A stretch of DNA of 64,000 bases from the NCBI RefSeq assembly GCF_009932555.1, contig NZ_BLJO01000008.1:182644-246643 (forward strand), in the 5' to 3' direction. Source of the DNA: Steroidobacter agaridevorans (GTDB lineage Bacteria > Pseudomonadota > Gammaproteobacteria > Steroidobacterales > Steroidobacteraceae). Below, piece by piece: positions 1 to 64,000 of this stretch. The position numbers and the translations under genes were made by a program. Under the pieces are notes generated by a model, which saw nothing but the letters and a program-made list of their open reading frames with translations, was not told where the DNA came from and made no database searches. Position 1 is the stretch's first letter, and the number at the start of each line of letters is the position of its first letter.

Positions 1-149
1 GGCACCACGACCACGAATACGCCGCCTCGCACGACGGTCCAGGAATGAATGCCGACCGCCGACAGGATCAAAGTCTGCTGGTCGCAATCGGGCATCCGCA
101 GCGAGCGAAAAACCTCGACCAGATTGGAAGGCGCGTCTTCGGGCGTCAT
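1..149 (-). CDS. Partial CDS (N-terminus only), possibly rhomboid-family protein
   Basis: The minus strand is open from an ATG at 149-147 to the window edge, so only about 49 N-terminal residues are visible. They include EVFRSLRMPDCDQQTLILSAVGI followed by a Val-rich stretch, with a gap here only because the window ends. This resembles the soluble N-terminal segment found before the membrane domain of some rhomboid-like proteins, but no catalytic region is in view. The same frame stays open to another ATG at 242-240, which lies inside the left arm of the inverted repeat shared with the hipB-like gene. Neither start has a clear ribosome binding site. That the frame is coding is moderately supported; the family is a guess. 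Confidence 0.4.
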   Translation of the reverse strand, partial: MTPEDAPSNLVEVFRSLRMPDCDQQTLILSAVGIHSWTVVRGGVFVVVV

Positions 150-236
150 GTGTCGTCGGGTTTTTTCGGGCGGGTCCGCAGGCGTGGGGGCGGCCTGCCG
201 GGATTCCAAGGCAAGCACGGTGGAAGAAGCCTGGAC

Positions 237-282
237 TAACATAGAGTTGACCAAAATGGCCAGATTGATAAACTCTATGTTA
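237..282. promoter_or_regulatory. Perfect 12-bp inverted repeat, candidate HipB operator
   Basis: TAACATAGAGTT at 237-248 is repeated in inverted orientation as AACTCTATGTTA at 271-282, with a 22-bp spacer. Each arm also has an internal AAC-N5-GTT dyad, so each could be one dimer site. The right arm overlaps the start codon of the hipB-like gene, and the left arm overlaps a possible start of the divergent gene. HipB proteins are known to repress their own operon through paired palindromic sites, so autoregulation is the natural inference. Confidence 0.65.
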
Positions 283-665
283 TGCCAAGCACCCCCCAAG
301 CCCTGCAGTCGCTGCCGCCGGCCGCCACCCAGGCGCTGCACACCCTGGGCGAAAACCTGGCGATTGCCCGGGTCCGGCGCCGGGAATCCCAGCGCGCCTG
401 GGCCAAGCGATTAGGCATTTCGGTGCCCACCTTGATCCGGATGGAGCGCGGCGATCCCGGAGTGAGCGTGGGCATCTACGCGACAGCCCTTTGGCTGATG
501 GGGCGCGTGAATGCCTTGCCTGCCGTCGCGGCGCCAGCCGAGGACAAGGGCGCATTGGAGAGCGACGTGCGCGGTGCTCTGAAGCGCCGGGCCGTCCGGT
601 CCGCCGCTTCGGTCGAAGCCCGCCTCGCTCGTGGCACACGGCCCAAGAAGCAGGAGCGCTCATGA
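282..665 (+). CDS. hipB: HipB-like XRE-family antitoxin
   Basis: This 127-residue protein has a Xre/Cro helix-turn-helix at about residues 21-75 (LGENLAIAR, then RLGISVPTLIRMERGDPGVS). A basic tail follows (RRAVRSAASVEARLARGTRPKKQ). It is directly followed by a HipA gene with an ATGA overlap at 662-665, the usual HipB-HipA arrangement. In characterised systems HipB binds and neutralises the HipA kinase and represses the operon. The chosen ATG at 282 lies at the edge of the inverted repeat. There is almost no leader and no clear Shine-Dalgarno, so repressor binding would cover the translation start region. Confidence 0.82.
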   Translation: MPSTPQALQSLPPAATQALHTLGENLAIARVRRRESQRAWAKRLGISVPTLIRMERGDPGVSVGIYATALWLMGRVNALPAVAAPAEDKGALESDVRGALKRRAVRSAASVEARLARGTRPKKQERS

Positions 666-1909
666 GTCTCGCGCGCAAGCCGGCAGCTTACAAACCGACC
701 GACCAGCTTTATCTGTGGCTGGTCACTCAGCCGGCACAGCCAGTGCTGATCGGCGAGCTGCATCTGGTGAGGACCACGCGCGGCGTGTCGTTGCGGTACG
801 CGCCGGAATGGTTGGAGCGAGGCTTTCCGCTCAGCGAAGACCTGCCGTTGATCGGCGAGGAGTTGCTGCCCACCGAGCCCGGTATCGCGATCGGCGCGGT
901 GGACGATGCCCGGCCGGATCGATGGGGCGAGCGCGTCATTCGCTTTCTCGACAAGCCGCCGCGCTTGTCGCTGCTCGAATATTTGTACTTTGCCGGCGAC
1001 GATCGTTTCGGCGCGCTCGGTGTCTCCACTTCGGCGGAGGCCTATCAGCCAAGGCAGCTCGGCCCGCTGCCGGCGCTGGGCGATACCGACACCATCCACG
1101 AGCTGATCCGCAAAGTGCAGGACAACGAGCCGGTGCCGGAATCGCAAAAACGTTTGATCTCTCCCGGCGTGACGCTCGGCGGGGCGCGGCCCAAAGCTTT
1201 GCTGGATATCGCCGGCGAGCAATGGGTGATCAAATTCTCGGATGGCGAGCCGGCGGACACGCCCTTGATCGAGCACGCGACCATGCTGCTCGCGCAGAAT
1301 GCAAACATTCGTGTCGCGCAGACGCGGGCTGTGCGGCTCACGCACGGGCATGCTGTCGCGATCAAGCGTTTCGACCGGGAGCGAGGCGCGAGGCTGCACT
1401 GTCTCTCCGCGAGCGTTGCGTTGCGAGCCGCGGCCGAGCGATTCGGCTATCCCGAGCTGGCGCAGCTGCTACGCCGGCGCGGTGTCGTCGAGCAAGATCA
1501 GAACGAGCGCGACATGCACGAGCTGTTTCGCCGCATGGTGTTCAACATCCTCATCGATAACACCGACGATCATGAGAAGAATCACGCCCTGATCGCGACC
1601 GACGCCCAGCAGTATCGATTGTCGCCGGCGTACGATGTGCTGCCTTCCGGGCAGGCGCTGGGCTTTCAGCAGATGCGGGTCGGCGAGGACGAGGCCGATT
1701 CGACGCTCGCCAACGCGCTGTCGATGGCGCCGCTGTTCTCGCTGAAGAAAGATGCGGCGATCCGCCAGGTGCGCGAAGTCGTCGCCGTCGTGAACGACTG
1801 GCAGAAACATTACGCGGAATGCGGGGTGACCCGCGGCGACATCGCTCTGTACGCGGAACAGATCGACCGGCCGTTCCTGTTGGAGCAGCGGCAGGAATTC
1901 ACTTCATGA
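662..1909 (+). CDS. hipA: HipA-type serine/threonine kinase toxin
   Basis: The protein has 415 residues, within the usual HipA range. The HipA N-terminal domain spans about residues 10-105 (LYLWLVTQPAQPVLIGELHLV). The kinase domain follows, with GGARPKALL near 172, a VIKF stretch near 190, the catalytic NTDDHEKN motif near 300 and AYDVLPS near 324, which corresponds to the metal-binding segment. E. coli HipA phosphorylates glutamyl-tRNA synthetase and halts translation; the target here is unknown. The start at 662 was chosen because it overlaps the hipB stop by 4 bp and gives a protein matching the family. All motifs look intact, so an active toxin is likely. Confidence 0.88.
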   Translation: MSLARKPAAYKPTDQLYLWLVTQPAQPVLIGELHLVRTTRGVSLRYAPEWLERGFPLSEDLPLIGEELLPTEPGIAIGAVDDARPDRWGERVIRFLDKPPRLSLLEYLYFAGDDRFGALGVSTSAEAYQPRQLGPLPALGDTDTIHELIRKVQDNEPVPESQKRLISPGVTLGGARPKALLDIAGEQWVIKFSDGEPADTPLIEHATMLLAQNANIRVAQTRAVRLTHGHAVAIKRFDRERGARLHCLSASVALRAAAERFGYPELAQLLRRRGVVEQDQNERDMHELFRRMVFNILIDNTDDHEKNHALIATDAQQYRLSPAYDVLPSGQALGFQQMRVGEDEADSTLANALSMAPLFSLKKDAAIRQVREVVAVVNDWQKHYAECGVTRGDIALYAEQIDRPFLLEQRQEFTS

Positions 1910-2014
1910 ACGACTTTTCATGGCGGCGGGCCCTCGACGGGGGGAACATGCCGACGCGTCATTCGTCCAAGCAGTACAGGCCCGATGACAGATAGGGTGT
2001 TTCGGAGAGCTTCC

Positions 2015-2656
2015 ATGCGAGACGCGGCCCACACATCGAAAATCACGTTCCTCGCGGCGTGCTGCGGCGGTCTGCTGTTGCCGCTCGCGAGTCACGCCGA
2101 GGATTCAGCGCCGGTTCAGGCCGGCTGGAAGACTCAGGAGATCCGTTACAGCTATACCGGCTTCACCACCGCGTATGACTGCGATGCGGCCGAGGATCGG
2201 ATCAAGGCAATCCTGCGGGCGCTCGGCGCACACGAGCAAACGCGCGTGTCCGCGCAGGGTTGTACGTTCAATCGCCCGTCGCGAAACTTTTTCATCACCA
2301 TCACGACTGCGACGCCTGTGCCGGTGGCGGATCTGTCCAAAACGCCCGCTCAAACCAGTCGCGACGAGTTGCTCAAGCGGCTGGGCGTCGCGGCCGCGAA
2401 GCTCGATGAAACATTCCCCGCCGAATGGAAAACCGTCGAGCTGTCCCGCGACCGCAAGCTCGATCTCGAGCCGGGCGACTGCGAACTGATGGAAGGTCTG
2501 CGCGACCACGTCCTGCCGAAGCTCTCGGTGAAGATCCAGACCGATCGCGTGCAGTGCATCCCACGCCAGGTGTCATATTCAACACCGGAACTGACGGTCT
2601 CGGCGCTGGTGCCGATGGCGAACCCCGACGCGGCGGCCGCCAAGACAAAGAGCTGA
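2015..2656 (+). CDS. Secreted hypothetical protein
   Basis: The 213-residue product starts MRDAAHTSKITF and carries a Sec signal peptide, with a hydrophobic stretch to about residue 25 and a likely cleavage after SHA (SHA|EDSAP). GGAGAG lies about 6 nt upstream of the ATG at 2015, which supports this start over the upstream in-frame ATG at 1985. The mature part has four cysteines (in YDC, QGC, GDC and VQC), consistent with two disulfides in the periplasm. I do not recognise the family. It lies alone between hipA and a convergent antitoxin remnant. Confidence 0.6.
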   Translation: MRDAAHTSKITFLAACCGGLLLPLASHAEDSAPVQAGWKTQEIRYSYTGFTTAYDCDAAEDRIKAILRALGAHEQTRVSAQGCTFNRPSRNFFITITTATPVPVADLSKTPAQTSRDELLKRLGVAAAKLDETFPAEWKTVELSRDRKLDLEPGDCELMEGLRDHVLPKLSVKIQTDRVQCIPRQVSYSTPELTVSALVPMANPDAAAAKTKS

Positions 2657-2677
2657 GAGGCGCGACGATCGCAGGTA

Positions 2678-2926
2678 TCAGGTGCGCGCTCGCGCGCTTC
2701 GGCGAGCGCGGGATTTCTGCGCGGGTTGCACAGAGAGTCGCAGGCCAAACGCTCGCAGAAGCAAGTCCAGTGTGTCCAAGCGCGGGTTGCCCTCCGCGGA
2801 CAGCGTTCGATAAAGCGTCTCGCGCGACAACCCGGTCTTCTTGGCGAGCGCCTGAGCCATCCGGAAATCCGACCTGAGACTTTTAAGGTGGGGCTGCCGC
2901 GGGATATTCATCACCCGCGGCAGCAA
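2678..2926 (-). CDS. Shortened HigA-type antitoxin, possible remnant
   Basis: The 82-residue product contains a clear antidote-type helix-turn-helix (ALAKKTGLSRETLYRTLS, then EGNPRLDTLDLLLRAFGLRLSV). This matches the C-terminal half of the addiction-module antidote family often paired with RelE/HigB toxins. The family's N-terminal half is missing and replaced by a short stretch, MLPRVMNIPRQPHLKSL. No toxin ORF is adjacent. It starts 11 bp after the stop of the aldo-keto reductase gene on the same strand. A second ATG at 2911 is possible. It may be a pseudogene or a small stand-alone DNA-binding protein. Confidence 0.5.
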   Translation of the reverse strand: MLPRVMNIPRQPHLKSLRSDFRMAQALAKKTGLSRETLYRTLSAEGNPRLDTLDLLLRAFGLRLSVQPAQKSRARRSARART

Positions 2927-2936
2927 ACATGTGATA

Positions 2937-3869
2937 TCAGCCGACCAGCTGAATCAGTTCCTTCTTCTGCGCGGCCGACAGCAGCGGGCCGTAGCCGGCT
3001 TTGAGATTGTCGGACTGGCGATCGGGCTTGCCGGTGGCGGGGATCACGGCCGTCACGGCTTCGTGGCTCAAGCAGAACTTGAGAAACATTTGCGCCCAGG
3101 AAGTCACGCCGACTTCGCCGGCCCAGCCCGGCAGCTGTTTGTCCCGGACCTGATTGAACAGCTTGCCGTCGTTGAAGTTGCGATTGGCGAGCACCGCGAC
3201 GCCCAGGTCCCTGGCCATGGGGAACAGGCGCTCTTCGGCGCCCCGGTTGGTGACCGAATAGTTGATCTGCAGGAAGTCCGGCTTGGTTTCCTGGACTACA
3301 TCGGCGAGCTGGTCGTGAGCGGTGTCCAGATAGTGGGTGATGCCGGTGTACTTCACTTTGCCCTGTTCCTTCAGCTCGCGCGCCAGCGCCAGCTGGGTCT
3401 TCCAGTCGCCGAGATTGTGGACCTGAAGCAGCTCGACCTTGTCCGTGCGCAGTGACTTGAGCGTCTTCTGGAATTGCGCGAGACCTTTGTCGCGGCCGAC
3501 GACGCCGGACAGCTTCGTCGCGATGAATGCTTTCGGCCGCAGCTTGGCGTCGGCCAGCAGCGGGCCAAGGATGTCCTCGGCGTTGCTGTAGGTCGGCGCG
3601 GTGTCGATCAATGTCGCGCCGGCGTCGAAGAAGCGCTTCAGCACTTCTTTGAGCGCAGTGTATTCCGGGCTGCCCTGCGTGATTTCAAAACTGCCCGAGG
3701 TGCCCATGCCGATGGCCGGCACGCTCTCGCCGCTCGAAGGAATGGTTCGTTTCAGCATGGTGCGCTCACTTGCCGCAGCCGCCAGCGAGGACCAGGAGCT
3801 CGCGCCCAGGAGTGTCGATCCAGCAAGAGCAGCGCTGGACTGGCTCAGGAACTGGCGGCGTGTAGACAT
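2937..3869 (-). CDS. Tat-exported aldo/keto reductase
   Basis: The 310-residue protein begins MSTRRQFLSQSSAALAGSTLLGASS, a twin-arginine signal peptide, so export of a folded, cofactor-loaded enzyme is likely. Aldo/keto reductase features follow: AIGMGTSG near 53, DTAPTYSNAE near 90 with the catalytic Asp and Tyr, ATKLS with the Lys, and QVHNLGDW near 150 with the His. C-terminal VIPATGKPDRQSDN resembles the NADP-binding loop. The reaction is presumably NADPH-dependent carbonyl reduction, with unknown substrate. It stands apart from the divergent and following genes. Confidence 0.82.
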   Translation of the reverse strand: MSTRRQFLSQSSAALAGSTLLGASSWSSLAAAASERTMLKRTIPSSGESVPAIGMGTSGSFEITQGSPEYTALKEVLKRFFDAGATLIDTAPTYSNAEDILGPLLADAKLRPKAFIATKLSGVVGRDKGLAQFQKTLKSLRTDKVELLQVHNLGDWKTQLALARELKEQGKVKYTGITHYLDTAHDQLADVVQETKPDFLQINYSVTNRGAEERLFPMARDLGVAVLANRNFNDGKLFNQVRDKQLPGWAGEVGVTSWAQMFLKFCLSHEAVTAVIPATGKPDRQSDNLKAGYGPLLSAAQKKELIQLVG

Positions 3870-3986
3870 TGCAAATTCTCCTGTTGTGGAACCGCTAACG
3901 TTACTGAGCTTGCGGCACCCGAGGCAACAGCGCTGCGGTGGGAGGCCGCCGTCACGCGTCGGCGCGTGACGGCGTTTAGGTGTCGT

Positions 3987-6101
3987 TCAGTTCTTCAGCC
4001 AGCGCGCCAGCCAGCGGTCGACTTCGTTGAAGAACTGCCGGCTGTTCTCGCCTTGCAGGATCCAGTGATTCTCCTCCGGGAAGATCAGCAGGCGGCTCTC
4101 GACCCGCTGCCGCTGCAGCACGCTCCAATACTCGAGCGTGTTGTTCATCGGCACCCGGAAATCGCGCTCGCCGACCGTCACCAGCACCGGCGTCTTCCAC
4201 TGGGCCGCATAACGGATGGGATTTTGTTTGTTCCAATCCACGCCCTGCTGCCACGGCGGACCGCCCATGTTCCGCTCGCGCGGATAGGCGATGTCGCTGG
4301 TCGCCCACTGGCTTTCCAGATTGATCAAACCGGCATGGCTGATCAGGCAGCGATAGCGAGTGGTGCTTGCCTGCATCCAGTTCGCCAGGTGGCCCCCGTA
4401 GCTCGCGCCGCCAGCGCATTGGCGCGTGCCGTCGATGAATGAATAGCGTGCGATCGCTTCATCCGCGGCTTGATTGATCTCGAGTGCCGGGCCTTCCAGA
4501 GGATCGCCTTGAATGGCCTGCGAGAACGCGGCGCCGAAACCGGTGGAGCCGGTGTAGTTGGTGAGCAGCACGACGTAACCGGGCGCGGCGAGCAAGTGAA
4601 AGTTCCAGCGCAGGAAGAACGTATCGCGCCACATGGTGTGCGGGCCGCCGTGCATCAGGACCAGCAACGGATATTTCTTCGCGGGATCGAAACCGGGCGG
4701 GCGGACGATCATGTTGTGGATGCGCGCGCCGCGCTTGCTGTCGAACCAGAAATGTTCGACGGGCGCCAGATCGAGCTGCGCCATCTTGTCCGCAGTGAAG
4801 CGCGTCAGTGCCTGATGATTGCCACGTTGCAGATCGATGCGCACGACTTCCGATGGGCTGACGGCGCTGTCGAAATTCGCAATCAACACCGGTGAGCCGG
4901 AGCGATCCGCGCCCACGAGATTGCCATATCCGCCGGCCTTCATGTCGAACGCGAGCGCCGCTTCGCCGCCGCTGCTCTTGCCGCGATAGATCTTCGAATG
5001 TCCCGCGTCTTCGGCGAGCAGATAAATGTCGCGGCTGTTGGGCGCGACCACGAAGTTCAGCGCGTCACGCTCGGCCGGCAATGTGACATCGGTGCGGGGG
5101 TTCAGTGACGGCCAATCGAAGGACGACAGATGCGTCGGGCCGAATACCGTCTTGCCACGCACTTCTCGAAGTGCATAAAGAGTGCGGCCGTCAGGACTGA
5201 ACTCGGGTTCGCTCCAGCCATCGCCGCCCTTCAGTTCATCGCTGCCCGTCAGCCGTTTCGGCTCGCCGCCGCTGACCGCGACTTGCCACAGCTCGGTGTT
5301 GGTGAAATCGAAAGCGCCGCGGTTGGCGTTGCGGGAGGCGGCGAAGATCAGGCCTTCTCCATCGGGCGTCCACAGCAAATCCAGCTCGCTCGCGCCTTGC
5401 GTGCTGCGGCCATCGAAGCCCGGCTGCTTGATCATTTCGCTGCCGGCGAACAGATCGCGCGCGTCGTTTGCGCCGATCGTTTGCACGATGGCGTGCGGCT
5501 CGCGATTCTCCGGCAGCCACGTATCCCAATTGCGAATCGGGAAGCCCTCGTAGGCGCGTACCTTATATTTGCGCGCCTTCTCTTCCGCGACGATGCGCTT
5601 GCTGTCCTCGTCGTTGCGGCTTTCCGGCGGCACGTCGCTGGTGAATGCGATCCTGCGGCCGTCCGGCGAGAACTTCGGCAGGCGCGCGCCGGTGCTGATC
5701 GTGGTTGCTCGCAGCGCTTCGCCGCCGCCTGCGATGTCCAGGATATAAATTTGATTGACTTCGTCGCCATCGCGCTTCGAAGCGAAGGCAACGCGTTTGC
5801 TGTCCGAGCTCCACGTCATGCCTGATTCCGTTGCGCGCGTTTGTGTCAGCCGGCGCGGCGGGCTCTTGCCGTCCGTGGCCATCAGCCATAGGTCGCTCAC
5901 CTGTTGATCGTTGGCATACGCCGGCTCGGTCACGCTGAACACTGCCAGCTTGCCGTCGGGGCTGACAGCCGGAGCGCCGACTCGCGGCGACAGCCACACA
6001 TCTTCGTGTGTGATCGCCCGGCGCTCGGCGGCTTGCAGCGAGGTGCTCGCCAGGCCAATCACTGTCAATGCAATCGCTCGTGCTACGAAGCAAGTACTCA
6101 C
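3987..6101 (-). CDS. Secreted S9 prolyl-oligopeptidase family peptidase
   Basis: The 704-residue protein has an N-terminal signal peptide (VARAIALTVIGLASTSLQAAE). About 400 residues of TolB/WD-like propeller repeats follow, marked by recurring SPDG and SSDS turns. The C-terminal alpha/beta-hydrolase domain has the nucleophile in GGASYGG near residue 565, the Asp in VGERDFRVP near 647 and the His in ENHWIL near 677. It would cleave short peptides in the periplasm (dipeptidyl or acylaminoacyl type). It is divergent from the FecI gene and may be unrelated to the lasso locus, although that locus contains another S9 member. Confidence 0.88.
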   Translation of the reverse strand: MSTCFVARAIALTVIGLASTSLQAAERRAITHEDVWLSPRVGAPAVSPDGKLAVFSVTEPAYANDQQVSDLWLMATDGKSPPRRLTQTRATESGMTWSSDSKRVAFASKRDGDEVNQIYILDIAGGGEALRATTISTGARLPKFSPDGRRIAFTSDVPPESRNDEDSKRIVAEEKARKYKVRAYEGFPIRNWDTWLPENREPHAIVQTIGANDARDLFAGSEMIKQPGFDGRSTQGASELDLLWTPDGEGLIFAASRNANRGAFDFTNTELWQVAVSGGEPKRLTGSDELKGGDGWSEPEFSPDGRTLYALREVRGKTVFGPTHLSSFDWPSLNPRTDVTLPAERDALNFVVAPNSRDIYLLAEDAGHSKIYRGKSSGGEAALAFDMKAGGYGNLVGADRSGSPVLIANFDSAVSPSEVVRIDLQRGNHQALTRFTADKMAQLDLAPVEHFWFDSKRGARIHNMIVRPPGFDPAKKYPLLVLMHGGPHTMWRDTFFLRWNFHLLAAPGYVVLLTNYTGSTGFGAAFSQAIQGDPLEGPALEINQAADEAIARYSFIDGTRQCAGGASYGGHLANWMQASTTRYRCLISHAGLINLESQWATSDIAYPRERNMGGPPWQQGVDWNKQNPIRYAAQWKTPVLVTVGERDFRVPMNNTLEYWSVLQRQRVESRLLIFPEENHWILQGENSRQFFNEVDRWLARWLKN

Positions 6102-6338
6102 TAGCAGCAGCTCCTTATCGGTTCGGGCACATACCGTGCGGTAGTTTCAGCTGCCGATTATTACCGAATCGATGCTGCAGGTGCGCGGGCATTTGTTTAT
6201 TCCGGCAGTAACCAGGCTCGGAAAGACTCCGTTGTCACGCGCCGGTCGAATCGAGCAATATGCCGCGCGTTTCACGGTTCAGCGGGAACCAGCAGGGATG
6301 CCGGTAGCGACATTGGTTGCTCAAAGACGAGGCTTCAT

Positions 6339-6821
6339 ATGGATGTGCTCTTGAGGCAGCTGCGTGGCCTGAAGAAATTATTGCGCCGGCGGGGCGCCAC
6401 GCCGGAACAGGCGGAAGACCTGGTGCAGGAAGCGGTGCTGAGGCTGCACGCGTATACCCGCCAGGGCGGCCAGGTCCAGAACCAGGAAGCCTTCCTGACC
6501 CGGACCGCGATCAATCTGTCGGTCGATCAACATCGGCACGCCCGGCTCGACTGTTACGAGGCCGATCCCATCGAAGATCTCGAGCTGCCCGATCTCGAGC
6601 CCACCCCGGATGAGGTTTTTGCCGCTGAGCAACGTCTGATGAGGATGCGGGATGCGCTCGATCGCGCCAATCCCAGGACACGGGAAGTTTTCTTCATGCA
6701 TCGTCTCTACGGCTTCAGTCACGCTGAGATCGCGCGCCGCTTGCGGATCAGCGTCAGCGCCGTGGAGAAGCATGTTGCGAGCGCCGTCACGATTCTCGCC
6801 ATCGAACGACAACGGGAATGA
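6339..6821 (+). CDS. FecI-type ECF sigma factor of the lasso locus
   Basis: The 160-residue protein has a sigma region 2 (AEDLVQEAVLRLHAY) and a C-terminal region 4 helix-turn-helix (FFMHRLYGFSHAEIARRLRISVSAVEKHV). The GACGAGG ribosome binding site precedes the ATG. Its stop overlaps the start of the FecR-like gene by 4 bp, and an STN-domain TonB receptor follows. This is the classic cell-surface signalling triad: receptor occupancy is relayed through FecR to release the sigma factor. Here the operon ends with a lasso isopeptidase, so the likely signal is the lasso peptide itself. Confidence 0.9.
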   Translation: MDVLLRQLRGLKKLLRRRGATPEQAEDLVQEAVLRLHAYTRQGGQVQNQEAFLTRTAINLSVDQHRHARLDCYEADPIEDLELPDLEPTPDEVFAAEQRLMRMRDALDRANPRTREVFFMHRLYGFSHAEIARRLRISVSAVEKHVASAVTILAIERQRE

Positions 6822-7864
6822 GCCCTACGGAAGCATCAACCAGCGAGCCTGTGCCGCCGGAGCGACTCGCCGAAGCCAGCGTGTGGATCGCGAAGCTGCA
6901 CGGTGACGCTCGGGGCCGCGCCGTCGAAGATGGCCTGCGCCGCTGGCTGCACGCGCATCCTGAGAATGCGCGCGCGTTCGAACTGGCCACCGAAGTCTGG
7001 GAAGAATCGGAGAAGCTGCGCAGCGTCGTGCCCTTTCGCCCGCTGACTCACGTCGAGCATCGGCCGCGTCGGGGTGGAGCATTACTGGTCGCGTTCGCCT
7101 GCATGCTGACGCTGGCCGTCGTCGGAATCGTTTGGTTTCAATACGTGGGTGTCGTCGCCACTGCGGTCGGGGAGCAGCGCCAGTTGGTACTCGAGGACGG
7201 CACTCGCGTATTTTTAAATACGGACACGCGCATCGTCGTGAAATACGACGACACGGCGCGTCGGGTCGAGCTGCGTCGGGGCGAAGCGTTGTTCAACGTG
7301 GCCAAGCGCAGCGACTGGCCTTTCATCGTGGTCGCGGGCGATCGGCAGGTGAAGGCGCTCGGCACTTCATTCGTCGTGCGCAAGGATGCCGAGCGGCTCG
7401 CGGTGACGCTGGTGGAAGGCAGCGTGCTGGTGACGCCGGTGCTGCCGTCACTGCCCGAGCAGGTCCAGCCAACGATCGATGCGCCTGGCGCGATCGAGCA
7501 AACACCTGCGACGACTGCCGAAGCTGGCGGCGGCCAGTTCAAGCTTGCGGCCGGCCAACGGCTCACGTTCAGCGGCGGTGCGGCAACCAAGCTCGATACC
7601 CCTTCCATCGACAAGACGACGGCATGGCGCCGCGGCCAGGTCATATTGGATGACACGCCGCTGCAAACTGCCGTCGCCGAAATGAACAGATATAACGAAA
7701 CCAAACTGATCGTGACCGATCCGGAGGCCGCCGCGATTCCCATCAATGGTTTATTCCAGGCGGGCGACTCCACGCACTTCGCCAACGCTGTCGCACAAGC
7801 TTATGGTCTGACAGTCACCGCGCGCGGCGATGAAATAATTCTGTCTGGCAAACCCGTTCAGTGA
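6818..7864 (+). CDS. FecR-family anti-sigma / sigma regulator
   Basis: The 348-residue inner-membrane protein has a cytoplasmic DUF4880-like segment (about residues 15-65, with RAVEDGLRRWLHAHPENARAFE). One transmembrane helix follows at about 88-112. The periplasmic FecR domain comes next (GEQRQLVLEDGTRVFLNTDTRIVVKY; LRRGEALFNVA; VKALGTSFVV), then a C-terminal STN-like part ending near residue 345. It would receive the signal from the receptor's N-terminal domain and control the FecI protein, with which it is translationally coupled. Confidence 0.9.
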   Translation: MSPTEASTSEPVPPERLAEASVWIAKLHGDARGRAVEDGLRRWLHAHPENARAFELATEVWEESEKLRSVVPFRPLTHVEHRPRRGGALLVAFACMLTLAVVGIVWFQYVGVVATAVGEQRQLVLEDGTRVFLNTDTRIVVKYDDTARRVELRRGEALFNVAKRSDWPFIVVAGDRQVKALGTSFVVRKDAERLAVTLVEGSVLVTPVLPSLPEQVQPTIDAPGAIEQTPATTAEAGGGQFKLAAGQRLTFSGGAATKLDTPSIDKTTAWRRGQVILDDTPLQTAVAEMNRYNETKLIVTDPEAAAIPINGLFQAGDSTHFANAVAQAYGLTVTARGDEIILSGKPVQ

Positions 7865-7963
7865 GGATTTCCATCGGCTGCAACGTCGAACTAACGATGT
7901 GTCAAAAATCCTGACGTTTGCTCAGGACCTGGGGATTGGGGATTCATCGGTTAGGAGATCACT

Positions 7964-10693
7964 TTGAGCATGAACAATAGGATGTTTCATAGCAGCGCTC
8001 GCCACGCGCCCCGCGCCGCGACGCTGACAGGGAGTGTGCTGGCCATTCTCGCTACCGCAGGCAACGCTCAAGCAATGACTGAATGGGATCTTCCCGAGCA
8101 GCCGTTGGCGAAATCGTTGCGGGAGATCGCCGCTCAGACTGACAGCAACATCATTTTCGACAGGAAGCTGGTCAACGACCAGTCGGCGCCGCCGCTGAAG
8201 ATGAAGGCCACGACCGAGCAGGCATTGAAACAAGTGCTGGAAGGCACCGGCCTGACTTATCGCCATCTCGACGACAAGACCGTCACGATTCAGCTGGCGA
8301 GCACGGATCCTTCGATAACCACCAGCGCCAGCTATGGCGCCGATGGACGCATTCGCCTGGCTCAGGCACAAACCGGCGAGGGCGCCGGTCCGCGGACGCG
8401 TATTGTCGACGGCAAGCCGCTGCTCGATATCGAAGAGATCATCGTCACCGGCACCAACATCCGCGGCATCGAGAACAGCACGGCGCCTGTGATCGTGCTG
8501 TCCAGGGAGTACATCAATTCCACTGGCTTCAGCACCACGACCAAGCTGATCGAATCGCTGCCGCAGAACTTTGCGCTCGCGAATCAGAGCGGGCTGCAGG
8601 CGAACGGTACGGGGCAAGTCAGCAGCGTCTCGGAACAGGGTTCGTCCATCAACCTTCGCGGCATCGGCGAAGGCACCACGCTGGTGTTGTTGAACGGCCG
8701 TCGATTGGCGCCCGGCTTCAGATCCGCTGCCGCCGATATCTCTTCGCTGCCGTTGACCGCGATCGAGCGGGTCGAGATCCTGACCGACGGTGCTTCGGCG
8801 ATCTACGGTTCCGACGCGGTGGGCGGCGTCGTGAACTTCATTCTCAGAGAAGACTTCGAAGGCGCGGAAACCCGGCTGCGCGCCGGCGCCGCCGACGGCA
8901 CCGATGAGTACCGTGTGAGTCAGGCGCTGGGCAACTCCTGGGATTCGGGCAACGTCCTGCTGTCCCTGGAGTATTACAAGCGGGACGAGTTGCTCGCGAG
9001 CGATCGTGACTACATTCCCGCCAATGTCGTCGCTCCAGGGCTGTTGCCGGAAGACGAGAATTACTCGGCCGTGTTCACCGGTGAGCAGCAGCTCTCCGGA
9101 TCGATCAGCGCATTTGCCGACGTGCTCTTCTCGCAGCGCGATAGTTTCAATCGGGCAGGGCGCGTTTCGCCCCTGTTCAACGAAACGCCCAACGACGTGG
9201 ACAATCCCCAGCTCAACGCGACGCTGGGGATGAACTTCGGGCTGGGTGGGGACTGGCAGCTCGAAGTGTCCGGCTCGTATGGCAGCAACGAACTCGAAGT
9301 GGTACGGGGAGGGGGCGCCGTGGCAGTGAGTTCGTTCGATTCGAAGTTCGAGAGCGAGGCGGCCAGAATCAAGGCGGACGGTACGGTGCTCGGCTTGCCA
9401 GGCGGCAACCTGCGTATGGCCATCGGCGCCGACTATCGTTCGGAGACTTATGAGGACCTCACCACGGTCGCAGGTGGCATCGTCACCAACAGCACCGACA
9501 CGGATCAGGATGTCAGTTCGGCGTTCGCCGAACTTTACATCCCGCTGGTCGGCAGTCCCAATGCGGTGGCCGGGGTGAACGCCCTGGAAGTGTCGCTGGC
9601 TGGACGCTACGACGACTATTCGACCTTCGGTTCTTCCTTCGACCCGCAGTACGGCTTGATGTGGGAGCCGGTCGGCGGGTTGCGCCTGCGCGCGAGGTAC
9701 GGCACCTCGTACAAGGCGCCGAATCTGGTCGAAAACACCTTCGGCACCAATTCCGCCGCGGCAATTCTGGCGCAGGACCCGCTGTCGCCGTTCGGCTTCA
9801 GTTACCAGCTGCAGGTTGTCGGCATCGACGTGGATGCCTTGCAAGCGCAGGAGTCGACCAGTTCCTCGTTCGGCCTGGAGTTCACTCCGGAAGCGATCAA
9901 GGGGCTGGCCGTGAATCTCAACTACTACCAGATCAAGTATCGCAACCGGATCACCAATCCGCCGTTGCCTACGGTATTGCTCGGCGATCCGGCCTCCTTC
10001 GGCAGCCTGTTCATTCGCAATCCGACGGTCGATCAGGTCAATCAGTTCATCGCCATCGCGCAGCGCGGCCAGCTGGGCTTCATCCCGCTCAGCCCGATCG
10101 ACTTCACCTTCGATCCGAATTTCGACCCGGCGTCGATCGAGGTCATCGTGGACACCAGGCGACGCAACCTGAGCCTGGTGGAAACCAACGGCGTGGACTT
10201 CTCCACGCGCTACGATTTCGCCGTCGGCTCGTCCAATGTCGCCCTCGGCATCGACGCGACCTACGTGCTGCAGATCGAGCAGCAGATCACCACTACCAGC
10301 GCGCCATTCGAAACGGACGATACATTCGGCAATGCGCCGAATTTGCGCATGCGCGCGATGGCCAGCTGGCAGCGCGGCGGCTGGAGCGCGAATACGTTCG
10401 TGAACTACACCGATTCATATACGGACAATCGATTGATCACCACCCCGGTGTCGGTCGACGCCTATACGACGGTCGATGCGCGCGTGGCCTATTCCTTCCC
10501 GACGGGGTCGAGCAGCGGTTTCCTGTCGGGAGTGACGGTGGGCGCCAGCGTGCTGAACCTGTTGGATGAGGATCCGCCGGGCACGCAGGTTCTGTCCGCT
10601 CCGGGCGCGCCGAGTTTCGACCTGGGCTTCGATCCTGCCAACGCGAGTGCGCTGGGCCGGTTCATCTCGCTGGAGTTCACCAAGACGTGGTAA
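7964..10693 (+). CDS. STN-domain TonB-dependent receptor, likely lasso peptide transducer
   Basis: The roughly 909-residue outer-membrane protein has a signal peptide ending near GNAQA. An STN signalling domain follows (about 40-112: LPEQPLAKSLREIAAQTDSNIIFD), then a Ton box (IEEIIVTGTNI, about 162), a plug and a beta barrel ending in an aromatic C-terminal strand (FTKTW). AGGAG at 7953 is spaced well for a TTG start at 7964; an ATG at 7970 is the alternative. Receptors with this layout sit beside FecI/FecR and an isopeptidase in known lasso loci and are thought to re-import the peptide. That role here is inferred from context. Confidence 0.88.
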   Translation: MSMNNRMFHSSARHAPRAATLTGSVLAILATAGNAQAMTEWDLPEQPLAKSLREIAAQTDSNIIFDRKLVNDQSAPPLKMKATTEQALKQVLEGTGLTYRHLDDKTVTIQLASTDPSITTSASYGADGRIRLAQAQTGEGAGPRTRIVDGKPLLDIEEIIVTGTNIRGIENSTAPVIVLSREYINSTGFSTTTKLIESLPQNFALANQSGLQANGTGQVSSVSEQGSSINLRGIGEGTTLVLLNGRRLAPGFRSAAADISSLPLTAIERVEILTDGASAIYGSDAVGGVVNFILREDFEGAETRLRAGAADGTDEYRVSQALGNSWDSGNVLLSLEYYKRDELLASDRDYIPANVVAPGLLPEDENYSAVFTGEQQLSGSISAFADVLFSQRDSFNRAGRVSPLFNETPNDVDNPQLNATLGMNFGLGGDWQLEVSGSYGSNELEVVRGGGAVAVSSFDSKFESEAARIKADGTVLGLPGGNLRMAIGADYRSETYEDLTTVAGGIVTNSTDTDQDVSSAFAELYIPLVGSPNAVAGVNALEVSLAGRYDDYSTFGSSFDPQYGLMWEPVGGLRLRARYGTSYKAPNLVENTFGTNSAAAILAQDPLSPFGFSYQLQVVGIDVDALQAQESTSSSFGLEFTPEAIKGLAVNLNYYQIKYRNRITNPPLPTVLLGDPASFGSLFIRNPTVDQVNQFIAIAQRGQLGFIPLSPIDFTFDPNFDPASIEVIVDTRRRNLSLVETNGVDFSTRYDFAVGSSNVALGIDATYVLQIEQQITTTSAPFETDDTFGNAPNLRMRAMASWQRGGWSANTFVNYTDSYTDNRLITTPVSVDAYTTVDARVAYSFPTGSSSGFLSGVTVGASVLNLLDEDPPGTQVLSAPGAPSFDLGFDPANASALGRFISLEFTKTW

Positions 10694-12903
10694 CTGGTTC
10701 TGGTTGGTTGCTTGCCATGTCGCTGTCGCTCCAGGCCGTCGCAATGACGGCCTGGAGCCAGTCCTCAAACCACCAAGGCGCGTCGCTGACCATCCCGCAG
10801 GTCGCGCAGGGCCCGAAGCGGCTCATCACGACGGATGATCTCATCGCGTTGCGCGACATCGATTCCTTCAGCCTGTCGCCCGACGGAAAAAAATTCGCGG
10901 TGCTGATACGGCAGGCGGATCCGGTCGCGAACGGCTATCGCACCGGATGGTTCATCGGTTCGACCGACGATGGCGCGCTCACGTCCGCAGGTGATGGCGG
11001 CGAAGCGCGGCTCATGAGAATCATGACCGGCCGATGCGGAGGGGACCTTGTCGGCTCCAGCAGCCGCTGGTCGGCGGACGGCCAGTGGATCGCCTATACC
11101 GTGCAGCGTAATGGCGAGATACAGCTCTGGCGCAGCAGCGTGGACGGCAAGATTCAACAGCAGCTCACTCACAACGAAGCCGACGTGCGCGATTTCGCCT
11201 GGAGCGAGGACGGGCGCACCCTGTTCTTTACCGTCGGCAGCACTCGCTCAGCACAGCGCGCTCGCGAGGAGAAAGGTGGTCGCGATGGGTTCCCGCTGCA
11301 AGAGTTTCAGTGGTTCACCGAAATGGTTTATCGGGCGACGCCAGTGGGACCTATCGAGACGGATCTGACCGTCTGGGCCGTCGCCAGCGACGGCCGCGAC
11401 GAACGTCCGGCGGATGCCGCCGGGAGGAAACAATTCGAAGAGGGCCTGCGGCGCGGGTATTCCTGGGGACGCGACTACTCGCAAACGATGAAGGTGGAGG
11501 ACTTTGGCGGCTCGGGGGCGCCGCCGGTGGTCGGCAAGAATGGCGTTCGGGCCTCGCTGGTCCGCGTCGACCCTTCGGAGCGCGGTTTCTTGCCGAAGCT
11601 GCGTTTGACGGCCTCGTTGCGGCCGGACGGTTCGCAGCCGATCGCGTGTAACGCGGAAGAGTGTGTCGCGCAGATCTTTTCCAAAGTCTGGTGGAGCCCC
11701 GACGGCAAGCAGGTCATTTTCTGGCGCGAAGAGGGCATCAATTTCAGCGACCAGGGAATCTATTCCTGGACCCCCGCGAGCGGCGTTGTGAAGCCGTTGA
11801 AGCGCGCCTCGGGGGATCGCTTCAAGGAATGCGAGCTGCTGGGTCAGCGCCTGATCTGCGTGCATGAAACGCGACTTCAACCGGCACACATCGTCAGCAT
11901 CGACACTCGTTCCGGCCGCACTTCGGTGCTGGCCGATTTCAATCCCGAGTTCAAGAACCTGCGCCTGCCCAAGGTCGAGCGCTTCGAGTGGGATGCACCA
12001 CCCGACACTGTGCGACTGGGCTATTCGAAGCGGGCTTACGGTTACATCGTGTATCCGCCGGACTTCGATCCCAATAAAAAATATCCCGTGCTGATCGCTC
12101 CTTATGGGGCGCAGGGTTTCATCCGCGGGGACGTGGGCGACGAGCAGCCGATGCTGGTCTATGCGGCCAACGGCTTCGTCGTTCTCGACACAGCTTTTCT
12201 GTTGCCCTTGGGCGATATGGGGGCCGCCGACGGGGGCACCCTGTACGAGAAGATGTTTTCTGCCGAGCATGGGTTTCCCCACATGACCATGCTCATGGAA
12301 TCGACGATGCGTGGCTTGGACGCGGCTGTCGCGCGCGGCTGGGTCGATGAGACTCGCGTGGGCATGGGGGGATTGAGTCAGGGAGCGATGGCGTCTCTGT
12401 ATGCGCTACAGAAGCTTGATCGTTTGTCGGCGGTGTCGGTGAGCGGGCCGAGTTTGTCGCAGATCGATGTATATCTCGAGACGAGTTACGGCGCCGAGAT
12501 TGCAAAGCGAATTGGCGGTGGCGTGAAGCGGCCTGAAGCCGCCGAGTACTGGGCGCAGATCGATCTTGCCGACCACATGGATTCGATCGAGGCGCCGATC
12601 CTGATGCACATCGCCGATCGGGAGGCAATTGGGATCATGCGCCTGCAATACCGGCTCAGCGATGCACGGAAGCCTTACGAAGCATTCATCTTTCAGGACG
12701 AATATCACCAGAAGTGGCAGCCCGCGCACCGCTACGCAATCTACAACCGCAATCTCGACTGGTATCGGTTCTGGCTGCAGGACTACGAAGATCCGAGCGC
12801 GGAGAAGGCCGACCAGTATCGACGCTGGCGAGCGCTACGCGAGCTGCAGTGTCTCAATCCGCGCGCGCTCCGGGCCTATTGCGCTGACAACGATAAAGAG
12901 TGA
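10687..12903 (+). CDS. Lasso peptide isopeptidase (S9 family, AtxE-type)
   Basis: The product has about 738 residues, with an N-terminal signal-like segment, a propeller and an alpha/beta-hydrolase domain. The nucleophile is in GLSQG near residue 563, the Asp in HIADREA near 641 and the His in QDEYHQKWQPAHR near 674. The C-terminal pattern DEYH..KWQPAHR..IYNRNLDWYRFWLQ is typical of AtxE-like isopeptidases, which cut the macrolactam and linearise the lasso peptide. The GTG at 10687 overlaps the receptor's end by 7 bp; an ATG at 10717 is the alternative. It converges on the cyclase gene with 28 bp overlap. Confidence 0.88.
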   Translation: MVTGSGWLLAMSLSLQAVAMTAWSQSSNHQGASLTIPQVAQGPKRLITTDDLIALRDIDSFSLSPDGKKFAVLIRQADPVANGYRTGWFIGSTDDGALTSAGDGGEARLMRIMTGRCGGDLVGSSSRWSADGQWIAYTVQRNGEIQLWRSSVDGKIQQQLTHNEADVRDFAWSEDGRTLFFTVGSTRSAQRAREEKGGRDGFPLQEFQWFTEMVYRATPVGPIETDLTVWAVASDGRDERPADAAGRKQFEEGLRRGYSWGRDYSQTMKVEDFGGSGAPPVVGKNGVRASLVRVDPSERGFLPKLRLTASLRPDGSQPIACNAEECVAQIFSKVWWSPDGKQVIFWREEGINFSDQGIYSWTPASGVVKPLKRASGDRFKECELLGQRLICVHETRLQPAHIVSIDTRSGRTSVLADFNPEFKNLRLPKVERFEWDAPPDTVRLGYSKRAYGYIVYPPDFDPNKKYPVLIAPYGAQGFIRGDVGDEQPMLVYAANGFVVLDTAFLLPLGDMGAADGGTLYEKMFSAEHGFPHMTMLMESTMRGLDAAVARGWVDETRVGMGGLSQGAMASLYALQKLDRLSAVSVSGPSLSQIDVYLETSYGAEIAKRIGGGVKRPEAAEYWAQIDLADHMDSIEAPILMHIADREAIGIMRLQYRLSDARKPYEAFIFQDEYHQKWQPAHRYAIYNRNLDWYRFWLQDYEDPSAEKADQYRRWRALRELQCLNPRALRAYCADNDKE

Positions 12904-14807
12904 GCTGCGACGGCGGTCTGCACGGTTCCGGCCCATTTCTGTAACCAGGCTTCCGCCGTCAGATAAGACAACAGGATGGGGGCAGGGACCGTGAGCGAAG
13001 GCTCCGGCGCGGCGAGGCATGCATCGAGCCGGCCACGGTCCAGATAGCCCTGTTCGACCAGCAGGCCATCGAGCAGCCGCTCGCGAAGCAACGTTCTATT
13101 GCGCTTGACGATTTGCTGATAGAAGGAACTGCCCGATCCCTTGACCTGGCGTTTGCGGATCTCGGCAGGCAGCAGATCGGCGAAAGCGCGCCGTGCCAGC
13201 CCGCGGCTGATGCCCCCGGCGAGCACGGTGGTGGTCGGAATCCGCAACATCGTCTCCCACACGGGCTGGGAGTTCAGCGGATCGATATGGTCCGTGCTTC
13301 TGCCGCTGTCGAAAACGAAATCGTACCAGGCCGACCAGGTCAGGCCTTTGGCGTGATCTTTCTTGCCCGGCGGCAACGAGGAGCGCGAGATTCGTTTCGA
13401 CAGCTCGCTTTCGAAGTCCTGATTGCTCAGGCCCGCGGTGAGCTCGGCGTTCACCAATGTGGGTAGATTCAAAATCGCGAAAGGACTGAGATAGGGACGA
13501 CGCAGCAAGCCGTGGCGCACGGTCTTGCCCAGCACGGACCAGACCGAGTCCTTGCTGAGCCGCGAGGTCGCCAGGATCTGTTCCCAGAGGCCGGACCTGA
13601 AGCCGTGCAGATACGCCTGATCCATGGCGGGCAAGGGCTGCACCGTGGCTTGAAAAATCGAGTCGCCCGCCTGCCCCGAAAAGAACGCCTGGGTATCGCG
13701 GCTCCCGATGAGGTCGAGCAGGATGTCCTCCTGCTCCATCACCGTGAAATACAGGTTGGGACTCACCGTCGGCGCGGTATCCCAAAGCCGCGTCAAGTCC
13801 ATGACGAGCGCTCGCTGCCGTTCGATCAGCTCGGTTCGCCATCGTTCGGCCACCAGGCGCGCGAAGTATCTTTCGTCTCCGCTGCCGACGATCGCGCGAA
13901 TCTTGTCCGCGGTCCGCCGGTCGACGCCGGCAATCGCCACCTGCTCGTGGCCCGAATCGATGTCGATACAAACGTTCAGATAACTGATCCGTGCCGCTGA
14001 CGGCACGTGCGCGAGACATCCAGCGATGATGGAAGAGTCGAGTCCGCCAGAAAGCCGCAGCGTGATGTTCTCGTAGCACGAGGCCCATGCATTGACAGTG
14101 TCCTGTACCGTTGCACGCAACGCGCTTGCGGCTGCATCCAACTGCTCGAGATCTGCGGCGCTCGCGATCGCGATCGGATCCCACAACACGGAGCGCGTCA
14201 TGCGTCCCTGGGAGAATGTGAGGCGATCTCCGGCCGGTACGGGCGCCACGCCTTCGAGGCCGGTCGCTTCGAAGGTCAGATTGCCGAACATCAGCCAACG
14301 AGCGAGATACTGACGATCGACTGAGTAGCGAAGTGGCAGCAGACGAGCGCAATCTTCGATGTGAGAAAAGAAGATCTCGACGCCTTTGAACCGCATGTGA
14401 TAGCTGGGCATGTTGCCAAGCGGATCGCGGAACACGTGATACCTGGCCGCGGTCACGTCATGAACGATGGCGAAGTAGGTGCCCCAGTAGCGATCGACCA
14501 GTTGCTGGCCGCCGCTATCGATGATTTCGCTTGCCGCCGCGCCATCGAGAACGATCTGGCGCATGCTCGTGTAGTCGCCATGATGACGGTCGAATATTCT
14601 GCCGAGCACCACGCCGCCACCGTGCGGCAACGGGTACGCTCCGGCCGCGTCGCGCCGCATTCCAGTGTGCATCACGAACATGCCGGATGCGTCGCAGGCG
14701 GTGACCCACGCAGCGGGTTTGGTGCTGCTACTCAGGCCGAACGATTGAAATGTCCGCACGCTCTCGAGATTGAGCGGATCCCAGAGCAGGGCGAGATAGC
14801 GCTGCAT
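12876..14807 (-). CDS. Lasso peptide cyclase (asparagine synthetase-like, C protein)
   Basis: The 643-residue protein has a glutaminase-like N-terminal domain (about 1-190) that begins MQRYL and lacks the Cys2 nucleophile of true asparagine synthetase. The synthetase domain carries the ATP-pyrophosphatase motif SGGLDSS near residue 256. Lasso C proteins use ATP to activate the ring acid and form the macrolactam. The gene lies 34 bp downstream of the B gene, behind an AAGGAC ribosome binding site, on the same strand as the precursor. Length and order match proteobacterial lasso cyclases. The 3' end overlaps the convergent isopeptidase gene. Confidence 0.92.
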   Translation of the reverse strand: MQRYLALLWDPLNLESVRTFQSFGLSSSTKPAAWVTACDASGMFVMHTGMRRDAAGAYPLPHGGGVVLGRIFDRHHGDYTSMRQIVLDGAAASEIIDSGGQQLVDRYWGTYFAIVHDVTAARYHVFRDPLGNMPSYHMRFKGVEIFFSHIEDCARLLPLRYSVDRQYLARWLMFGNLTFEATGLEGVAPVPAGDRLTFSQGRMTRSVLWDPIAIASAADLEQLDAAASALRATVQDTVNAWASCYENITLRLSGGLDSSIIAGCLAHVPSAARISYLNVCIDIDSGHEQVAIAGVDRRTADKIRAIVGSGDERYFARLVAERWRTELIERQRALVMDLTRLWDTAPTVSPNLYFTVMEQEDILLDLIGSRDTQAFFSGQAGDSIFQATVQPLPAMDQAYLHGFRSGLWEQILATSRLSKDSVWSVLGKTVRHGLLRRPYLSPFAILNLPTLVNAELTAGLSNQDFESELSKRISRSSLPPGKKDHAKGLTWSAWYDFVFDSGRSTDHIDPLNSQPVWETMLRIPTTTVLAGGISRGLARRAFADLLPAEIRKRQVKGSGSSFYQQIVKRNRTLLRERLLDGLLVEQGYLDRGRLDACLAAPEPSLTVPAPILLSYLTAEAWLQKWAGTVQTAVAAHSLSLSAQ

Positions 14808-14841
14808 GGCCGTGTCCTTGGCTGATGCTCCGTGCCTGGCT

Positions 14842-15531
14842 TCAGACCGTCATGATGGGCGTGAAGCCGGCCGCCGTTTCCACGTCTTCGTTGAAAATGA
14901 ATTGCCCCTGCTGCACCCAGCAGTGCGCGTTCCAGGGTTCGAGCCGGACCGCGAACATCCAGGTGGGAAAAATCCGGTAGCGGGCGAGAAATTCGAGCAG
15001 GGCGAGCGAGTCGAAGAGGCAGAGATAATCGCGCGGGAACAAAGTTCTGAGCGTCTGAAACACCGCGGTCAGCTCGCGCGCCGCGTCGATGTCGAACGTA
15101 CCGTTCGAGTTGTAACGGGCTTTGCGCAGCTCCACGGCTTTGACCGTGTGCTCGATCCGCTGCCAGCGAAGTCGTGCCGCCGCGGTAGTGCACGCGGCGA
15201 TGAACTTATAGAAATGCGAGACGCGCAGCCGTACTCGTGGCACGGACTCGGGATCGATCAAGGGTTCCATCGCTACTTCCGCCTGTGTCGGGCGGATGCT
15301 CTTGCCCTGTCTCGGATCGGTGACCAGCAGCCCACCCGCCAGCAGTTCCTGCAAGGCATCCGCGGCTTCCGGCCTCGACTCGTCCAGTCGGCCGCTTGGA
15401 GCGAGCGCCCGGAGGGCCGCCGCGGTCGCTCCGTTGATGAGCATGTAGTCGTCCTGCTTCAGGTCCAGAAACACCAGGTCATCGCCGCGGCTGCAAAAGT
15501 GGACGTGCGGCGGAAGGAAGTATTCGGCCAT
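14842..15531 (-). CDS. Lasso peptide B protein (RRE plus leader peptidase)
   Basis: The product has 229 residues, beginning MAEYFLPPHVHFCSRGDDLVFLD. Residues 1 to about 80 form a PqqD-like RiPP recognition element (DDYMLINGATAAALRAL). The C-terminal part is the transglutaminase-like B2 peptidase, with Cys in YLCLFDSLALLEFL near 170, His in NAHCWVQQG near 202 and an acidic NEDVE near 212. It would bind the leader and cut it off to free the core's first glycine. The ATG at 15531 was chosen because the RRE begins there; an upstream in-frame ATG at 15672 would overlap the precursor gene. Confidence 0.9.
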   Translation of the reverse strand: MAEYFLPPHVHFCSRGDDLVFLDLKQDDYMLINGATAAALRALAPSGRLDESRPEAADALQELLAGGLLVTDPRQGKSIRPTQAEVAMEPLIDPESVPRVRLRVSHFYKFIAACTTAAARLRWQRIEHTVKAVELRKARYNSNGTFDIDAARELTAVFQTLRTLFPRDYLCLFDSLALLEFLARYRIFPTWMFAVRLEPWNAHCWVQQGQFIFNEDVETAAGFTPIMTV

Positions 15532-15564
15532 GATCAACCTGCGTGAGAATGCCACCCTCTGAGC

Positions 15565-15603
15565 AAGAGGCGCGCTGCTCTCGAGCAGCGCGCCCCACCT
15601 CTT
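15565..15603 (-). promoter_or_regulatory. Strong hairpin between lasso precursor and B gene
   Basis: Arms 15569-15579 (GGCGCGCTGCT) and 15584-15594 (AGCAGCGCGCC) pair perfectly around a 4-nt loop. An outer AAGAGG/CCTCTT pairing (15565-15570 with 15598-15603) extends the stem across a bulge. It lies in the precursor-to-B spacer, with no long T-run after it on the minus strand. In other lasso operons such spacer hairpins favour precursor mRNA over enzyme mRNA; the same role is inferred here. Confidence 0.65.
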
Positions 15604-15605
15604 TG

Positions 15606-15618
15606 TTGGCAGTGCCAA
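15606..15618 (-). other. Small perfect hairpin after the lasso precursor stop codon
   Basis: TTGGCA and TGCCAA flank a single base, forming a 6-bp inverted repeat eight bases past the precursor's TAA. Together with the larger hairpin downstream it makes a two-stem 3' region that may protect the short precursor transcript. Confidence 0.4.
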
Positions 15619-15625
15619 CTGAGGT

Positions 15626-15718
15626 TTACACCGGATAGATAGGCATGCCGGTCGATTCCGAGGCAACGACAACCTTCACGCCCTTGGTTTCTTTAGACAC
15701 TTTTCCCAGCTTGATCAT
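15626..15718 (-). CDS. Lasso peptide precursor (A)
   Basis: The 30-codon gene encodes a 12-residue leader, MIKLGKVSKETK, followed by a predicted 18-residue core, GVKVVVASESTGMPIYPV. The leader has the conserved Thr two residues before the cleavage site, and LGKVSKETKG fits the proteobacterial lasso pattern. The core starts with Gly, and Glu is at position 9, allowing a nine-residue Gly1-Glu9 macrolactam and a tail STGMPIYPV. An AAAGGAG ribosome binding site lies 7 nt before the ATG. Position directly upstream of the B and C genes supports the call. The leader is unusually short; bulky tail residues Met13, Ile15 or Tyr16 could act as plugs. Confidence 0.9.
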   Translation of the reverse strand: MIKLGKVSKETKGVKVVVASESTGMPIYPV

Positions 15719-16151
15719 GTTGCTACTCCTTTGCTTGCTCGCCACCCGTCATGTGATGGCGCGCAGAGGATGTTTGCAAAAGTCATCCGGCTACAAGCCC
15801 CCCGGCGCAGCTCGTGAGGTTGTCCGGGCGGAATATACGAACCGTTGGACACGTATCGCGTTCGAGTGTCGGAGCGTATTGCAGCGGGATGTATGCACGT
15901 GTGCATCGGTGCGCTGCCAAGGTCAAAAGTCTGACAGCACGTCTGGTTGCGACGTTCACCGCGACGAAATTTCACGTTGCCTTTGAGGGTTGACCTATCG
16001 CGTCCGGACTGGCTCCGTGCACCGGGGGTGCTTCGCGCTCCACTGCGGCGGGTGACAGTCTTTGATTATTTGCATTCACTCGCTCGCGTTTACCGCCGGC
16101 CCGGTCTGTGCTACCAATGATTGGCTCTGATGCATCGACAAGGAGCGATCG
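15719..16151. promoter_or_regulatory. Divergent promoter region between lasso precursor and IucA/IucC-like gene
   Basis: This 433-bp stretch has no convincing gene. It must hold the leftward promoter of the lasso operon and the rightward promoter of the next gene. A dyad ATGCAC-GT-GTGCAT at 15893-15906 is a candidate operator. AGGAG at 16141 is the ribosome binding site of the rightward gene. I could not assign a convincing -35/-10 pair for a FecI-type sigma factor by eye. Confidence 0.45.
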
Positions 16152-17468
16152 ATGTCAGCCCAGCCCATCGACGATCAGGACGTCATCGGTCAGTTGCCGG
16201 CGGGTTTGCAGCAATGGCTGGCGCTGGAACGCTTTCATCTGCACAAGGTGGATCTGTTCCAGAACAGGTCCCGCGATCCCGCCTTCGATCCGCGCTACCT
16301 GCCCCAGAATTGCGGCGCTTTCAGGTTGCCCTGCTTCTGGGTCCGTCGGAAGTATTTGCAGATCTATGGCCGGCAGGCGGCGAACGGCGGCGAATTGCAA
16401 CTGTTCTCCGGCCATGGGTTGGACGAGCGCGTGCTGTTGCCAATTCATCCCTCGTCATTGGATCACTACAGAAAGTTCCTGTCGGACGTGGATGCCGTGG
16501 AGGCGTCGAAGCAAGGCGTGTGCATCTGGGCCGTGCCGACTTCGAGCACCAGAACGCTGTTGGCATGGCAGGATCGAGCGCCCGGCACCGCGCTGTTCGT
16601 CAAGACCTCGCTGCAGTCCCCGATGTTCGGGGACCGACGCTTGTATCTGAGGACAGTCGGCCGCAGCGTGGGCTTCTCCGGGCTCATGCAAAGTGCACGA
16701 GCGGACCTTCCGGCCACGTTGGACTATCTGTCGGAGTCGGTGGGTTTTGTGCCGCGCTCGCTGCCGGACAGCGGAGCCATCGTTCGCTCGATACCCGAAG
16801 AGATCAAGCAGGGCCGGATCCTGGTCGCACCGTTGTTTTCATTGCTGGGGGGCGATGGCGGTCACGTGCCACTCTTGCTGACTCTGCTCGAACGCAGCGG
16901 CATGCCGCCACGGCAACTGGTGGAAGAGATGCTCTGCGCTCCATTCGCCCGGTTGTGGTTGGACATGAGCATGCGTCTGGGTTTGGTGCTGGAGGCTCAT
17001 GCTCAGGATCTCATGCTGATGCTGGCCCCGGACCTGACTCCGCTGGGCCGCTTTCTTTATAGAGATTTCGAGGGGCTGCAGGTGGATTGGGAGTTGCGGC
17101 GGCGGCGTGGACTGCGGTCGCCGGCTGACATGCCGCACGCCTGGTCCTGGCGCGAGACCTACAACACCTGGGGTTATCCTTTCAGCGAATTCGTCTGGTA
17201 CAAGTGGCGGATCAGCCTGTTCAACTATCTCTATTTCATCCTCGCCGACGTAGAGACGTCACTGCGCGAGTGGCGCGAACGCGGGCTGATCGACGACTGG
17301 CAGTGTGAGCCGGACGAGGTGACCCTGATCTTCTCCCGTCACCTGTTCGAGGCGCTGGAGGAGATGTTCGGCATTCGAGTAAAAACGGAATACAACGTTT
17401 ATCGACACCTCAACCGATTCTTGATGCTGCTGCTGGATGTGCGGAAAGAATTGCTCGGCATGAAATAA
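16152..17468 (+). CDS. IucA/IucC-like (NIS synthetase-related) protein
   Basis: The 438-residue protein carries landmarks of NRPS-independent siderophore synthetases: an HPSS segment near 98, PTSSTRTLLAW near 129-139 with the adenylate-binding Ser-Arg-Thr, and FVKTSLQ. It also has LVLEAHAQD and LYRDFEG (about 278-305), which match the family's LE.H.QN...RD signature. It is some 150 residues shorter than usual and lacks the N-terminal HPxHPxxK region. NIS enzymes join carboxylates to amines or alcohols using ATP. It is divergent from the lasso precursor, so a role in that locus or a small siderophore route are both possible. AGGAG supports the start. Confidence 0.62.
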   Translation: MSAQPIDDQDVIGQLPAGLQQWLALERFHLHKVDLFQNRSRDPAFDPRYLPQNCGAFRLPCFWVRRKYLQIYGRQAANGGELQLFSGHGLDERVLLPIHPSSLDHYRKFLSDVDAVEASKQGVCIWAVPTSSTRTLLAWQDRAPGTALFVKTSLQSPMFGDRRLYLRTVGRSVGFSGLMQSARADLPATLDYLSESVGFVPRSLPDSGAIVRSIPEEIKQGRILVAPLFSLLGGDGGHVPLLLTLLERSGMPPRQLVEEMLCAPFARLWLDMSMRLGLVLEAHAQDLMLMLAPDLTPLGRFLYRDFEGLQVDWELRRRRGLRSPADMPHAWSWRETYNTWGYPFSEFVWYKWRISLFNYLYFILADVETSLREWRERGLIDDWQCEPDEVTLIFSRHLFEALEEMFGIRVKTEYNVYRHLNRFLMLLLDVRKELLGMK

Positions 17469-17624
17469 CGGCTGCTGTGCTAGCACGAAAGATGTGACGT
17501 TTGCTTGAGGTTTTTGCTGAGCTGCCACGTCTGAATAAGAGATTGCCCGGCGCGAGCCCGGAGCGCGCGCACGACTCGGAGTCTCGATTCAGCCCATATA
17601 GTGGTAAGTAGCAAGGTCCGGCCA

Positions 17625-18101
17625 ATGAGCACGGCAGACGCCATTCATCCCACGCCTGTTTCCATGCCCGGCCTGGCCGCCCGAGTCTTGGCAAGCCTGT
17701 CCTCGTCCACTCGGGAGGAGCTTTGCGAGCACGCCGCGGACTGCTCGTCCCGGCTGCGCGCTACGTTGGAAACCCTGTTCGTGAACCGCTTTGGCGGTCA
17801 CCACGAGGGGTTCGAGCGGCTGCGGTTTCTGTTCTTCGTGGCGCCGCTGGTGCGCCGGCTGGTGATCGGCTCGGCCAATCTGAACCATCGGGTGCGCGGC
17901 ACCGACGTGACCTTCGCGGACGTGAAAGCGTGGCTCGCCTGGCTGGACGCCATGGATCCGCTCTGTGCCCGGATGATCGATCTGCGCTACTTCGCCGGCG
18001 TCAGCATCAAGGAAACGGCCCGCTTGCTGGATCTGCGCCCCGACGCGGTGGTGCGCGAGCTGCGCTTTGCCCGGGCGTGGCTGAACATCAAGGTCTCCTG
18101 A
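17625..18101 (+). CDS. ECF-type sigma factor (Sigma70_ECF family)
   Basis: The 158-residue protein has a degenerate sigma-2 half and a clear region 4 (CARMIDLRYFAGVSIKETARLLDLRPDAVVRELRFARAWL). This pattern is typical of the ECF subgroup often listed with stand-alone, anti-sigma-less members. AAGG upstream of the ATG at 17625 favours it over the in-frame GTG at 17601. It follows the IucA/IucC-like gene by 156 bp on the same strand. No FecR-like partner is adjacent. Its regulon is unknown. Confidence 0.75.
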   Translation: MSTADAIHPTPVSMPGLAARVLASLSSSTREELCEHAADCSSRLRATLETLFVNRFGGHHEGFERLRFLFFVAPLVRRLVIGSANLNHRVRGTDVTFADVKAWLAWLDAMDPLCARMIDLRYFAGVSIKETARLLDLRPDAVVRELRFARAWLNIKVS

Positions 18102-18178
18102 TCGTAACGACCGGTCTTGTAATCCTTCCGCCCAGGGCCATCTAATCCGGCTCTATATCGTGACCGCTGCATTCCCGG

Positions 18179-19345
18179 GTGCATGCGGCTGGAGCGGATT
18201 CCTTGCGACGCGGTTTCTCGATGATGCTGGGCCTGCTCGGCCTGTTGCATGTCTACATTGGCGTGCGGCTATTGCCGGCGCTGTCTCTCGGTGTGCTGGG
18301 CCAGGTCATCGGTGGGCTGCTGCTGGTGGCCTCCTGGATCCTGATTCCGATGGGCCTGACGGCGCGCTCGAGGCAGACGAATAGCGATGGCGCGGATGGC
18401 CTGGTATGGACCGCGCTCATCGCGATGGGGCTGTTCTCGTCGTTGTTCGTGTTCACCCTGTTGCGGGATTTAGCTTTGCTGGTCGCGGTGTTGTTCACGC
18501 AAGCGGCGGCTACCGCACGAGTGCAAACCACGTCCGCATGGATTGTCGTTAGCGCCGCGGCGCTTGCCACGCTGATTGGATTTATCAACGCTCGCCGCGT
18601 TGCGCGTGTCGTTCACGTCGATGTGCCCATCGCCAATCTGCCGCCGGCATTGCGTGGGTTCTCGATTGCGCAGATCAGTGACATTCACGTTGGGCCGACG
18701 ATCCGTCGCAACTACGTCGAGGGTATCGTCGCGGCCGTGAATCGACTCGACGCCGATGCGATCGCCACCACCGGCGATCTGGTCGATGGCAGCGTGCGGG
18801 AGCTGGCCTCGCATGTAGAACCGTTGGCGCAACTGCGCGCCAGATACGGAACATTCTTTGTCACTGGCAATCACGAGTACTACTCCGGTGAGCGCGCGTG
18901 GACGAGGGAGCTGAGTCGCCTGGGAATGCGGGTGCTCATGAACGAACATGTGGTCGTCGATCACAACGACGCGAGGCTGGTGATCGCGGGCGTGACGGAT
19001 TTCAGTGCGCATCACTTCGATCCCGTGAATCGTAGCGATCCAGCGGCGGCGCTCGCCGATGCGCCAGCGGATGTTGGAGCAAAGATATTGCTTGCGCATC
19101 AGCCACGTTCGGCGCCGCAAGCCGCGGCGGCCGGCTTCGATTTGCAGCTTTCCGGGCACACGCACGGCGGGCAGTTCTGGCCCTGGAACTTCTTCGTTCG
19201 CTTCCAGCAGCCGTTCACCGCGGGATTGGATCGGCTCGACTCGCTGTGGGTCTACACGAGCCGAGGCACAGGCTACTGGGGGCCGCCGAAACGTTTCGGC
19301 GCGCCGTCGGAGATTACGCGCATAAGGCTGATCGGCGCGAGCTAG
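18179..19345 (+). CDS. Membrane-anchored metallophosphoesterase (YkuE-like)
   Basis: The N-terminal part of this roughly 388-residue protein has about four transmembrane helices (from MMLGLLGLLHVYIGVRLLP to about residue 135). The calcineurin-like phosphoesterase domain follows, with the metal-ligand motifs ISDIHVG (about 164), TTGDLVDG (about 196), TGNHEYY (about 227), LLAHQP (about 303) and SGHTHGGQFWP (about 320). It probably hydrolyses a phosphate ester at the membrane surface, as in lipid or UDP-sugar phosphodiesterases. Start is GTG 18179 or ATG 18221. The structured repeat lies just downstream. Confidence 0.83.
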   Translation: MHAAGADSLRRGFSMMLGLLGLLHVYIGVRLLPALSLGVLGQVIGGLLLVASWILIPMGLTARSRQTNSDGADGLVWTALIAMGLFSSLFVFTLLRDLALLVAVLFTQAAATARVQTTSAWIVVSAAALATLIGFINARRVARVVHVDVPIANLPPALRGFSIAQISDIHVGPTIRRNYVEGIVAAVNRLDADAIATTGDLVDGSVRELASHVEPLAQLRARYGTFFVTGNHEYYSGERAWTRELSRLGMRVLMNEHVVVDHNDARLVIAGVTDFSAHHFDPVNRSDPAAALADAPADVGAKILLAHQPRSAPQAAAAGFDLQLSGHTHGGQFWPWNFFVRFQQPFTAGLDRLDSLWVYTSRGTGYWGPPKRFGAPSEITRIRLIGAS

Positions 19346-19346
19346 G

Positions 19347-19456
19347 ACCGCCCCGGGTACATGGATGTACCCCGCCGCCAGCGGCGGCGGCGATCGGCAA
19401 AAGTCGCGCCTTTTGCCGACTCGCACGAGGGTCGTGGCAGGATGCCCGATCCCTCG
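19347..19456 (+). repeat. Structured intergenic repeat, copy 1
   Basis: About 110 bp between convergent genes, ending 1 bp from the LacI-gene stop. It folds into four hairpins: GGGTACAT-GG-ATGTACCC (19355-19372), GCCGCC-AGC-GGCGGC (19374-19388), TCGGCAAAA-N8-TTTTGCCGA (19394-19419), and an outer GAGGG/CCCTC stem enclosing GGCA-GGA-TGCC (about 19427-19455). A second copy at 44834-44946 has the same order and compensating base changes. Family unknown to me; it could be a REP-like element or a structured 3' RNA. Confidence 0.75.
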
Positions 19457-19457
19457 T

Positions 19458-20483
19458 TTATCTTGTCGATTGGCGAATCATGAGCTTCGCCGGAATCGTG
19501 TAACTCTGCACCGGCTCGTCCTGAATCAACGCGAGCAAACTTTCCACCAGCAGCGTCGCAGCGGCCTTCGTATCCTGTTGCACGGTCGTGAGGCTGGGAT
19601 TGGTGAAGCTCGCGATGGGAATGTCATCGAAGCCTGCTACCGCCACGTCCTGCGGCACACGCACTCCGCGATCCACCAGTGCGCGCATCGCGCCGATTGC
19701 AATCAAGTCGCTCGCGCAGAACAACGCATCGAATGAAACACCGCGCTCGATGAGCGCATTCACCGCGTCGTAGCCGGAGCGCTCGGTCGTGAACGCGTCG
19801 ATCTGCAGCCCGGGTTGCACCGGCGCGCCAGCGTCGCGCAGCGAGTCCGAATAGCCTTTGTATCTTTCCAGGAACTCCGGATAGTGTTCCGACGCATGCC
19901 CGATGAACGCGATGTTGCGTCGGCCTTGTTCGAGCAGATGCCGGGTCATGTCGCGGCCGCCCTGGAAGTTGTCGCAGCCGATCGTCACGCCGGGCTGCCC
20001 CGGCAGCACCACGCCCCAGCGCACGAAGTGCGTGCCTTGCTCGACGAGCAGCTCCAGACGCGACACGTACTCCAGATAGTCGCCGTAGCCCAGCAGGATC
20101 AGGCCGTCGGCTTTCTTGCTGTCCTCATATTCGACGTGCCAGTTGCTGGACAGCTGCTGGAACGAGATCAGCAGGTCGTAGCCCTGCACGGCGCAGGCGC
20201 GGGTCAACGAGCCGAGCATGGACAGGAAGAACGGATTGATCAGCGAGTCGTCCTGCGTCGGGTCTTCGAAGAACAGCAGCGCCAGCGTGCCGGACTGCTG
20301 ATTGCGCAGGTTGGAGGCGTTCTTGTCGACCTTGTAGTTGAGCTCGTGAGCGATTTGCAGGATGCGCTGGCGCGTCTGCTCATTGACCGTCGGGCTGCCG
20401 CGCAGGGCGCGCGACACGGTGGGCTGCGACACACCGGCCCGATAGGCAATGTCGAACGACGTGGCTTTACCCTTACCGCGCAT
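19458..20483 (-). CDS. LacI-family regulator of GlcNAc utilisation
   Basis: The 341-residue protein starts [39 protein letters not shown], a LacI helix-turn-helix with hinge. A periplasmic-binding-protein-like sensor domain follows ([47 protein letters not shown]). The start was set at the helix-turn-helix, since upstream in-frame codons are antisense to nagA. It follows nagA on the same strand. LacI-type NagR repressors respond to GlcNAc-derived sugar phosphates in other bacteria. The palindrome TGACAACGTTGTCA at 51959 is a plausible target. Confidence 0.85.
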
Positions 20484-20544
20484 CAGGCCCCCTAGGTCAG
20501 GGGCAGCATCGTACCGCTTCAGCCGCGGTCCTGCAGATAGTGGC

Positions 20545-21690
20545 TCAGTGCGCGGCTTGGCCCGCGATCCAGCTCTCGAGCACGTTGAGGCCCGCGTCCA
20601 CCAGCACCAGATCGGCGCGATAACCGGGCTCGATACGGCCCAATTCGCGATCCAGGCCGAGGAACGTGGCGGGATACAGGCTGGCCATGCGGGCGGCGTG
20701 CGGCAAATCCAGGTCGAGCATTTCCAGGGAGTTGCGGACCGCGGTCGCCATGTCGATGTCGGAGCCGGCGAGGCGGCCGTTTTCGTCCACCAGCATGTTG
20801 TCATAAGCCACCGAGATCGGCCGGCCCTGCAGACTGAACGTCTTGTTGGGCGCGCCGACGGTCGGCATGGCGTCGGTCACCAGCATGAAACGATCCCGGC
20901 GCTTGCTGCGCATGGCGATCTTCAACACGACGGGATCGACGTGATGGCCGTCGACGATGATTCCACACCAGCTGTTCTCATCGTCCAGCGCCGCGCCCAC
21001 CGCACCCGGCTCGCGGCCGGAGAGTTGTGACATCGCGTTGAACAGGTGAGTGAAGCCGGTCAAGCCATGGTCGAGCGCGGTACGGATTTCGTCGTAGGTG
21101 CCGTTCGTGTGGCCGGCCGAGACGATCACGCCCGCATCGGCGAGCTTGCGAATGATTTGCGGCGTCGTGCGCTCGGGCGCCAGCGTCACCAGCGTCTTGC
21201 CGCCTTTGAGTGACGTCAACAGTCCCAACGCATCTTCGTTGAGCCAACGCAGCTTGGTCTCGTCATGCACGCCCTTGCGTGCTTCATTCAAGAACGGGCC
21301 TTCGATGTGGATGCCCAGCACGCCCGGCACACCAGCCTCGATCGCATCTTGTGCCGCTTTCACTGCACGCGAGACCACATCGAGATCGTCGCTGATCAGC
21401 GTGGGTAGAAACCCGGTCGTGCCGAAACGTCGATGCGCACGACCGATCTCTCGAATCGATGCGACGCTTGGATCGTCGTTGAACAGCACGCCGCCGCCAC
21501 CGTTGACTTGCACGTCGATGAAGCCGGGCAGGAGTGTCTGACCACGCAGATCGTAAGTGGCATCGGCGCGCCACTGGGAATCGCTCGACACGATCTGCTC
21601 GATGCGCGCGCCCTCGATGAGCACGACTTGATCCTCGACCCATCCCGAGTCGCGCAGCAGGCGGCCATTGACCAGCGCGAGCGTCATCAC
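20545..21690 (-). CDS. nagA: N-acetylglucosamine-6-phosphate deacetylase
   Basis: The 381-residue amidohydrolase fits NagA throughout: GFIDVQVNGGGGVLFND near 54, HIEGPFLNEARKGVHD near 126 with the metal-binding Glu, the His ligands in VSAGHTNGTYDE and FTHLFNAMSQLSGREPGAVG, and the catalytic Asp in LVTDAMPTVG near 278. It removes the acetyl group from GlcNAc-6-P to give glucosamine-6-P in the cytoplasm. Its start overlaps the stop of nagB-II by 4 bp, so the two steps are translationally coupled. Confidence 0.95.
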   Translation of the reverse strand: MMTLALVNGRLLRDSGWVEDQVVLIEGARIEQIVSSDSQWRADATYDLRGQTLLPGFIDVQVNGGGGVLFNDDPSVASIREIGRAHRRFGTTGFLPTLISDDLDVVSRAVKAAQDAIEAGVPGVLGIHIEGPFLNEARKGVHDETKLRWLNEDALGLLTSLKGGKTLVTLAPERTTPQIIRKLADAGVIVSAGHTNGTYDEIRTALDHGLTGFTHLFNAMSQLSGREPGAVGAALDDENSWCGIIVDGHHVDPVVLKIAMRSKRRDRFMLVTDAMPTVGAPNKTFSLQGRPISVAYDNMLVDENGRLAGSDIDMATAVRNSLEMLDLDLPHAARMASLYPATFLGLDRELGRIEPGYRADLVLVDAGLNVLESWIAGQAAH

Positions 21691-22718
21691 AGCGTCTCGG
21701 TCACTTTGTTCAGATGCGGCGGACGATCGGGATCGAAGCCGCGCGCCGGCGCGAGCGATGCGATCATCCGATAGAAACTCTGGACCATGAGCAGCGGCTC
21801 GATCACCGCATGCGCAGCGACGGTCGGCAGGGGGATCGAACCTGTCACTCGCGGACCGGCAATCAGTACGTCCGCGCCGCGTGCGACGAAATCGGCAGCG
21901 AGCTTTTCGACGCCGCTACGGCTCTCGTCGTCCTGCGACAGCATCAATACCGGGAAGCCACGTCCGACCAGGGCCATCGGTCCATGTTTCACTTCGGCCG
22001 CGCTGAACGCTTCGGCATGCAGGCCGCAAGTCTCCTTGAACTTCAACGCCGCTTCCTGCGCGACGCCAAGCCCGTAACCACGGCCGACCACGAAGAGATT
22101 GTTCGCCCGCTGCAATATCGGCACCGCCGCGCTCCAGTCGAGCTGCCAGGCCTGCTCGAGTTGCTCCGGCGCGTGCATGAGCGAGTTGATCAACGATTGA
22201 TCCGACGTCCAGCACGCCACCAGATGCACGATGGCGCTGAGCGACGCGATATAAGACTTCGTTGCCGCGACGCTCGTTTCCGGCCCGGCGCTCAACGGAA
22301 TCGTGTGATGCGCCAGCTGCGCGAGCGGCGAAGCCGGCGAGTTGCACAAGGCGATCACGCAGGCGCCGTTACGCTTGGCGTTCTCCGCGGAGGCGAGCAG
22401 GTCGGGACTCTTGCCCGATTGTGAGATCACGAGAAACACCACGCCGCGCAGATCCGGCTGCGCGTCGTATAACGAGCTCATCGAAGGCGCCGCCGACGTG
22501 GTTAGCAGTTTGGTGTGCGACTCGATCAAATACTTCGCAAATGTCGCTGCATGATCCGAGCTGCCGCGTGCGCAAGTAACGACTGCGCGCGGACTGATTT
22601 CTCTCAACAGGGCGCCGATGCGGCGCACGTTGACCGCATTGTTTTCCAGCTGTCCGCGCACCACGTTCGGTGCCTGCGCGGCTTCGCTGAACATGCGGCT
22701 GTCCGTTCCCATGGTCAT
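21687..22718 (-). CDS. Glucosamine-6-phosphate deaminase, SIS-domain type (NagB-II)
   Basis: The 343-residue protein contains two SIS domains (CARGSSDHAATFAKYLIES; LVISQSGKSPDLL; SAGPETSVAATKSYIASL; VVGRGYGLGVAQEAALKFKETCGLHAEAFSAAEVKHGPMAL). It resembles the isomerase half of GlmS but lacks the glutaminase domain, as expected for the NagB-II type found with nagA. It converts glucosamine-6-P to fructose-6-P and ammonia. It overlaps gntR upstream and nagA downstream by 4 bp each. Confidence 0.92.
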   Translation of the reverse strand: MTMGTDSRMFSEAAQAPNVVRGQLENNAVNVRRIGALLREISPRAVVTCARGSSDHAATFAKYLIESHTKLLTTSAAPSMSSLYDAQPDLRGVVFLVISQSGKSPDLLASAENAKRNGACVIALCNSPASPLAQLAHHTIPLSAGPETSVAATKSYIASLSAIVHLVACWTSDQSLINSLMHAPEQLEQAWQLDWSAAVPILQRANNLFVVGRGYGLGVAQEAALKFKETCGLHAEAFSAAEVKHGPMALVGRGFPVLMLSQDDESRSGVEKLAADFVARGADVLIAGPRVTGSIPLPTVAAHAVIEPLLMVQSFYRMIASLAPARGFDPDRPPHLNKVTETL

Positions 22719-23521
22719 GAGGAGGCGCTGAGCTCGGCGACGAAATCATAGATGTCGCCGCGATAGAACGATTGTGAGAATTCGACGGCGCGGCCGTCCT
22801 TGAGAAAGCCGACGCGCTCGACCAGCAAGCCTGCGTCCTTCTCTTGCGCTTTCAACAACTGCGCCTGCTCGGCCGTGAGCAGAACAGCACGCAATCGCTG
22901 CAAGGCGCGCACGGGGCGGTTGCCGGTGCGTTCCAGGGCTTCATACAAGGATGTCTCCACCGCTTCGACCGACGCCAGGCAGTCGGCCAGCACCGTCGCA
23001 TACTCGATCGCCATCGGTGCGTCGTCGGCATAACGAATTCGACTGAATCGATACACGGGCGTGCCCGGGCTGGAGCGCAGCGTGAGCGATTCGCCTGGAG
23101 TCACCGTGCCGGCCGCGCGATCGAGCCAGACACTACGGGGCTTGCGTCCGCGGGCGCGCATGTCTTCGGAGAACGAGGTCAACTTGGCGAAATTCTTTTC
23201 GACTCGATTGGTAACGAACGTGCCGGAGCCTTGCTTGCGAATCAGCAGGCCTTCGTCGACCAGTCCGTCGATGGCTTTGCGCACGGTGATGCGCGAAACG
23301 TTCAGCTCTTCGGCGAGATCGCGCTCGGGCGGCAACGCGTCGTCGGCGCCGAGAACGCGGTTTTCGAGCGCGAGTCGCAACTTGCGTTGCAGCTGCTGAT
23401 ACAGCGGCAGGGTGCTCGCTTCATCGAGTGGCTGCAGATGCTCGGAGAGTGGCGTCAAACCGAAGGTCCTCGCGGCTGGATCGGGCTGTTGTGGTGCACT
23501 TCTAGGGTAGCAAGATGCCAT
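22715..23521 (-). CDS. GntR/HutC-family (UTRA) regulator, NagQ/NagR-like
   Basis: The 268-residue protein has a winged helix-turn-helix (about 35-105: PLYQQLQRKLRLALENRVLGADDALPP, then SRITVRKAIDGLVDEGLL). The UTRA effector domain follows (about 125-260: AMAIEYATVLADCL; VERVGFLKDGRAVEFSQSFYRGDIYDF). It heads the leftward operon with nagB-II and nagA, and faces the GlcNAc receptor operon, so it probably controls both. ATTGGT repeats lie directly upstream of its start (23524-23550). Confidence 0.9.
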   Translation of the reverse strand: MASCYPRSAPQQPDPAARTFGLTPLSEHLQPLDEASTLPLYQQLQRKLRLALENRVLGADDALPPERDLAEELNVSRITVRKAIDGLVDEGLLIRKQGSGTFVTNRVEKNFAKLTSFSEDMRARGRKPRSVWLDRAAGTVTPGESLTLRSSPGTPVYRFSRIRYADDAPMAIEYATVLADCLASVEAVETSLYEALERTGNRPVRALQRLRAVLLTAEQAQLLKAQEKDAGLLVERVGFLKDGRAVEFSQSFYRGDIYDFVAELSASS

Positions 23522-23710
23522 CGGAATATTACCAATGCAATACCAATAGCCGAGTGGTTATGCCTGTGTGAACCTCTAAACCGCTGTATTTTCATTGAAA
23601 AACTCTATTAAAAACTAATGGTACTAACTAGGCTTGGCTTTTTGCTCAGACTGGTACTATATTGGACCCATATTGGTCCGATTCAAAACACAACCAAGGG
23701 GTAGGGAGCG
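23522..23710. promoter_or_regulatory. Divergent nag promoter region with dyad and TTGGT-type repeats
   Basis: A dyad ATTGGACC-CATATT-GGTCCGAT lies at 23661-23682, with one mismatch between arms. The octamer TGGTACTA occurs at 23619-23626 and 23652-23659, spaced 33 bp, about three helical turns. Near the gntR start the minus strand reads ATTGGT-ATTGC-ATTGGT (about 23527-23545). These are candidate sites for the GntR or LacI regulator controlling both directions. An AGGGAG ribosome binding site precedes the receptor ATG. Confidence 0.55.
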
Positions 23711-26305
23711 ATGAGCAAGAGAAGCACATCTCTGATCGGTGCCGCCGTCACGCTGGCGTTGTTCCAGCAGGCCGCGGTCGCGCAGACGCAGACGACCGAT
23801 CGCAACGAGGTCGAGGAGGTTGTTGTTACCGGTATTCGCGGCAGCTTGCGCGAATCGGTGGAGACCAAGCGCGAGGCGAGCGCCATCGTCGACGTGATCT
23901 CCTCCGAAGACATGGGCAAGTTCCCCGACAAGAACGCGGCCGAATCGTTGTCGCACGTGCCTGGCGTCAACATCGATCGCCAGTTCGGTCAGGGCGAACG
24001 CGTCAGCATCCGCGGCACGGATCCGGCATTGAACCGCACCCTGCTCAACGGGCAGACGGTGGCTTCCGCCGACTGGTTCATTCTCGATTCGCCGGGCCGC
24101 ACGTTCAACTACACGCTGCTCGCGCCCGAGATCGTTTCCAGCCTCGAAGTTTACAAGAGCCCGGAAGCGCGCATCGACGAAGGCAGCATCGGCGGCACCG
24201 TGATTCTCAACACGCATCGGCCGCTCGATCTGCCGGAGAGCACGCTGCGCACCTCGCTCGACTATGCGTACAACGACCGCGCCAAAGAGGGCAAGCCGAA
24301 CTACTCCGCGCTCTACAGCTGGAAGAACGATGCCGATACCTTCGGCGTGATCGTCACGGCGCTGCGGTCCGAAGAGGAACTGGAGCGTCACGGCATCGAG
24401 ACTTTCAGCTATCCGACGGCGAGCGGCGCCAAGATGCCGACCAGCGTCGTGCCGGATGGCTCGGCCGTGTTCCCGAACGCGATCAACTCGGCGCTGTTCA
24501 AGCAGGATCGCACGCGCACCAGCGGCACGATCGGCCTGCAATTGAAGCCGAGCGACAGCTTCGAGCTGAATCTCAACGGCCTGTACGTCAAGGCGGAATA
24601 CGACAACTACAACCAGAGCCGCTATGCCTTCTTCGGCCATAACCTGTCGGCGCCGAACGTCACCCGCGCCACCGTCCGCGACGGCTTGATCACCAGCGCC
24701 GATTTCTCCAACGGCCTGACGCTGCTCGACGCGATCTCCCGGCGCTCGGAAGTGGAAACGTATGCAGTCGATCTGAAGGCTGACTGGCGCGGCGATGGCT
24801 GGAGCGCGAGCGGCACCATCGGCACGACCGAAGCCGACGGCGGCACTCAGCAGCAATACTTCCTCGAGTACGAAGGCTTGGGCGGCTTCTCCTACGACAT
24901 TGGCAAGGAGCGCGCGTCGGTCACTTTCGCCAACGACCCCGCCAACCCCGCTTCCATGCCCGGCATCGGCTTCGGCCAGTCGCGTCAGCAGCCGACGCAT
25001 GACGAAGAGCAGTATGTGCAGGCCGATTTCACGCGCGACCTGGGCTGGGGCCCGATCAATCAGTTGCTGGTGGGCGTGAAATATCGCGAGCACAAGACGG
25101 ATCAGGACTCGCGCCTTGGAAACATCGCCGGCAGCGCGCTTGCCGGACAGGGGCTGGATGACTTTGCGGGCGGCCTGACGCCCGGAAACATGCTGGACGG
25201 CGCCGACGCGAACTCCGGCCTGGAGCGCTGGATGACCGTGGACCGCGGCGCCTTGGAGAATTTCGTAGCGGGCGCGCCTCTGGTGAATCCGTTCACGACC
25301 CCCGTCACGCCGCTGGGCGTCGGCGTATTCACGCCGTTCCCCAATGCCATGTTCAACGTGGAAGAAGAGATCACCAGCGCCTACACGCAATTCAACTTCA
25401 CCGGCGCGGGCTTCCGCGGCAATCTCGGTTTGCGCTACGTGATGACCGACCAGTCCAGCTCGGGTTTCACGGGAGTCGGGGGCGGCGTGTTCGTGCCCAA
25501 TTCTTTCTCGAGGGATTACAACGACTGGCTGCCGAGCTTCAACTTCGCGATGGACGTAGCGGATGACGTGGTGGTGCGCTTGTCGGCGTCACGCACCATG
25601 GCTCGCGCCAACTTCGCCGATCTGGCTTCGTTCCTGGAATTGGACAACACCACCAATTCCGGCCGCGGCGGCAATCCCAATCTCGATCCCTACCGCGCCA
25701 GCAACTTCGACTTGTCGGCCGAGTGGTATCTGGGCAATGAGGGCCTGCTGGCGGTGACGCTGTTCTATAAGGACGTGCGTTCCTTCATCGTCGGCCAGTC
25801 CTCGCCCGAGCAGCAGTTCGACACCAACTCCGGCCTGACCGAGACCTTCGATGTCACTCGTCCGCGCAACGGCGCGGGCGGCGAAATCCAGGGGTCGGAG
25901 CTGACCTTCCAGACCAGCCTGTGGGGCGACTTCGGTCTGCAGGCCAACTACACCTACGCCGATGGCAGCACGGATGAAGGCTTGCAGATTCCGTTCAGCT
26001 CGAAACACACCATCAATCTCACGCCGTACTACGACAACGGCACCATCAACGCCCGCCTGACCTACGGCTGGCGTTCGAAGTACTTCCGTGAGATCGGCCG
26101 CAATGGTGTGGCGGTGACCACCGACGAGTATGCGCAGCTGGACGCTGCGTTCGGCTGGCGCCTGACCGAGAATATCGAGCTGACGGCTCAGATACTCAAC
26201 ATGCTGGACGAGACGCACTACGAGTACGCGGGCGAGGAGAGCCGGTTGCTGAATCTGTACAAGAACGGCCGCCGGTACTTCGCCGGAGTGCGCTTCTCCC
26301 TGTAA
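23711..26305 (+). CDS. TonB-dependent receptor for GlcNAc/chitooligosaccharides
   Basis: The 864-residue outer-membrane receptor has a signal peptide (SLIGAAVTLALFQQAAVAQ), the Ton box EEVVVTGIRGSL near 38, a plug beginning ASAIVDVISSEDMGKFPDKNAAESL, and a barrel ending FAGVRFSL. The KREASAIVD..S.EDMGKFPD.N.AE.L signature belongs to the TIGR01782-type receptors common in polysaccharide-using Proteobacteria. It leads the rightward GlcNAc operon, so import of chitin-derived oligosaccharides is the inferred role. It has no STN domain. Confidence 0.88.
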   Translation: MSKRSTSLIGAAVTLALFQQAAVAQTQTTDRNEVEEVVVTGIRGSLRESVETKREASAIVDVISSEDMGKFPDKNAAESLSHVPGVNIDRQFGQGERVSIRGTDPALNRTLLNGQTVASADWFILDSPGRTFNYTLLAPEIVSSLEVYKSPEARIDEGSIGGTVILNTHRPLDLPESTLRTSLDYAYNDRAKEGKPNYSALYSWKNDADTFGVIVTALRSEEELERHGIETFSYPTASGAKMPTSVVPDGSAVFPNAINSALFKQDRTRTSGTIGLQLKPSDSFELNLNGLYVKAEYDNYNQSRYAFFGHNLSAPNVTRATVRDGLITSADFSNGLTLLDAISRRSEVETYAVDLKADWRGDGWSASGTIGTTEADGGTQQQYFLEYEGLGGFSYDIGKERASVTFANDPANPASMPGIGFGQSRQQPTHDEEQYVQADFTRDLGWGPINQLLVGVKYREHKTDQDSRLGNIAGSALAGQGLDDFAGGLTPGNMLDGADANSGLERWMTVDRGALENFVAGAPLVNPFTTPVTPLGVGVFTPFPNAMFNVEEEITSAYTQFNFTGAGFRGNLGLRYVMTDQSSSGFTGVGGGVFVPNSFSRDYNDWLPSFNFAMDVADDVVVRLSASRTMARANFADLASFLELDNTTNSGRGGNPNLDPYRASNFDLSAEWYLGNEGLLAVTLFYKDVRSFIVGQSSPEQQFDTNSGLTETFDVTRPRNGAGGEIQGSELTFQTSLWGDFGLQANYTYADGSTDEGLQIPFSSKHTINLTPYYDNGTINARLTYGWRSKYFREIGRNGVAVTTDEYAQLDAAFGWRLTENIELTAQILNMLDETHYEYAGEESRLLNLYKNGRRYFAGVRFSL

Positions 26306-26311
26306 CCCACC

Positions 26312-26350
26312 GATCATGGGCCGCGGATTGAAACATCCGCGGCCCTGATC
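26312..26350 (+). other. Large intercistronic hairpin between receptor and hexosaminidase
   Basis: GGGCCGCGGAT (26318-26328) and ATCCGCGGCCC (26335-26345) pair perfectly around the loop TGAAAC. GATCA/TGATC extends the stem past a single bulged base. There is no T-run downstream. Such hairpins often stabilise the upstream mRNA or partly terminate transcription, which would give more receptor than downstream enzymes. Confidence 0.6.
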
Positions 26351-26402
26351 CAAGCTCGTATCCACGGCAGACGCCTCGTCTGAAGCCGGCGAGTACTCAC
26401 GC

Positions 26403-28535
26403 ATGAAGCAAAGACGGATGACCGTTGCGAACCCCACTGTCATGGGGGTGTTGGCCGCTCTCGTGCTGGCGGCCTGTGGCGACAAAGCGCCGCAGCCTTC
26501 GAGCCCGGCGGTAGCAGAGAAGATTTCCATCGTTCCCGCGCCTCGCAAGGTCGAAGCCGGGGCCGGTGTGTTCGTGCTCGGTGGCGACACACGGCTCGAG
26601 TTCGGCGACGGCGTCGACGGCGCGCGCCTCGGCGGTTATCTCACCGACTTGTTACAAAAGACTTACGGCATTGGCCTGGGCGCCAACGGCAATGCTCCCA
26701 ATTCCAATGTGATTCGTTTCGAGCTCACGGCCAGCGAGAGCGCGGCCGGCCCTGAAGGCTATTCGCTGTTGTCTTCCCCCTCACGAATCGTCATCTCCGC
26801 CGGCGACTCTCGCGGCCTTTTCTACGGTGCAGTGACCCTCTGGCAGTTGCTGTCGAAGCAGAAGGACGGGTTCATCGTTCCTGCCGTCACCATCGAAGAC
26901 TCGCCGCGTTTCGGCTGGCGTGGATTGATGCTGGACTCGGCGCGTCACTATCAACCGCCCGAGTTCATCCGCAAGTTCATCGATGTGATGGCGCTGCATA
27001 AATTGAATGTGCTGCATTGGCATCTCACCGACGACCAGGCGTGGCGTCTGGAGATCAAGAAATATCCGCGCCTCACGGAGGTGGGTGCGTGGCGCGTGCC
27101 AGCGGGTCCCGCGGCTGCTGCCGATATCGATCCGGCCACCGGCAAGCCGCGCCTGTACGGCGGTTTCTATTCGCAGGAGGAGGTGAGAGAGCTCGTCGCT
27201 TACGCGAAGTCTCGCAACATCACCATCGTTCCCGAGATCGACATGCCCGGTCACGCCAGCGCCGCCATCGCTGCTTATCCAAAGCTGGCGGTGATCGACC
27301 GGCCCTCCGCCGATGTGCCGGCCGATTGGGGCGTGTATCCCAATCTGTTCAATGTCGAGGAGTCGACTTTCCAGTTCCTCGAAGACGTGCTGGCAGAAGT
27401 CGTCACGCTATTCCCGGGACAATACATCCACGTCGGCGGCGACGAGGCGGTCAAGGATCAGTGGCAGGCTTCGCGTCGTGTGCAGGCTCGCATGCGTGAG
27501 TTGGGTGCGAAGGATGAGCATGAGATGCAGAGTCTTTTCATCCGGCGCATGGAAAAGTTCCTGACTGGCCAAGGCCGGCGCATGATCGGCTGGGATGAAA
27601 TTCTCGAAGGCGGTCTGGCGCCGAATGCCACGGTGATGTCATGGCGTGGCATCGATGGAGCTGTTGCGGCTGCAGCGGCCGGGCACGACACGGTGTTGTC
27701 GCCGCAGCCGACGCTTTACTTCGATCGACGGCCTTTCGAGACGCCGAGCTCGCCGGGGCGTGTCGAGATCTCGACGCTGGAGAACGTGTATGCGTTCGAT
27801 CCCGCGCCGGCGGCGATCAGCGAAGAGCAGCGCAAGCATATCCTCGGCGTGCAGGCGAACATCTGGGTGGAACATATCCGTACACCGGATCGAGTCGAGT
27901 TCATGGCCTTCCCGCGTGCGGCCGCGCTCGCCGAGGTCGGTTGGTCGCCGGCCAAGGATTGGGTCGGGTTCTCCGAACGGATGCCGGCGCAGCTGGAGCG
28001 TTACAAATTGCTCGATGTCCGTTTTGCCGAAGCGCCCCTGCCGAGGCCTGTGGACCCGCTCCGGCGCATCAGTCACGAGATGGCGCTGTGCACGGACAAG
28101 ATTGCGCTGTCGTTGGAAGACGATGCGCCGATCACGGGCACTCGCGCCGTCTTCAAAGTCGACATCATGAATCCTTGCTGGCTGTTCAAAGGCGCGGACC
28201 TTTCCAAGGTCAACGCGTTGGTGGCCTCTGTGGGCCAGGTGCCCTTCAATTTCCAGATCGGCGCTGCGGTAAAGGAGATTCCTTTGCACAAACCGGCGAC
28301 GCCCGCCGGCGAGCTGGAAGTGCGTCTCGACGATTGCAACGGCGAGCGCATTGCGGTGCTGCCGCTGGCGCCCGCGGTCGGGAATTTCGCCGTGACGACT
28401 TTGCCGGCGGCGAACATCACGCCGCGTGAGGGCAGGCACGATCTGTGTCTCACGTTCACCCGGAAGAGCATCGACCCGATCTGGGTCATCGATTCCATCG
28501 AATTGAAAACCACTTCGGTGGCGGGGACGGAATGA
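26403..28535 (+). CDS. Beta-N-acetylhexosaminidase, GH20, lipoprotein
   Basis: The 710-residue enzyme has a lipoprotein signal (VLAALVLAACGDKA, Cys25) and a GH20b-like N-terminal domain to about 165. The GH20 barrel includes GLMLDSARHYQPPEFIRKF, LHWHLTDDQAWRLEIKKYP and the catalytic pair in HVGGDEAVKDQW (Asp347, Glu348). A C-terminal accessory domain follows. It releases GlcNAc from chitooligosaccharides or glycans in the periplasm. Its stop overlaps the next gene's start by 4 bp. ATG 26418 is another possible start. Confidence 0.93.
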   Translation: MKQRRMTVANPTVMGVLAALVLAACGDKAPQPSSPAVAEKISIVPAPRKVEAGAGVFVLGGDTRLEFGDGVDGARLGGYLTDLLQKTYGIGLGANGNAPNSNVIRFELTASESAAGPEGYSLLSSPSRIVISAGDSRGLFYGAVTLWQLLSKQKDGFIVPAVTIEDSPRFGWRGLMLDSARHYQPPEFIRKFIDVMALHKLNVLHWHLTDDQAWRLEIKKYPRLTEVGAWRVPAGPAAAADIDPATGKPRLYGGFYSQEEVRELVAYAKSRNITIVPEIDMPGHASAAIAAYPKLAVIDRPSADVPADWGVYPNLFNVEESTFQFLEDVLAEVVTLFPGQYIHVGGDEAVKDQWQASRRVQARMRELGAKDEHEMQSLFIRRMEKFLTGQGRRMIGWDEILEGGLAPNATVMSWRGIDGAVAAAAAGHDTVLSPQPTLYFDRRPFETPSSPGRVEISTLENVYAFDPAPAAISEEQRKHILGVQANIWVEHIRTPDRVEFMAFPRAAALAEVGWSPAKDWVGFSERMPAQLERYKLLDVRFAEAPLPRPVDPLRRISHEMALCTDKIALSLEDDAPITGTRAVFKVDIMNPCWLFKGADLSKVNALVASVGQVPFNFQIGAAVKEIPLHKPATPAGELEVRLDDCNGERIAVLPLAPAVGNFAVTTLPAANITPREGRHDLCLTFTRKSIDPIWVIDSIELKTTSVAGTE

Positions 28536-31078
28536 GCAGTTCTGCAAATCTGCTGAAGCTCCACTCGCCGCTGCGCGGCTGGTGCGCGTCGCTGGATGAA
28601 ACGCCCGATGAGGTGTTCGCGCAACGTTTCCTCGGTGACGGCGTGGCTATCGATCCCACGGGCGATACGCTGCACGCGCCTTGTGACGGGGAGATTGTGT
28701 CTGTGGCTGCGTCCAAGCATGCGGTTGCGTTGAGAGCGGAGAACGGCGCGGAGATTCTGCTGCACGTTGGCATCGATACCGTTGCGCTCGGCGGCAACGG
28801 ATTCGAGACTTTGGTTCAACCGGGTGCGCGAGTCAGTCGCGGCCAGCCGCTATTGAAGTTAGACCTCGATGTGCTCGCTCGCGGCGCGAAGAGCTTGATT
28901 ACGCCGATGCTGATTACTAATGGCGATCGGTTCGCGATGGCCAACGCGTGCGTCGGGGTGGCGGTTGAGGTTGGCGATGCGCTGTTCGATGTGGTCGCGA
29001 CGGGAACAAACGCTGCGGCGGCTTCGAGCGGCGCGGAGCAGGAGCAGGCGTTGAGCTTCGTCGTGCCGTTAGAGCACGGGATTCATGCGCGGCCGGCGGC
29101 GTTGATTGCGAACTTCGCGAAGACCCAGGCGGGTGAGATTACAGTTTCAGCGCATGGTCGCAGCGCTAATGCGAGAAGCGCGGTGTCGTTGATGGCGCTG
29201 GGCGTGAAGCACGGCGATGAGATGACGCTGATCGCTCGCGGCGCTGGCGCGGCCACTGTGCTCGAGCAGCTCAAGCAGCTGGTCCTTAACATCAAGGAAG
29301 CGCCGCATGTCGGAGAGGCGAAGGCTTTGGCGCAGAACGCTGTCTCAGTCGCAGCGTCGCCGCCTGCCAGCTCCAACCGGCTGCGCGGTGTGATCGCCAG
29401 TCGCGGTCTCGCGGTCGGTCGTGCGGTCACTCTCAAGGCCGCCGAGATCGCCGTCGTCGAAGCCGGCCGGGGCATCGCTCACGAAAGCGCCGAGTTCGAG
29501 CGCGCGCGCGAGGAAGTACGGACCAGGCTCAACCAACTCGCTCAGCACTCGCAGGGCGCGGCGAAGGAAGTCATCACTGCCCATCTCGAATTCATCGACG
29601 ACTGGGAGCTCGTCGCCTCGGCTCGGCGCGCGATCTCTCGTGGCAAGAGCGCCGCCTTCGCATGGCGTCGCGCTGTACGAGACAGCGCAGACACACTGCG
29701 TGCACTCGGCGACCCGCGCATGTCCGAACGAGTCGACGACCTGATCGATCTGGAATCTCAAGTCCTGCTCGCCCTCAGCGGCGAAGCGCCGGCCGCGATT
29801 CCTCAACTCCCCGACCGCGCCATCCTCGTCGCCGACGATCTCAAACCATCGCAACTCGTTTCGCTCGACGCCACCAGACTCGCCGGCATCTGTCTTGCGG
29901 CAGGCGGCCCAACCTCGCACGTTGCGATCCTCGCAGCTGCGATGGGCGTGCCCGCGCTCGTCGCGCTCGGCCAGTCCGTGCTAAGTATTGAAGACGGCGC
30001 CTGGCTCGTACTCGACGCCGAGCAGGGCGCGCTAACGATTTCTCCGGATCAAGTCGCACTCGCCGCCGCCGAACAAACATTGACGCAGCGAAAGCAGCGT
30101 CAGCAAAGCGAGCGGGCGGCAGCGCATGTGGAGTGTCGCACAGCCGACGGTGAGCGCATCGAAGTGTTCGCGAATCTCGGCTCCATCGCCGAGGCACAAG
30201 TGGCAGTCGCGCACGGCGCAGAAGGCTGCGGTTTGCTCCGCACCGAGTTCCTCTTCCTCGAGCGCGATGCGCCTCCGAGCGAAGACGAACAGCTCCAGCA
30301 GTACCAAGGCATCGCACGCGCGCTCGAGAACCGGCCACTCGTCATTCGCACATTGGACATCGGTGGCGACAAGCCCATTCCGTACTTGCCATTGCCCGCC
30401 GAAGAGAATCCGGCACTCGGCCTCCGCGGCGTGCGTACGAGTTTGTGGCGTCCGGATCTGCTGAGAGTCCAGCTGCGAGCCATCCTCAGGGTGCAGCCCG
30501 TCGAGCAGTGTCGTGTGCTTTTGCCGATGATCACGGATCCGGCCGAGATTCGCGCGGTCCGTCGGATGCTCGATGAAGTGCGCCGTGAGTTGGGCATCGG
30601 CTCGCCGGTGGAAGTAGGCGCAATGATCGAGACGCCCGCATCCGCTGTGATCGCCGACCGGATCGCGCGTGAAGTGGATTTCCTGAGCATCGGCACGAAC
30701 GATCTCACGCAGTACACGCTTGCGATGGATCGAGGCCACGCCGAGCTGGCACATCGCATCGACGGCTTGCATCCGGCGGTCTTGAACCTGATCGCGATGA
30801 CCGTCGACGCGGCCAACGAACACGACAAGCTGGTCGCGGTGTGTGGCGGCCTGGCGTCCGAACCGGCGGCCGTGCCGATCCTCATCGGCCTCGGTGTGCG
30901 TGAGCTCTCGGTCGTGCCCACACTGGTGCCGCAATTGAAAAGTCTGATTCGCACTGTGACCGTCGACGCCTGTCGCTCGCTGGCCGAGCGCGCGCTGGCG
31001 ATGGATACGGCAGAAGCAGTGCGAGCATTGGCCAATGAAGCAATGACGCCTGCGCGAGGCTTGCTGGCGGCGGAATAG
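28532..31078 (+). CDS. PTS EIIA-HPr-Enzyme I fusion
   Basis: The 848-residue protein fuses three PTS parts: a glucose-family EIIA (about 1-160, His78 in EILLHVGIDTV), HPr (about 173-260, His185 in HGIHARPAAL) and Enzyme I (about 285-848, His463 in GGPTSHVAIL, with the PEP-binding IETPASAVIADRI and FLSIGTNDLTQYTLAMDR). It passes phosphate from PEP through one polypeptide to the membrane EIICB encoded next. The start at 28532 overlaps the hexosaminidase stop (ATGA). All three phosphorylated histidines are present. Confidence 0.94.
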   Translation: MSSSANLLKLHSPLRGWCASLDETPDEVFAQRFLGDGVAIDPTGDTLHAPCDGEIVSVAASKHAVALRAENGAEILLHVGIDTVALGGNGFETLVQPGARVSRGQPLLKLDLDVLARGAKSLITPMLITNGDRFAMANACVGVAVEVGDALFDVVATGTNAAAASSGAEQEQALSFVVPLEHGIHARPAALIANFAKTQAGEITVSAHGRSANARSAVSLMALGVKHGDEMTLIARGAGAATVLEQLKQLVLNIKEAPHVGEAKALAQNAVSVAASPPASSNRLRGVIASRGLAVGRAVTLKAAEIAVVEAGRGIAHESAEFERAREEVRTRLNQLAQHSQGAAKEVITAHLEFIDDWELVASARRAISRGKSAAFAWRRAVRDSADTLRALGDPRMSERVDDLIDLESQVLLALSGEAPAAIPQLPDRAILVADDLKPSQLVSLDATRLAGICLAAGGPTSHVAILAAAMGVPALVALGQSVLSIEDGAWLVLDAEQGALTISPDQVALAAAEQTLTQRKQRQQSERAAAHVECRTADGERIEVFANLGSIAEAQVAVAHGAEGCGLLRTEFLFLERDAPPSEDEQLQQYQGIARALENRPLVIRTLDIGGDKPIPYLPLPAEENPALGLRGVRTSLWRPDLLRVQLRAILRVQPVEQCRVLLPMITDPAEIRAVRRMLDEVRRELGIGSPVEVGAMIETPASAVIADRIAREVDFLSIGTNDLTQYTLAMDRGHAELAHRIDGLHPAVLNLIAMTVDAANEHDKLVAVCGGLASEPAAVPILIGLGVRELSVVPTLVPQLKSLIRTVTVDACRSLAERALAMDTAEAVRALANEAMTPARGLLAAE

Positions 31079-31103
31079 CAGAGCTTCCGCAGGGGGTGAG
31101 GTG

Positions 31104-32843
31104 ATGAAAAACATAATTACCGGCTTGCAGTCCATCGGCCGCGCGCTGATGCTGCCGATCGCCGTGCTGCCGGTGGCGGCGCTGCTGCTGCGCCTGGGGC
31201 AGCAGGATCTGCTCGACATTCCCGCGATTGCTGCTGCCGGCGACGCCATCTTTTCCAATCTCGGCCTGCTGTTCGCGATGGGCGTGGCAGTCGGTCTTGC
31301 GCGCGAGAATCACGGCGCGGCGGGCCTGGCGAGCGTGGTCGGCTATTTGGTGACAACGAAGGGCGCTGAAGTGCTGATTTCCGTGCCGCCGGAAGTAACG
31401 GCGCAGTTGGCCGGTCAAGCGCGCGACTTCGCAATCGCGGCGTTTCGCGAACGTGAGCTTGCCAAGCTCAGTGTGCCCGCCGGCTTGATCAACGGTCTGG
31501 TCGCAGGCTACCTGTACAACCGTTACAGCGACATTCGTCTGCCGGCCTATCTGGCGTTCTTCGGCGGCCGGCGCTTCGTGCCGATTGCAAGCGGCACCGC
31601 CGGCATCGTCCTCGCGTTGGCGTTCGGTTTCGGCTGGCCCATCCTCGAGCGCGGCATGGATGCGACGAGCGAAGCGATCCTGGCGTCCGATTCCATCGGA
31701 GTGTTCGCCTACGGTGTGTTGAACCGCGTGCTCATCGTCACCGGGCTGCATCACATTCTGAACAACGTTGCCTGGTTCCTGCTCGGCGACTACCAGGGCG
31801 TGACCGGCGACCTGAAACGTTTCTTCGCCGGCGATCCGACCGCGGGCGCCTTCATGTCGGGCCACTTCCCCGTGATGATGTTTGGTTTGCCGGCAGCGTG
31901 CCTGGCCATGTATCGAGCGGCGCTTCCGCAGCGTCGCGCCGCCGTGGGCGGCATGTTCTTCTCGATGGCCCTGACGTCGTTTCTCACGGGCGTGACCGAG
32001 CCGATCGAGTTTTCCTTCATGTTCCTGGCGCCGGTGTTGTACGGCATTCACGCCGTGTTGACCGGCGTCGCGATGGTCGTCATGGATCTGTTGAACGTGC
32101 GGCTGGGCTTTGGCTTCTCGGCCGGCTTGTTCGACTACGTGTTGAACTACAGCAAGGCCACGCAGCCGCTATGGCTGCTGCCGATCGGTCTGGTGTACTT
32201 CGCGTTGTACTACGGCCTGTTCCGATTCTTCATCGCTCGTTTCAATCTCGCGACACCGGGGCGTGAGGTCGAAGACACGGCGAGCGCGAGCAGCGACGCC
32301 GGCACGCAGGACGACGCCGTTCAGGGTTGGATTCGCGGGCTCGGCGGCGCAAGCAATCTGGTTGCTGTCGATGCGTGCACGACCCGACTGCGATTGTCGA
32401 TCGCCGATCAAAAGGCGGTGAATGAAGCGGCGCTCAAAGCGCTCGGCGCCCGAGGTTTCGTGCGGCCGTCACAGCAAACATTACAAGTCGTGGTGGGTCC
32501 CATCGCGGATCAGCTGGCTTCGTCGATTCGTGCTGGACTCAGGCTGCCTGCAAGCGTTGCGGACACACCGCCCGCATCCCATGTCGCTGCGCCGATTGCA
32601 ACGAGCAGCCTCTCCGCCAAGCAATTGCTGCAATCGCTCGGCGGTATCGAGAACATTCGCGACATGCGAGCGGCTGCCAGCCGCATTTGCTTCACGGTTC
32701 GCGATGATGCGGCCGTTTCAGCTGATGTTGCCAAGCTCGCAGGCGTGCGAGGTATTGCACGCCCGATGGCTAACAGTATTCACATCCTCATCGGTCCGGC
32801 TGCGCCCGGCGTGCTCGCCGAACTAGGGCGTCTGCGAGTTTGA
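31104..32843 (+). CDS. nagE: PTS N-acetylglucosamine transporter EIICB with second EIIB-like domain
   Basis: The 579-residue membrane protein has an EIIC domain (about 1-385; GLHHILNNVAWF, FLTGVTEPIEFSFMFLAP) and an EIIB domain with phosphorylated Cys425 (VDACTTRLRLSI). A second EIIB-like domain occupies about 505-579. In the second copy the aligned Cys is Ala524 (MRAAASRICFTV), so it cannot carry phosphate in the usual way. It would import GlcNAc as GlcNAc-6-P, fed by the upstream fusion whose EIIA supplies the missing domain. AGGGGG precedes the start; GTG 31101 is also possible. Confidence 0.92.
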   Translation: MKNIITGLQSIGRALMLPIAVLPVAALLLRLGQQDLLDIPAIAAAGDAIFSNLGLLFAMGVAVGLARENHGAAGLASVVGYLVTTKGAEVLISVPPEVTAQLAGQARDFAIAAFRERELAKLSVPAGLINGLVAGYLYNRYSDIRLPAYLAFFGGRRFVPIASGTAGIVLALAFGFGWPILERGMDATSEAILASDSIGVFAYGVLNRVLIVTGLHHILNNVAWFLLGDYQGVTGDLKRFFAGDPTAGAFMSGHFPVMMFGLPAACLAMYRAALPQRRAAVGGMFFSMALTSFLTGVTEPIEFSFMFLAPVLYGIHAVLTGVAMVVMDLLNVRLGFGFSAGLFDYVLNYSKATQPLWLLPIGLVYFALYYGLFRFFIARFNLATPGREVEDTASASSDAGTQDDAVQGWIRGLGGASNLVAVDACTTRLRLSIADQKAVNEAALKALGARGFVRPSQQTLQVVVGPIADQLASSIRAGLRLPASVADTPPASHVAAPIATSSLSAKQLLQSLGGIENIRDMRAAASRICFTVRDDAAVSADVAKLAGVRGIARPMANSIHILIGPAAPGVLAELGRLRV

Positions 32844-32850
32844 TCGCACC

Positions 32851-32874
32851 GGAATGGCGCTGTCGCGCCATTCC
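32851..32874 (+). terminator. Hairpin after nagE, possible terminator
   Basis: GGAATGGCG and CGCCATTCC pair perfectly around CTGTCG, 7 bp after the nagE stop. A second stem (GCGCCCG/CGGGCGC, 32893-32916) follows. The downstream TTCCTTCCC is only a weak T-run, so termination may be partial. Confidence 0.5.
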
Positions 32875-33019
32875 TTCCCACCGGCTCCTATCGCGCCCGG
32901 ACGTTGCGTCGGGCGCAACAAACATCGCGCGCGCATGTGCTTGTACCCGCATGTGCGAAGAGCATTCTATGGTCAAGGCAACGCTGCTGAGCTCACCACA
33001 AGAATGTATGGGGTACATC

Positions 33020-35254
33020 ATGCAACTGCCACTTCGGTTCCGGCCGTCGCTACGACGTCTCACACCGGCGCTTTGTTTGCTCGCCGGCGTGCAGGCGGAC
33101 GCTGCCACCGATCCCCAGGAGCCGACCATCGATGAAGTGGTGGTGACGGCGCAGCGCCGCTCCGAGTCCATTCAGGATGTGCCGATCGCCATCACCGCCG
33201 TGGGTGAGCAAACGTTGCGCGATCAGAACGTCAATGGCATCGAGGATTACTTCGCGCTGACGCCGAACGTGAGCTTCCGCAGCAACGGCTCCCGCGATCG
33301 CAAGGACTTGAGCATGCGAGGCATCAGCAACCAGCTCAATCCTTACGCGAACGTGCGGCCGGCGACCTATGCGTTCTACATCGATGAATTCAATGTCGTC
33401 GCCGGCACCAGCAATCCGCAGATCGTCGATCTGGAACGAATCGAGGTATTGCGCGGCCCGCAGGGCACGTATTTCGGCCGTAACGCCGTGGGCGGTGCGA
33501 TCAACGTCATCACCAAGAAGCCCGACAACGAATGGTATGGCGAGATCGGCCTGGACTACAGCAGTTACGACACTCGCAGCGGCCACGGCGTCGTCAACAT
33601 TCCGGTTGTCGACGGCGTTTTTGCCATTCGCGCCTCAGGACAGATCGAGGAATCGGACGGTTGGATCGAGAACATCAATCCGGTCGGCGGCGGCAACGAC
33701 TACGACTATAAAACCGGCCGCGTGCAGGCGCGCCTGACGCCCAACGATCGTCTGACCTGGGACTTCTCGTATAGCTACAGCGATGAAGAAACCGGCATGC
33801 GAGTGGGCGTGCCGACTGGCTTCATCACGGCGACGTGGCGAGCCGTGTACTACGGAAATCAACCGGGCAACATCACCGACCCGGATGGTGTCGGCTTCTA
33901 TCCGGAGAACGATGACCGCGTGAATTTCAATCGCCCGCAGAGCGTGGGTAGCGAATACAAGTACTACAGCACGCGAGCCGTGTACGAGTTCGACACCATG
34001 GCGCTCACGGCGGTGGCGGGCAGGATCGAATCGGATCTATTCAACTACGGCGACGTGGACGGCGGCAGTCACGACTTCTATTACGAAGATCTGCTGTTGA
34101 ATCGCGAGTCGACCAGCGGCGAGCTGCGACTGCAGTCGCTGGGAACGAAGACGCTGGAGTGGAGCATCGGCGCGTCGATCGGCAAGGACGAGGGCACGAT
34201 GGATCAATCCACGTATCACGGTCGCGAGAGCCCGCAGCGCATGCCGGAAGGGACCGAAACGACCGGCGATGACTCGGTCGCGTCGTCGAAGTACTGGGCG
34301 GTGTTCGGTCAGGCGACGTGGCGGTTCGCGGATCATTGGCACATGGTGCTGGGCGGCCGCTACTCGTATGAGGAAATCGATACGTATGCGGTGACACGCT
34401 CCAACCTGGTGGTCACGGGCATCAACGATCGCACCGTCGACTTCGACGACTTCTCGCCGAGGTTCACGGTCGGCTGGGAGCCGGCGGCGAACGTGCTGGT
34501 GTACGCAACGGCGTCGCGAGGGTTCAAGTCGGGTGGCACTCAGAGCAGTAACAACATCAATCTGAGCAATGAGTTCAAACCGGAAATCCTGTGGAACTAC
34601 GAGGCCGGCCTGAAGCTCGACCTGCTGGATCGCCGGCTGCGACTGGATGGCACCTTGTTCTATATGGATTGGAAGGACGTGCAACAGGTCATCCGCTTCC
34701 AATACCTCGACAACGGCGCCATCCGCGCGGTGAGCGGCATTGCGAACGCGGCGAAGGCGAGAAGCTACGGCGCGGAGTTGAGCGCGGACGCGGCGGTGAC
34801 GGAGCGGTTCAAGCTGAGTGCGCAGCTGGGTTACTTGCGGGCGAACTACGAGGATTACCCCGCGGCGTTGATCGACGGCCAGGTGTTGGATTTATCAGGT
34901 AAGCCGCTCGTCGATGCGCCGAAGTGGACCGCGGGCATGCAGGGGCAGTACACGATGCCGATCTCTTCGACGTTCGACGCTTTCGCGAGAGCAGAGTGGA
35001 ATTATCGGGCCGAGACGCTCTCGAATCCCTATGTTTATCGCTATCACGTATGGCCGTTCATCGCGCCGAGCTATGACGTGACGAATCTTCGCGTGGGAGT
35101 GGAAGGTGAGAGGCTGAGAGTGGTGGCGTATGCGGAGAATGTGTTCGATGAGGATTACTTCTCGAATACGTACGAGAAGGCGTTCTATGGCGGCGTGCAG
35201 TTGGAGCCGTCGACACGGGTGTTTGGGGTGAGTCTGACGTACAAGTTTCAGTAG
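33020..35254 (+). CDS. TonB-dependent receptor
   Basis: The product has about 744 residues with a signal peptide (LRRLTPALCLLAGVQADAAT). The Ton box is TIDEVVVTAQRRSESIQDVPIAITA, with text broken here only by the reading frame's continuation. The plug has IEVLRGPQGTYFGRNAVGGAINVITKKP, and the barrel ends RVFGVSLTYKFQ. This plug pattern is typical of broad receptors in sphingomonads and related bacteria. GGGG six bases before ATG 33020 supports that start; ATG 33008 is possible. It follows nagE after a hairpin, so it may be a separate unit serving related substrates. The ligand is unknown. Confidence 0.85.
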   Translation: MQLPLRFRPSLRRLTPALCLLAGVQADAATDPQEPTIDEVVVTAQRRSESIQDVPIAITAVGEQTLRDQNVNGIEDYFALTPNVSFRSNGSRDRKDLSMRGISNQLNPYANVRPATYAFYIDEFNVVAGTSNPQIVDLERIEVLRGPQGTYFGRNAVGGAINVITKKPDNEWYGEIGLDYSSYDTRSGHGVVNIPVVDGVFAIRASGQIEESDGWIENINPVGGGNDYDYKTGRVQARLTPNDRLTWDFSYSYSDEETGMRVGVPTGFITATWRAVYYGNQPGNITDPDGVGFYPENDDRVNFNRPQSVGSEYKYYSTRAVYEFDTMALTAVAGRIESDLFNYGDVDGGSHDFYYEDLLLNRESTSGELRLQSLGTKTLEWSIGASIGKDEGTMDQSTYHGRESPQRMPEGTETTGDDSVASSKYWAVFGQATWRFADHWHMVLGGRYSYEEIDTYAVTRSNLVVTGINDRTVDFDDFSPRFTVGWEPAANVLVYATASRGFKSGGTQSSNNINLSNEFKPEILWNYEAGLKLDLLDRRLRLDGTLFYMDWKDVQQVIRFQYLDNGAIRAVSGIANAAKARSYGAELSADAAVTERFKLSAQLGYLRANYEDYPAALIDGQVLDLSGKPLVDAPKWTAGMQGQYTMPISSTFDAFARAEWNYRAETLSNPYVYRYHVWPFIAPSYDVTNLRVGVEGERLRVVAYAENVFDEDYFSNTYEKAFYGGVQLEPSTRVFGVSLTYKFQ

Positions 35255-35279
35255 TTCGATCCAGCACTCCCGAGGCCTG

Positions 35280-35316
35280 AGGCCGGTGGTCCTTCGTTGG
35301 GCTGCCGGCCTTTTTT
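35280..35316 (+). terminator. Rho-independent terminator after TonB receptor
   Basis: AGGCCGG (35280-35286) pairs with CCGGCCT (35305-35311) and runs directly into six T residues (35311-35316). It follows the receptor stop by about 26 bp. Confidence 0.8.
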
Positions 35317-35363
35317 AATGATCCTGCCCGATTCGCTGTATTCGCTTGGCACGAAGAAAGAAC

Positions 35364-36002
35364 TTACCTGGCATCGTGAGAGCTGGGATTCGACTGGACG
35401 GGCATGATCATGTAGCCGTGAGGCCCTTGATACGCAATGAATGGCAGTCCCGACGTGCCATTCGCTCCGATGTCTTCGTTCGTCAGATTTGGTGCATAGA
35501 ACATCACATGCGGGGGGAAGGAGGAAACGGCGTCGGTTGCCGGATTCACATTGCGAATGTCACCAGAAAGCATGTACGCGACGCCAGGACGTCGAGGCGA
35601 CACGAACCTGCCGTTCGCAAAACCGGCCCGCAGGTCCGCGGCGATTTCGGAGAGGGACTTGCCCTGCATCATCAGTTCGCCCACTCGCAGGATCTTCGGC
35701 AGGATCGTTGCGGTTCCTTCTTCGTCGAAGCAGGTCGGCTTCAGCGCTTTGGGATGATCGCGGTTCACGATGCATGTGAATTTGTTCGTGCTTCGGCGCG
35801 TCTGCTTGTATCCCGAGGGCGTGAGCACATACACACCGGCACCCTCGCGCAGGTGCTCCGGCGCGGCCGAGAGCGCCATCTCCGCTTCCCGCTGTTCTGT
35901 CGGCACCTCGGGGATATCGTTCAAAGCGGATTGAGCGACGGCCGAACCGGTCAGCAGCAGTAGTGAACTTGCCAGGATGATCCGCAAAGACAGTCGTGCC
36001 AT
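35364..36002 (-). CDS. Secreted hypothetical protein
   Basis: The 212-residue product starts MARLSLRIILASSLLLLTGSAVAQ, a clear Sec signal peptide, with AGAGG upstream. The mature part includes GVYVLTPSGYKQTRRSTNKFTC and a conserved-looking C-terminal GPHGYMIMPVQSN. Two cysteines (FTC and PTC) could form a disulfide. I do not recognise the family. It lies downstream of the NIPSNAP gene on the same strand with a 59-bp gap and may be co-transcribed. Confidence 0.65.
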   Translation of the reverse strand: MARLSLRIILASSLLLLTGSAVAQSALNDIPEVPTEQREAEMALSAAPEHLREGAGVYVLTPSGYKQTRRSTNKFTCIVNRDHPKALKPTCFDEEGTATILPKILRVGELMMQGKSLSEIAADLRAGFANGRFVSPRRPGVAYMLSGDIRNVNPATDAVSSFPPHVMFYAPNLTNEDIGANGTSGLPFIAYQGPHGYMIMPVQSNPSSHDAR

Positions 36003-36061
36003 GGACGAAACCTCTTGAGGGCGCGTGTAATGTGTGTGGTCCGTGCTCACGAACAGCGCAG

Positions 36062-36859
36062 TCAACCACCGAGAAGCGAGCGAGGCGTAGGTTGTAGCAG
36101 CAGAACGTCAGGTGCCGACTTCAACGTGCTCCGCAGTCTCGCGGCCACGTTGTTCCAACGCGCAGAGCTGCGCAGCGCAGTCATGCGGCTGTCGTAGTCG
36201 GCCCGGTCTGCAAACCGCGTGAACCAGACGAACACACAATCGGCTCGAATTGGCAGCGGCGGGTAATTGTTCGCAGCGGTCTCGGTGGCGTAGGTTGCTA
36301 AAACTGGAATGCCAGCTGCGTTGAGCTCTGGGACGGCAGCACGTTCGAAGAGCTCCACGAACGCGGAATCGACCGCTCGTTCGAATGAGTAGATATTCAC
36401 GACGATCAGAGCACGAGGTTCAGTGGTCGCGCCCTGCGGCGGCCGTGTTCCGGTGAGGGCTAAACCGGATTGCGGACGTGTTACACGAAGCAGCAGAACA
36501 TTGGAGGAGTCGATCATGGTTGCTGCTGCAGCTTTACCGTGCGCCTTCCACACCGGACCGGAATAGAAGCTGTTCAGTGCTTCAGCCCGCGAGGGCATAT
36601 CATTGAACGCCCGAAGCCACACGAAGCGGTCGGGTCGATCGAGGTCGCGGAAGGTTCCGACGATCTTCATGCCGACATCTTCCTGGCTCTCCACGAACTT
36701 CGCTTCGAACAGGTCGATCAGGACATCGCGCGCTGCCGGGCGGAGCGTGTATTGGCGCAGCTCGATGATTGGCCATTCCGGGGACGACTGAGCGGCAGCC
36801 GGTGGTCCGAATCCATAAATCAGCAACACAACGAGACTGGGAACCATCCGGCTGTTCAT
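36062..36859 (-). CDS. NIPSNAP-family secreted protein
   Basis: The 265-residue protein has a signal peptide (VPSLVVLLIYGFGPPAAAQ) and two ferredoxin-like NIPSNAP repeats. The first is ELRQYTLRPAARDVLIDLFEAKFV with FRDLDRPDRFVWLRAFNDM; the second is IVVNIYSFERAVDSAFVELFERAAVP with CVFVWFTRFADRADYDSRM. The biochemical function of bacterial NIPSNAP proteins is poorly known. It is divergent from the AraC regulator, which may control it. Confidence 0.82.
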   Translation of the reverse strand: MNSRMVPSLVVLLIYGFGPPAAAQSSPEWPIIELRQYTLRPAARDVLIDLFEAKFVESQEDVGMKIVGTFRDLDRPDRFVWLRAFNDMPSRAEALNSFYSGPVWKAHGKAAAATMIDSSNVLLLRVTRPQSGLALTGTRPPQGATTEPRALIVVNIYSFERAVDSAFVELFERAAVPELNAAGIPVLATYATETAANNYPPLPIRADCVFVWFTRFADRADYDSRMTALRSSARWNNVAARLRSTLKSAPDVLLLQPTPRSLLGG

Positions 36860-37010
36860 CTGGATCCGCCTCCGCTCGCGCTTGCTGTTTCTCCAGCGGA
36901 GTTTGATTCAAGCGCAGCCGCGCGTCTTGCATCGACCTTGCCTCCTTGTACCGCAGTGGCAGTCTGACTATTCTGCGAGCTACGCGCGGCATGACGCGGG
37001 CTTTGCGACG

Positions 37011-37829
37011 ATGACCACGACGTCCCTACCGTTGACACGCTTCCCCGCCGATCACGAGGTGATGCACCGTGCGTTGCGCGTGACCACGACCTGGCGCCCG
37101 GCCGGGCTGGCCGTACCGCGACACATGCACGATCTGACTAATTTGGCCTTTTGCGTGGAAGGGCCGTTCGAAGAGACCTTTGGCACAAAGTGGCGGCAGG
37201 TGAGCAACAGGTCGCTATTGATCCGCCCCGGCGGCGAGCCGCACGCCAACAGGTACCCAGCGTGCGCACCCTCGCGCACGCTGATCATCGAATTTCTCCC
37301 GCACGCGCTGGACGAAATTCGATGCGAGACCCGCGTCCTGGACACACCGAGTCACCTGGAATCGCCACGCTTCGCCGTGCTCGCTCGGCGGCTCGATTTC
37401 GAATCTCGCAACCCTGATAGTGTTTCGCTCCTCGCCATCGAGGCGCACGTGTACGAGCTCATCGTCTCGATAACGCGAGGCACACTGATGCGCAATGGCG
37501 GCGAACCGCTGTGGCTCGGCCGTGTTCGCGAGTACCTTCATTCCAGGTTCACACAAACGATCAGCCTGTCGGATCTTGCCGGCATCGCTGGCGTGCATCC
37601 GTCGCACCTCGCCAAAGCGTTTCGACGTGCTTACGGCGCTACGATCGGCGAATACATCCGACAGCTCCGCGTTGAGTACGCTGCGACATTACTGAAACAG
37701 CGGCGGCTATCGCTCCTCGAGATAGCCTTGGCCTGCGGCTTTCATGACCAGAGCCATTTCACACGGGTGTTCGCAAATGCCTTCGGGGTCTCTCCAGGCC
37801 GGTATGCATCTTGCGTGGGCTGCCGTTAG
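37011..37829 (+). CDS. AraC-family transcriptional regulator
   Basis: The protein has 272 residues. The N-terminal half is a cupin-like sensor (WRPAGLAVPRHMHDLTNLAFCVEGPFEETFG; LIRPGGEPHANRYPA). The C-terminal half has two AraC helix-turn-helices (TISLSDLAGIAGVHPSHLAKAFRRAYG; LSLLEIALACGFHDQSHFTRVFANAFGVSPGRYA). The ATG at 37011 gives a normal family length; the frame is open further upstream over the divergent promoter. The nearby NIPSNAP gene and the SLC6 transporter are candidate targets. Confidence 0.85.
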   Translation: MTTTSLPLTRFPADHEVMHRALRVTTTWRPAGLAVPRHMHDLTNLAFCVEGPFEETFGTKWRQVSNRSLLIRPGGEPHANRYPACAPSRTLIIEFLPHALDEIRCETRVLDTPSHLESPRFAVLARRLDFESRNPDSVSLLAIEAHVYELIVSITRGTLMRNGGEPLWLGRVREYLHSRFTQTISLSDLAGIAGVHPSHLAKAFRRAYGATIGEYIRQLRVEYAATLLKQRRLSLLEIALACGFHDQSHFTRVFANAFGVSPGRYASCVGCR

Positions 37830-37854
37830 ATCGGTGGGGGGAAGGGCTTTTTTC

Positions 37855-39216
37855 TCAAACCACCGAGTAAAAGATCACGAGTATCGCCACCGGCACCAAA
37901 TACCTCGTCGCGGCGTACCACAGCTTGAAGCAAACACCATCGCCCAATCCAAGCTCATCTCGCACGGCACTCCGGGACAAAGCCCACCCCGCGATCAGCG
38001 CGACCATCAACCCTCCGAGCGGCATCATCAGATTCGACGTGAGGTAGTCGAGCAGCTCGAACGGTGTACGCGTCGATTCAATTCCCAGCCACCGAAGCGG
38101 ATGCACGTCGCTCCAATGATTGAACGACAGCACGGTGACGAATCCCATCAGCCAGATGACGAGCCCAGTGGAATACGCCAGCGCAGGGCGCGACCAGCTC
38201 GTGTATTCCTCGAGCGCCGCAACGATCGGCTCTTGAATCACAATCGTCGCAGTGAGTGCCGCGAACGACAGTAGCAGGAACAGCAGCGTTCCGAAGATCT
38301 GCCCATACGGCATCTGCCCAAATGCCACGGGCAGCGTAACGAAGATCAGCCCCGGCCCTTGCGTCGGCTCCAGCCCATACGTGAACACCAGCGGAAAGAT
38401 CGACATGCCCGCGATCAGCGCCACAAGGCCCTGTGCCACGGCGACAGTGAACACAGCGCGAGTGATGGAATATTCTCGCTTCATGTACGCGCCCATCATC
38501 ATCATGACGCCCACGCCGATGCCCAGCGAGAAGAACGCCTGACCGAACGCTGTCACGACCACGCCGGCGGTCAGCTTGCTCCAGTCAACGCTGAATAAAA
38601 AGCGCGCAGCCTGCCCGAAGTCGGCGAAGACCGCCGAATAAACAAGGAGCAGAAACAGGATGACGAAGCGTAACGGTGTGAGCACTCCCGAGACGCGCTC
38701 GATACCCTTGTTGATCCCGCGCGCGATCACGACAGCCGTCGTCGCAATGATGATCCCCGAGAACAGCAGCATCCGCGTCGGACTGGACAGCATCTGCTCA
38801 AACGCCGACGCAGCGCCTGGGGAATCGATATCCTTGAAGCCGCCGCGCAGTCCGAAGACGAAGTAGTCGAGCATCCAGCCGCAGATCACGAAGTAGTAGC
38901 TCAGGATCAGAATCACACTTGCGGTCGCCAGCGCGCCGAAGGATTTCCAGAACGGTGCGATGCCATCTCGTGTGACCAGCACATGCATGGTGCCGACGAC
39001 GCTCTTGCCGCCGTGACGGCCGATCAGCATCTCGGCCATGAGCGCCGGGATCGCGATCAGGAACAACGCCAGAAAATACAGCGCCACGAACAATCCGCCG
39101 CCGTTCGCCCCCGCCAGATAGCTGAACTTCCAGACGTTGGCGATGCCCGCCTCGGTGCCGATGGCGATGATCAGGAACAGCAGATTCGAGGACCAGTGTC
39201 GCGCGCCCATGTTCAC
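37855..39216 (-). CDS. Sodium-dependent SLC6/NSS-family transporter
   Basis: The roughly 453-residue membrane protein has about eleven to twelve hydrophobic helices. The family's helix-1 motif is present (GTEAGIANVWKFSYLAGANGGGLFVALY), along with FFSLGIGVGVMMMMGAYM. Bacterial members such as LeuT and MhsT import amino acids with sodium. It lies between the AraC gene and the amidohydrolase of the catabolic group, so amino acid or amine uptake for that pathway is plausible. Confidence 0.88.
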   Translation of the reverse strand: MNMGARHWSSNLLFLIIAIGTEAGIANVWKFSYLAGANGGGLFVALYFLALFLIAIPALMAEMLIGRHGGKSVVGTMHVLVTRDGIAPFWKSFGALATASVILILSYYFVICGWMLDYFVFGLRGGFKDIDSPGAASAFEQMLSSPTRMLLFSGIIIATTAVVIARGINKGIERVSGVLTPLRFVILFLLLVYSAVFADFGQAARFLFSVDWSKLTAGVVVTAFGQAFFSLGIGVGVMMMMGAYMKREYSITRAVFTVAVAQGLVALIAGMSIFPLVFTYGLEPTQGPGLIFVTLPVAFGQMPYGQIFGTLLFLLLSFAALTATIVIQEPIVAALEEYTSWSRPALAYSTGLVIWLMGFVTVLSFNHWSDVHPLRWLGIESTRTPFELLDYLTSNLMMPLGGLMVALIAGWALSRSAVRDELGLGDGVCFKLWYAATRYLVPVAILVIFYSVV

Positions 39217-39387
39217 CCGCGGGTTTTGTCAGGCGATTTCGAGCTTGCAGCCGGCGTCGGGTGGGTTCAATGCAGGGGGCGCCGTCGCGTCGTTGCGCTC
39301 AATGCAACAAACTTCGGCCGGTGCGCAGATTGACCTGCGGTGGCGGCGGCTTCGATGATACGGTCACAACGATCCATGGAGACAACG

Positions 39388-40701
39388 ATGATGTGGCGCT
39401 CGACGCTGATGGCTGTGCTGTTGCTGAAGGCGTCGCTCGTACCTGGCGTGTCACTGGCCGTGCCCACTGCGGTTTTCACGCAGGCGGCGCCGCCGGCGGG
39501 AGCGATTGCCATCGTGGGTGCGTCCGTCGTCAATGTCGAAGACGGCTCGGTGATTCCCAATGCGGTCGTGCTCATCGAAGGCGATCGCATCAAGACCGTT
39601 GGCCCCGCGTCCACTGTGAATTTGCCGGCCGATGTGCACAAGATCCGCATGGACGGCAAATGGCTCGTGCCCGGTTTGTTGAACATGCACACCCACTTCG
39701 GCTTGAAGTTGCCCGGACCGGCGGGTGCGGCGCTCGAGAACGAGACGGAGATGCAACTCGTGCTGCGCATGGCGGAGAACGCGCGACAGTCATTGTATGC
39801 AGGCGTCACGACGGTCCGTCTGGTCGGCGAAGAGCATGGCAGTGATTTCGCGCTGAAAGCGGCCATCGACAACGGCACCGCGCTCGGCCCTCGTATTCAA
39901 TCTGCCGGCGAGATCATCGCGACCACAGGCGGACATGGCTTCCTCGAAGCCGACGGCGTCGCCGAGCTGTCCAAGGCGGTGCGCACGCAGATCAAGAACG
40001 GCGCGACGTGGATCAAAGTCGCGATCTCCGGCGGCATCTCCGATTCTCACGGCAGCATCGCCGCGTCGACCATGACGCACGATGAGATGAAGACCGTCAT
40101 CGAAGTCGCTCATCGAAACGGCGCGAAGGTCACAGCTCACAATGGCTCGCCGGTGGCGGCGGACGAGGCGCTCGAGCTCGGCATCGACTGCTTCGAGCAC
40201 GCGTATCACCTGACAGAGAAACAGCTGCGCACGATGAAGGCGAGGGGCGCGTGGCTCGTGCCCACTGCGGTCGTCACTGACGAAGGCGCGATGGAGTTCT
40301 TCCGCAAGATCGGCTCGCCGCCCTGGTATCTGGAGCGAGTGAAAAGCACGCGCGTCGATCATCTCAAGATGCTGCAAACCGCGGTGAAACTCGGCGTGAA
40401 CATTGCGCTGGGCACGGATCAATTTCCCTTCGAGCCCAACGCAGGCACGACCGCGACGGTGCGCGAGGCGGAGCTTTATGTAACCGCCGGCATGACACCG
40501 CTGCAGGCGCTGCAGGCGGCGACGCTCAAGCCGGCGACCATGCTCGAGATGGATAAAGAAGTGGGCTCGCTGAAGCCCGGTCATTACGCGGACATCATCG
40601 CTGTGAATGCGAATCCCGCGCAGGACATCGCCGCATTGCGGACCCTCAACTTCGTGATGAAGGGCGGCCAGGTGGTGCGTCACGACCAGCCGTTGCCGTG
40701 A
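39388..40701 (+). CDS. Secreted amidohydrolase-family protein
   Basis: The 437-residue protein has a signal peptide (MMWRSTLMAVLLLKASLVPGVSLA) and an amidohydrolase barrel with HTHFGL (metal His pair, about 108), IKVAISGG with the Lys, the His ligands in VTAHNGSP and FEHAYHLT, and the Asp in ALGTDQFPF. It looks like an Xaa-Pro dipeptidase or imidazolonepropionase-like hydrolase of periplasmic type. GGAG six bases before ATG 39388 supports the start. It heads the rightward catabolic group. Confidence 0.82.
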   Translation: MMWRSTLMAVLLLKASLVPGVSLAVPTAVFTQAAPPAGAIAIVGASVVNVEDGSVIPNAVVLIEGDRIKTVGPASTVNLPADVHKIRMDGKWLVPGLLNMHTHFGLKLPGPAGAALENETEMQLVLRMAENARQSLYAGVTTVRLVGEEHGSDFALKAAIDNGTALGPRIQSAGEIIATTGGHGFLEADGVAELSKAVRTQIKNGATWIKVAISGGISDSHGSIAASTMTHDEMKTVIEVAHRNGAKVTAHNGSPVAADEALELGIDCFEHAYHLTEKQLRTMKARGAWLVPTAVVTDEGAMEFFRKIGSPPWYLERVKSTRVDHLKMLQTAVKLGVNIALGTDQFPFEPNAGTTATVREAELYVTAGMTPLQALQAATLKPATMLEMDKEVGSLKPGHYADIIAVNANPAQDIAALRTLNFVMKGGQVVRHDQPLP

Positions 40702-40789
40702 ACGCAACGTAATGGCGCGCGTGGGACTATTGAACAGGCCTGGCATTCTTCTTAGCGTGTCAGGCGTCGAAGCTTAGAAGGTCTTGAGT

Positions 40790-41710
40790 ATGGACAGGCA
40801 TTCGGTCCAGTGGCGGGGATACATTCCGGCGATCACGACGCCGTTCACCGGCGACGGAGCGCTCGATCTCGACGCCCTGGACCGGCTGTTGGGCTGGCTG
40901 CATCAGGAAGGCATGCACGGCATCATCATCGGCGGCACGCAGGGCGAGTGGTTCACGATCAACCAGGCCGAGCGCAAGCAACTGATGCAGGCCGTCGGTC
41001 GCAAGTTGAGCGGCAAAATTCCTCTCATCGCTGGCTGCAGCGGCTACACCTCGCAGGAAGTTGCGGCCCACGCGAAGCTGGCCGCGGATCATGGTTTCAG
41101 CGGCATTCTGGTAACGCCGCCACCGTACATGGTGCCGACCGATCGTGAGATTCTCGCGTTCTATCGTGAAGTCAACGATCAGGTGTCGTTGCCAATCTGC
41201 GTATACAACTGGCCGCCCGGCACCAACGTCGATATGTCGCTGGATCTGTTGCAACAGATTGCCGAGCTGTCGAACGTGGTCGCGATCAAGAACTCGACCG
41301 CCGATCTGCGGCACTTCGTCGATGTGTTTTTCGCGCTCAAAGACAAAGTCCGCGTGTTCGGTGTGCCGATGAACGATCTGGGCATCCTGCTCGTGCAACA
41401 GGGCGCCGACGGCACGATGGGCGCGGGCGCGGTGCTCGGTCGCGAGCTGCCCGATTACTTCAACGCGATTTGGGATAACGACATCCCGCGCGCACGCCGG
41501 CTCGGCGATAGAAACGAAGTGCTGATGCGTGCGTGGTTCAACACCGATTACACGGGGCGCTTCGGCTCGGCGCAGGCCATCTTCAAGGCGGCGTTGAACG
41601 AGCTCGGGTTGCCGGGCGGATACCCGCGGCGCCCGCTACTGCCGCTCGAGCCCGAAGGCGTGCGAGTTGTGAGACAGACACTGGTTCAGCTGGGCAAGGT
41701 CAGCGCATAA
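40790..41710 (+). CDS. DapA-family aldolase/lyase (DHDPS-like)
   Basis: The 306-residue TIM-barrel protein has the DapA-family hallmarks: IPAITTPFTGDGALDLDAL, GGTQGEWFTINQAER, VYNWPPGTN with the catalytic Tyr near 136, and VVAIKNSTADL with the Schiff-base Lys near 164. The family includes dihydrodipicolinate synthase and many catabolic 2-oxo acid lyases, such as the hydroxyproline-pathway deaminase. Context favours a catabolic member. It precedes the cyclase-family gene by 14 bp. AAGG supports ATG 40790. Confidence 0.85.
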   Translation: MDRHSVQWRGYIPAITTPFTGDGALDLDALDRLLGWLHQEGMHGIIIGGTQGEWFTINQAERKQLMQAVGRKLSGKIPLIAGCSGYTSQEVAAHAKLAADHGFSGILVTPPPYMVPTDREILAFYREVNDQVSLPICVYNWPPGTNVDMSLDLLQQIAELSNVVAIKNSTADLRHFVDVFFALKDKVRVFGVPMNDLGILLVQQGADGTMGAGAVLGRELPDYFNAIWDNDIPRARRLGDRNEVLMRAWFNTDYTGRFGSAQAIFKAALNELGLPGGYPRRPLLPLEPEGVRVVRQTLVQLGKVSA

Positions 41711-41724
41711 GCAAGGAGTAAGCC

Positions 41725-42513
41725 ATGGCCGATCGTTCCGCGGTGCTCGCCGCTCTGGCTGCGGGCATTCTCGATGGAGGCATCAAGGTCATCGATCTGA
41801 CCGTGCCACTGGAACCGGCCACTCCGACGATTCAACTGCCGCCGCAGTTCGCTCCCTCCAAGCCGTTTTCGCTGGAAGAGATCTCCCGTTACGACGATCG
41901 CGGTCCGGCCTGGTATTGGAACAACATTGCCTGCGGCGAGCACACCGGCACGCATTTCGACGCGCCGATCCACTGGGTCACCGGCAAGGATTATCCGGAC
42001 AACGCCACTCACAACATTCCAGTGCAGAAGCTCATCGGTCCCGCGTGCGTGATCGATGTGAGCGATCGGGTGCGCGAGAATGTCGACTATCTCGTCACGA
42101 CCGATGTGATCGAAGCGTGGGAAGCGAAGCACGGCCGCATTCCAAAGAGCGCCTGGCTGTTGATTCGCACCGATTGGTCGAAGCGCGCGGGCGCCGAGAA
42201 GTTTTTGAACATCAAGGAAGACGGGCCGCATACGCCGGGCTTTCATCCCGACACGCTGCCGTTCCTCACCCAACAACGTGACATTCTCGGCGTGGGTGTC
42301 GAGACCGTCGGCACCGATGCGGGCCAGGCGGCCACGTTCAATCCCATGTTTCCGTGTCACACAATGATGCACGGGGCGAATCGTTTCGGCCTGGCGAGCT
42401 TGATGAATCTGGATCAGCTGCCGCCGACCGGCGCCATCGTGATCGCGCCGCCGTTGAAGATAGTCAACGGATCGGGCAGCCCTCTGCGAGTGCTCGCGCT
42501 CATCCCGGGGTAG
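41725..42513 (+). CDS. Cyclase-family hydrolase (kynurenine formamidase-like fold)
   Basis: The 262-residue protein has IKVIDLTVPLEPATPT and the metal-binding HTGTHFDAPIHW near 73, the signature of the PF04199 cyclase family. TDVIEAWE, SAWLLIRTDWSKR and a VGVETVGTDAG segment follow. Members hydrolyse formamide, amide or lactone bonds. It is tightly linked to the DapA-like gene upstream and the VOC gene 29 bp downstream. The substrate is unknown. Confidence 0.85.
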   Translation: MADRSAVLAALAAGILDGGIKVIDLTVPLEPATPTIQLPPQFAPSKPFSLEEISRYDDRGPAWYWNNIACGEHTGTHFDAPIHWVTGKDYPDNATHNIPVQKLIGPACVIDVSDRVRENVDYLVTTDVIEAWEAKHGRIPKSAWLLIRTDWSKRAGAEKFLNIKEDGPHTPGFHPDTLPFLTQQRDILGVGVETVGTDAGQAATFNPMFPCHTMMHGANRFGLASLMNLDQLPPTGAIVIAPPLKIVNGSGSPLRVLALIPG

Positions 42514-42542
42514 AAACAAACATCCGTCGTTGGAGTCCGCTC

Positions 42543-43022
42543 ATGGCCGCCCGACCTCGCTTTCTCGCCGTCGATCATGTGTCTCGCACGGTGCCCGACA
42601 TTCAAGCGGCCATCGCTTTTTACACGGATGCGTTCGGCGCCAGCGTGCTGTTTCAGATCGGGCCCATCGACGCGGCGGATATTCCAGCTGGGCCGGATGG
42701 CAAGGACTGGATGGAGACGCACGTCGGTGTGCAAGGCGCGAAGCTCACGCTGGCGATGCTGCAGCTCGCGCCGAACTTGAAAGTGCAGCTGGTCCAATAC
42801 GACAAGCCGAGCGATCGCAACCAGGTGATGCCGCGCAATTGCGATCTCGGCGGGCATCATGTCGCCTTGCTAGTTGAAGACGTTGACGCCGCGGCGTCGT
42901 GGTTGGCGCAGAAGGGCTGCAAGGTGCTCGAGACCATAGCGATGGACGCCGGTCCGCTGGCCGGCAAGAAGAACATCTACGTCGCCGACCCGTGGGGCCA
43001 CCAATTCGAACTCGTAGATTGA
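42543..43022 (+). CDS. VOC (glyoxalase/bleomycin-resistance fold) protein
   Basis: The 159-residue protein has two beta-alpha-beta-beta-beta units: AVDHVSRTVPDIQAAIAFYTDAFGASVLFQIGP at the start and GGHHVALLVEDVDAAASWLAQKGCKV in the second half. It ends IYVADPWGHQFELVD, a normal VOC C-terminus with metal-binding Glu. Possible activities include isomerase, lyase or dioxygenase. It lies in the catabolic operon between the cyclase-family and RidA genes. Confidence 0.82.
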   Translation: MAARPRFLAVDHVSRTVPDIQAAIAFYTDAFGASVLFQIGPIDAADIPAGPDGKDWMETHVGVQGAKLTLAMLQLAPNLKVQLVQYDKPSDRNQVMPRNCDLGGHHVALLVEDVDAAASWLAQKGCKVLETIAMDAGPLAGKKNIYVADPWGHQFELVD

Positions 43023-43092
43023 AGTTCGCCGCCTACGGCTGGCGAGTCTCAGCTATTTGTCCGGACCACTATTGACGAAACAGGACCACATC

Positions 43093-43500
43093 ATGAGCGT
43101 CGAACGCATCAATCCGCCCGAGCTCTACGACAGCGTGCGCTACGGGTTCTCGCATGCCACCCTGCAGAAGGGCGGCAAAACGCTGCATCTCGCGGGGCAA
43201 GTTGCCTGGGATGCGGAGGGCAATGTAGTCGGCGGCTCGGACCTTGCTGCGCAAACGCGACAGGCGCTGGCGAATCTCAAGGCCGTGTTGAAGGCTGCGG
43301 GCTGCAGCCCCGCGGACATCGTTCGAATCCGCACCTACGTTGTGAATCACACGCCGGACAAGCTCGGCCCGGTGCTCGGCGAAGTCGGTGCGTTTTTCGG
43401 TGGCGCCACGCCGCCGCCGAATACATTCATCGGTGTGGCCGCGCTCGCGCTCCCTGATTTCCTGGTCGAAATCGAAGCGATCGCCGCGGCCCCGGAATGA
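43093..43500 (+). CDS. RidA-family enamine/imine deaminase
   Basis: The 135-residue protein fits RidA/YjgF: YGFSHATLQKGGKTLHLAGQVAWDAEGNVVGG, ALANLKAVLKAAGCSPADIVRIRTYVV and the C-terminal LPDFLVEIEAIAAAPE, with the Glu typical of the family. RidA proteins hydrolyse reactive imines and enamines made during amino acid breakdown. That suits a neighbourhood encoding an amine-oxidising flavoenzyme. The start is ATG 43093; the frame is open further upstream. Confidence 0.85.
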   Translation: MSVERINPPELYDSVRYGFSHATLQKGGKTLHLAGQVAWDAEGNVVGGSDLAAQTRQALANLKAVLKAAGCSPADIVRIRTYVVNHTPDKLGPVLGEVGAFFGGATPPPNTFIGVAALALPDFLVEIEAIAAAPE

Positions 43501-43529
43501 AGTCAGGGTCGCGCCAGTGCGAGTCATTC

Positions 43530-44816
43530 TCAAAGTCCTGCGTTGTCGCGAAGCCTCACCGGCTTGATCGGATTCGCGGCACTTGCTTTCGGTCTCTCTA
43601 GGAGAGTAAAAAGCACGGCGAAGGCCAACAGGGGAATAGCACCAGCCGCAAGAAAGACTGGTGCGTAACCATAATGATCGAGTGTCCAGCCGGTGGCCAT
43701 GGTGAACACCATGCCACCGGCTCCGGCGCCCATCCCGCCCAAGCCCACCACCGAGCCGACCGAGTCGCGCGGAAAAGCATCGGCGCACAACGACATCATA
43801 TTCGGCGCCCACAGCCCGAAGCCCAGCATCGCCGTGCTGATGCCGGCGAAAATGATCGTGATGCTCAGTTCGAAGGCCGCAGCGATGCCGGCCGTCATCA
43901 GCAACATTCCGATCAGCATCACTGTGAGGCGCGCGGAAATGACGCCCAAGCCGCGCCGGCATAACAAATCGGAGAACGCGCCGCCTAGCACGATGCCCAC
44001 GCCTTGCGCGGCGAACGGGATCCACGCGTACTTGCCGATATCCGCCGCAGTGAAGCCGGCGCTGCGAGTGAGATATTCGGGAATCCAGAAGTAGTAGAAC
44101 CAGACCCACGGATCTGCGAGCACACGCGCGCCGATCACGGCCCAGACGTTGCGAGATCGGAGCAGGCTCATGTAGGGAGTGCGCTTGGCAGGCGCGGCCG
44201 CGTCCTCACCGATGTGATGCAGCTCTTCATCGGTGACGGCCGGATGTGCGCGAGGCAAACGATAGAGCCACATCCACGCCGCGAGCCACACGAGGCCGAC
44301 GAGCCCTGTGAGAATGAAGGCCCAGCGCCAGCCCAACGTGAGATTGATCCACGCGACGATGGGGACTGAGATCACCAGGCCCGCGCTGACACCGGCGCTC
44401 CAGAGTCCCGTCGCGAAGCCCCGTTCCTTTTGCGGAAACCATTCGGAAACCGCTTTGACGCACGCGGCCCAGCTGCCCGCCTCGCCGGCGCCCAACAAGA
44501 AACGAAAGACGGCGAAGGAGGCGACGCTGCCGGCGATCGCGTGTAGTCCGGCAGCGAGTGACCACCAAGCCATGATGAGCGCGAATCCCAGGCGCGTGCC
44601 GATGCGATCGATCAGCCAGCCCGTCACCGGCTGCATGAACGTGTACGCGAGCAGGAACGCCGTGAGAATCGATGCGTAACCCGTGTTGCTGATCTGCAGC
44701 TGATCGCGCAACGTCGGCGCGAGCACGGTCAGCACCTGGCGATCGACATAACTGATCGCGGTGGCCGCGAACAGCAGCAGCACGATCACCCAGCGAAAGT
44801 TGGGAATCTTTTTCAC
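43530..44816 (-). CDS. MFS transporter, anion:cation symporter (ACS) type
   Basis: The 428-residue membrane protein has about twelve helices. It opens FRWVIVLLLFAATAISYVDRQVLTVLAPTLRDQL and has GWLIDRIGTRLGFALIMAWWSLA and FRFLLGAGEAGSWAACVKAVSEWFP, typical of hexuronate, galactonate or aromatic-acid permeases. It converges on the RidA gene and lies beyond the LysR gene on the same strand. It probably imports a small organic acid that feeds the local pathway. Confidence 0.87.
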   Translation of the reverse strand: MKKIPNFRWVIVLLLFAATAISYVDRQVLTVLAPTLRDQLQISNTGYASILTAFLLAYTFMQPVTGWLIDRIGTRLGFALIMAWWSLAAGLHAIAGSVASFAVFRFLLGAGEAGSWAACVKAVSEWFPQKERGFATGLWSAGVSAGLVISVPIVAWINLTLGWRWAFILTGLVGLVWLAAWMWLYRLPRAHPAVTDEELHHIGEDAAAPAKRTPYMSLLRSRNVWAVIGARVLADPWVWFYYFWIPEYLTRSAGFTAADIGKYAWIPFAAQGVGIVLGGAFSDLLCRRGLGVISARLTVMLIGMLLMTAGIAAAFELSITIIFAGISTAMLGFGLWAPNMMSLCADAFPRDSVGSVVGLGGMGAGAGGMVFTMATGWTLDHYGYAPVFLAAGAIPLLAFAVLFTLLERPKASAANPIKPVRLRDNAGL

Positions 44817-44833
44817 CAGTGTTTGTGTCTAGA

Positions 44834-44946
44834 GCCACCCCAGGCACATGGATGTGCCCGCCGCCGCAGGCGGCGAGCGCAGGAGCAAAAGTCGCGCCTT
44901 TTGCTCTCTGCGCCTGAGCGCGAGTGGCAGGATGCCCGAGTCGCTC
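44834..44946 (+). repeat. Structured intergenic repeat, copy 2
   Basis: About 113 bp between the LysR stop and the MFS start. It has the same four hairpins as copy 1: GGCACAT-GG-ATGTGCC, GCCGCC-GCA-GGCGGC, GAGCAAAA-N8-TTTTGCTC, and GAGCG/CGCTC enclosing GGCA-GGA-TGCC. Stem positions that differ from copy 1 change as pairs, for example T-A to C-G in hairpin 1 and G-C to C-G in hairpin 4. Its end lies 6 bp from the LysR stop codon. Confidence 0.75.
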
Positions 44947-44952
44947 TTTTAA

Positions 44953-45855
44953 TTACGCAATCAAGCTCTTCAGGTGCGCCTCGATCCGCAGCATCAATCG
45001 ATACACGCCGTTCGGCACTTGCCGGCCGGTGCGCGTGATCAGGCTGATGCGGGTCGAGTTCATCACCGGGTTCTCGATGGGGATCGCGATCAATTTGCCT
45101 TCGCTCAGCTGCGGCTGCGCCAGGAACTCCGGCAGGAATGTGAGGCCGCGGCCGCACTTGGCGAAGTCCTTCAGCAGCATCATCGAGTTCGCGATCAACC
45201 CCGGCTCGAGGAACACGGCTTCGGCATGTTCGGCCTCGCGCACGATCTGGCGGATGCGGAACGAATCTTCCGGCAGGCCGATGCTGTACTGTTTGAGCTC
45301 GGCCAGCTTCACGCTCTTGCGGCCGGCCAGCTCATGCCTGGGATGGACGATGGCCTTCAGCGGTTGTGACAGCGTTAGTCGCGCGCGGACTTTCGGGTCT
45401 TTGGGCACATCGAAGATGAGCCCGAAGTGGGCCTCGTCCTCGCGCACCAGGGCGACCGCGTCGTTGGTGCCGCTCATCTTCACGCGCACCGTCAGCCCCG
45501 GATAGCGGCGCATGAACTCCTGCAGGACTTCACTGAAGGCGTCGCTGATGAAAGCCTCGCCGACCGCGAGGTTGATGGTGCCGCTGCGAATGCTTCGCAA
45601 CTCGGCGACCCGCGACAGGAACACCTCTTCGTGAGCCTGCATCTCGCGGTAATAAGCGAAGGCGGCGTTGCCCGCTTCGGTCAGCTTGATCTTGCGGCGT
45701 CCGCCCTCGATCAACCGCATGCCCAGTTCCTTCTCGAGCGCGGCGATCTGCCGGCTGATGGACGAGGTCGCGACATTCAGCTCATCGCTGGCCGCCCGCA
45801 TCGTCCCGAGCCGCGCTGCCTCGTACAAATAGCGCAGTCGAATTTCCCCGTGCAT
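44953..45855 (-). CDS. LysR-family transcriptional regulator
   Basis: The 300-residue protein has an N-terminal winged helix-turn-helix (LRYLYEAARLGTMRAASDELNVATSSISRQIAALEKELG) and a LysR effector domain (INLAVGEAFISDAFSEVLQEFMRRYPGL). It is divergent from the oxidase operon and upstream of the MFS gene on its own strand, so both are likely targets. The intergenic space at 45856-45994 would hold the shared control region. The effector is unknown. Confidence 0.88.
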   Translation of the reverse strand: MHGEIRLRYLYEAARLGTMRAASDELNVATSSISRQIAALEKELGMRLIEGGRRKIKLTEAGNAAFAYYREMQAHEEVFLSRVAELRSIRSGTINLAVGEAFISDAFSEVLQEFMRRYPGLTVRVKMSGTNDAVALVREDEAHFGLIFDVPKDPKVRARLTLSQPLKAIVHPRHELAGRKSVKLAELKQYSIGLPEDSFRIRQIVREAEHAEAVFLEPGLIANSMMLLKDFAKCGRGLTFLPEFLAQPQLSEGKLIAIPIENPVMNSTRISLITRTGRQVPNGVYRLMLRIEAHLKSLIA

Positions 45856-45994
45856 GCGTTCTCCCCGATACTTGCAGTAAACGCAACGAAGTCGAGTCTA
45901 TGTTGAGGTCGCGCCCGGATTCAATCAGCTCCAAACTTATCCCCCCGATCGCCAGCGAACCGGCTGGACGGTCGGTTCGGAGCCCTGAAGAACA

Positions 45995-47191
45995 ATGAAA
46001 CCCGTCAACGTGGTGGTGCTCGGCGGCGGCCTGGTGGGCTGCGCGGCGGCGTATTACCTGGCCCGGCGCGGGGCTGGCGTGCTGTTGGTCGAGCAGGGCG
46101 ATCTGAATCGCGAAGCTTCCGGCCGCAATGCCGGCTCGCTGCACTTTCAGCTCGAGTACCGGCTGATTCGCTATGGCGACGAATTGGCTGCGCAGTTCGC
46201 CCAGATCATTCCGCTGAGTCTGGTCGCGCTCGAAGACTGGCGCGGGCTGGAAGCCGAGCTGCGGGCCGACCTCGAAGTCGGCATGCATGGCGGCTTGATC
46301 GTGGCTGAGTCGGATGCTGATGTGGCGCTGCTGGAAAGGAGGCAGGCGCTGCAGGAGAAATGGGGACTGGCGTCTCAGCTGCTGTCGGCCGCGGAGGTCC
46401 GGCGGATGGCTCCGTACCTGGCTGAGAGCGTCATTGCCGCCGGTTACTTTCCGCACGAAGGCCATGCGAACCCCCGGCTGGTCGCGCCGGCGTTTGCTCG
46501 TCGCGCGGAAGAACTGGGGGTGACCATTCAGTCGCAGACTCGAGTGACGGGGCTCATGCGCGATGGTGCGCAGTGGGTTGTCACTGTGGTCGATCGATCC
46601 GGCCGTGCTCGAGAAGTGATTGCGGATGCTGTGCTCAATGCGGCTGGTGCGTGGGCTGGTGAGATTGGCGCGCTCGCGCATTTGCACTTGCCGATCTTTG
46701 CGGTGCCCTTGTCGATGAATGTCATCGAGCGCGCTGCGCCTCTGATTCCGCATCTCGTGCAGCACGCGAGTCAGCGGCTGACGCTCAAGCAAGTTGCGGC
46801 GGGGAATGTTTTGGTAGGCGGTGGCTGGCCGAGTCGGTTCTCGCGCGAGGGTTCAGCGATGAGCACGCAGCGGCGCGCTGATCCTGTGGTCGAGAATGTG
46901 ATGGCGAATCTGACGTTGGCTGCGCGGCTTGTGCCGGCGATTGGCGGGTTGCATTTGTTACGTTCGTGGACGGGGATTACTGGGATCACGACGGATCAGA
47001 TGCCGCTGCTCGGCGCAGTGCCGGAGGCGCCGGGGTTCTTCGTTGCTGCGGGCGGCGCGGCGTTTACGCATGGGCCCACGTATGCGCGGCTGGTGAGTGA
47101 GTTGATTCTGGAGGGGCGGCCCTCGGTGAGCATCGACTTGTATAGTCCGGCGCGGTTCAGTCACATCAATAATTTCATGGCGTCGGTGTGA
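45995..47191 (+). CDS. FAD-dependent amino acid/amine oxidoreductase (DAO family, HcnC/LhpB-like)
   Basis: The 398-residue protein begins with the dinucleotide-binding VNVVVLGGGLVGCAAAYYLARRGAGVLLVE and has ASGRNAGSLHFQLEY, HANPRLVAPAFARRAEELG, VLNAAGAWAGEIG and TGITTDQMPLLGAVPEAPGFFVAAGG. It matches DAO-family subunits of hydrogen cyanide synthase, opine oxidase and D-hydroxyproline dehydrogenase. The two following genes encode the usual partners, so it is probably the catalytic subunit of a heterotrimeric membrane-linked dehydrogenase. The amine substrate cannot be named from sequence. Confidence 0.85.
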   Translation: MKPVNVVVLGGGLVGCAAAYYLARRGAGVLLVEQGDLNREASGRNAGSLHFQLEYRLIRYGDELAAQFAQIIPLSLVALEDWRGLEAELRADLEVGMHGGLIVAESDADVALLERRQALQEKWGLASQLLSAAEVRRMAPYLAESVIAAGYFPHEGHANPRLVAPAFARRAEELGVTIQSQTRVTGLMRDGAQWVVTVVDRSGRAREVIADAVLNAAGAWAGEIGALAHLHLPIFAVPLSMNVIERAAPLIPHLVQHASQRLTLKQVAAGNVLVGGGWPSRFSREGSAMSTQRRADPVVENVMANLTLAARLVPAIGGLHLLRSWTGITGITTDQMPLLGAVPEAPGFFVAAGGAAFTHGPTYARLVSELILEGRPSVSIDLYSPARFSHINNFMASV

Positions 47192-47257
47192 TGAGCCGAA
47201 GGCAGCTTCGTCAATTGCTTTGTCATGCGGCGTACACCACGGTGTGCGGGAGCAAAC

Positions 47258-47554
47258 GTGAGTAAGCGCATTACCGTTGGCGTTGTGAGGCCGTCGCCCG
47301 TAAGCATCTTCGTTAATGGCAAGGCGGTCGAGGCGTACGAAGGTGAGTCCGTGCTGACTGCGCTGATTGCTGCTGGGGTGCTTGCGACGTCGCGAGACAG
47401 TTTTGGGCGATTGCGTACGCCTTTTTGCAACATGGGTGTTTGTTTCGACTGCTTGGTCGAAGTGGAAGAGGGCGGCAGGGTTTCATCGCGCGTTCGGGCT
47501 TGTTTGACGCCGGTGCGCGCTGGGTTGCGTGTCGTCGTGCCGGAAGGACGCTGA
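47258..47554 (+). CDS. Small [2Fe-2S] subunit (HcnA-like)
   Basis: The 98-residue protein has VSIFVNGKAVEAYEGESVLTALIAAG and the cluster-binding cysteines in TPFCNMGVCFDCLVEV plus RACLTPV. This is the size and pattern of the ferredoxin-like small subunit of HcnABC and hydroxyproline dehydrogenases. The start is GTG 47258, five bases after GGGAG. Its stop overlaps the next ATG by one base (TGATG), indicating translational coupling. Confidence 0.86.
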   Translation: MSKRITVGVVRPSPVSIFVNGKAVEAYEGESVLTALIAAGVLATSRDSFGRLRTPFCNMGVCFDCLVEVEEGGRVSSRVRACLTPVRAGLRVVVPEGR

Positions 47555-49143
47555 TGGGCGCGAGCGATCAGCAAGTGAGTGATGCGACTTGCGATGTTGC
47601 CATCATTGGCGCTGGCCCGTCCGGCCTTGCTGCCGCGGCTGTGCTTCGCGAGCACGGCGTCGGTGTGACTGTCATCGATGAGCAGCCGAGAGCCGGTGGC
47701 CAGATCCTCCGTCAGCCGCCGAAGAATTTCTCTGTGGCTCATTGGCTGCCGGCGAAGCTGTACGACCGCGTGAAGGCCGCGTTGCATGCGGTGAGCGAGC
47801 AGCAGGATATCGATTGGCGATTCCAATCGACGGTGCTCGGAATCTTGCGGCCGTCGGCGTATCGAACACTGCGTGCGGACGCGTCCGGCGCCGCCGGCCC
47901 GGAATCAGCGGCCGTCCGCAGCCACATGGAAAGACAAACCAGCGTCGCTGGTCCGGACCAGAAGCTTGGTGGTGGTGCGCACGAGCTGTGGATCCAAGGG
48001 CCGTCGGGGTGTTATTTGCTCCGTGCTAACGCGGTGCTCCTCGCTCCGGGCTGTTACGAGCGTCCGCTGGCGTTTCCGGGCTGGACGCTGCCGGGCGTGA
48101 TGGGGGCTGGGGCGATTCAGGGGTTCGTGAAGAGCCAGCAATTCGTGCCGGGCAATCGTTTCGTGCTTGCGGGCAGCCATCCATTACAGCTGGTCGTCGC
48201 CGATCAGCTGCTGACTGCGGGAGCGCAGGTGGCAGCCGTTGTCTTCACGCAGCGAAAGCAACAAGCCTTGCGCATGTTGCGCCATCCGTTCGTGGCGCTC
48301 AGACATCATCGGCAATTACTAGAAACATCTCACATCCTGCGCAGACTGCGCCGAGCCGGTGTGCCGGTCATCTTCGGCCACACCATTGTGCGTGCAGACG
48401 GCGCCCACGCCGTGGAGAAAGCGACGATCGCTGAGATCAATCCAAGCGGCACGATCGATCATCACAAAACCCATGTGTTCGAATGCGACCGCATCGGCGT
48501 CTGCCACGGCTTTCTCGCCTCATCCGAACTGGCGCGTCAGGCCGGCGCCGACATGCATTGGAAGGATCACGCCGGCGGCTGGCTGGCTCGTCACGATGAC
48601 TGGCTCGAATCGAGCATCAAGAACCTGTTCGTGGCTGGCGAAATCACCAGCGTCGATGGCGCCGACGCGGCGCTGGAAAAAGGTCGCATCGCGGCGGTGG
48701 GCATCCTGCGCTCACTCGGTCGCCTCGATGACAATCGCGCGCGCAGTCTGGCGTCGAACGCGAGGAAACGTTTGTCACATTTGCAGAGATTCGCCGCCGT
48801 GCTTCAGCAGCTTGCGCAACCTCCTGCGGGTCTCGCATTACAAACAATGAGCGACGACACCCTCCTGTGTCGCTGCGAGTCCATCCAACGGGGCGAGTTG
48901 CAACGGGCGCTAGCAGACAACAAACATGTGCTCTCCGCCGATGCCGCCAAGCTGCTGACCAGGGTCGGCATGGGCTTGTGCCAAGGCCGACTCTGCGGCG
49001 ACAACGTCGCGCGCGTGATCGCCGATGCGCGCGGCGTGCAGCCCGACGAAGTTGGGCCATTTCAGGCACAAGCGCCAGTGAAGCCCGTGCCGCTCGCCGC
49101 ACTTACTCGCGAGCGCATTACTTCGCCACGTCCTCGTATGTAA
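47554..49143 (+). CDS. FAD/NAD(P)-binding oxidoreductase subunit (HcnB-like)
   Basis: The 529-residue protein has an FAD-binding start (CDVAIIGAGPSGLAAAAVLREHGVGVTVIDEQPRAGGQILRQP), NAVLLAPGCYERPLAFPGWTLPGVMGAGAIQ, NLFVAGEITSVDGADAALEKGRIAAVGIL, and a C-terminal BFD-like [2Fe-2S] segment with CRC and GMGLCQGRLC. Together with the DAO subunit and the small ferredoxin subunit it forms a typical three-part amine dehydrogenase. An insertion around residues 108-140 (SGAAGPESAAVRSH) makes it longer than typical HcnB. Confidence 0.86.
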   Translation: MGASDQQVSDATCDVAIIGAGPSGLAAAAVLREHGVGVTVIDEQPRAGGQILRQPPKNFSVAHWLPAKLYDRVKAALHAVSEQQDIDWRFQSTVLGILRPSAYRTLRADASGAAGPESAAVRSHMERQTSVAGPDQKLGGGAHELWIQGPSGCYLLRANAVLLAPGCYERPLAFPGWTLPGVMGAGAIQGFVKSQQFVPGNRFVLAGSHPLQLVVADQLLTAGAQVAAVVFTQRKQQALRMLRHPFVALRHHRQLLETSHILRRLRRAGVPVIFGHTIVRADGAHAVEKATIAEINPSGTIDHHKTHVFECDRIGVCHGFLASSELARQAGADMHWKDHAGGWLARHDDWLESSIKNLFVAGEITSVDGADAALEKGRIAAVGILRSLGRLDDNRARSLASNARKRLSHLQRFAAVLQQLAQPPAGLALQTMSDDTLLCRCESIQRGELQRALADNKHVLSADAAKLLTRVGMGLCQGRLCGDNVARVIADARGVQPDEVGPFQAQAPVKPVPLAALTRERITSPRPRM

Positions 49144-49309
49144 CGCCGGGAGCAATGAGCCCACGGCCTTGCACGTTGCAGCTGAGGCAACGAACGCGCG
49201 CAGCCGCTGTAATTGAATTCGGACCACAGGTGCAGCACTGTCCCGACCGGGTTACTTCGAGACTGGCCGTATTGATGAGCTGTCCCGAGCCGAGGCGATG
49301 GCAGCACAT
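49118..49309 (-). CDS. Possible small cysteine-rich protein
   Basis: A 63-codon minus-strand frame encodes eight cysteines (MCC near the start, GQCCTCG, and RCLSCNVQG) and ends GVTYEDVAK. The frame stays open upstream to beyond 49378 with another Cys (AACDSG) but has no earlier ATG/GTG/TTG that I can see. The spacing CCxC...CxxC could bind zinc. It overlaps the end of the HcnB-like gene by 26 bp and has no clear ribosome binding site, so it may be chance. Confidence 0.25.
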   Translation of the reverse strand: MCCHRLGSGQLINTASLEVTRSGQCCTCGPNSITAAARVRCLSCNVQGRGLIAPGVTYEDVAK

Positions 49310-49383
49310 CGATATGCGACCGCTGTCGCAGGCGGCGACAAGGATGTCCGAACGATCGCGTTTGATGAGTGAACGAGGCGCAT

Positions 49384-50103
49384 ATGGACCGACGTTGGCG
49401 GCATTTGTTTGCGTTCGTCTGGGTGTTCGCGGCGCTGGCGCTAAACAACGCGCGGGCCGACAACGCGGATGCGGTCAAAGCGGTGGAAGGTCTGTGGGCC
49501 TACACGACCTTGCTGGCCAGCGGCACTGGGCAGGTGATGCCGCTCACCGGCGTCATCCTCTACAAGGACGGGCTGTTCGCTCAGCAATCCATCTTCGACG
49601 GCGAGCCGTTCGACGCACAGGGCGCCATGGCGCATGCCGGTCCCTTCAGCGCCGGTCCGAGAGGCGTTCACATGACCGCCGAGCAGACAATCAGCATCAC
49701 GCCCGGCAAAGATCCCGCGCTGAAGTTCCGGCGCGACACTCAACACGACATCTCAGTCGATCGCGCCGGCGACACGATGACCATCGTGTTCGGCTCCGGC
49801 ACGGTGCAGAAATTCAAGCGCATCGGTCCGGCGCAGGGCGACATCTACAAATTGCAGGACGGCTTGCTCGCGCTGGTCGACGATCACTTCGTGCTGGTAG
49901 CCGGCGATGAACGGGCGGTGGTGACCGGCTTCGGCAAGTTCCAGCGCAAAGGCTCGGCCTACGATCTGCAGGTCATTCGCTGGTCGGAAGCGACGCCGAC
50001 GAAGGCGACCCATCGCCGCGATGCGAGCCTGAAAGCGACGTTCGATGGCAAGACCTTCGCGCTCGCCGATGGCCGTGCTTTCCAGGTGGTGGCCAGGAAG
50101 TAA
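49384..50103 (+). CDS. Secreted hypothetical protein
   Basis: The 239-residue product starts MDRRWRHLFAFVWVFAALALNNARA, a signal peptide, with GAGG five bases before the ATG. The mature part has VEGLWAYTTLLASGTGQVMPLTGVILYKDGLFAQQSIFDGEPF, suggesting a lipocalin-like beta-barrel of the type that often appears in secreted proteins of unknown role. No catalytic motif is evident. It precedes the DUF885 lipoprotein by 32 bp and may be co-transcribed. Confidence 0.65.
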   Translation: MDRRWRHLFAFVWVFAALALNNARADNADAVKAVEGLWAYTTLLASGTGQVMPLTGVILYKDGLFAQQSIFDGEPFDAQGAMAHAGPFSAGPRGVHMTAEQTISITPGKDPALKFRRDTQHDISVDRAGDTMTIVFGSGTVQKFKRIGPAQGDIYKLQDGLLALVDDHFVLVAGDERAVVTGFGKFQRKGSAYDLQVIRWSEATPTKATHRRDASLKATFDGKTFALADGRAFQVVARK

Positions 50104-50135
50104 ACTCGGCATTCCGCGATCCGAAGATTCTCAAC

Positions 50136-51887
50136 ATGACACGCAGTTATTCGATGAGCGCCACTCGCTGGGTCGGTCTGATCGGCGCGGCCTTGGCGTT
50201 AAGCGCACTGTCCGGCTGTTCGCGCAAAGAAGAAGCGCCGGCGGCGACCGGCCCATCGGCGTCGGCGGCCGCGCTCGAACCGTTGATTCAGCAGTACGCG
50301 CAGATCGAAAGGCTCGAAGAGGAAGAGATGGGCGGGCGGCGCGACGTATCCGCCGCCGGGTTCCAACAGGAAATCGACGTGCGACGGCAGTTGCTGGAAA
50401 AGGTCCGGCACGTGAGCAAAGACGGCCTGTCGCTCGACCAGGATATCGATCGGCGCTTGATGATCGGCTTGCTGGATTCCTCGATCCACACCGCCGAGGC
50501 GCGGCGCATCTGGGAGAACGATCCGGCGTTGTATGTCCCTGCGCCGGAGATCGGGCGTGGGCTCGAACCGACGGCGCCGGGCACGCCGCAGGAGCGCGCG
50601 ACATCACTGACGGCGGTGCTGAACGACTTGCCGGCGCGACTGGACCACGCCCGACGCAATCTGAAAACGCCGCCGCGCACGTTTACCGAGTCGGCGATCT
50701 TCAAGACCGAAGGCACGATCAAGCTGCTGCGCGAGAGCGCGCCGACACTGGCTGCACAGGCGGGCGATGCTAAGGAATCTTTGAATGCCGCCACGAAGAC
50801 GGCGCTGGCTGCCCTCGACGATTATTTGAAATTTCTGAAGGACGATCTGCTGTCGCGCTCGACCGGATCGTGGGTCTTCGGCAAAGAGAACTACGACTAC
50901 GTTCTGCAACACCGCTGGATGATGAACGCCGATGCCGACGCCATCCTCGCCCGTGGCCAGAAGGCATTCGAGGAAACTGAAGCGTTGGCGCAGGAGGTCG
51001 CGAAGCGGATCGATCCGAAGGCCAAGCACTGGACCGAGGTGTACGAGAAGCTCAAGGACGATCATCCGACGGCGGACGGCATCAAGCAGGCGTATCAGGC
51101 CAAGATCGACGCCGCCAAGGCGTTCGTAATCGAGAAGCACATCGTCACGTTGCCGCCCGGCGAGCGCGTGATCACCATCGATACGCCGCCGGCCATGCGG
51201 CGTTCGTCCCCGTTCGGCACGTTCCAGTCGGTCGATCCGTTCGGCAAAGATCTGGAAGGCAAGCTGGTGCTGACGCCCATCGAAGACTGGATGACGGCGC
51301 AGCAACGCGAAGACCGGCTGCGTTCGCATCACACGGCATGGATTCCGATTATTGCCGTGCACGAGGCGTATCCCGGCCATCATGTCGATGGGCTGAAGCG
51401 TCAGCAAAGCCCGCGGCTGCTTCGCAAGATCGTCCGCGAGTCCATCATGTCCGAGGGCTGGGGACTGTTCACCGAAGAGATGATGTTCGAGCAGGGCTTC
51501 CTGCAAGGCGATGACGTCCGCCTCACTCAGCTGCGCAATCGTTTGTGGCGCGCGGCCCGCGTGATCCTCGACGTAAGCTTGCACACCGGCCGCATGAGCT
51601 TCGACGACGCGGTGACTTTCTTATCCGAAAAGGTCCGCTTCGATCGTTACGCGGCCGGCCTCGACGTGAACATGTACATCGAGCGGCCGACCTATGTGCT
51701 CGGTTATCTGATCGGCATGCAGGAGATCGAGCAGATCCGCGCCGACTACATCAAGCAATATGGCGAGCCAGATCCGCCGAGCGAGTTCTACGACCGACTG
51801 TTGAGCGTCGGCTCCATTCCGCCGGCGCTGGTCCGCGAGTCGCTATTCGCTCAGAAGGCCGCCGAGGCGAAGGCGGGCGGCTCATGA
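50136..51887 (+). CDS. DUF885-family lipoprotein (predicted metallopeptidase)
   Basis: The 583-residue protein has a lipoprotein signal (LIGAALALSALSGCSRKEE) and a DUF885 domain. It contains the zinc-binding-like HEAYPGHHVD near 408, ESIMSEGWGLFTEEMMFEQG downstream, and RPTYVLGYLIGMQEIEQIR near the C-terminus. Members look like M3/gluzincin-type peptidases, but few have been studied. It would sit in the periplasm tethered to a membrane. Confidence 0.84.
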   Translation: MTRSYSMSATRWVGLIGAALALSALSGCSRKEEAPAATGPSASAAALEPLIQQYAQIERLEEEEMGGRRDVSAAGFQQEIDVRRQLLEKVRHVSKDGLSLDQDIDRRLMIGLLDSSIHTAEARRIWENDPALYVPAPEIGRGLEPTAPGTPQERATSLTAVLNDLPARLDHARRNLKTPPRTFTESAIFKTEGTIKLLRESAPTLAAQAGDAKESLNAATKTALAALDDYLKFLKDDLLSRSTGSWVFGKENYDYVLQHRWMMNADADAILARGQKAFEETEALAQEVAKRIDPKAKHWTEVYEKLKDDHPTADGIKQAYQAKIDAAKAFVIEKHIVTLPPGERVITIDTPPAMRRSSPFGTFQSVDPFGKDLEGKLVLTPIEDWMTAQQREDRLRSHHTAWIPIIAVHEAYPGHHVDGLKRQQSPRLLRKIVRESIMSEGWGLFTEEMMFEQGFLQGDDVRLTQLRNRLWRAARVILDVSLHTGRMSFDDAVTFLSEKVRFDRYAAGLDVNMYIERPTYVLGYLIGMQEIEQIRADYIKQYGEPDPPSEFYDRLLSVGSIPPALVRESLFAQKAAEAKAGGS

Positions 51888-51958
51888 ACGTCAAAACCCC
51901 AAGTTAGCGATATCAACCGATCCGCCCCCTTTCGCCCGGGCCCATCTCTCTGGCATGC

Positions 51959-51972
51959 TGACAACGTTGTCA
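51959..51972. promoter_or_regulatory. Palindromic LacI-type operator
   Basis: TGACAACGTTGTCA is a perfect 14-bp palindrome with the central CG typical of LacI-family sites. It closely resembles published NagR-type operators of GlcNAc regulons in gammaproteobacteria. It lies 42 bp before the permease start codon. I saw no second copy in the window. The LacI-family gene at 19458-20483 is a candidate regulator. Confidence 0.65.
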
Positions 51973-52013
51973 CCTTAGACCGACGGCAACGGAAGCAAAC
52001 CGGGGGATAGAGA

Positions 52014-53294
52014 ATGAATTCGAATAGCGGCGCACAGCCGAGCTACCTGCCTGCACTGGTGGTGCTGACCTCCCTGTTCTTCATGTGGGGGTTCATTACC
52101 TCGCTGAACGACATCCTGATCCCGCATCTCAAGGCCATTTTCACGTTGAGTTACGTGCAGGCCATGCTGATTCAGTTCAGCTTTTTCGGCGCGTACTTCG
52201 TGATGTCGGTGCCCTCGGGCTACCTGGTGGAGAAGTTGGGCTACCGGCGCGGCATCATCATCGGGCTCTCGACGGCCGGTGTGGCGTGTCTGGGCTTCTA
52301 TCCGGCAGCCTCGATGCAGTCGTATCCGCTGTTCCTGGCGGCGTTATTCGTGCTGGCGTCCGGCATCACGCTGCTTCAGGTCGCCGCGAATCCGTATGTC
52401 ACCATCCTCGGGCCGAGCGACACCGCGGCCAGCCGCCTGAATCTCACGCAGGCCTTCAATTCGCTGGGCACGACAGTCGGTCCGTTCCTGGGCTCGATGT
52501 TCATTCTGTCGGCGGCTGTCACCGCGGGCACGGCGGTCGATACGGCAAAGGAAATCCAGACCGTGCAGGGCCCGTACCTGGTGCTGGCGGCGCTGTTGTT
52601 CCTGATCGCCATCGTGTTCTCGCAGTTCAAGCTGCCGGTGGTGAAGGGCACGGATGCGACGACTTCGGCGGCGGACGATCACAATGTCCCCAGCGTGTGG
52701 AAGCACTCGCACCTGGTGCTCGGGGCGGTTGCCATCTTCATGTACGTGGGCGCGGAGGTTGCGATCGGCAGCTTGCTGGTGAATTTCATGTCGCAGCCGG
52801 ACGTCGGCGGACTGAATGAAAGCACCGCCGGCCGGTACCTGTCGCTGTATTGGGGCGGAGCGATGGTCGGCCGCTTCATCGGCGCCGTCGTGCTTCGCAA
52901 GATCAGGCCGGGCCACGTGCTGGCGTTCAACGCGGCCTGCGCGATCGCGCTGCTGCTGATCGCGATGAGCATGGCCGGCAGGACGGCGATGTGGGCCGTG
53001 CTGGCCATCGGCCTGTTCAACTCGATCATGTTCCCGACCATCTTCACGCTCGGCGTTGCGAAGCTCGGCCGTCACACCGGCGAAGGCTCGGGCGTGCTGT
53101 GCATGGCCATCGTCGGCGGCGCCATCGTGCCGGTGATCCAGGGATACTTCGCCGACACCATCGGCCTGCTCGCATCGTTCTTCGTACCCGCGGTCTGCTA
53201 CGCCTACATCGTGTTCTACGGACTCAAAGGTCACATCGTCCGCAGCGTGCCCGATGCGGAAATTCCGGCGAGCGGCGCGCGGGCCAATATGTGA
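52014..53294 (+). CDS. FucP/NagP-type sugar:proton symporter (FHS family MFS)
   Basis: The 426-residue membrane protein has about twelve helices and the family motif LFFMWGFITSLNDILIPHLKAIF, with GITLLQVAANPYVTILGP and LTQAFNSLGTTVGPFLG. FHS permeases import fucose, glucose/galactose or GlcNAc by proton symport; NagP of Shewanella is in this family. The LacI-type palindrome upstream hints at control by the GlcNAc regulator. GGGGGATAGAG is the ribosome binding site. The precise sugar is not determined by sequence alone. Confidence 0.88.
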   Translation: MNSNSGAQPSYLPALVVLTSLFFMWGFITSLNDILIPHLKAIFTLSYVQAMLIQFSFFGAYFVMSVPSGYLVEKLGYRRGIIIGLSTAGVACLGFYPAASMQSYPLFLAALFVLASGITLLQVAANPYVTILGPSDTAASRLNLTQAFNSLGTTVGPFLGSMFILSAAVTAGTAVDTAKEIQTVQGPYLVLAALLFLIAIVFSQFKLPVVKGTDATTSAADDHNVPSVWKHSHLVLGAVAIFMYVGAEVAIGSLLVNFMSQPDVGGLNESTAGRYLSLYWGGAMVGRFIGAVVLRKIRPGHVLAFNAACAIALLLIAMSMAGRTAMWAVLAIGLFNSIMFPTIFTLGVAKLGRHTGEGSGVLCMAIVGGAIVPVIQGYFADTIGLLASFFVPAVCYAYIVFYGLKGHIVRSVPDAEIPASGARANM

Positions 53295-53428
53295 CCTCGC
53301 TCACAAGCCTGACAATTCCTTGAGTGTCAGATCGGCTTCGAGGACCGGTAACCGCTGCATCTCAGTGGCGGGCGCCGGTCCTCGCGTGAGAGACTGCCGG
53401 CGCGAAGAAGATCCCGCACGGGCAACTC

Positions 53429-55219
53429 ATGACGGACAACTGGCAGCGCGTAGCAGGAAGCACGCATCAGCGAGGATTCATCGACGGCGCACTCCCGATG
53501 CTCGTGAAACGAGCGGTGGTCGCGCAAGCTGTTCTCATTCTTGTGGCGCTGTGGAGCTACGCCTCCTGGCGGGTCTATAGCGACAAAGCCGAAACGCTCG
53601 AATCCGCCCGTCACGAGCTGAGCGCCCTCGCCGCCGGCATGTACGTTCATTTGCAGGCGGTCTTGAACGACAGCCTGGGCGCGGCGCGGACCGCTGCGCA
53701 GGCGATCGACGCCAACGGCGGAATGACGGAAATTCCATCGACGACGGCCGCTCAGTTGCTGGCGCGTGAGCTCAGCAGCGGCGAATACGTTCGCGCGCTG
53801 TTCGTGATGACGCCAAATAAATTCGTCGCAGCCGTTCGCAATCGTGACACGCAAACGCTCGATGCGCCGCCGGGCTGGATACAGCCGGCGATCGAGGATA
53901 CGCGCGGCGTATTCATCGGCCGCACGATCGAAGATCCCATCGAATCGGCGCAGCGCGCATTCCCCATCGCGATCCGCACCGTCGACAGCACTGGCGCCAC
54001 GGTGTGGGCCGGCGCATTGCTCGGCGTCGATGCGCTCGACCAGTTGTACGAAACCATGGCGATCCGTGGCGGGGCGTTGAGTGTCACGTCCACCGCCGGC
54101 GATTTGTTATTACGAGTGCCGACGCCGACGCTGGCGCACACCAAACAGATCAACGTCCGCGATAGCGACGTTTATCGCGGCAGTGTGCAGTTGTCGGAAG
54201 AGGGCGGCTTCGTCGAAGCGCCGAGCCCGTTCGCAACCGGCACGTGGGTGTATGCCATCCGCCGTCTCGGCGGTTATCGGCTGGCGGTGTCGGCGAGCCG
54301 CGAGAAAGAAGCCATTCTGTATCAGTGGCACGAGCGCACGCGCGGCCTGACGATCGTGCTGGTCGGCATCTCCATCTTGTTTATCGCGATGACGGTGCTG
54401 CTCCGGCATTTCATCAACCGGCTGGAGAAGGCCAACACCAATCTGGGTCAGCTCAATGCCGAGCTGGAGAGTCGCGTGGCCGCGCGCACCAACGAGTTGC
54501 AGGAAGCGAATCAACAGCTGGCGCTCACCAATGAAGAGTTGGAAGCGTTCACGGCGTCGGCGTCTCACGATCTGCGCTCGCCGCTGGGAACGATTGCGGG
54601 CCAGGCGGGCCTGCTCCGTGACGACATCGGTAGAGGGATGACCGATGTGATCACGCAACGTATCGATCGCATTCAGTCCAACGTCACACGCTCCTCCGAA
54701 ATCATCGACGGCTTGTTGTCGCTGGCGCGCGTGTCGCGCCAGGAATTGTTGAACGAGCGGGTCGACATTTCGGCGCTGGCTCGAAACGTCGTAGAGGATC
54801 TGCGCCAGCAATATCCGAGACACAAGGTCGAGTGCATGATCGAGCCGAACCTCATGGTGAACGCCGACCCGCGCTTGATGAAGAGCCTGTTGGGCAACCT
54901 GCTGGGCAACGCCTGGAAGTACACCAGCCGCATACCGAACGCGCGCGTCGAAGTGAGCTGCACGCAAGCCACCGGCGGCATCGTGTTCTCGGTGCGAGAC
55001 AATGGCGCCGGTTTCGATATGTCACGCGCGCAGCGTTTGTTCGAGCCGTTTCAGCGATTGCACAGCCCGTCGGAATTTCCGGGCGTGGGCATCGGCCTTG
55101 CGATCGTCGCCCGCATCGTGCGCCGTTATGGCGGCAAGATCACGGTGGACAGCGAGCCCAGCCGCGGCACGATTTTCCGTTTCACCCTGCCGGCAGCGGC
55201 GGTCACCAACAAAGAATAA
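53429..55219 (+). CDS. Membrane sensor histidine kinase
   Basis: The 596-residue protein has two transmembrane helices (about 28-48 and 309-328) bracketing a roughly 260-residue periplasmic sensor. A coiled coil follows (RLEKANTNLGQLNAELESRVAARTNELQEANQQL), then a HisKA domain with the phospho-acceptor His380 (SASHDLRSPLG) and a HATPase domain (LGNLLGNAWKYTSR; VRDNGAGFDMSRAQRLFEPFQRLH; GVGIGLAIVARIVRRYGG). No response regulator is adjacent. It is an orphan by position, so its partner lies elsewhere. Confidence 0.88.
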   Translation: MTDNWQRVAGSTHQRGFIDGALPMLVKRAVVAQAVLILVALWSYASWRVYSDKAETLESARHELSALAAGMYVHLQAVLNDSLGAARTAAQAIDANGGMTEIPSTTAAQLLARELSSGEYVRALFVMTPNKFVAAVRNRDTQTLDAPPGWIQPAIEDTRGVFIGRTIEDPIESAQRAFPIAIRTVDSTGATVWAGALLGVDALDQLYETMAIRGGALSVTSTAGDLLLRVPTPTLAHTKQINVRDSDVYRGSVQLSEEGGFVEAPSPFATGTWVYAIRRLGGYRLAVSASREKEAILYQWHERTRGLTIVLVGISILFIAMTVLLRHFINRLEKANTNLGQLNAELESRVAARTNELQEANQQLALTNEELEAFTASASHDLRSPLGTIAGQAGLLRDDIGRGMTDVITQRIDRIQSNVTRSSEIIDGLLSLARVSRQELLNERVDISALARNVVEDLRQQYPRHKVECMIEPNLMVNADPRLMKSLLGNLLGNAWKYTSRIPNARVEVSCTQATGGIVFSVRDNGAGFDMSRAQRLFEPFQRLHSPSEFPGVGIGLAIVARIVRRYGGKITVDSEPSRGTIFRFTLPAAAVTNKE

Positions 55220-55266
55220 GAGTCGGGTGTTATGGTGAGGCTCCCGTTCCTGGAGCCCTCGCCTCG

Positions 55267-55848
55267 ATGCCGAATCCTTCCGCTCCGCGTCTTCGTATCG
55301 TCGGTATCGGCGGCACCACCAAGGCCGGCTCGTCGACCGAGAAAGCGCTGGCGGCGTGCCTCGCGGCGGCTCAGCGCCTGGGCGCGGAAGTACAGCTCAT
55401 CCCCGGCACGGCCCTGGCCTGCCTGCCGCTGTACTCCCCGGAAGAGACCGCCCGAACGCCGGAGCAACAGCGCTTCGTGGCCACGGTCCGCGACGCCGAC
55501 GGCCTGATTCTCGCCACGCCCGCCTATCACGCCGGCATGTCGGGGCTGATGAAGAACGCCATCGATCTGCTCGAGGACCTGCGAGATGAGCCCCGGCCGT
55601 ACCTGGATGGGCGGGCGGTGGGCTGCATCGTGACGGCATATGGCTGGCAAGGGGCCGGGACGACACTGACTTCGGTGCGCACCATCGTGCATGCCTTGCG
55701 CGGCTGGCCGACGCCGCTCGGGGTAACCCTGAACACCGCGATGCCGTTATTCGATCCGTCCGGTTTATGTATGGACGAGCGGATCCAGACCCAGTTCGAG
55801 CTGCTTGCTCAGCAAGTCGTCAGCTTCGCGTCACGTTTCGCCGCATAA
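55267..55848 (+). CDS. NADPH-dependent FMN reductase
   Basis: The 193-residue flavodoxin-fold protein has RIVGIGGTTKAGSSTEKAL (phosphate-binding loop), DADGLILATPAYHAGMSGLMKNAIDLLEDL with the FMN-binding stretch, and VGCIVTAYGWQGAGTTLTSVRTIVHALRG. It probably reduces FMN or quinones in the cytoplasm. The start at 55267 is followed by MPNPSAPRLRIV. It is 47 bp after the kinase gene and may share its transcript. Confidence 0.84.
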   Translation: MPNPSAPRLRIVGIGGTTKAGSSTEKALAACLAAAQRLGAEVQLIPGTALACLPLYSPEETARTPEQQRFVATVRDADGLILATPAYHAGMSGLMKNAIDLLEDLRDEPRPYLDGRAVGCIVTAYGWQGAGTTLTSVRTIVHALRGWPTPLGVTLNTAMPLFDPSGLCMDERIQTQFELLAQQVVSFASRFAA

Positions 55849-55974
55849 GATTACTGACGTCCATTAAAGGTTTATCAGTTAGCCCGGGCCATCGGGGCAG
55901 CGGGTTACCATGGCGCGTTTGCATGCCACCGCCAGCGGTGTCATCTAGTTATAGGTCTAACGGATAGAGCTTTC

Positions 55975-57063
55975 ATGCCAGATCGACGCCCCCGCCATCC
56001 CACCCCCTCGCAGTGGGCCCTGTGCGCGATGCTTCTGATCGCGGCCGCGGGCTGCTCGCGTCAACAGGCCGGGCCGGGCAAGGTCGTCGGGCCGCAGACC
56101 ATCGACGTCATCAGCGCCGAAGCGAAGATTCAGCCGCTGGGAGTGGAGATCGAAGCGGTCGGCACCGCGCGCGCCAACGAGTCTGTCGAAGTCACCTCCA
56201 AAGCTTCCAACACCATCACCGCGATTCGTTTCGAAGAGGGCGATCGGGTCCGCAAGGGCGATGTGCTCGTCGAGCTCGACGGCGCCGAAGCCCGCGCCTC
56301 GCTGGCGGAAGCCGAAGCTGCGCTGGCGGAAAGTCAGAACAACTTCAAGCGCAGCCGCGACCTGTACACGCAGCAGGCGTTGTCGGTGTCGCAGCTCGAC
56401 CTGATCGAAGCGACCTTGAAGGGCAATCAGGCGCGCGTCGATGTGGCGAAGGCGCGCCTCGCGGACACCATCATTCGCGCCAGCTTCGACGGCAAGACCG
56501 GCTTTCGTCGCGTCAGCGTCGGCAGCCTGGTGAGCCCCGGCACGGTGATCACCACGCTCGACGACACGTCCGTCATCAAGCTCGACTTCACCGTCGCCGA
56601 AACTTATTTGTATGCCTTGGCGAAGGGCCTGCCGGTGACCGCGACCACGGCCGGCCTGCCGGGGCGCGAGTTCAACGGCAAGGTCAGCCAGATCGATTCG
56701 CGAGTCGATCCGGTGAGCCGCTCCATTGCCGTGCGCGCCGAGCTGCCCAATGCCAAGGGCGAGCTGCGTCCCGGCATGTTCATGACGGTGAAGCTGCAGG
56801 GCGAGGTGTCGCCGGCATTGCTGGTCTCGGAAAGCGCGATCGTGCCGGAGCAGGGCCGCGTGTTCGTGTTCGTGGTCGAGAACGGCGAGGCGACGCGTCG
56901 CGAAGTGAAACTAGGCAAGCGCCGTCCGGGCGTGGTCGAGATCGTCGAAGGGTTGAAGGAGCATGAGCGCGTGGTGATCGAAGGCACGCAGAATCTGCGT
57001 GATGGCGGGCCAGTGCGCGAGCAGGGACAACAGGCGCAGGCCGAGCAGAAGACGAGTTCCTAA
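55975..57063 (+). CDS. RND efflux membrane fusion protein (periplasmic adaptor)
   Basis: The 362-residue lipoprotein has LLIAAAGCSRQQ (Cys27) and an HlyD/AcrA-type architecture: a barrel-sandwich half (IRFEEGDRVRKGDVLVELDGAEARA), a helical hairpin (SLAEAEAALAESQNNFKRSRDLY, with QQALSVSQLDLIEATLKGNQARVDVA), the second lipoyl half (IIRASFDGKTGFRRVSVGSLVSPG) and a beta-barrel. It bridges the inner-membrane pump to an outer-membrane channel. It lies 3 bp before the pump gene. No TolC-like gene is present nearby. Confidence 0.93.
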   Translation: MPDRRPRHPTPSQWALCAMLLIAAAGCSRQQAGPGKVVGPQTIDVISAEAKIQPLGVEIEAVGTARANESVEVTSKASNTITAIRFEEGDRVRKGDVLVELDGAEARASLAEAEAALAESQNNFKRSRDLYTQQALSVSQLDLIEATLKGNQARVDVAKARLADTIIRASFDGKTGFRRVSVGSLVSPGTVITTLDDTSVIKLDFTVAETYLYALAKGLPVTATTAGLPGREFNGKVSQIDSRVDPVSRSIAVRAELPNAKGELRPGMFMTVKLQGEVSPALLVSESAIVPEQGRVFVFVVENGEATRREVKLGKRRPGVVEIVEGLKEHERVVIEGTQNLRDGGPVREQGQQAQAEQKTSS

Positions 57064-57066
57064 GTC

Positions 57067-60000
57067 ATGAAGCTGTCCGAGCTGTCGGTCCGCCGTCCGG
57101 TCTTCGCGACCGTCATCAGCCTGTTGCTGATCATCTTCGGCCTGGTATCGCTGCAGCGCCTGGCGGTGCGCGAATATCCCGATATCGATCGGCCGGTCGT
57201 GTCGATCACGACCACCTATACCGGCGCCTCGGCCGCGGTCATCGAGACCAAGATCACGCAGGTGATCGAGGACTCGATCGCCGGCATCGAGGGCATTCTC
57301 AAAATCGAATCGGACAGCGAAGACGAGCGCTCGTCGGTGCGCATCGAGTTCGATGTGAATCGCGAGATCGATGGCGCGGCCAACGACGTGCGCGACCGCG
57401 TGGCGCGCGTGCTCGGCAATCTGCCGGAAGAGGCCGATCCGCCGGAAGTGCTGAAGGCCGACGCCAGCGCCGATCCGATCATGTACATCCTGTTCAGCTC
57501 CGACACCATGTCGACGCTGGAAGTCACCGACTACGCCGAGCGCAATCTCATCGACCGGCTGTCGACCGTGCCGGGCGTGGCGCGAGTTTCCATCAACGGC
57601 GCGCGACGCTACTCGATGCGCATCTGGCTGGATCGCCAGGCCTTGGCCGCGCGTCAGCTGACCGTCACCGATGTCGAAGACGCGCTCCGGCGAGAGAACG
57701 TCGAGCTGCCGGCCGGCCGCATCGAATCGAAGACGCGCGAGTTCACGCTTCGCACACTGGTCGGATTGGATAGCGAACAAGACTTCCGCGATCTGGTCAT
57801 CACGCGGGGCTCCGACGGTCACCTGATCCGGTTGGGTGAAGTGGCCAACGTGCAGTTGGCGGCGGAGAACGATCGCGCCGCCGCGCGCTTCGATGGCCAA
57901 TCCGGCGTCTCGATGGCGGTGGAAGCGCAGTCGAAGGCGAACACGCTCGACATCGTGCGTGGGGTGCGAGCCGAGATCGACAGGCTGCAAGACACGATGC
58001 CACGCGGAACGATGCTGGAGGTCGGCGTCGACAACGGTCTGGCGATCGAAGCGGCGCTCCGTGAAGTGATCATTGCAGTCGTGTTCGCGCTGATCTCCGT
58101 GCTCGCCGTGATCTACGCGTTCCTCGGCAGCCTGCGAGCGACGCTGATTCCGGCTGTGACGATTCCCGTGTCCATCATCGCTTCGTTCACCGTGATGTAT
58201 GCGATGGGCTACTCGGCCAACGTGCTCACCTTGCTCGGCCTGGTGCTGGCCATCGGCCTGGTCGTGGACGATGCCATCGTCGTGCTCGAAAACGTGCATC
58301 GTCGCGCCGAGCTCGGCGAGCCGCCGTTGGTTGCCGCGGTGACCGGCAGTCGCGAAATCGGTTTCGCCGTCATTGCCACGACCTTGACGCTCGCGGCCGT
58401 GTTCATTCCGATTTCATTCTTGCCGGGCGACATCGGACGTTTGTTCAGCGAGTTCGGCTTCACGCTCGCGGCGTCGGTGTTGTTCTCGGCGCTGGTGGCG
58501 TTGACGTTGACGCCGATGCTGGCGTCGAAGCTGCCCGAGTCGGACGCCCATCGGAATCGTTTCGCGCGGATGGTGGATCGCTTCTTCCGCAAGCTCGCTG
58601 AAGTTTATGACGCACGCCTGCGCTCGCTGATTCGCCGGCCCTGGCTGATCCTCGGCGCCGTAGGCGCCCTGGTCCTGCTCGGCGCGCTGACGTTCCGATC
58701 GGTGCCGTCGGAATTCACGCCGCTTGCCGATGCGGGCCGCGTCAGCGTGTCCATCGAAGCGCCGGAAGGCACCAGCTTCGATCACATGTATCAATATGCG
58801 ATGAAGCTCGAAGCCATCGCCATGAAAGAGAAGCAGACGCACGGCGATATCGCGCACATCCTGCTGCGCGTACCGGGCAATGGTGGCGGCGACGTGCGCA
58901 CCGGCGACGTGAATTCGGCCCGCGTCTTCATGATGTTGACCGACTGGCACGATCGAAAGCGCTCGGCGCAGAACATTGCGGACGCGATCGTCGCCGAAGC
59001 ACAGAAGACCATGCCCGGCGTGCGCGCCATGGCAAACCAGCAGGGCAGCTTGGGCCGGCGGGGTTCAGGTCGTCCGTTCGAAGCCGTGCTCGGCGGTCCC
59101 GATTATGAAACGCTGGCGAAGTGGTCGAACCAGATGGTCGACCTGGCGCGCCAGAATCCGGGGTTACGCAACATCGATAACACCTACAAAGAACGCAAAC
59201 CGCAATTGCGTGTCTCGGTAGATCGTAGCCGTGCGGCCGAGTTGGGCGTGTCGTTGGAGACCGTCGGCCGGACGCTGGAGACTGTGCTCGGCTCGCGTAT
59301 CGTCACGACGTACGTCGATCGCGGCCGAGAATACAACGTCATCCTGCAAGCTGCGGATGAGGCGCGCGAGACCATTACCGATCTCACAAACATTCGGGTG
59401 CGGTCGGCCCGTGGCGATACGCTGATTCCGCTATCCAACGTCGTGCACATCGAGGAGACCGCGGGCGCTGTGCAGTTGCCGCGATTCAACCGGCTGCGTT
59501 CGGTGGAGATTCGTGCCGATCTCGCGCCCGGCTATACGATGGGCGAAGCGATCGAATGGTTCACGGAGACCGCGGCGCGCGAGCTGCCGGAAGCGACGGT
59601 GATGTGGGACGGCGAATCCGGCGAATACATGCGCGCCGGCCAGCAGATGTATCTCACGTTCTTCTTCGCGCTGGCGATCGTGTTCCTGGTGCTTGCGGCG
59701 CAGTTCGAGAGCTTCGTGCACCCGGCCATCATCATGGTGACGGTGCCGCTGGCGTTGCTGGGCGCGGTGTTCGGATTGAAGCTGTACGGCGCGACCATCA
59801 ATATTTTCAGTCAGATCGCGGTGATCATGCTCATCGGCATCGCCGCCAAGAACGGCGTGCTGATCGTCGAGTTCGCCAATCAGCTGCGCGACCAGGGCCT
59901 GGAGTTCACCGAGGCCGTCGTGAAGGCCGCCGAGACGCGCCTGCGCCCGGTGTTGATGACCAGCTTGTGTACGGCGTTCGGCGCGTTGCCGTTGTTGTTC

Positions 60001-60225
60001 GCGACGGGCGCGGGCTCGGAGCAGCGCATTCCCATCGGCATCGTGGTGTTCTACGGCACGATCGTTTCTGTGGTCCTGACACTGTTTGCCGTGCCGGCGG
60101 TGTATTCGATCTTCGCTCGCCGCACCAAGTCGCCGGAGCATGTCAGCCGTGTTCTGGACAAGATGCTCGGCGAGCATACGCCGCCCAGCGAGCAGCACGA
60201 GAGCAGCCCAGCCAAGCTGTCATGA
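57067..60225 (+). CDS. RND multidrug efflux transporter, inner-membrane pump
   Basis: The 1052-residue HAE1-type pump starts MKLSELSVRRPVFATVISLLLIIFGLVSLQRLAVREYPDID. It has twelve predicted helices, two large periplasmic loops, the GLVVDDAIVVLENVHRR motif in helix 4 with the proton-relay Asp pair, and the matching GIAAKNGVLIVEFANQLRDQG in the second half. It exports toxic compounds by proton antiport with the adaptor encoded just upstream. Confidence 0.95.
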   Translation: MKLSELSVRRPVFATVISLLLIIFGLVSLQRLAVREYPDIDRPVVSITTTYTGASAAVIETKITQVIEDSIAGIEGILKIESDSEDERSSVRIEFDVNREIDGAANDVRDRVARVLGNLPEEADPPEVLKADASADPIMYILFSSDTMSTLEVTDYAERNLIDRLSTVPGVARVSINGARRYSMRIWLDRQALAARQLTVTDVEDALRRENVELPAGRIESKTREFTLRTLVGLDSEQDFRDLVITRGSDGHLIRLGEVANVQLAAENDRAAARFDGQSGVSMAVEAQSKANTLDIVRGVRAEIDRLQDTMPRGTMLEVGVDNGLAIEAALREVIIAVVFALISVLAVIYAFLGSLRATLIPAVTIPVSIIASFTVMYAMGYSANVLTLLGLVLAIGLVVDDAIVVLENVHRRAELGEPPLVAAVTGSREIGFAVIATTLTLAAVFIPISFLPGDIGRLFSEFGFTLAASVLFSALVALTLTPMLASKLPESDAHRNRFARMVDRFFRKLAEVYDARLRSLIRRPWLILGAVGALVLLGALTFRSVPSEFTPLADAGRVSVSIEAPEGTSFDHMYQYAMKLEAIAMKEKQTHGDIAHILLRVPGNGGGDVRTGDVNSARVFMMLTDWHDRKRSAQNIADAIVAEAQKTMPGVRAMANQQGSLGRRGSGRPFEAVLGGPDYETLAKWSNQMVDLARQNPGLRNIDNTYKERKPQLRVSVDRSRAAELGVSLETVGRTLETVLGSRIVTTYVDRGREYNVILQAADEARETITDLTNIRVRSARGDTLIPLSNVVHIEETAGAVQLPRFNRLRSVEIRADLAPGYTMGEAIEWFTETAARELPEATVMWDGESGEYMRAGQQMYLTFFFALAIVFLVLAAQFESFVHPAIIMVTVPLALLGAVFGLKLYGATINIFSQIAVIMLIGIAAKNGVLIVEFANQLRDQGLEFTEAVVKAAETRLRPVLMTSLCTAFGALPLLFATGAGSEQRIPIGIVVFYGTIVSVVLTLFAVPAVYSIFARRTKSPEHVSRVLDKMLGEHTPPSEQHESSPAKLS

Positions 60226-60229
60226 TTCC

Positions 60230-61183
60230 ATGAGCACGCCGACCGCCGAGTTCTGCCAGCCTCTGGATCACGGCATCTTCGTCATCGATACCGGCTTTGT
60301 CCGGCCCCGGTTCGATGCCGCTTATCTGGTCGTCGAAAACGGTCGAGCTGCTTATATCGACACCGGACCGAACAACGCCGTGCCGAGATTGTTGGCGGCG
60401 CTGAACGTTGCCGGACTCGAGCGCAGCGCCGTCGACTATGTGATTCCAACGCATGTGCATTTGGATCACGCCGGCGGAGCAGGGTTGCTGATGAGCGAAT
60501 TGCCAAACGCCCGGATGCTCGTTCATCCGCGCGGCGCGCGTCACATGATCGATCCGACGGCGCTGATGGAAGGCGTGCGCGCCGTGTACGGCGTCGAAGT
60601 GGCCAATCGCGATTACGGCGAGCTGGTGCCGGTGCCGGAAGAAAGAGTCACAACCACGAGCGATGGCATGGTCGTGATGTTGGGCGGGCGTCCGTTGCAG
60701 TTCATGGATACGCCGGGCCATGCCAAACATCACCACTGCATCTGGGATGAAGCCAGCCGCGGCTGGTTTACTGGCGACACCTTCGGCATCGCCTATCCGG
60801 AGTTGCACACGCCCAATGGGCCGTATGTCGTGCCGGCTACGGCGCCGGTGCAGTTCGATCAGGTAGCGTTGCACGAGTCGATCAAGCGCCTGCTGGCCCA
60901 ACGGCCGGCGCAGATGTATCTGACGCACTTTGGCGCGGTCGCCAACCCCGAACAGCTGTCGGTGCAATTCCTTTCGCAGGTCGATGCCATGGTCGCGGCG
61001 GCCCGCTCGCTCGCGCTCGTGCCCGATCGCCACGAACAGCTGAAGCGGGCGTTTGCCGATATTTATATCGCCGAGCTGCGGCGCTCCGGCTCGAGCCAGC
61101 CGGAATCTTTCCTACGCGACATCCTCGCCACCGACATCGAGTTGAATGCGCAGGGCCTGGGCGCCTGGCTCAACAAACATTAA
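60230..61183 (+). CDS. MBL-fold metallo-hydrolase
   Basis: The 317-residue protein has the zinc-binding motif THVHLDHAGG near 79 (HxHxDH), DTPGHAKHHHCIWDE near 163 and GDTFGIAYPEL near 182, and a final YLTHFGAVANPEQL. These are the standard ligands of glyoxalase II-like MBL hydrolases. It follows the RND pump stop by 4 bp and may be co-transcribed. A thioester, lactone or lactam substrate is possible. Confidence 0.87.
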   Translation: MSTPTAEFCQPLDHGIFVIDTGFVRPRFDAAYLVVENGRAAYIDTGPNNAVPRLLAALNVAGLERSAVDYVIPTHVHLDHAGGAGLLMSELPNARMLVHPRGARHMIDPTALMEGVRAVYGVEVANRDYGELVPVPEERVTTTSDGMVVMLGGRPLQFMDTPGHAKHHHCIWDEASRGWFTGDTFGIAYPELHTPNGPYVVPATAPVQFDQVALHESIKRLLAQRPAQMYLTHFGAVANPEQLSVQFLSQVDAMVAAARSLALVPDRHEQLKRAFADIYIAELRRSGSSQPESFLRDILATDIELNAQGLGAWLNKH

Positions 61184-61320
61184 GTTGTAGGGAAAGAACC
61201 CGCGTCGGCGGCAATTCAGGCTTCGCCTAAAGGCAATCGCCCCCAATTCGTGATGTATTGCGCTGAACGTCGCAATGCGGCTCACGCATCCTGCGCACGC
61301 CCCTACCTCTTGGATTGAAC

Positions 61321-61686
61321 ATGTCCGCAGAATTGATACCCATTATCGCCTTCCTCTCGGGCGCCATGGTCACGGCGATTTTGTCGTCGTTGTCGGTATC
61401 GCGCGCCGTCAAAGAACAGCAGGAAATCCTGAAACGGGGCCACGTCGCCCATGGCCGCATCCTGCACATCTGGCGGCCCAAGCTGCGTGGGGCCTTTGCC
61501 CGCATCTATTTCGAGTTCGAGCCGACCGGGATGGATACGGTGCGCGGTTGCCATATCGACCGCCGCCCGGCCGAGGAACTTCGGGCGTCGTTGCCCGCGG
61601 TGGGGACGACGGTGGCCGTGCGCTATTTACCGGACCAGCCCAAGCAGGCGGTGATTGCCCGCCTGGTGTCCCGTTTTACCGACTAA
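61321..61686 (+). CDS. Small membrane protein, DUF3592-like
   Basis: The 121-residue protein has one N-terminal transmembrane helix (LIPIIAFLSGAMVTAILSSLSV) and a soluble part with ILKRGHVAHGRILHIWRPKLRGAFARIYFEFEP and PAVGTTVAVRYLPDQPKQAVI. That layout matches DUF3592-type proteins, whose role is unknown. The start is ATG 61321; TTG 61315 lies in frame upstream. Confidence 0.65.
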   Translation: MSAELIPIIAFLSGAMVTAILSSLSVSRAVKEQQEILKRGHVAHGRILHIWRPKLRGAFARIYFEFEPTGMDTVRGCHIDRRPAEELRASLPAVGTTVAVRYLPDQPKQAVIARLVSRFTD

Positions 61687-61767
61687 AACGCTGCAGGCGA
61701 CGGAACCAACCGTCGCGCCCCCTCATTTCGTCGTCGATAGTGGTTACGACGCCCCGGAGGAGGGTTT

Positions 61768-62034
61768 ATGGGTATTCTCGTTTGGTTGATCGTCGGCGGC
61801 GTGTGTGGCTGGCTGGCCAGCATCATCATGCGTACCGATGCGCAGCAAGGCATTCTGTTGAACGTGATCGTCGGCATCGTCGGCGCGTTGCTGGCGGGTT
61901 TCATCATTTCGCCGATGGTCGGAGTCGGAACGATCAACGAGGGCATCTCGGTTGCGACCTTCCTGGTATCGCTGCTGGGCGCTGTGATTCTGCTCGCTAT
62001 CGTCAATCTGTTCCGCCGCGGCAGCGTTCGCTGA
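61768..62034 (+). CDS. GlsB/YeaQ/YmgE-family stress-response membrane protein
   Basis: The 88-residue protein has three hydrophobic helices and the family pattern GILVWLIVGGVCGWLASIIMRTDAQQGILLNVIVGIVGALLAGFII, ending AVILLAIVNLFRRG. Related proteins rise under acid, envelope or stationary-phase stress. GGAGGAGGG directly precedes the ATG, a strong ribosome binding site. A terminator follows. Confidence 0.9.
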   Translation: MGILVWLIVGGVCGWLASIIMRTDAQQGILLNVIVGIVGALLAGFIISPMVGVGTINEGISVATFLVSLLGAVILLAIVNLFRRGSVR

Positions 62035-62057
62035 GCGCCGCTGGAGTTGGAAAGGAA

Positions 62058-62089
62058 AAAGGGCCGGACATTGTCCGGCCCTTTTTTTA
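62058..62089. terminator. Bidirectional rho-independent terminator
   Basis: AAGGGCCGGACA and TGTCCGGCCCTT pair around a very short loop and are followed by seven T residues on the plus strand. A-rich sequence on the left gives a T-run for leftward transcripts. It separates the convergent GlsB-like and S9 peptidase genes. Confidence 0.9.
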
Positions 62090-62100
62090 TCTACGCGGGC

Positions 62101-64000
62101 TCACTTGCCGCGATAACGCTCGAACCAGGCCAGGATGGCGCTGGCCTTGGCGGCGGACTGCGACGGCCGCGACGTGAAGCCACCGTGCGAGGCGCCGGGC
62201 ACTTTCACCAGGCCCGTCGGCACGCCGGCCAGTTGCAGCGCCTGGTAGTACTGCTCCGAGTCGCTCAGCGGCGTGCGGAAATCCTGATCGCCCACCACCA
62301 CCAGCGTCGGCGTCTTCACCGAGCCCACCAGCGACAACGGCGAGCGCGCCCAGTAAGTCTCCGGATCTTCCCAAGGCGTCTTGCCGAACCAGTACTTGGT
62401 CATGAACGCCGTGCCGTCGGTGGTCAGCACCAGGCTGGTCCAGTTGATCACCGGCTTCTGCGAGGCGGCTGCTTTGAAACGATGGGTCTTGCCGACGATC
62501 CACGCCGTCAGTACGCCGCCGCCCGAGCCGCCCGTGACGAACAGATTGTCGGGATCGACGAAGCCCTGGGCGATCGCCGCATCGACGCTGCTGATCAGGT
62601 CGTCGTAATCGTTGCCCGGATATTTGTGATGGATCAGGTTCGCGAACTCATCGCCATAAGACGTTGAGCCGCGCGGATTGGTGTACAGCACGACATAGCC
62701 GGCCGCGGCATACAGCTGGTAGTCCGTGGAGAACAATGGGGCGTAGGCAGCGAACGGACCGCCGTGGATTTCCAGGATCAGCGGATATTTCTTGTTGCGA
62801 TCGAAGTTCGGCGGCAGCACCAGCCAGGCGTCGACCGGGCGCTGATCGAACGAGGACTTTACGTCCAGGTGCTGCACCTGGCCCAGCGTCTTGCCGCCGA
62901 GCGAGCCTTCGTTCAGGTTGGTGAGTTGTTTGCTACGGCCGCCGCGCGAAATGGAAACATCCGAGGGCCGCGCGCCGCTGCCGCTGGTGAAGGCGATCGT
63001 GCCGTCGTTCGCGATGGTGAAGTCGCCGCCGGTATAAGGACGGTCGAGCGACGCGCCGCTCAATCCCTGCGCGACCGGTGTGACTTTGCCATTGAGCGCC
63101 ACGCGGGCCACCTTGGTCACGGCGTGATCGTCATATCGAATGTAGAGATCGCGGCCGTTCGGCGCCCACTGTACGTCGTCGATGGAGCGATCCAGCGACG
63201 CGGTCAGCGAGCGCTGATTGCCGCCGTCGGCATTCATCACATGCAGCTCGACGTTCTGGTAGCCCATGAACTTATCGTCGAAGCTGAGATACGCGATGGT
63301 CTTGCCGTCCGGCGAAACGCGGGCGGAGCCATCCGGACCGGCGCGCTGGGTCAGCGGTGTGATCTGGCCATCGGACAGCGCAATGCGGTACAGCTCGGTG
63401 TTCACCGGCTCGCGACGCCAGTTCTCATTGCGATTGCCGGTCGCGACGATGTAGCTGCCGTCCGGCGCCCAGGTGAGCGGGCCGCTTTCGTTGAACGCGC
63501 CGAAGGTCAGCTGACGAGGCGTGCCGCCGTCCGCGGCGATCACATAAACATGCGTGTAACCGGGCTTGAGATAGCCGGCGCCGTCGGCGCGATAGGTGAT
63601 ATCGGTGATCACTTCCAGCGGCGGCGCCCACTGGGCGTTCTCCGGCTTCGGCGGCGCTTCGCCCAGCGGCTTCTTGTCGTCCGGCGCGAACATGGTGAAC
63701 GCAATCCACTTGCCGTCGGGCGACCAGGTCAGCGAGTCCGGCGCGTCGAGCAGCTCGGCGAGCTTGGCCGTCTGGCCGGTTTGCATCCAACGTACGAACA
63801 GCTGGGGCCGGCCGTCCTCGGCGCTGGAGACATAGGCGAGCCGATCGCCCTTGGGCGACCAGCGCGGCGAACCGTGCGAGCCCGCGCCGGCGACCACCGG
63901 CGCCTGTGCGCCCGTCTCGGTGTCGACCAGCCAGATCGAGCTGCGACCGCGGTCGGTCATGATGTCGAACGAGCGGCGCGCATAGGCGACGGCCCGACCG
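62101..64000 (-). CDS. S9 prolyl-oligopeptidase family peptidase (5' end outside window)
   Basis: The minus-strand frame is open through the right edge (GRAVAYARRSFDIM precedes the first internal ATG at 63960), so the N-terminus, probably with a signal peptide, lies outside. The visible 632 residues comprise propeller repeats (SPKGDRLAY, SPDGKWIAF, APDGSYIV, SPDGKTIAY) and the hydrolase domain, with Ser in VTGGSGGGVLTAW, Asp in VVVGDQDFRTP and His in PGASHGGF. It would hydrolyse peptides or acyl-peptides. It is separate from the S9 members at 4-6 kb and in the lasso locus. Confidence 0.9.
   Translation of the reverse strand, partial: GRAVAYARRSFDIMTDRGRSSIWLVDTETGAQAPVVAGAGSHGSPRWSPKGDRLAYVSSAEDGRPQLFVRWMQTGQTAKLAELLDAPDSLTWSPDGKWIAFTMFAPDDKKPLGEAPPKPENAQWAPPLEVITDITYRADGAGYLKPGYTHVYVIAADGGTPRQLTFGAFNESGPLTWAPDGSYIVATGNRNENWRREPVNTELYRIALSDGQITPLTQRAGPDGSARVSPDGKTIAYLSFDDKFMGYQNVELHVMNADGGNQRSLTASLDRSIDDVQWAPNGRDLYIRYDDHAVTKVARVALNGKVTPVAQGLSGASLDRPYTGGDFTIANDGTIAFTSGSGARPSDVSISRGGRSKQLTNLNEGSLGGKTLGQVQHLDVKSSFDQRPVDAWLVLPPNFDRNKKYPLILEIHGGPFAAYAPLFSTDYQLYAAAGYVVLYTNPRGSTSYGDEFANLIHHKYPGNDYDDLISSVDAAIAQGFVDPDNLFVTGGSGGGVLTAWIVGKTHRFKAAASQKPVINWTSLVLTTDGTAFMTKYWFGKTPWEDPETYWARSPLSLVGSVKTPTLVVVGDQDFRTPLSDSEQYYQALQLAGVPTGLVKVPGASHGGFTSRPSQSAAKASAILAWFERYRGK

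Follow-up and report, generated by a model that had tools for sequence, protein, structure and literature searches.

The closest described relatives of the locus reported here are the astexin, benenodin and sphingopyxin clusters of Pseudomonadota, which share with it a precursor gene (A), a B gene (RRE plus peptidase), a cyclase gene (C), an isopeptidase gene (AtxE2, 5txc), a TonB-dependent receptor and a sigma/anti-sigma pair, with no ABC exporter seen. The gene sets of such isopeptidase clusters resemble siderophore systems, and release of a bound cargo has been proposed as a role for the isopeptidase (PMC9266682, in excerpt). The same excerpt places a GntR-like regulator ahead of the precursor, and none was found among the ORFs scanned in the window, by which we mean the whole 64,000-nucleotide stretch of DNA analysed (positions 182644-246643 of contig C8 in the 8.0 Mb genome of Steroidobacter agaridevorans). 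A relative from the same family, Steroidobacteraceae, is metanodin, published in 2025 from a soil metagenome and made in E. coli (PMC12670498, in excerpt); it likewise has an isopeptidase cluster, a threonine at position -2 and a first residue (Asn1) that need not be glycine, but its core is different, and the main text of that paper mentions neither IucA nor siderophores. Albusnodin is a lasso peptide in which a conserved Lys10 is acetylated, and its cluster includes a gene for an acetyltransferase (PMC9266682, in excerpt). It resembles the locus described here in combining a gene for an acyl-transferring enzyme with a conserved core lysine, and differs from it in that the enzyme is an acetyltransferase and not a ligase of the NIS type, the cluster is from Streptomyces, and the lysine occupies another position.

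Compared with the isopeptidase-class clusters, the window adds an adjoining NIS-synthetase-like gene and an invariant core lysine, Lys3; no such enzyme is named for this class in the excerpted text of PMC9266682. A link between lasso peptides and an IucA/IucC-type tailoring enzyme was not found among the literature matches listed (titles and abstract starts of open-licence papers), and in the excerpt of PMC12668002 lasso peptides appear only in a reference. The role of isopeptidase-class lasso peptides is unsettled, and a siderophore-type ligase beside an invariant-lysine core makes the idea of a siderophore-like, cargo-releasing role directly testable.

Organization of the lasso peptide locus

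The features of the locus are listed in Table 1. There is hardly any doubt that 6339-15718 is a lasso peptide locus, and, as the initial annotation had it, the locus is a complete one of the isopeptidase class, with four plus-strand genes (FecI, FecR, STN-TonB receptor and AtxE2-type isopeptidase) converging on the precursor, B and cyclase genes on the minus strand; an ORF check with Pfam and NCBIfam profiles recovers every one of these genes where it had been placed. The class assignment, made from the isopeptidase, the FecI/FecR/TonB receptor genes and the lack of a visible ABC exporter, finds support in profile matches, in a PDB match and in the gene content that the excerpt of PMC9266682 describes, and the ABC-transporter signature LSGGQ/E is absent from all six frames of 3901-19400. 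Taken by itself, the lasso locus adds one more member to a known class. The end of the locus had been drawn too early, at 15718: the plus-strand IucA/IucC-like gene beside the precursor had been missed, belongs to the locus, and is the feature that sets the cluster apart. The earlier interpretation stands as to class and was incomplete as to content. The cluster is best explained as one of the isopeptidase class to which a gene for a tailoring enzyme has been added. As further suggested, the peptide may be sensed or recaptured through the receptor, with expression adjusted through FecR/FecI, and linearised by the isopeptidase.

Table 1. Features of the lasso peptide locus and its right flank (window positions)
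Feature	Position	Strand	Evidence
FecI-like ECF sigma factor	6339..6821	+	Pfam Sigma70_r2 7.5e-10, Sigma70_r4_2 3.2e-13
FecR-like anti-sigma/sensor	6818..7864	+	Pfam FecR 5.3e-21, DUF4880
TonB-dependent receptor with N-terminal STN signalling domain	7964..10693	+	STN 1.8e-08, Plug 9.7e-18, barrel 5.1e-39
AtxE2-type lasso peptide isopeptidase	10687..12903	+	NF033523 lasso_peptidase 509 bits (cut-off 400); AtxE2 5txc E 3e-78
C, asparagine-synthetase-like lasso cyclase	12876..14807	-	Pfam Asn_synthase 6.2e-19; SGGLDS motif
B, RRE plus transglutaminase-like leader peptidase	14842..15531	-	NF033537 lasso_biosyn_B2 58.9 bits (cut-off 33); Transglut_core3 4.7e-17
A, precursor, 30 aa	15626..15718	-	leader and core predicted; precursors of relatives; weak Subterisin/benenodin matches
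Predicted leader	15718-15683	-	
Predicted core	15682-15629	-	
Core Lys3 codon	15676-15674	-	
Core Glu9 codon	15658-15656	-	
Divergent intergenic region, 433 bases	15719..16151		alignment of window and three congeners
Intergenic block, possible promoter element	16051-16070		partly conserved in window and three congeners
Compact NIS siderophore-synthetase-like enzyme, 438 aa, proposed Lys3 acyltransferase	16152..17468	+	sub-threshold Pfam, PDB profile match, AF2/Foldseek
ECF-sigma-like protein, mainly region 4 match	17601..18101	+	profiles; within block missing from relative G129

The FecI-like protein is 88-100% identical in three congeners. The N-terminus of the receptor matches the FecA model NF041676 weakly (32 bits against a cut-off of 1100), and we note that the predicted start of the receptor gene as listed is a TTG codon, with an ATG six bases further downstream. 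In the isopeptidase, Ser564 (within GLSQG), Asp644 and a late histidine line up with AtxE2; the window protein has GLSQG for GLSDG and DREA for DEEY, and a KWQPAHR stretch is common to both. Close isopeptidases (E 1e-100) occur in 4 of the 200 family genomes, all four of which also carry the IucA-like gene, and near the loci of a second genus, g18, the peptidases match only the C-terminal half of the lasso isopeptidase model (140-146 bits against a cut-off of 400; four proteins at three loci).

The cyclase is encoded next to A and B and scores below the cut-offs of the NCBIfam lasso cyclase models (84.8 of 300 and 56.6 of 525 bits). In B, Cys171 and His203 are invariant across the six rows of the alignment. 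The RRE half of this protein gives only a weak sequence match (0.043); its AF2 model matches proteins that bind lasso leaders, TbiB1 (5v1v, 5v1u) and 6jx3, with Foldseek probabilities of 0.93-1.00 (1.00 for TbiB1), with a best E value of 4.4e-3 and none at or below 0.001. The RRE part of B is recognised by its predicted fold only. The precursor consists of a predicted leader, MIKLGKVSKETK, and a predicted core, GVKVVVASESTGMPIYPV, with Thr11 as the threonine at -2, Gly1 at the start of the core and Glu9 as the ring acid; the class calls for such a threonine and for a ring acid at one of positions 7-9. A similar precursor of 30-31 aa adjoins the IucA-like gene in seven relatives, and this small ORF is therefore more than a chance occurrence. 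The precursor matches the Subterisin (0.0021) and benenodin (0.0058) models below threshold only, which is consistent with the earlier suggestion that the product is unlisted.

A compact enzyme of the IucA/IucC fold

The start of the IucA-like gene lies 434 bases from that of the precursor gene, in divergent orientation. Its product misses the Pfam gathering scores of both IucA_IucC (6.9e-05, 23.0 of 25 bits) and FhuF (0.0026, 18.7 of 25.2 bits), and has no match among NCBIfam families; the relatives at L023, L025 and L027 pass the FhuF score (26.8-32.3 bits), and none reaches that of IucA_IucC. A profile of the family matches IucA (5jm7, E 4.7e-04) and IucC (6cn7, E 7.1e-04) in the PDB. An AF2 model built from eight rows (pLDDT 79.7, pTM 0.82) has IucC 6cn7 as its best Foldseek match (E 3.8e-14), and the best 50 of 56 matches at E <= 0.001 are all NIS-synthetase chains with a probability of 1.00; the chains superpose loosely (TM by query 0.45-0.63, 14-20% identity). 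The model thus predicts an NIS fold. In a library of viral structures the single match at E <= 0.001 is a protein kinase, which we read as fold-level background.

The enzyme has in common with AcsD, IucA, IucC, AsbB and DesD the fold and the motifs S-x-R-T, K, H-x-Q and R-D-x-x-G. Invariant in the eight aligned rows are Ser132-x-Arg134-Thr135, Lys151, Arg162, Glu281, His283 and Arg304-Asp305, and Arg162 probably corresponds to AcsD R305. Glu281 and His283 line up with AcsD E442 and H444, the glutamate before the histidine being as in AcsD, although the AcsD alignment is weak by sequence (E 0.11). E442 is the proposed general base of AcsD and recognizes the amino group of the acceptor; AcsD forms amides from diamines, with the small free carboxylate citrate as donor (PMC3323832, in excerpt). 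In the alignments of the same profile search IucA has a leucine at the E442 position. Compared with IucA and AcsD, and subject to the weak AcsD alignment, the residues of the ATP/donor site and the general base are retained. What distinguishes the window enzyme, apart from being encoded beside a lasso precursor, is its size: at 438 aa it is shorter than the NIS matches (about 540-600 residues) and has no counterpart to about 120 N-terminal residues of IucA (query position 46 pairs with IucA 166). Compact relatives occur in other settings, namely a Methylocystis chromate cluster and a polysaccharide-type locus in genome G328, and such proteins therefore need not make siderophores. The window protein is described here as NIS-like and is not classed as a siderophore synthetase.

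Linkage of the gene to lasso precursors with an invariant lysine

The IucA-like gene is present in 8 of 200 genomes of the family, in 4 of 14 of its own genus and in 6 of 58 of g18, ten genomes in total, and its carriers fall into two genera of Steroidobacteraceae. A lasso precursor lies beside it on the opposite strand in all eight loci whose contig reaches upstream; the contigs of G133 and G416 begin inside the gene, so their upstream side is uninformative. The B and C genes follow the precursor in seven of the eight, and the eighth contig (G412) stops before them. The divergent spacing is 408-476 bases in the seven loci measured, and within it the block GGTGACAGTCTTTGATTATT, which has no second copy in the window with up to three mismatches allowed, is a possible promoter element. 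Beside the g18 loci, a search did not recover the outer neighbours that the gene has in its own genus. In another member of its own genus, G129, the whole block is absent, and by match ranges 136 bases separate the genes that flank it, one for a Dpp5-like peptidase and one for a calcineurin-like phosphoesterase; the two other Iuc-less genomes with both flanking genes (G044 and G135) have them on different contigs. Comparison of these loci shows that a gene of the IucA/IucC fold is kept with an intact lasso gene set across two genera and, at the level of gene content, that gene and peptide are linked; it is very probable that the gene is functionally part of the lasso locus.

A wider search of contigs gave seven loci, three of them in Peristeroidobacter or Steroidobacter and four in metagenome-assembled genomes labelled Proteobacteria or Gammaproteobacteria, the latter four apparently being family genomes found otherwise. 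An order-level search (E 1e-8) matched 5 of 296 genomes, including one distant relative from a different family; in the class (1/369) and phylum (1/398) samples the sole match was the source genome itself, and a plasmid search gave two distant Methylocystis records. Within the source genome PF04183 had no match at E 1; the same scan also missed the window gene, so this negative says little about divergent copies.

The eight Iuc-linked cores start with GVKVVVASE, GVKVVIVGE, DTKFLTDPE, TGKDSIFTE, GVKLVGSPE, SGKIGPLAE, STKSGTIPE and NAKISFTPE, and Lys3 and Glu9 are the sole invariant positions of the core; identity between the genera over the remaining core is 12.9%, compared to 8.1% for shuffled cores. 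The control comprised the 63 B matches above the NF033537 cut-off without an IucA-like neighbour in the same 200 genomes (70 matches less seven Iuc loci). Two motif rules accepted precursors in 32 of the 63, about half of the loci, and none in 31, for which a blast search for common short ORFs gave no convincing precursor; motif matches in L081 (plus strand), L096 and L102, and a second one in L108, were dropped as spurious. Lys3 is present in 8/8 precursors with the IucA-like gene and in 2/32 of the family precursors without it (Fisher 5.9e-7, a value that overstates independence, as the link and Lys3 may each have a single origin in one clade). The two exceptions are one near-identical pair (L085 and L103) with Glu8 as the ring acid.

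Two other interpretations of these cores were discarded. A Lys3-Glu9 side-chain ring in place of the usual one is not supported, since the threonine at -2 puts residue 1 in its normal place and other lassos of the family, such as metanodin with Asn1 (PMC12670498, in excerpt), also start with a residue other than glycine. For the latter reason the first residues D, T, S and N are not in themselves a novelty.

A tree of 59 cyclases, taking in seven Iuc-bearing ones (including L028) and those of 52 of the 63 control loci, places the seven on one side of a branch with SH-aLRT 99 and long inner branches; nine loci without a cyclase match, L088 (cut by a contig end), L112 (split frames) and G412 (no cyclase on the contig) were left out. 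That the seven form one clade argues for one origin over a long divergence and not for repeated gain. Between the window and G115, its closest congener at the lasso locus, dN/dS is 0.17 for the IucA-like gene, compared with 0.20 (cyclase) and 0.59 (precursor), and by this measure the IucA-like gene is under purifying selection. There is one counter-case, G186, in which stops and frameshifts disrupt the IucA-like gene and Lys3 is retained.

A proposed pathway and its alternatives

Our preferred reading is that the product is a siderophore-like lasso acylated at Lys3, which is taken up and opened, and as a whole we give this reading an even chance. B would remove the leader after Lys12, and the cyclase would close the ring between Glu9 and the amine of residue 1. 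From a small polycarboxylate, most likely citrate, the IucA/IucC-like enzyme would form an acyl-adenylate, and it would pass the acyl group on to the ring residue Lys3, at its side-chain amine, either before or after threading. The resulting lasso would bear a hydroxy-carboxylate metal ligand; its uptake through the STN-TonB receptor would signal through FecR and FecI and raise expression of the receptor and isopeptidase genes, and the isopeptidase would then open the ring, releasing or resetting the cargo. The parts of this proposal differ in strength. That the IucA-like enzyme modifies Lys3 is somewhat favoured. Citrate is the leading donor because it is used by AcsD and because FecI, FecR and STN-receptor genes are present at the locus, and we name it tentatively, with succinate or another acid also possible. 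A siderophore-like lasso would fit the FecI/FecR/TonB-receptor gene set, and that the product is a metallophore in fact is a more speculative step. Equally speculative is the fully specified version, in which an NIS ligase acts on a ribosomal peptide and places citrate on the invariant ring lysine, giving a lasso metallophore that a signalling TonB receptor would import and the isopeptidase would open.

Among the alternatives, one of the clade's own proteins (cyclase, receptor or isopeptidase) could require Lys3, with the IucA-like enzyme modifying some other site or helping; this accords with the single clade of Iuc-bearing cyclases, with the persistence of Lys3 in G186 despite the broken gene, and with the one Iuc-less pair. 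However, that pair is alone among the 32 Iuc-less family precursors in having Lys3, which argues that lasso enzymes generally do not need it, and acylation of a lysine amine would suit an NIS-type ligase, so that we consider this alternative unlikely. Rather less probable is that the enzyme makes a separate small citrate-amine siderophore for the receptor, with the lasso made alongside and left unmodified. The NIS synthetases described in PMC3323832 (in excerpt) and PMC7857480 do use small amines or alcohols, and the receptor has both an STN domain and the weak N-terminal match to the FecA model, but no hydroxylase, acetyltransferase or exporter family is matched among the ten ORFs scanned in 3987-18101, and neither the position of the gene next to the precursor in 8/8 testable loci nor the invariance of Lys3 would be accounted for.

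A role for the gene outside the lasso pathway, as a mere hitch-hiker, is suggested by its orientation, as it lies on the opposite strand and is read away from the precursor; its retention in two genera in which the other neighbours searched differ, its dN/dS of 0.17, its absence together with the block in G129 and the lasso precursor beside all eight testable copies speak against this, and we think it improbable. The least probable of the alternatives, to which we attach very little weight, is a second intramolecular amide from Lys3 to the tail carboxylate, yielding a doubly closed lasso: an adenylating ligase, an invariant lysine and a free C-terminus in every core could supply it, but the eight cores have no second conserved acid, and the donor of AcsD is a small free carboxylate (PMC3323832, in excerpt).

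If acylation of Lys3 and uptake of a siderophore-like lasso are correct, isopeptidase-class lasso peptides would have a concrete function, and NIS ligation would join the modifications of ribosomal peptides, offering a way to equip a very stable scaffold with a metal ligand. The computed mass of the lasso from the window is 1813.965 Da unmodified and 1987.981 Da when citrylated.

Lys3 and the IucA/IucC-like gene in related lasso loci

In one relative (G186, locus L028), stops and frameshifts break the IucA-like gene, and Lys3, the core lysine proposed as the modification site, is retained in the precursor. Lys3 is also found, with Glu8 as the ring acid, in both cores of a near-identical pair of lasso precursors from loci without such a gene, GLKADAIESNGEVGVQHP (L085, genome G080) and GLKADTIESNGEVGVQQR (L103, G111). 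Within the source genome, a profile search for IucA-like genes gave a single match, located in the window. The core candidate of its second lasso locus (L123) is QYGTYPIMFDSIYLLGERHP, and in the cyclase tree the cyclase of this locus clusters with those of loci from G115, G106, G074 and G129.

Genes in and around the block

The Dpp5-like peptidase matches the lasso isopeptidase model only in part, at 107 bits against a cut-off of 400. Because the congener G129 lacks the cluster and yet has the peptidase gene, the latter looks like a host gene. The sigma-like gene belongs to the block absent from G129, and its product has no match in the loci of g18, the second genus with IucA/IucC-bearing lasso loci; it is possibly an extra regulator. 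Further along the window, the gene content resembles that of a locus for utilisation of chitin-derived amino sugars.

Features discussed in this section (L, fetched loci)
Feature	Location	Strand	Remarks
Dpp5-like S9 peptidase	window 3987-6101	-	adjoins cluster; partial match to lasso isopeptidase model
Sigma-like protein	window 17601-18101	+	ECF profile matches, mainly over region 4
Putative amino-sugar-use locus	window 19458-35254		LacI-type regulator, amidohydrolase, SIS domain, two TonB receptors, GH20, PTS EIIA-HPr-EI fusion, EIIBC
Second lasso locus, L123	G000:C9:403975-404331		source genome
Decayed IucA-like gene	L028 (G186) about 9900-11700		
Compact IucA/IucC-family genes	L137 9893-11119; L138 8893-10116		Methylocystis plasmids; 407-408 aa
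Distant IucA-like gene	L130 9467-10714		G328

Compact and distant relatives in other settings

The Methylocystis genes are flanked by DUF1259 and MFS genes, with a chromate efflux gene adjacent; they encode NIS-like proteins of small size in a setting that is not evidently a siderophore locus. The distant protein of G328, a member of another family of the same order, shares 25% identity and had no match in a Pfam scan; its gene is neighboured by glycosyltransferase and polysaccharide-export genes.
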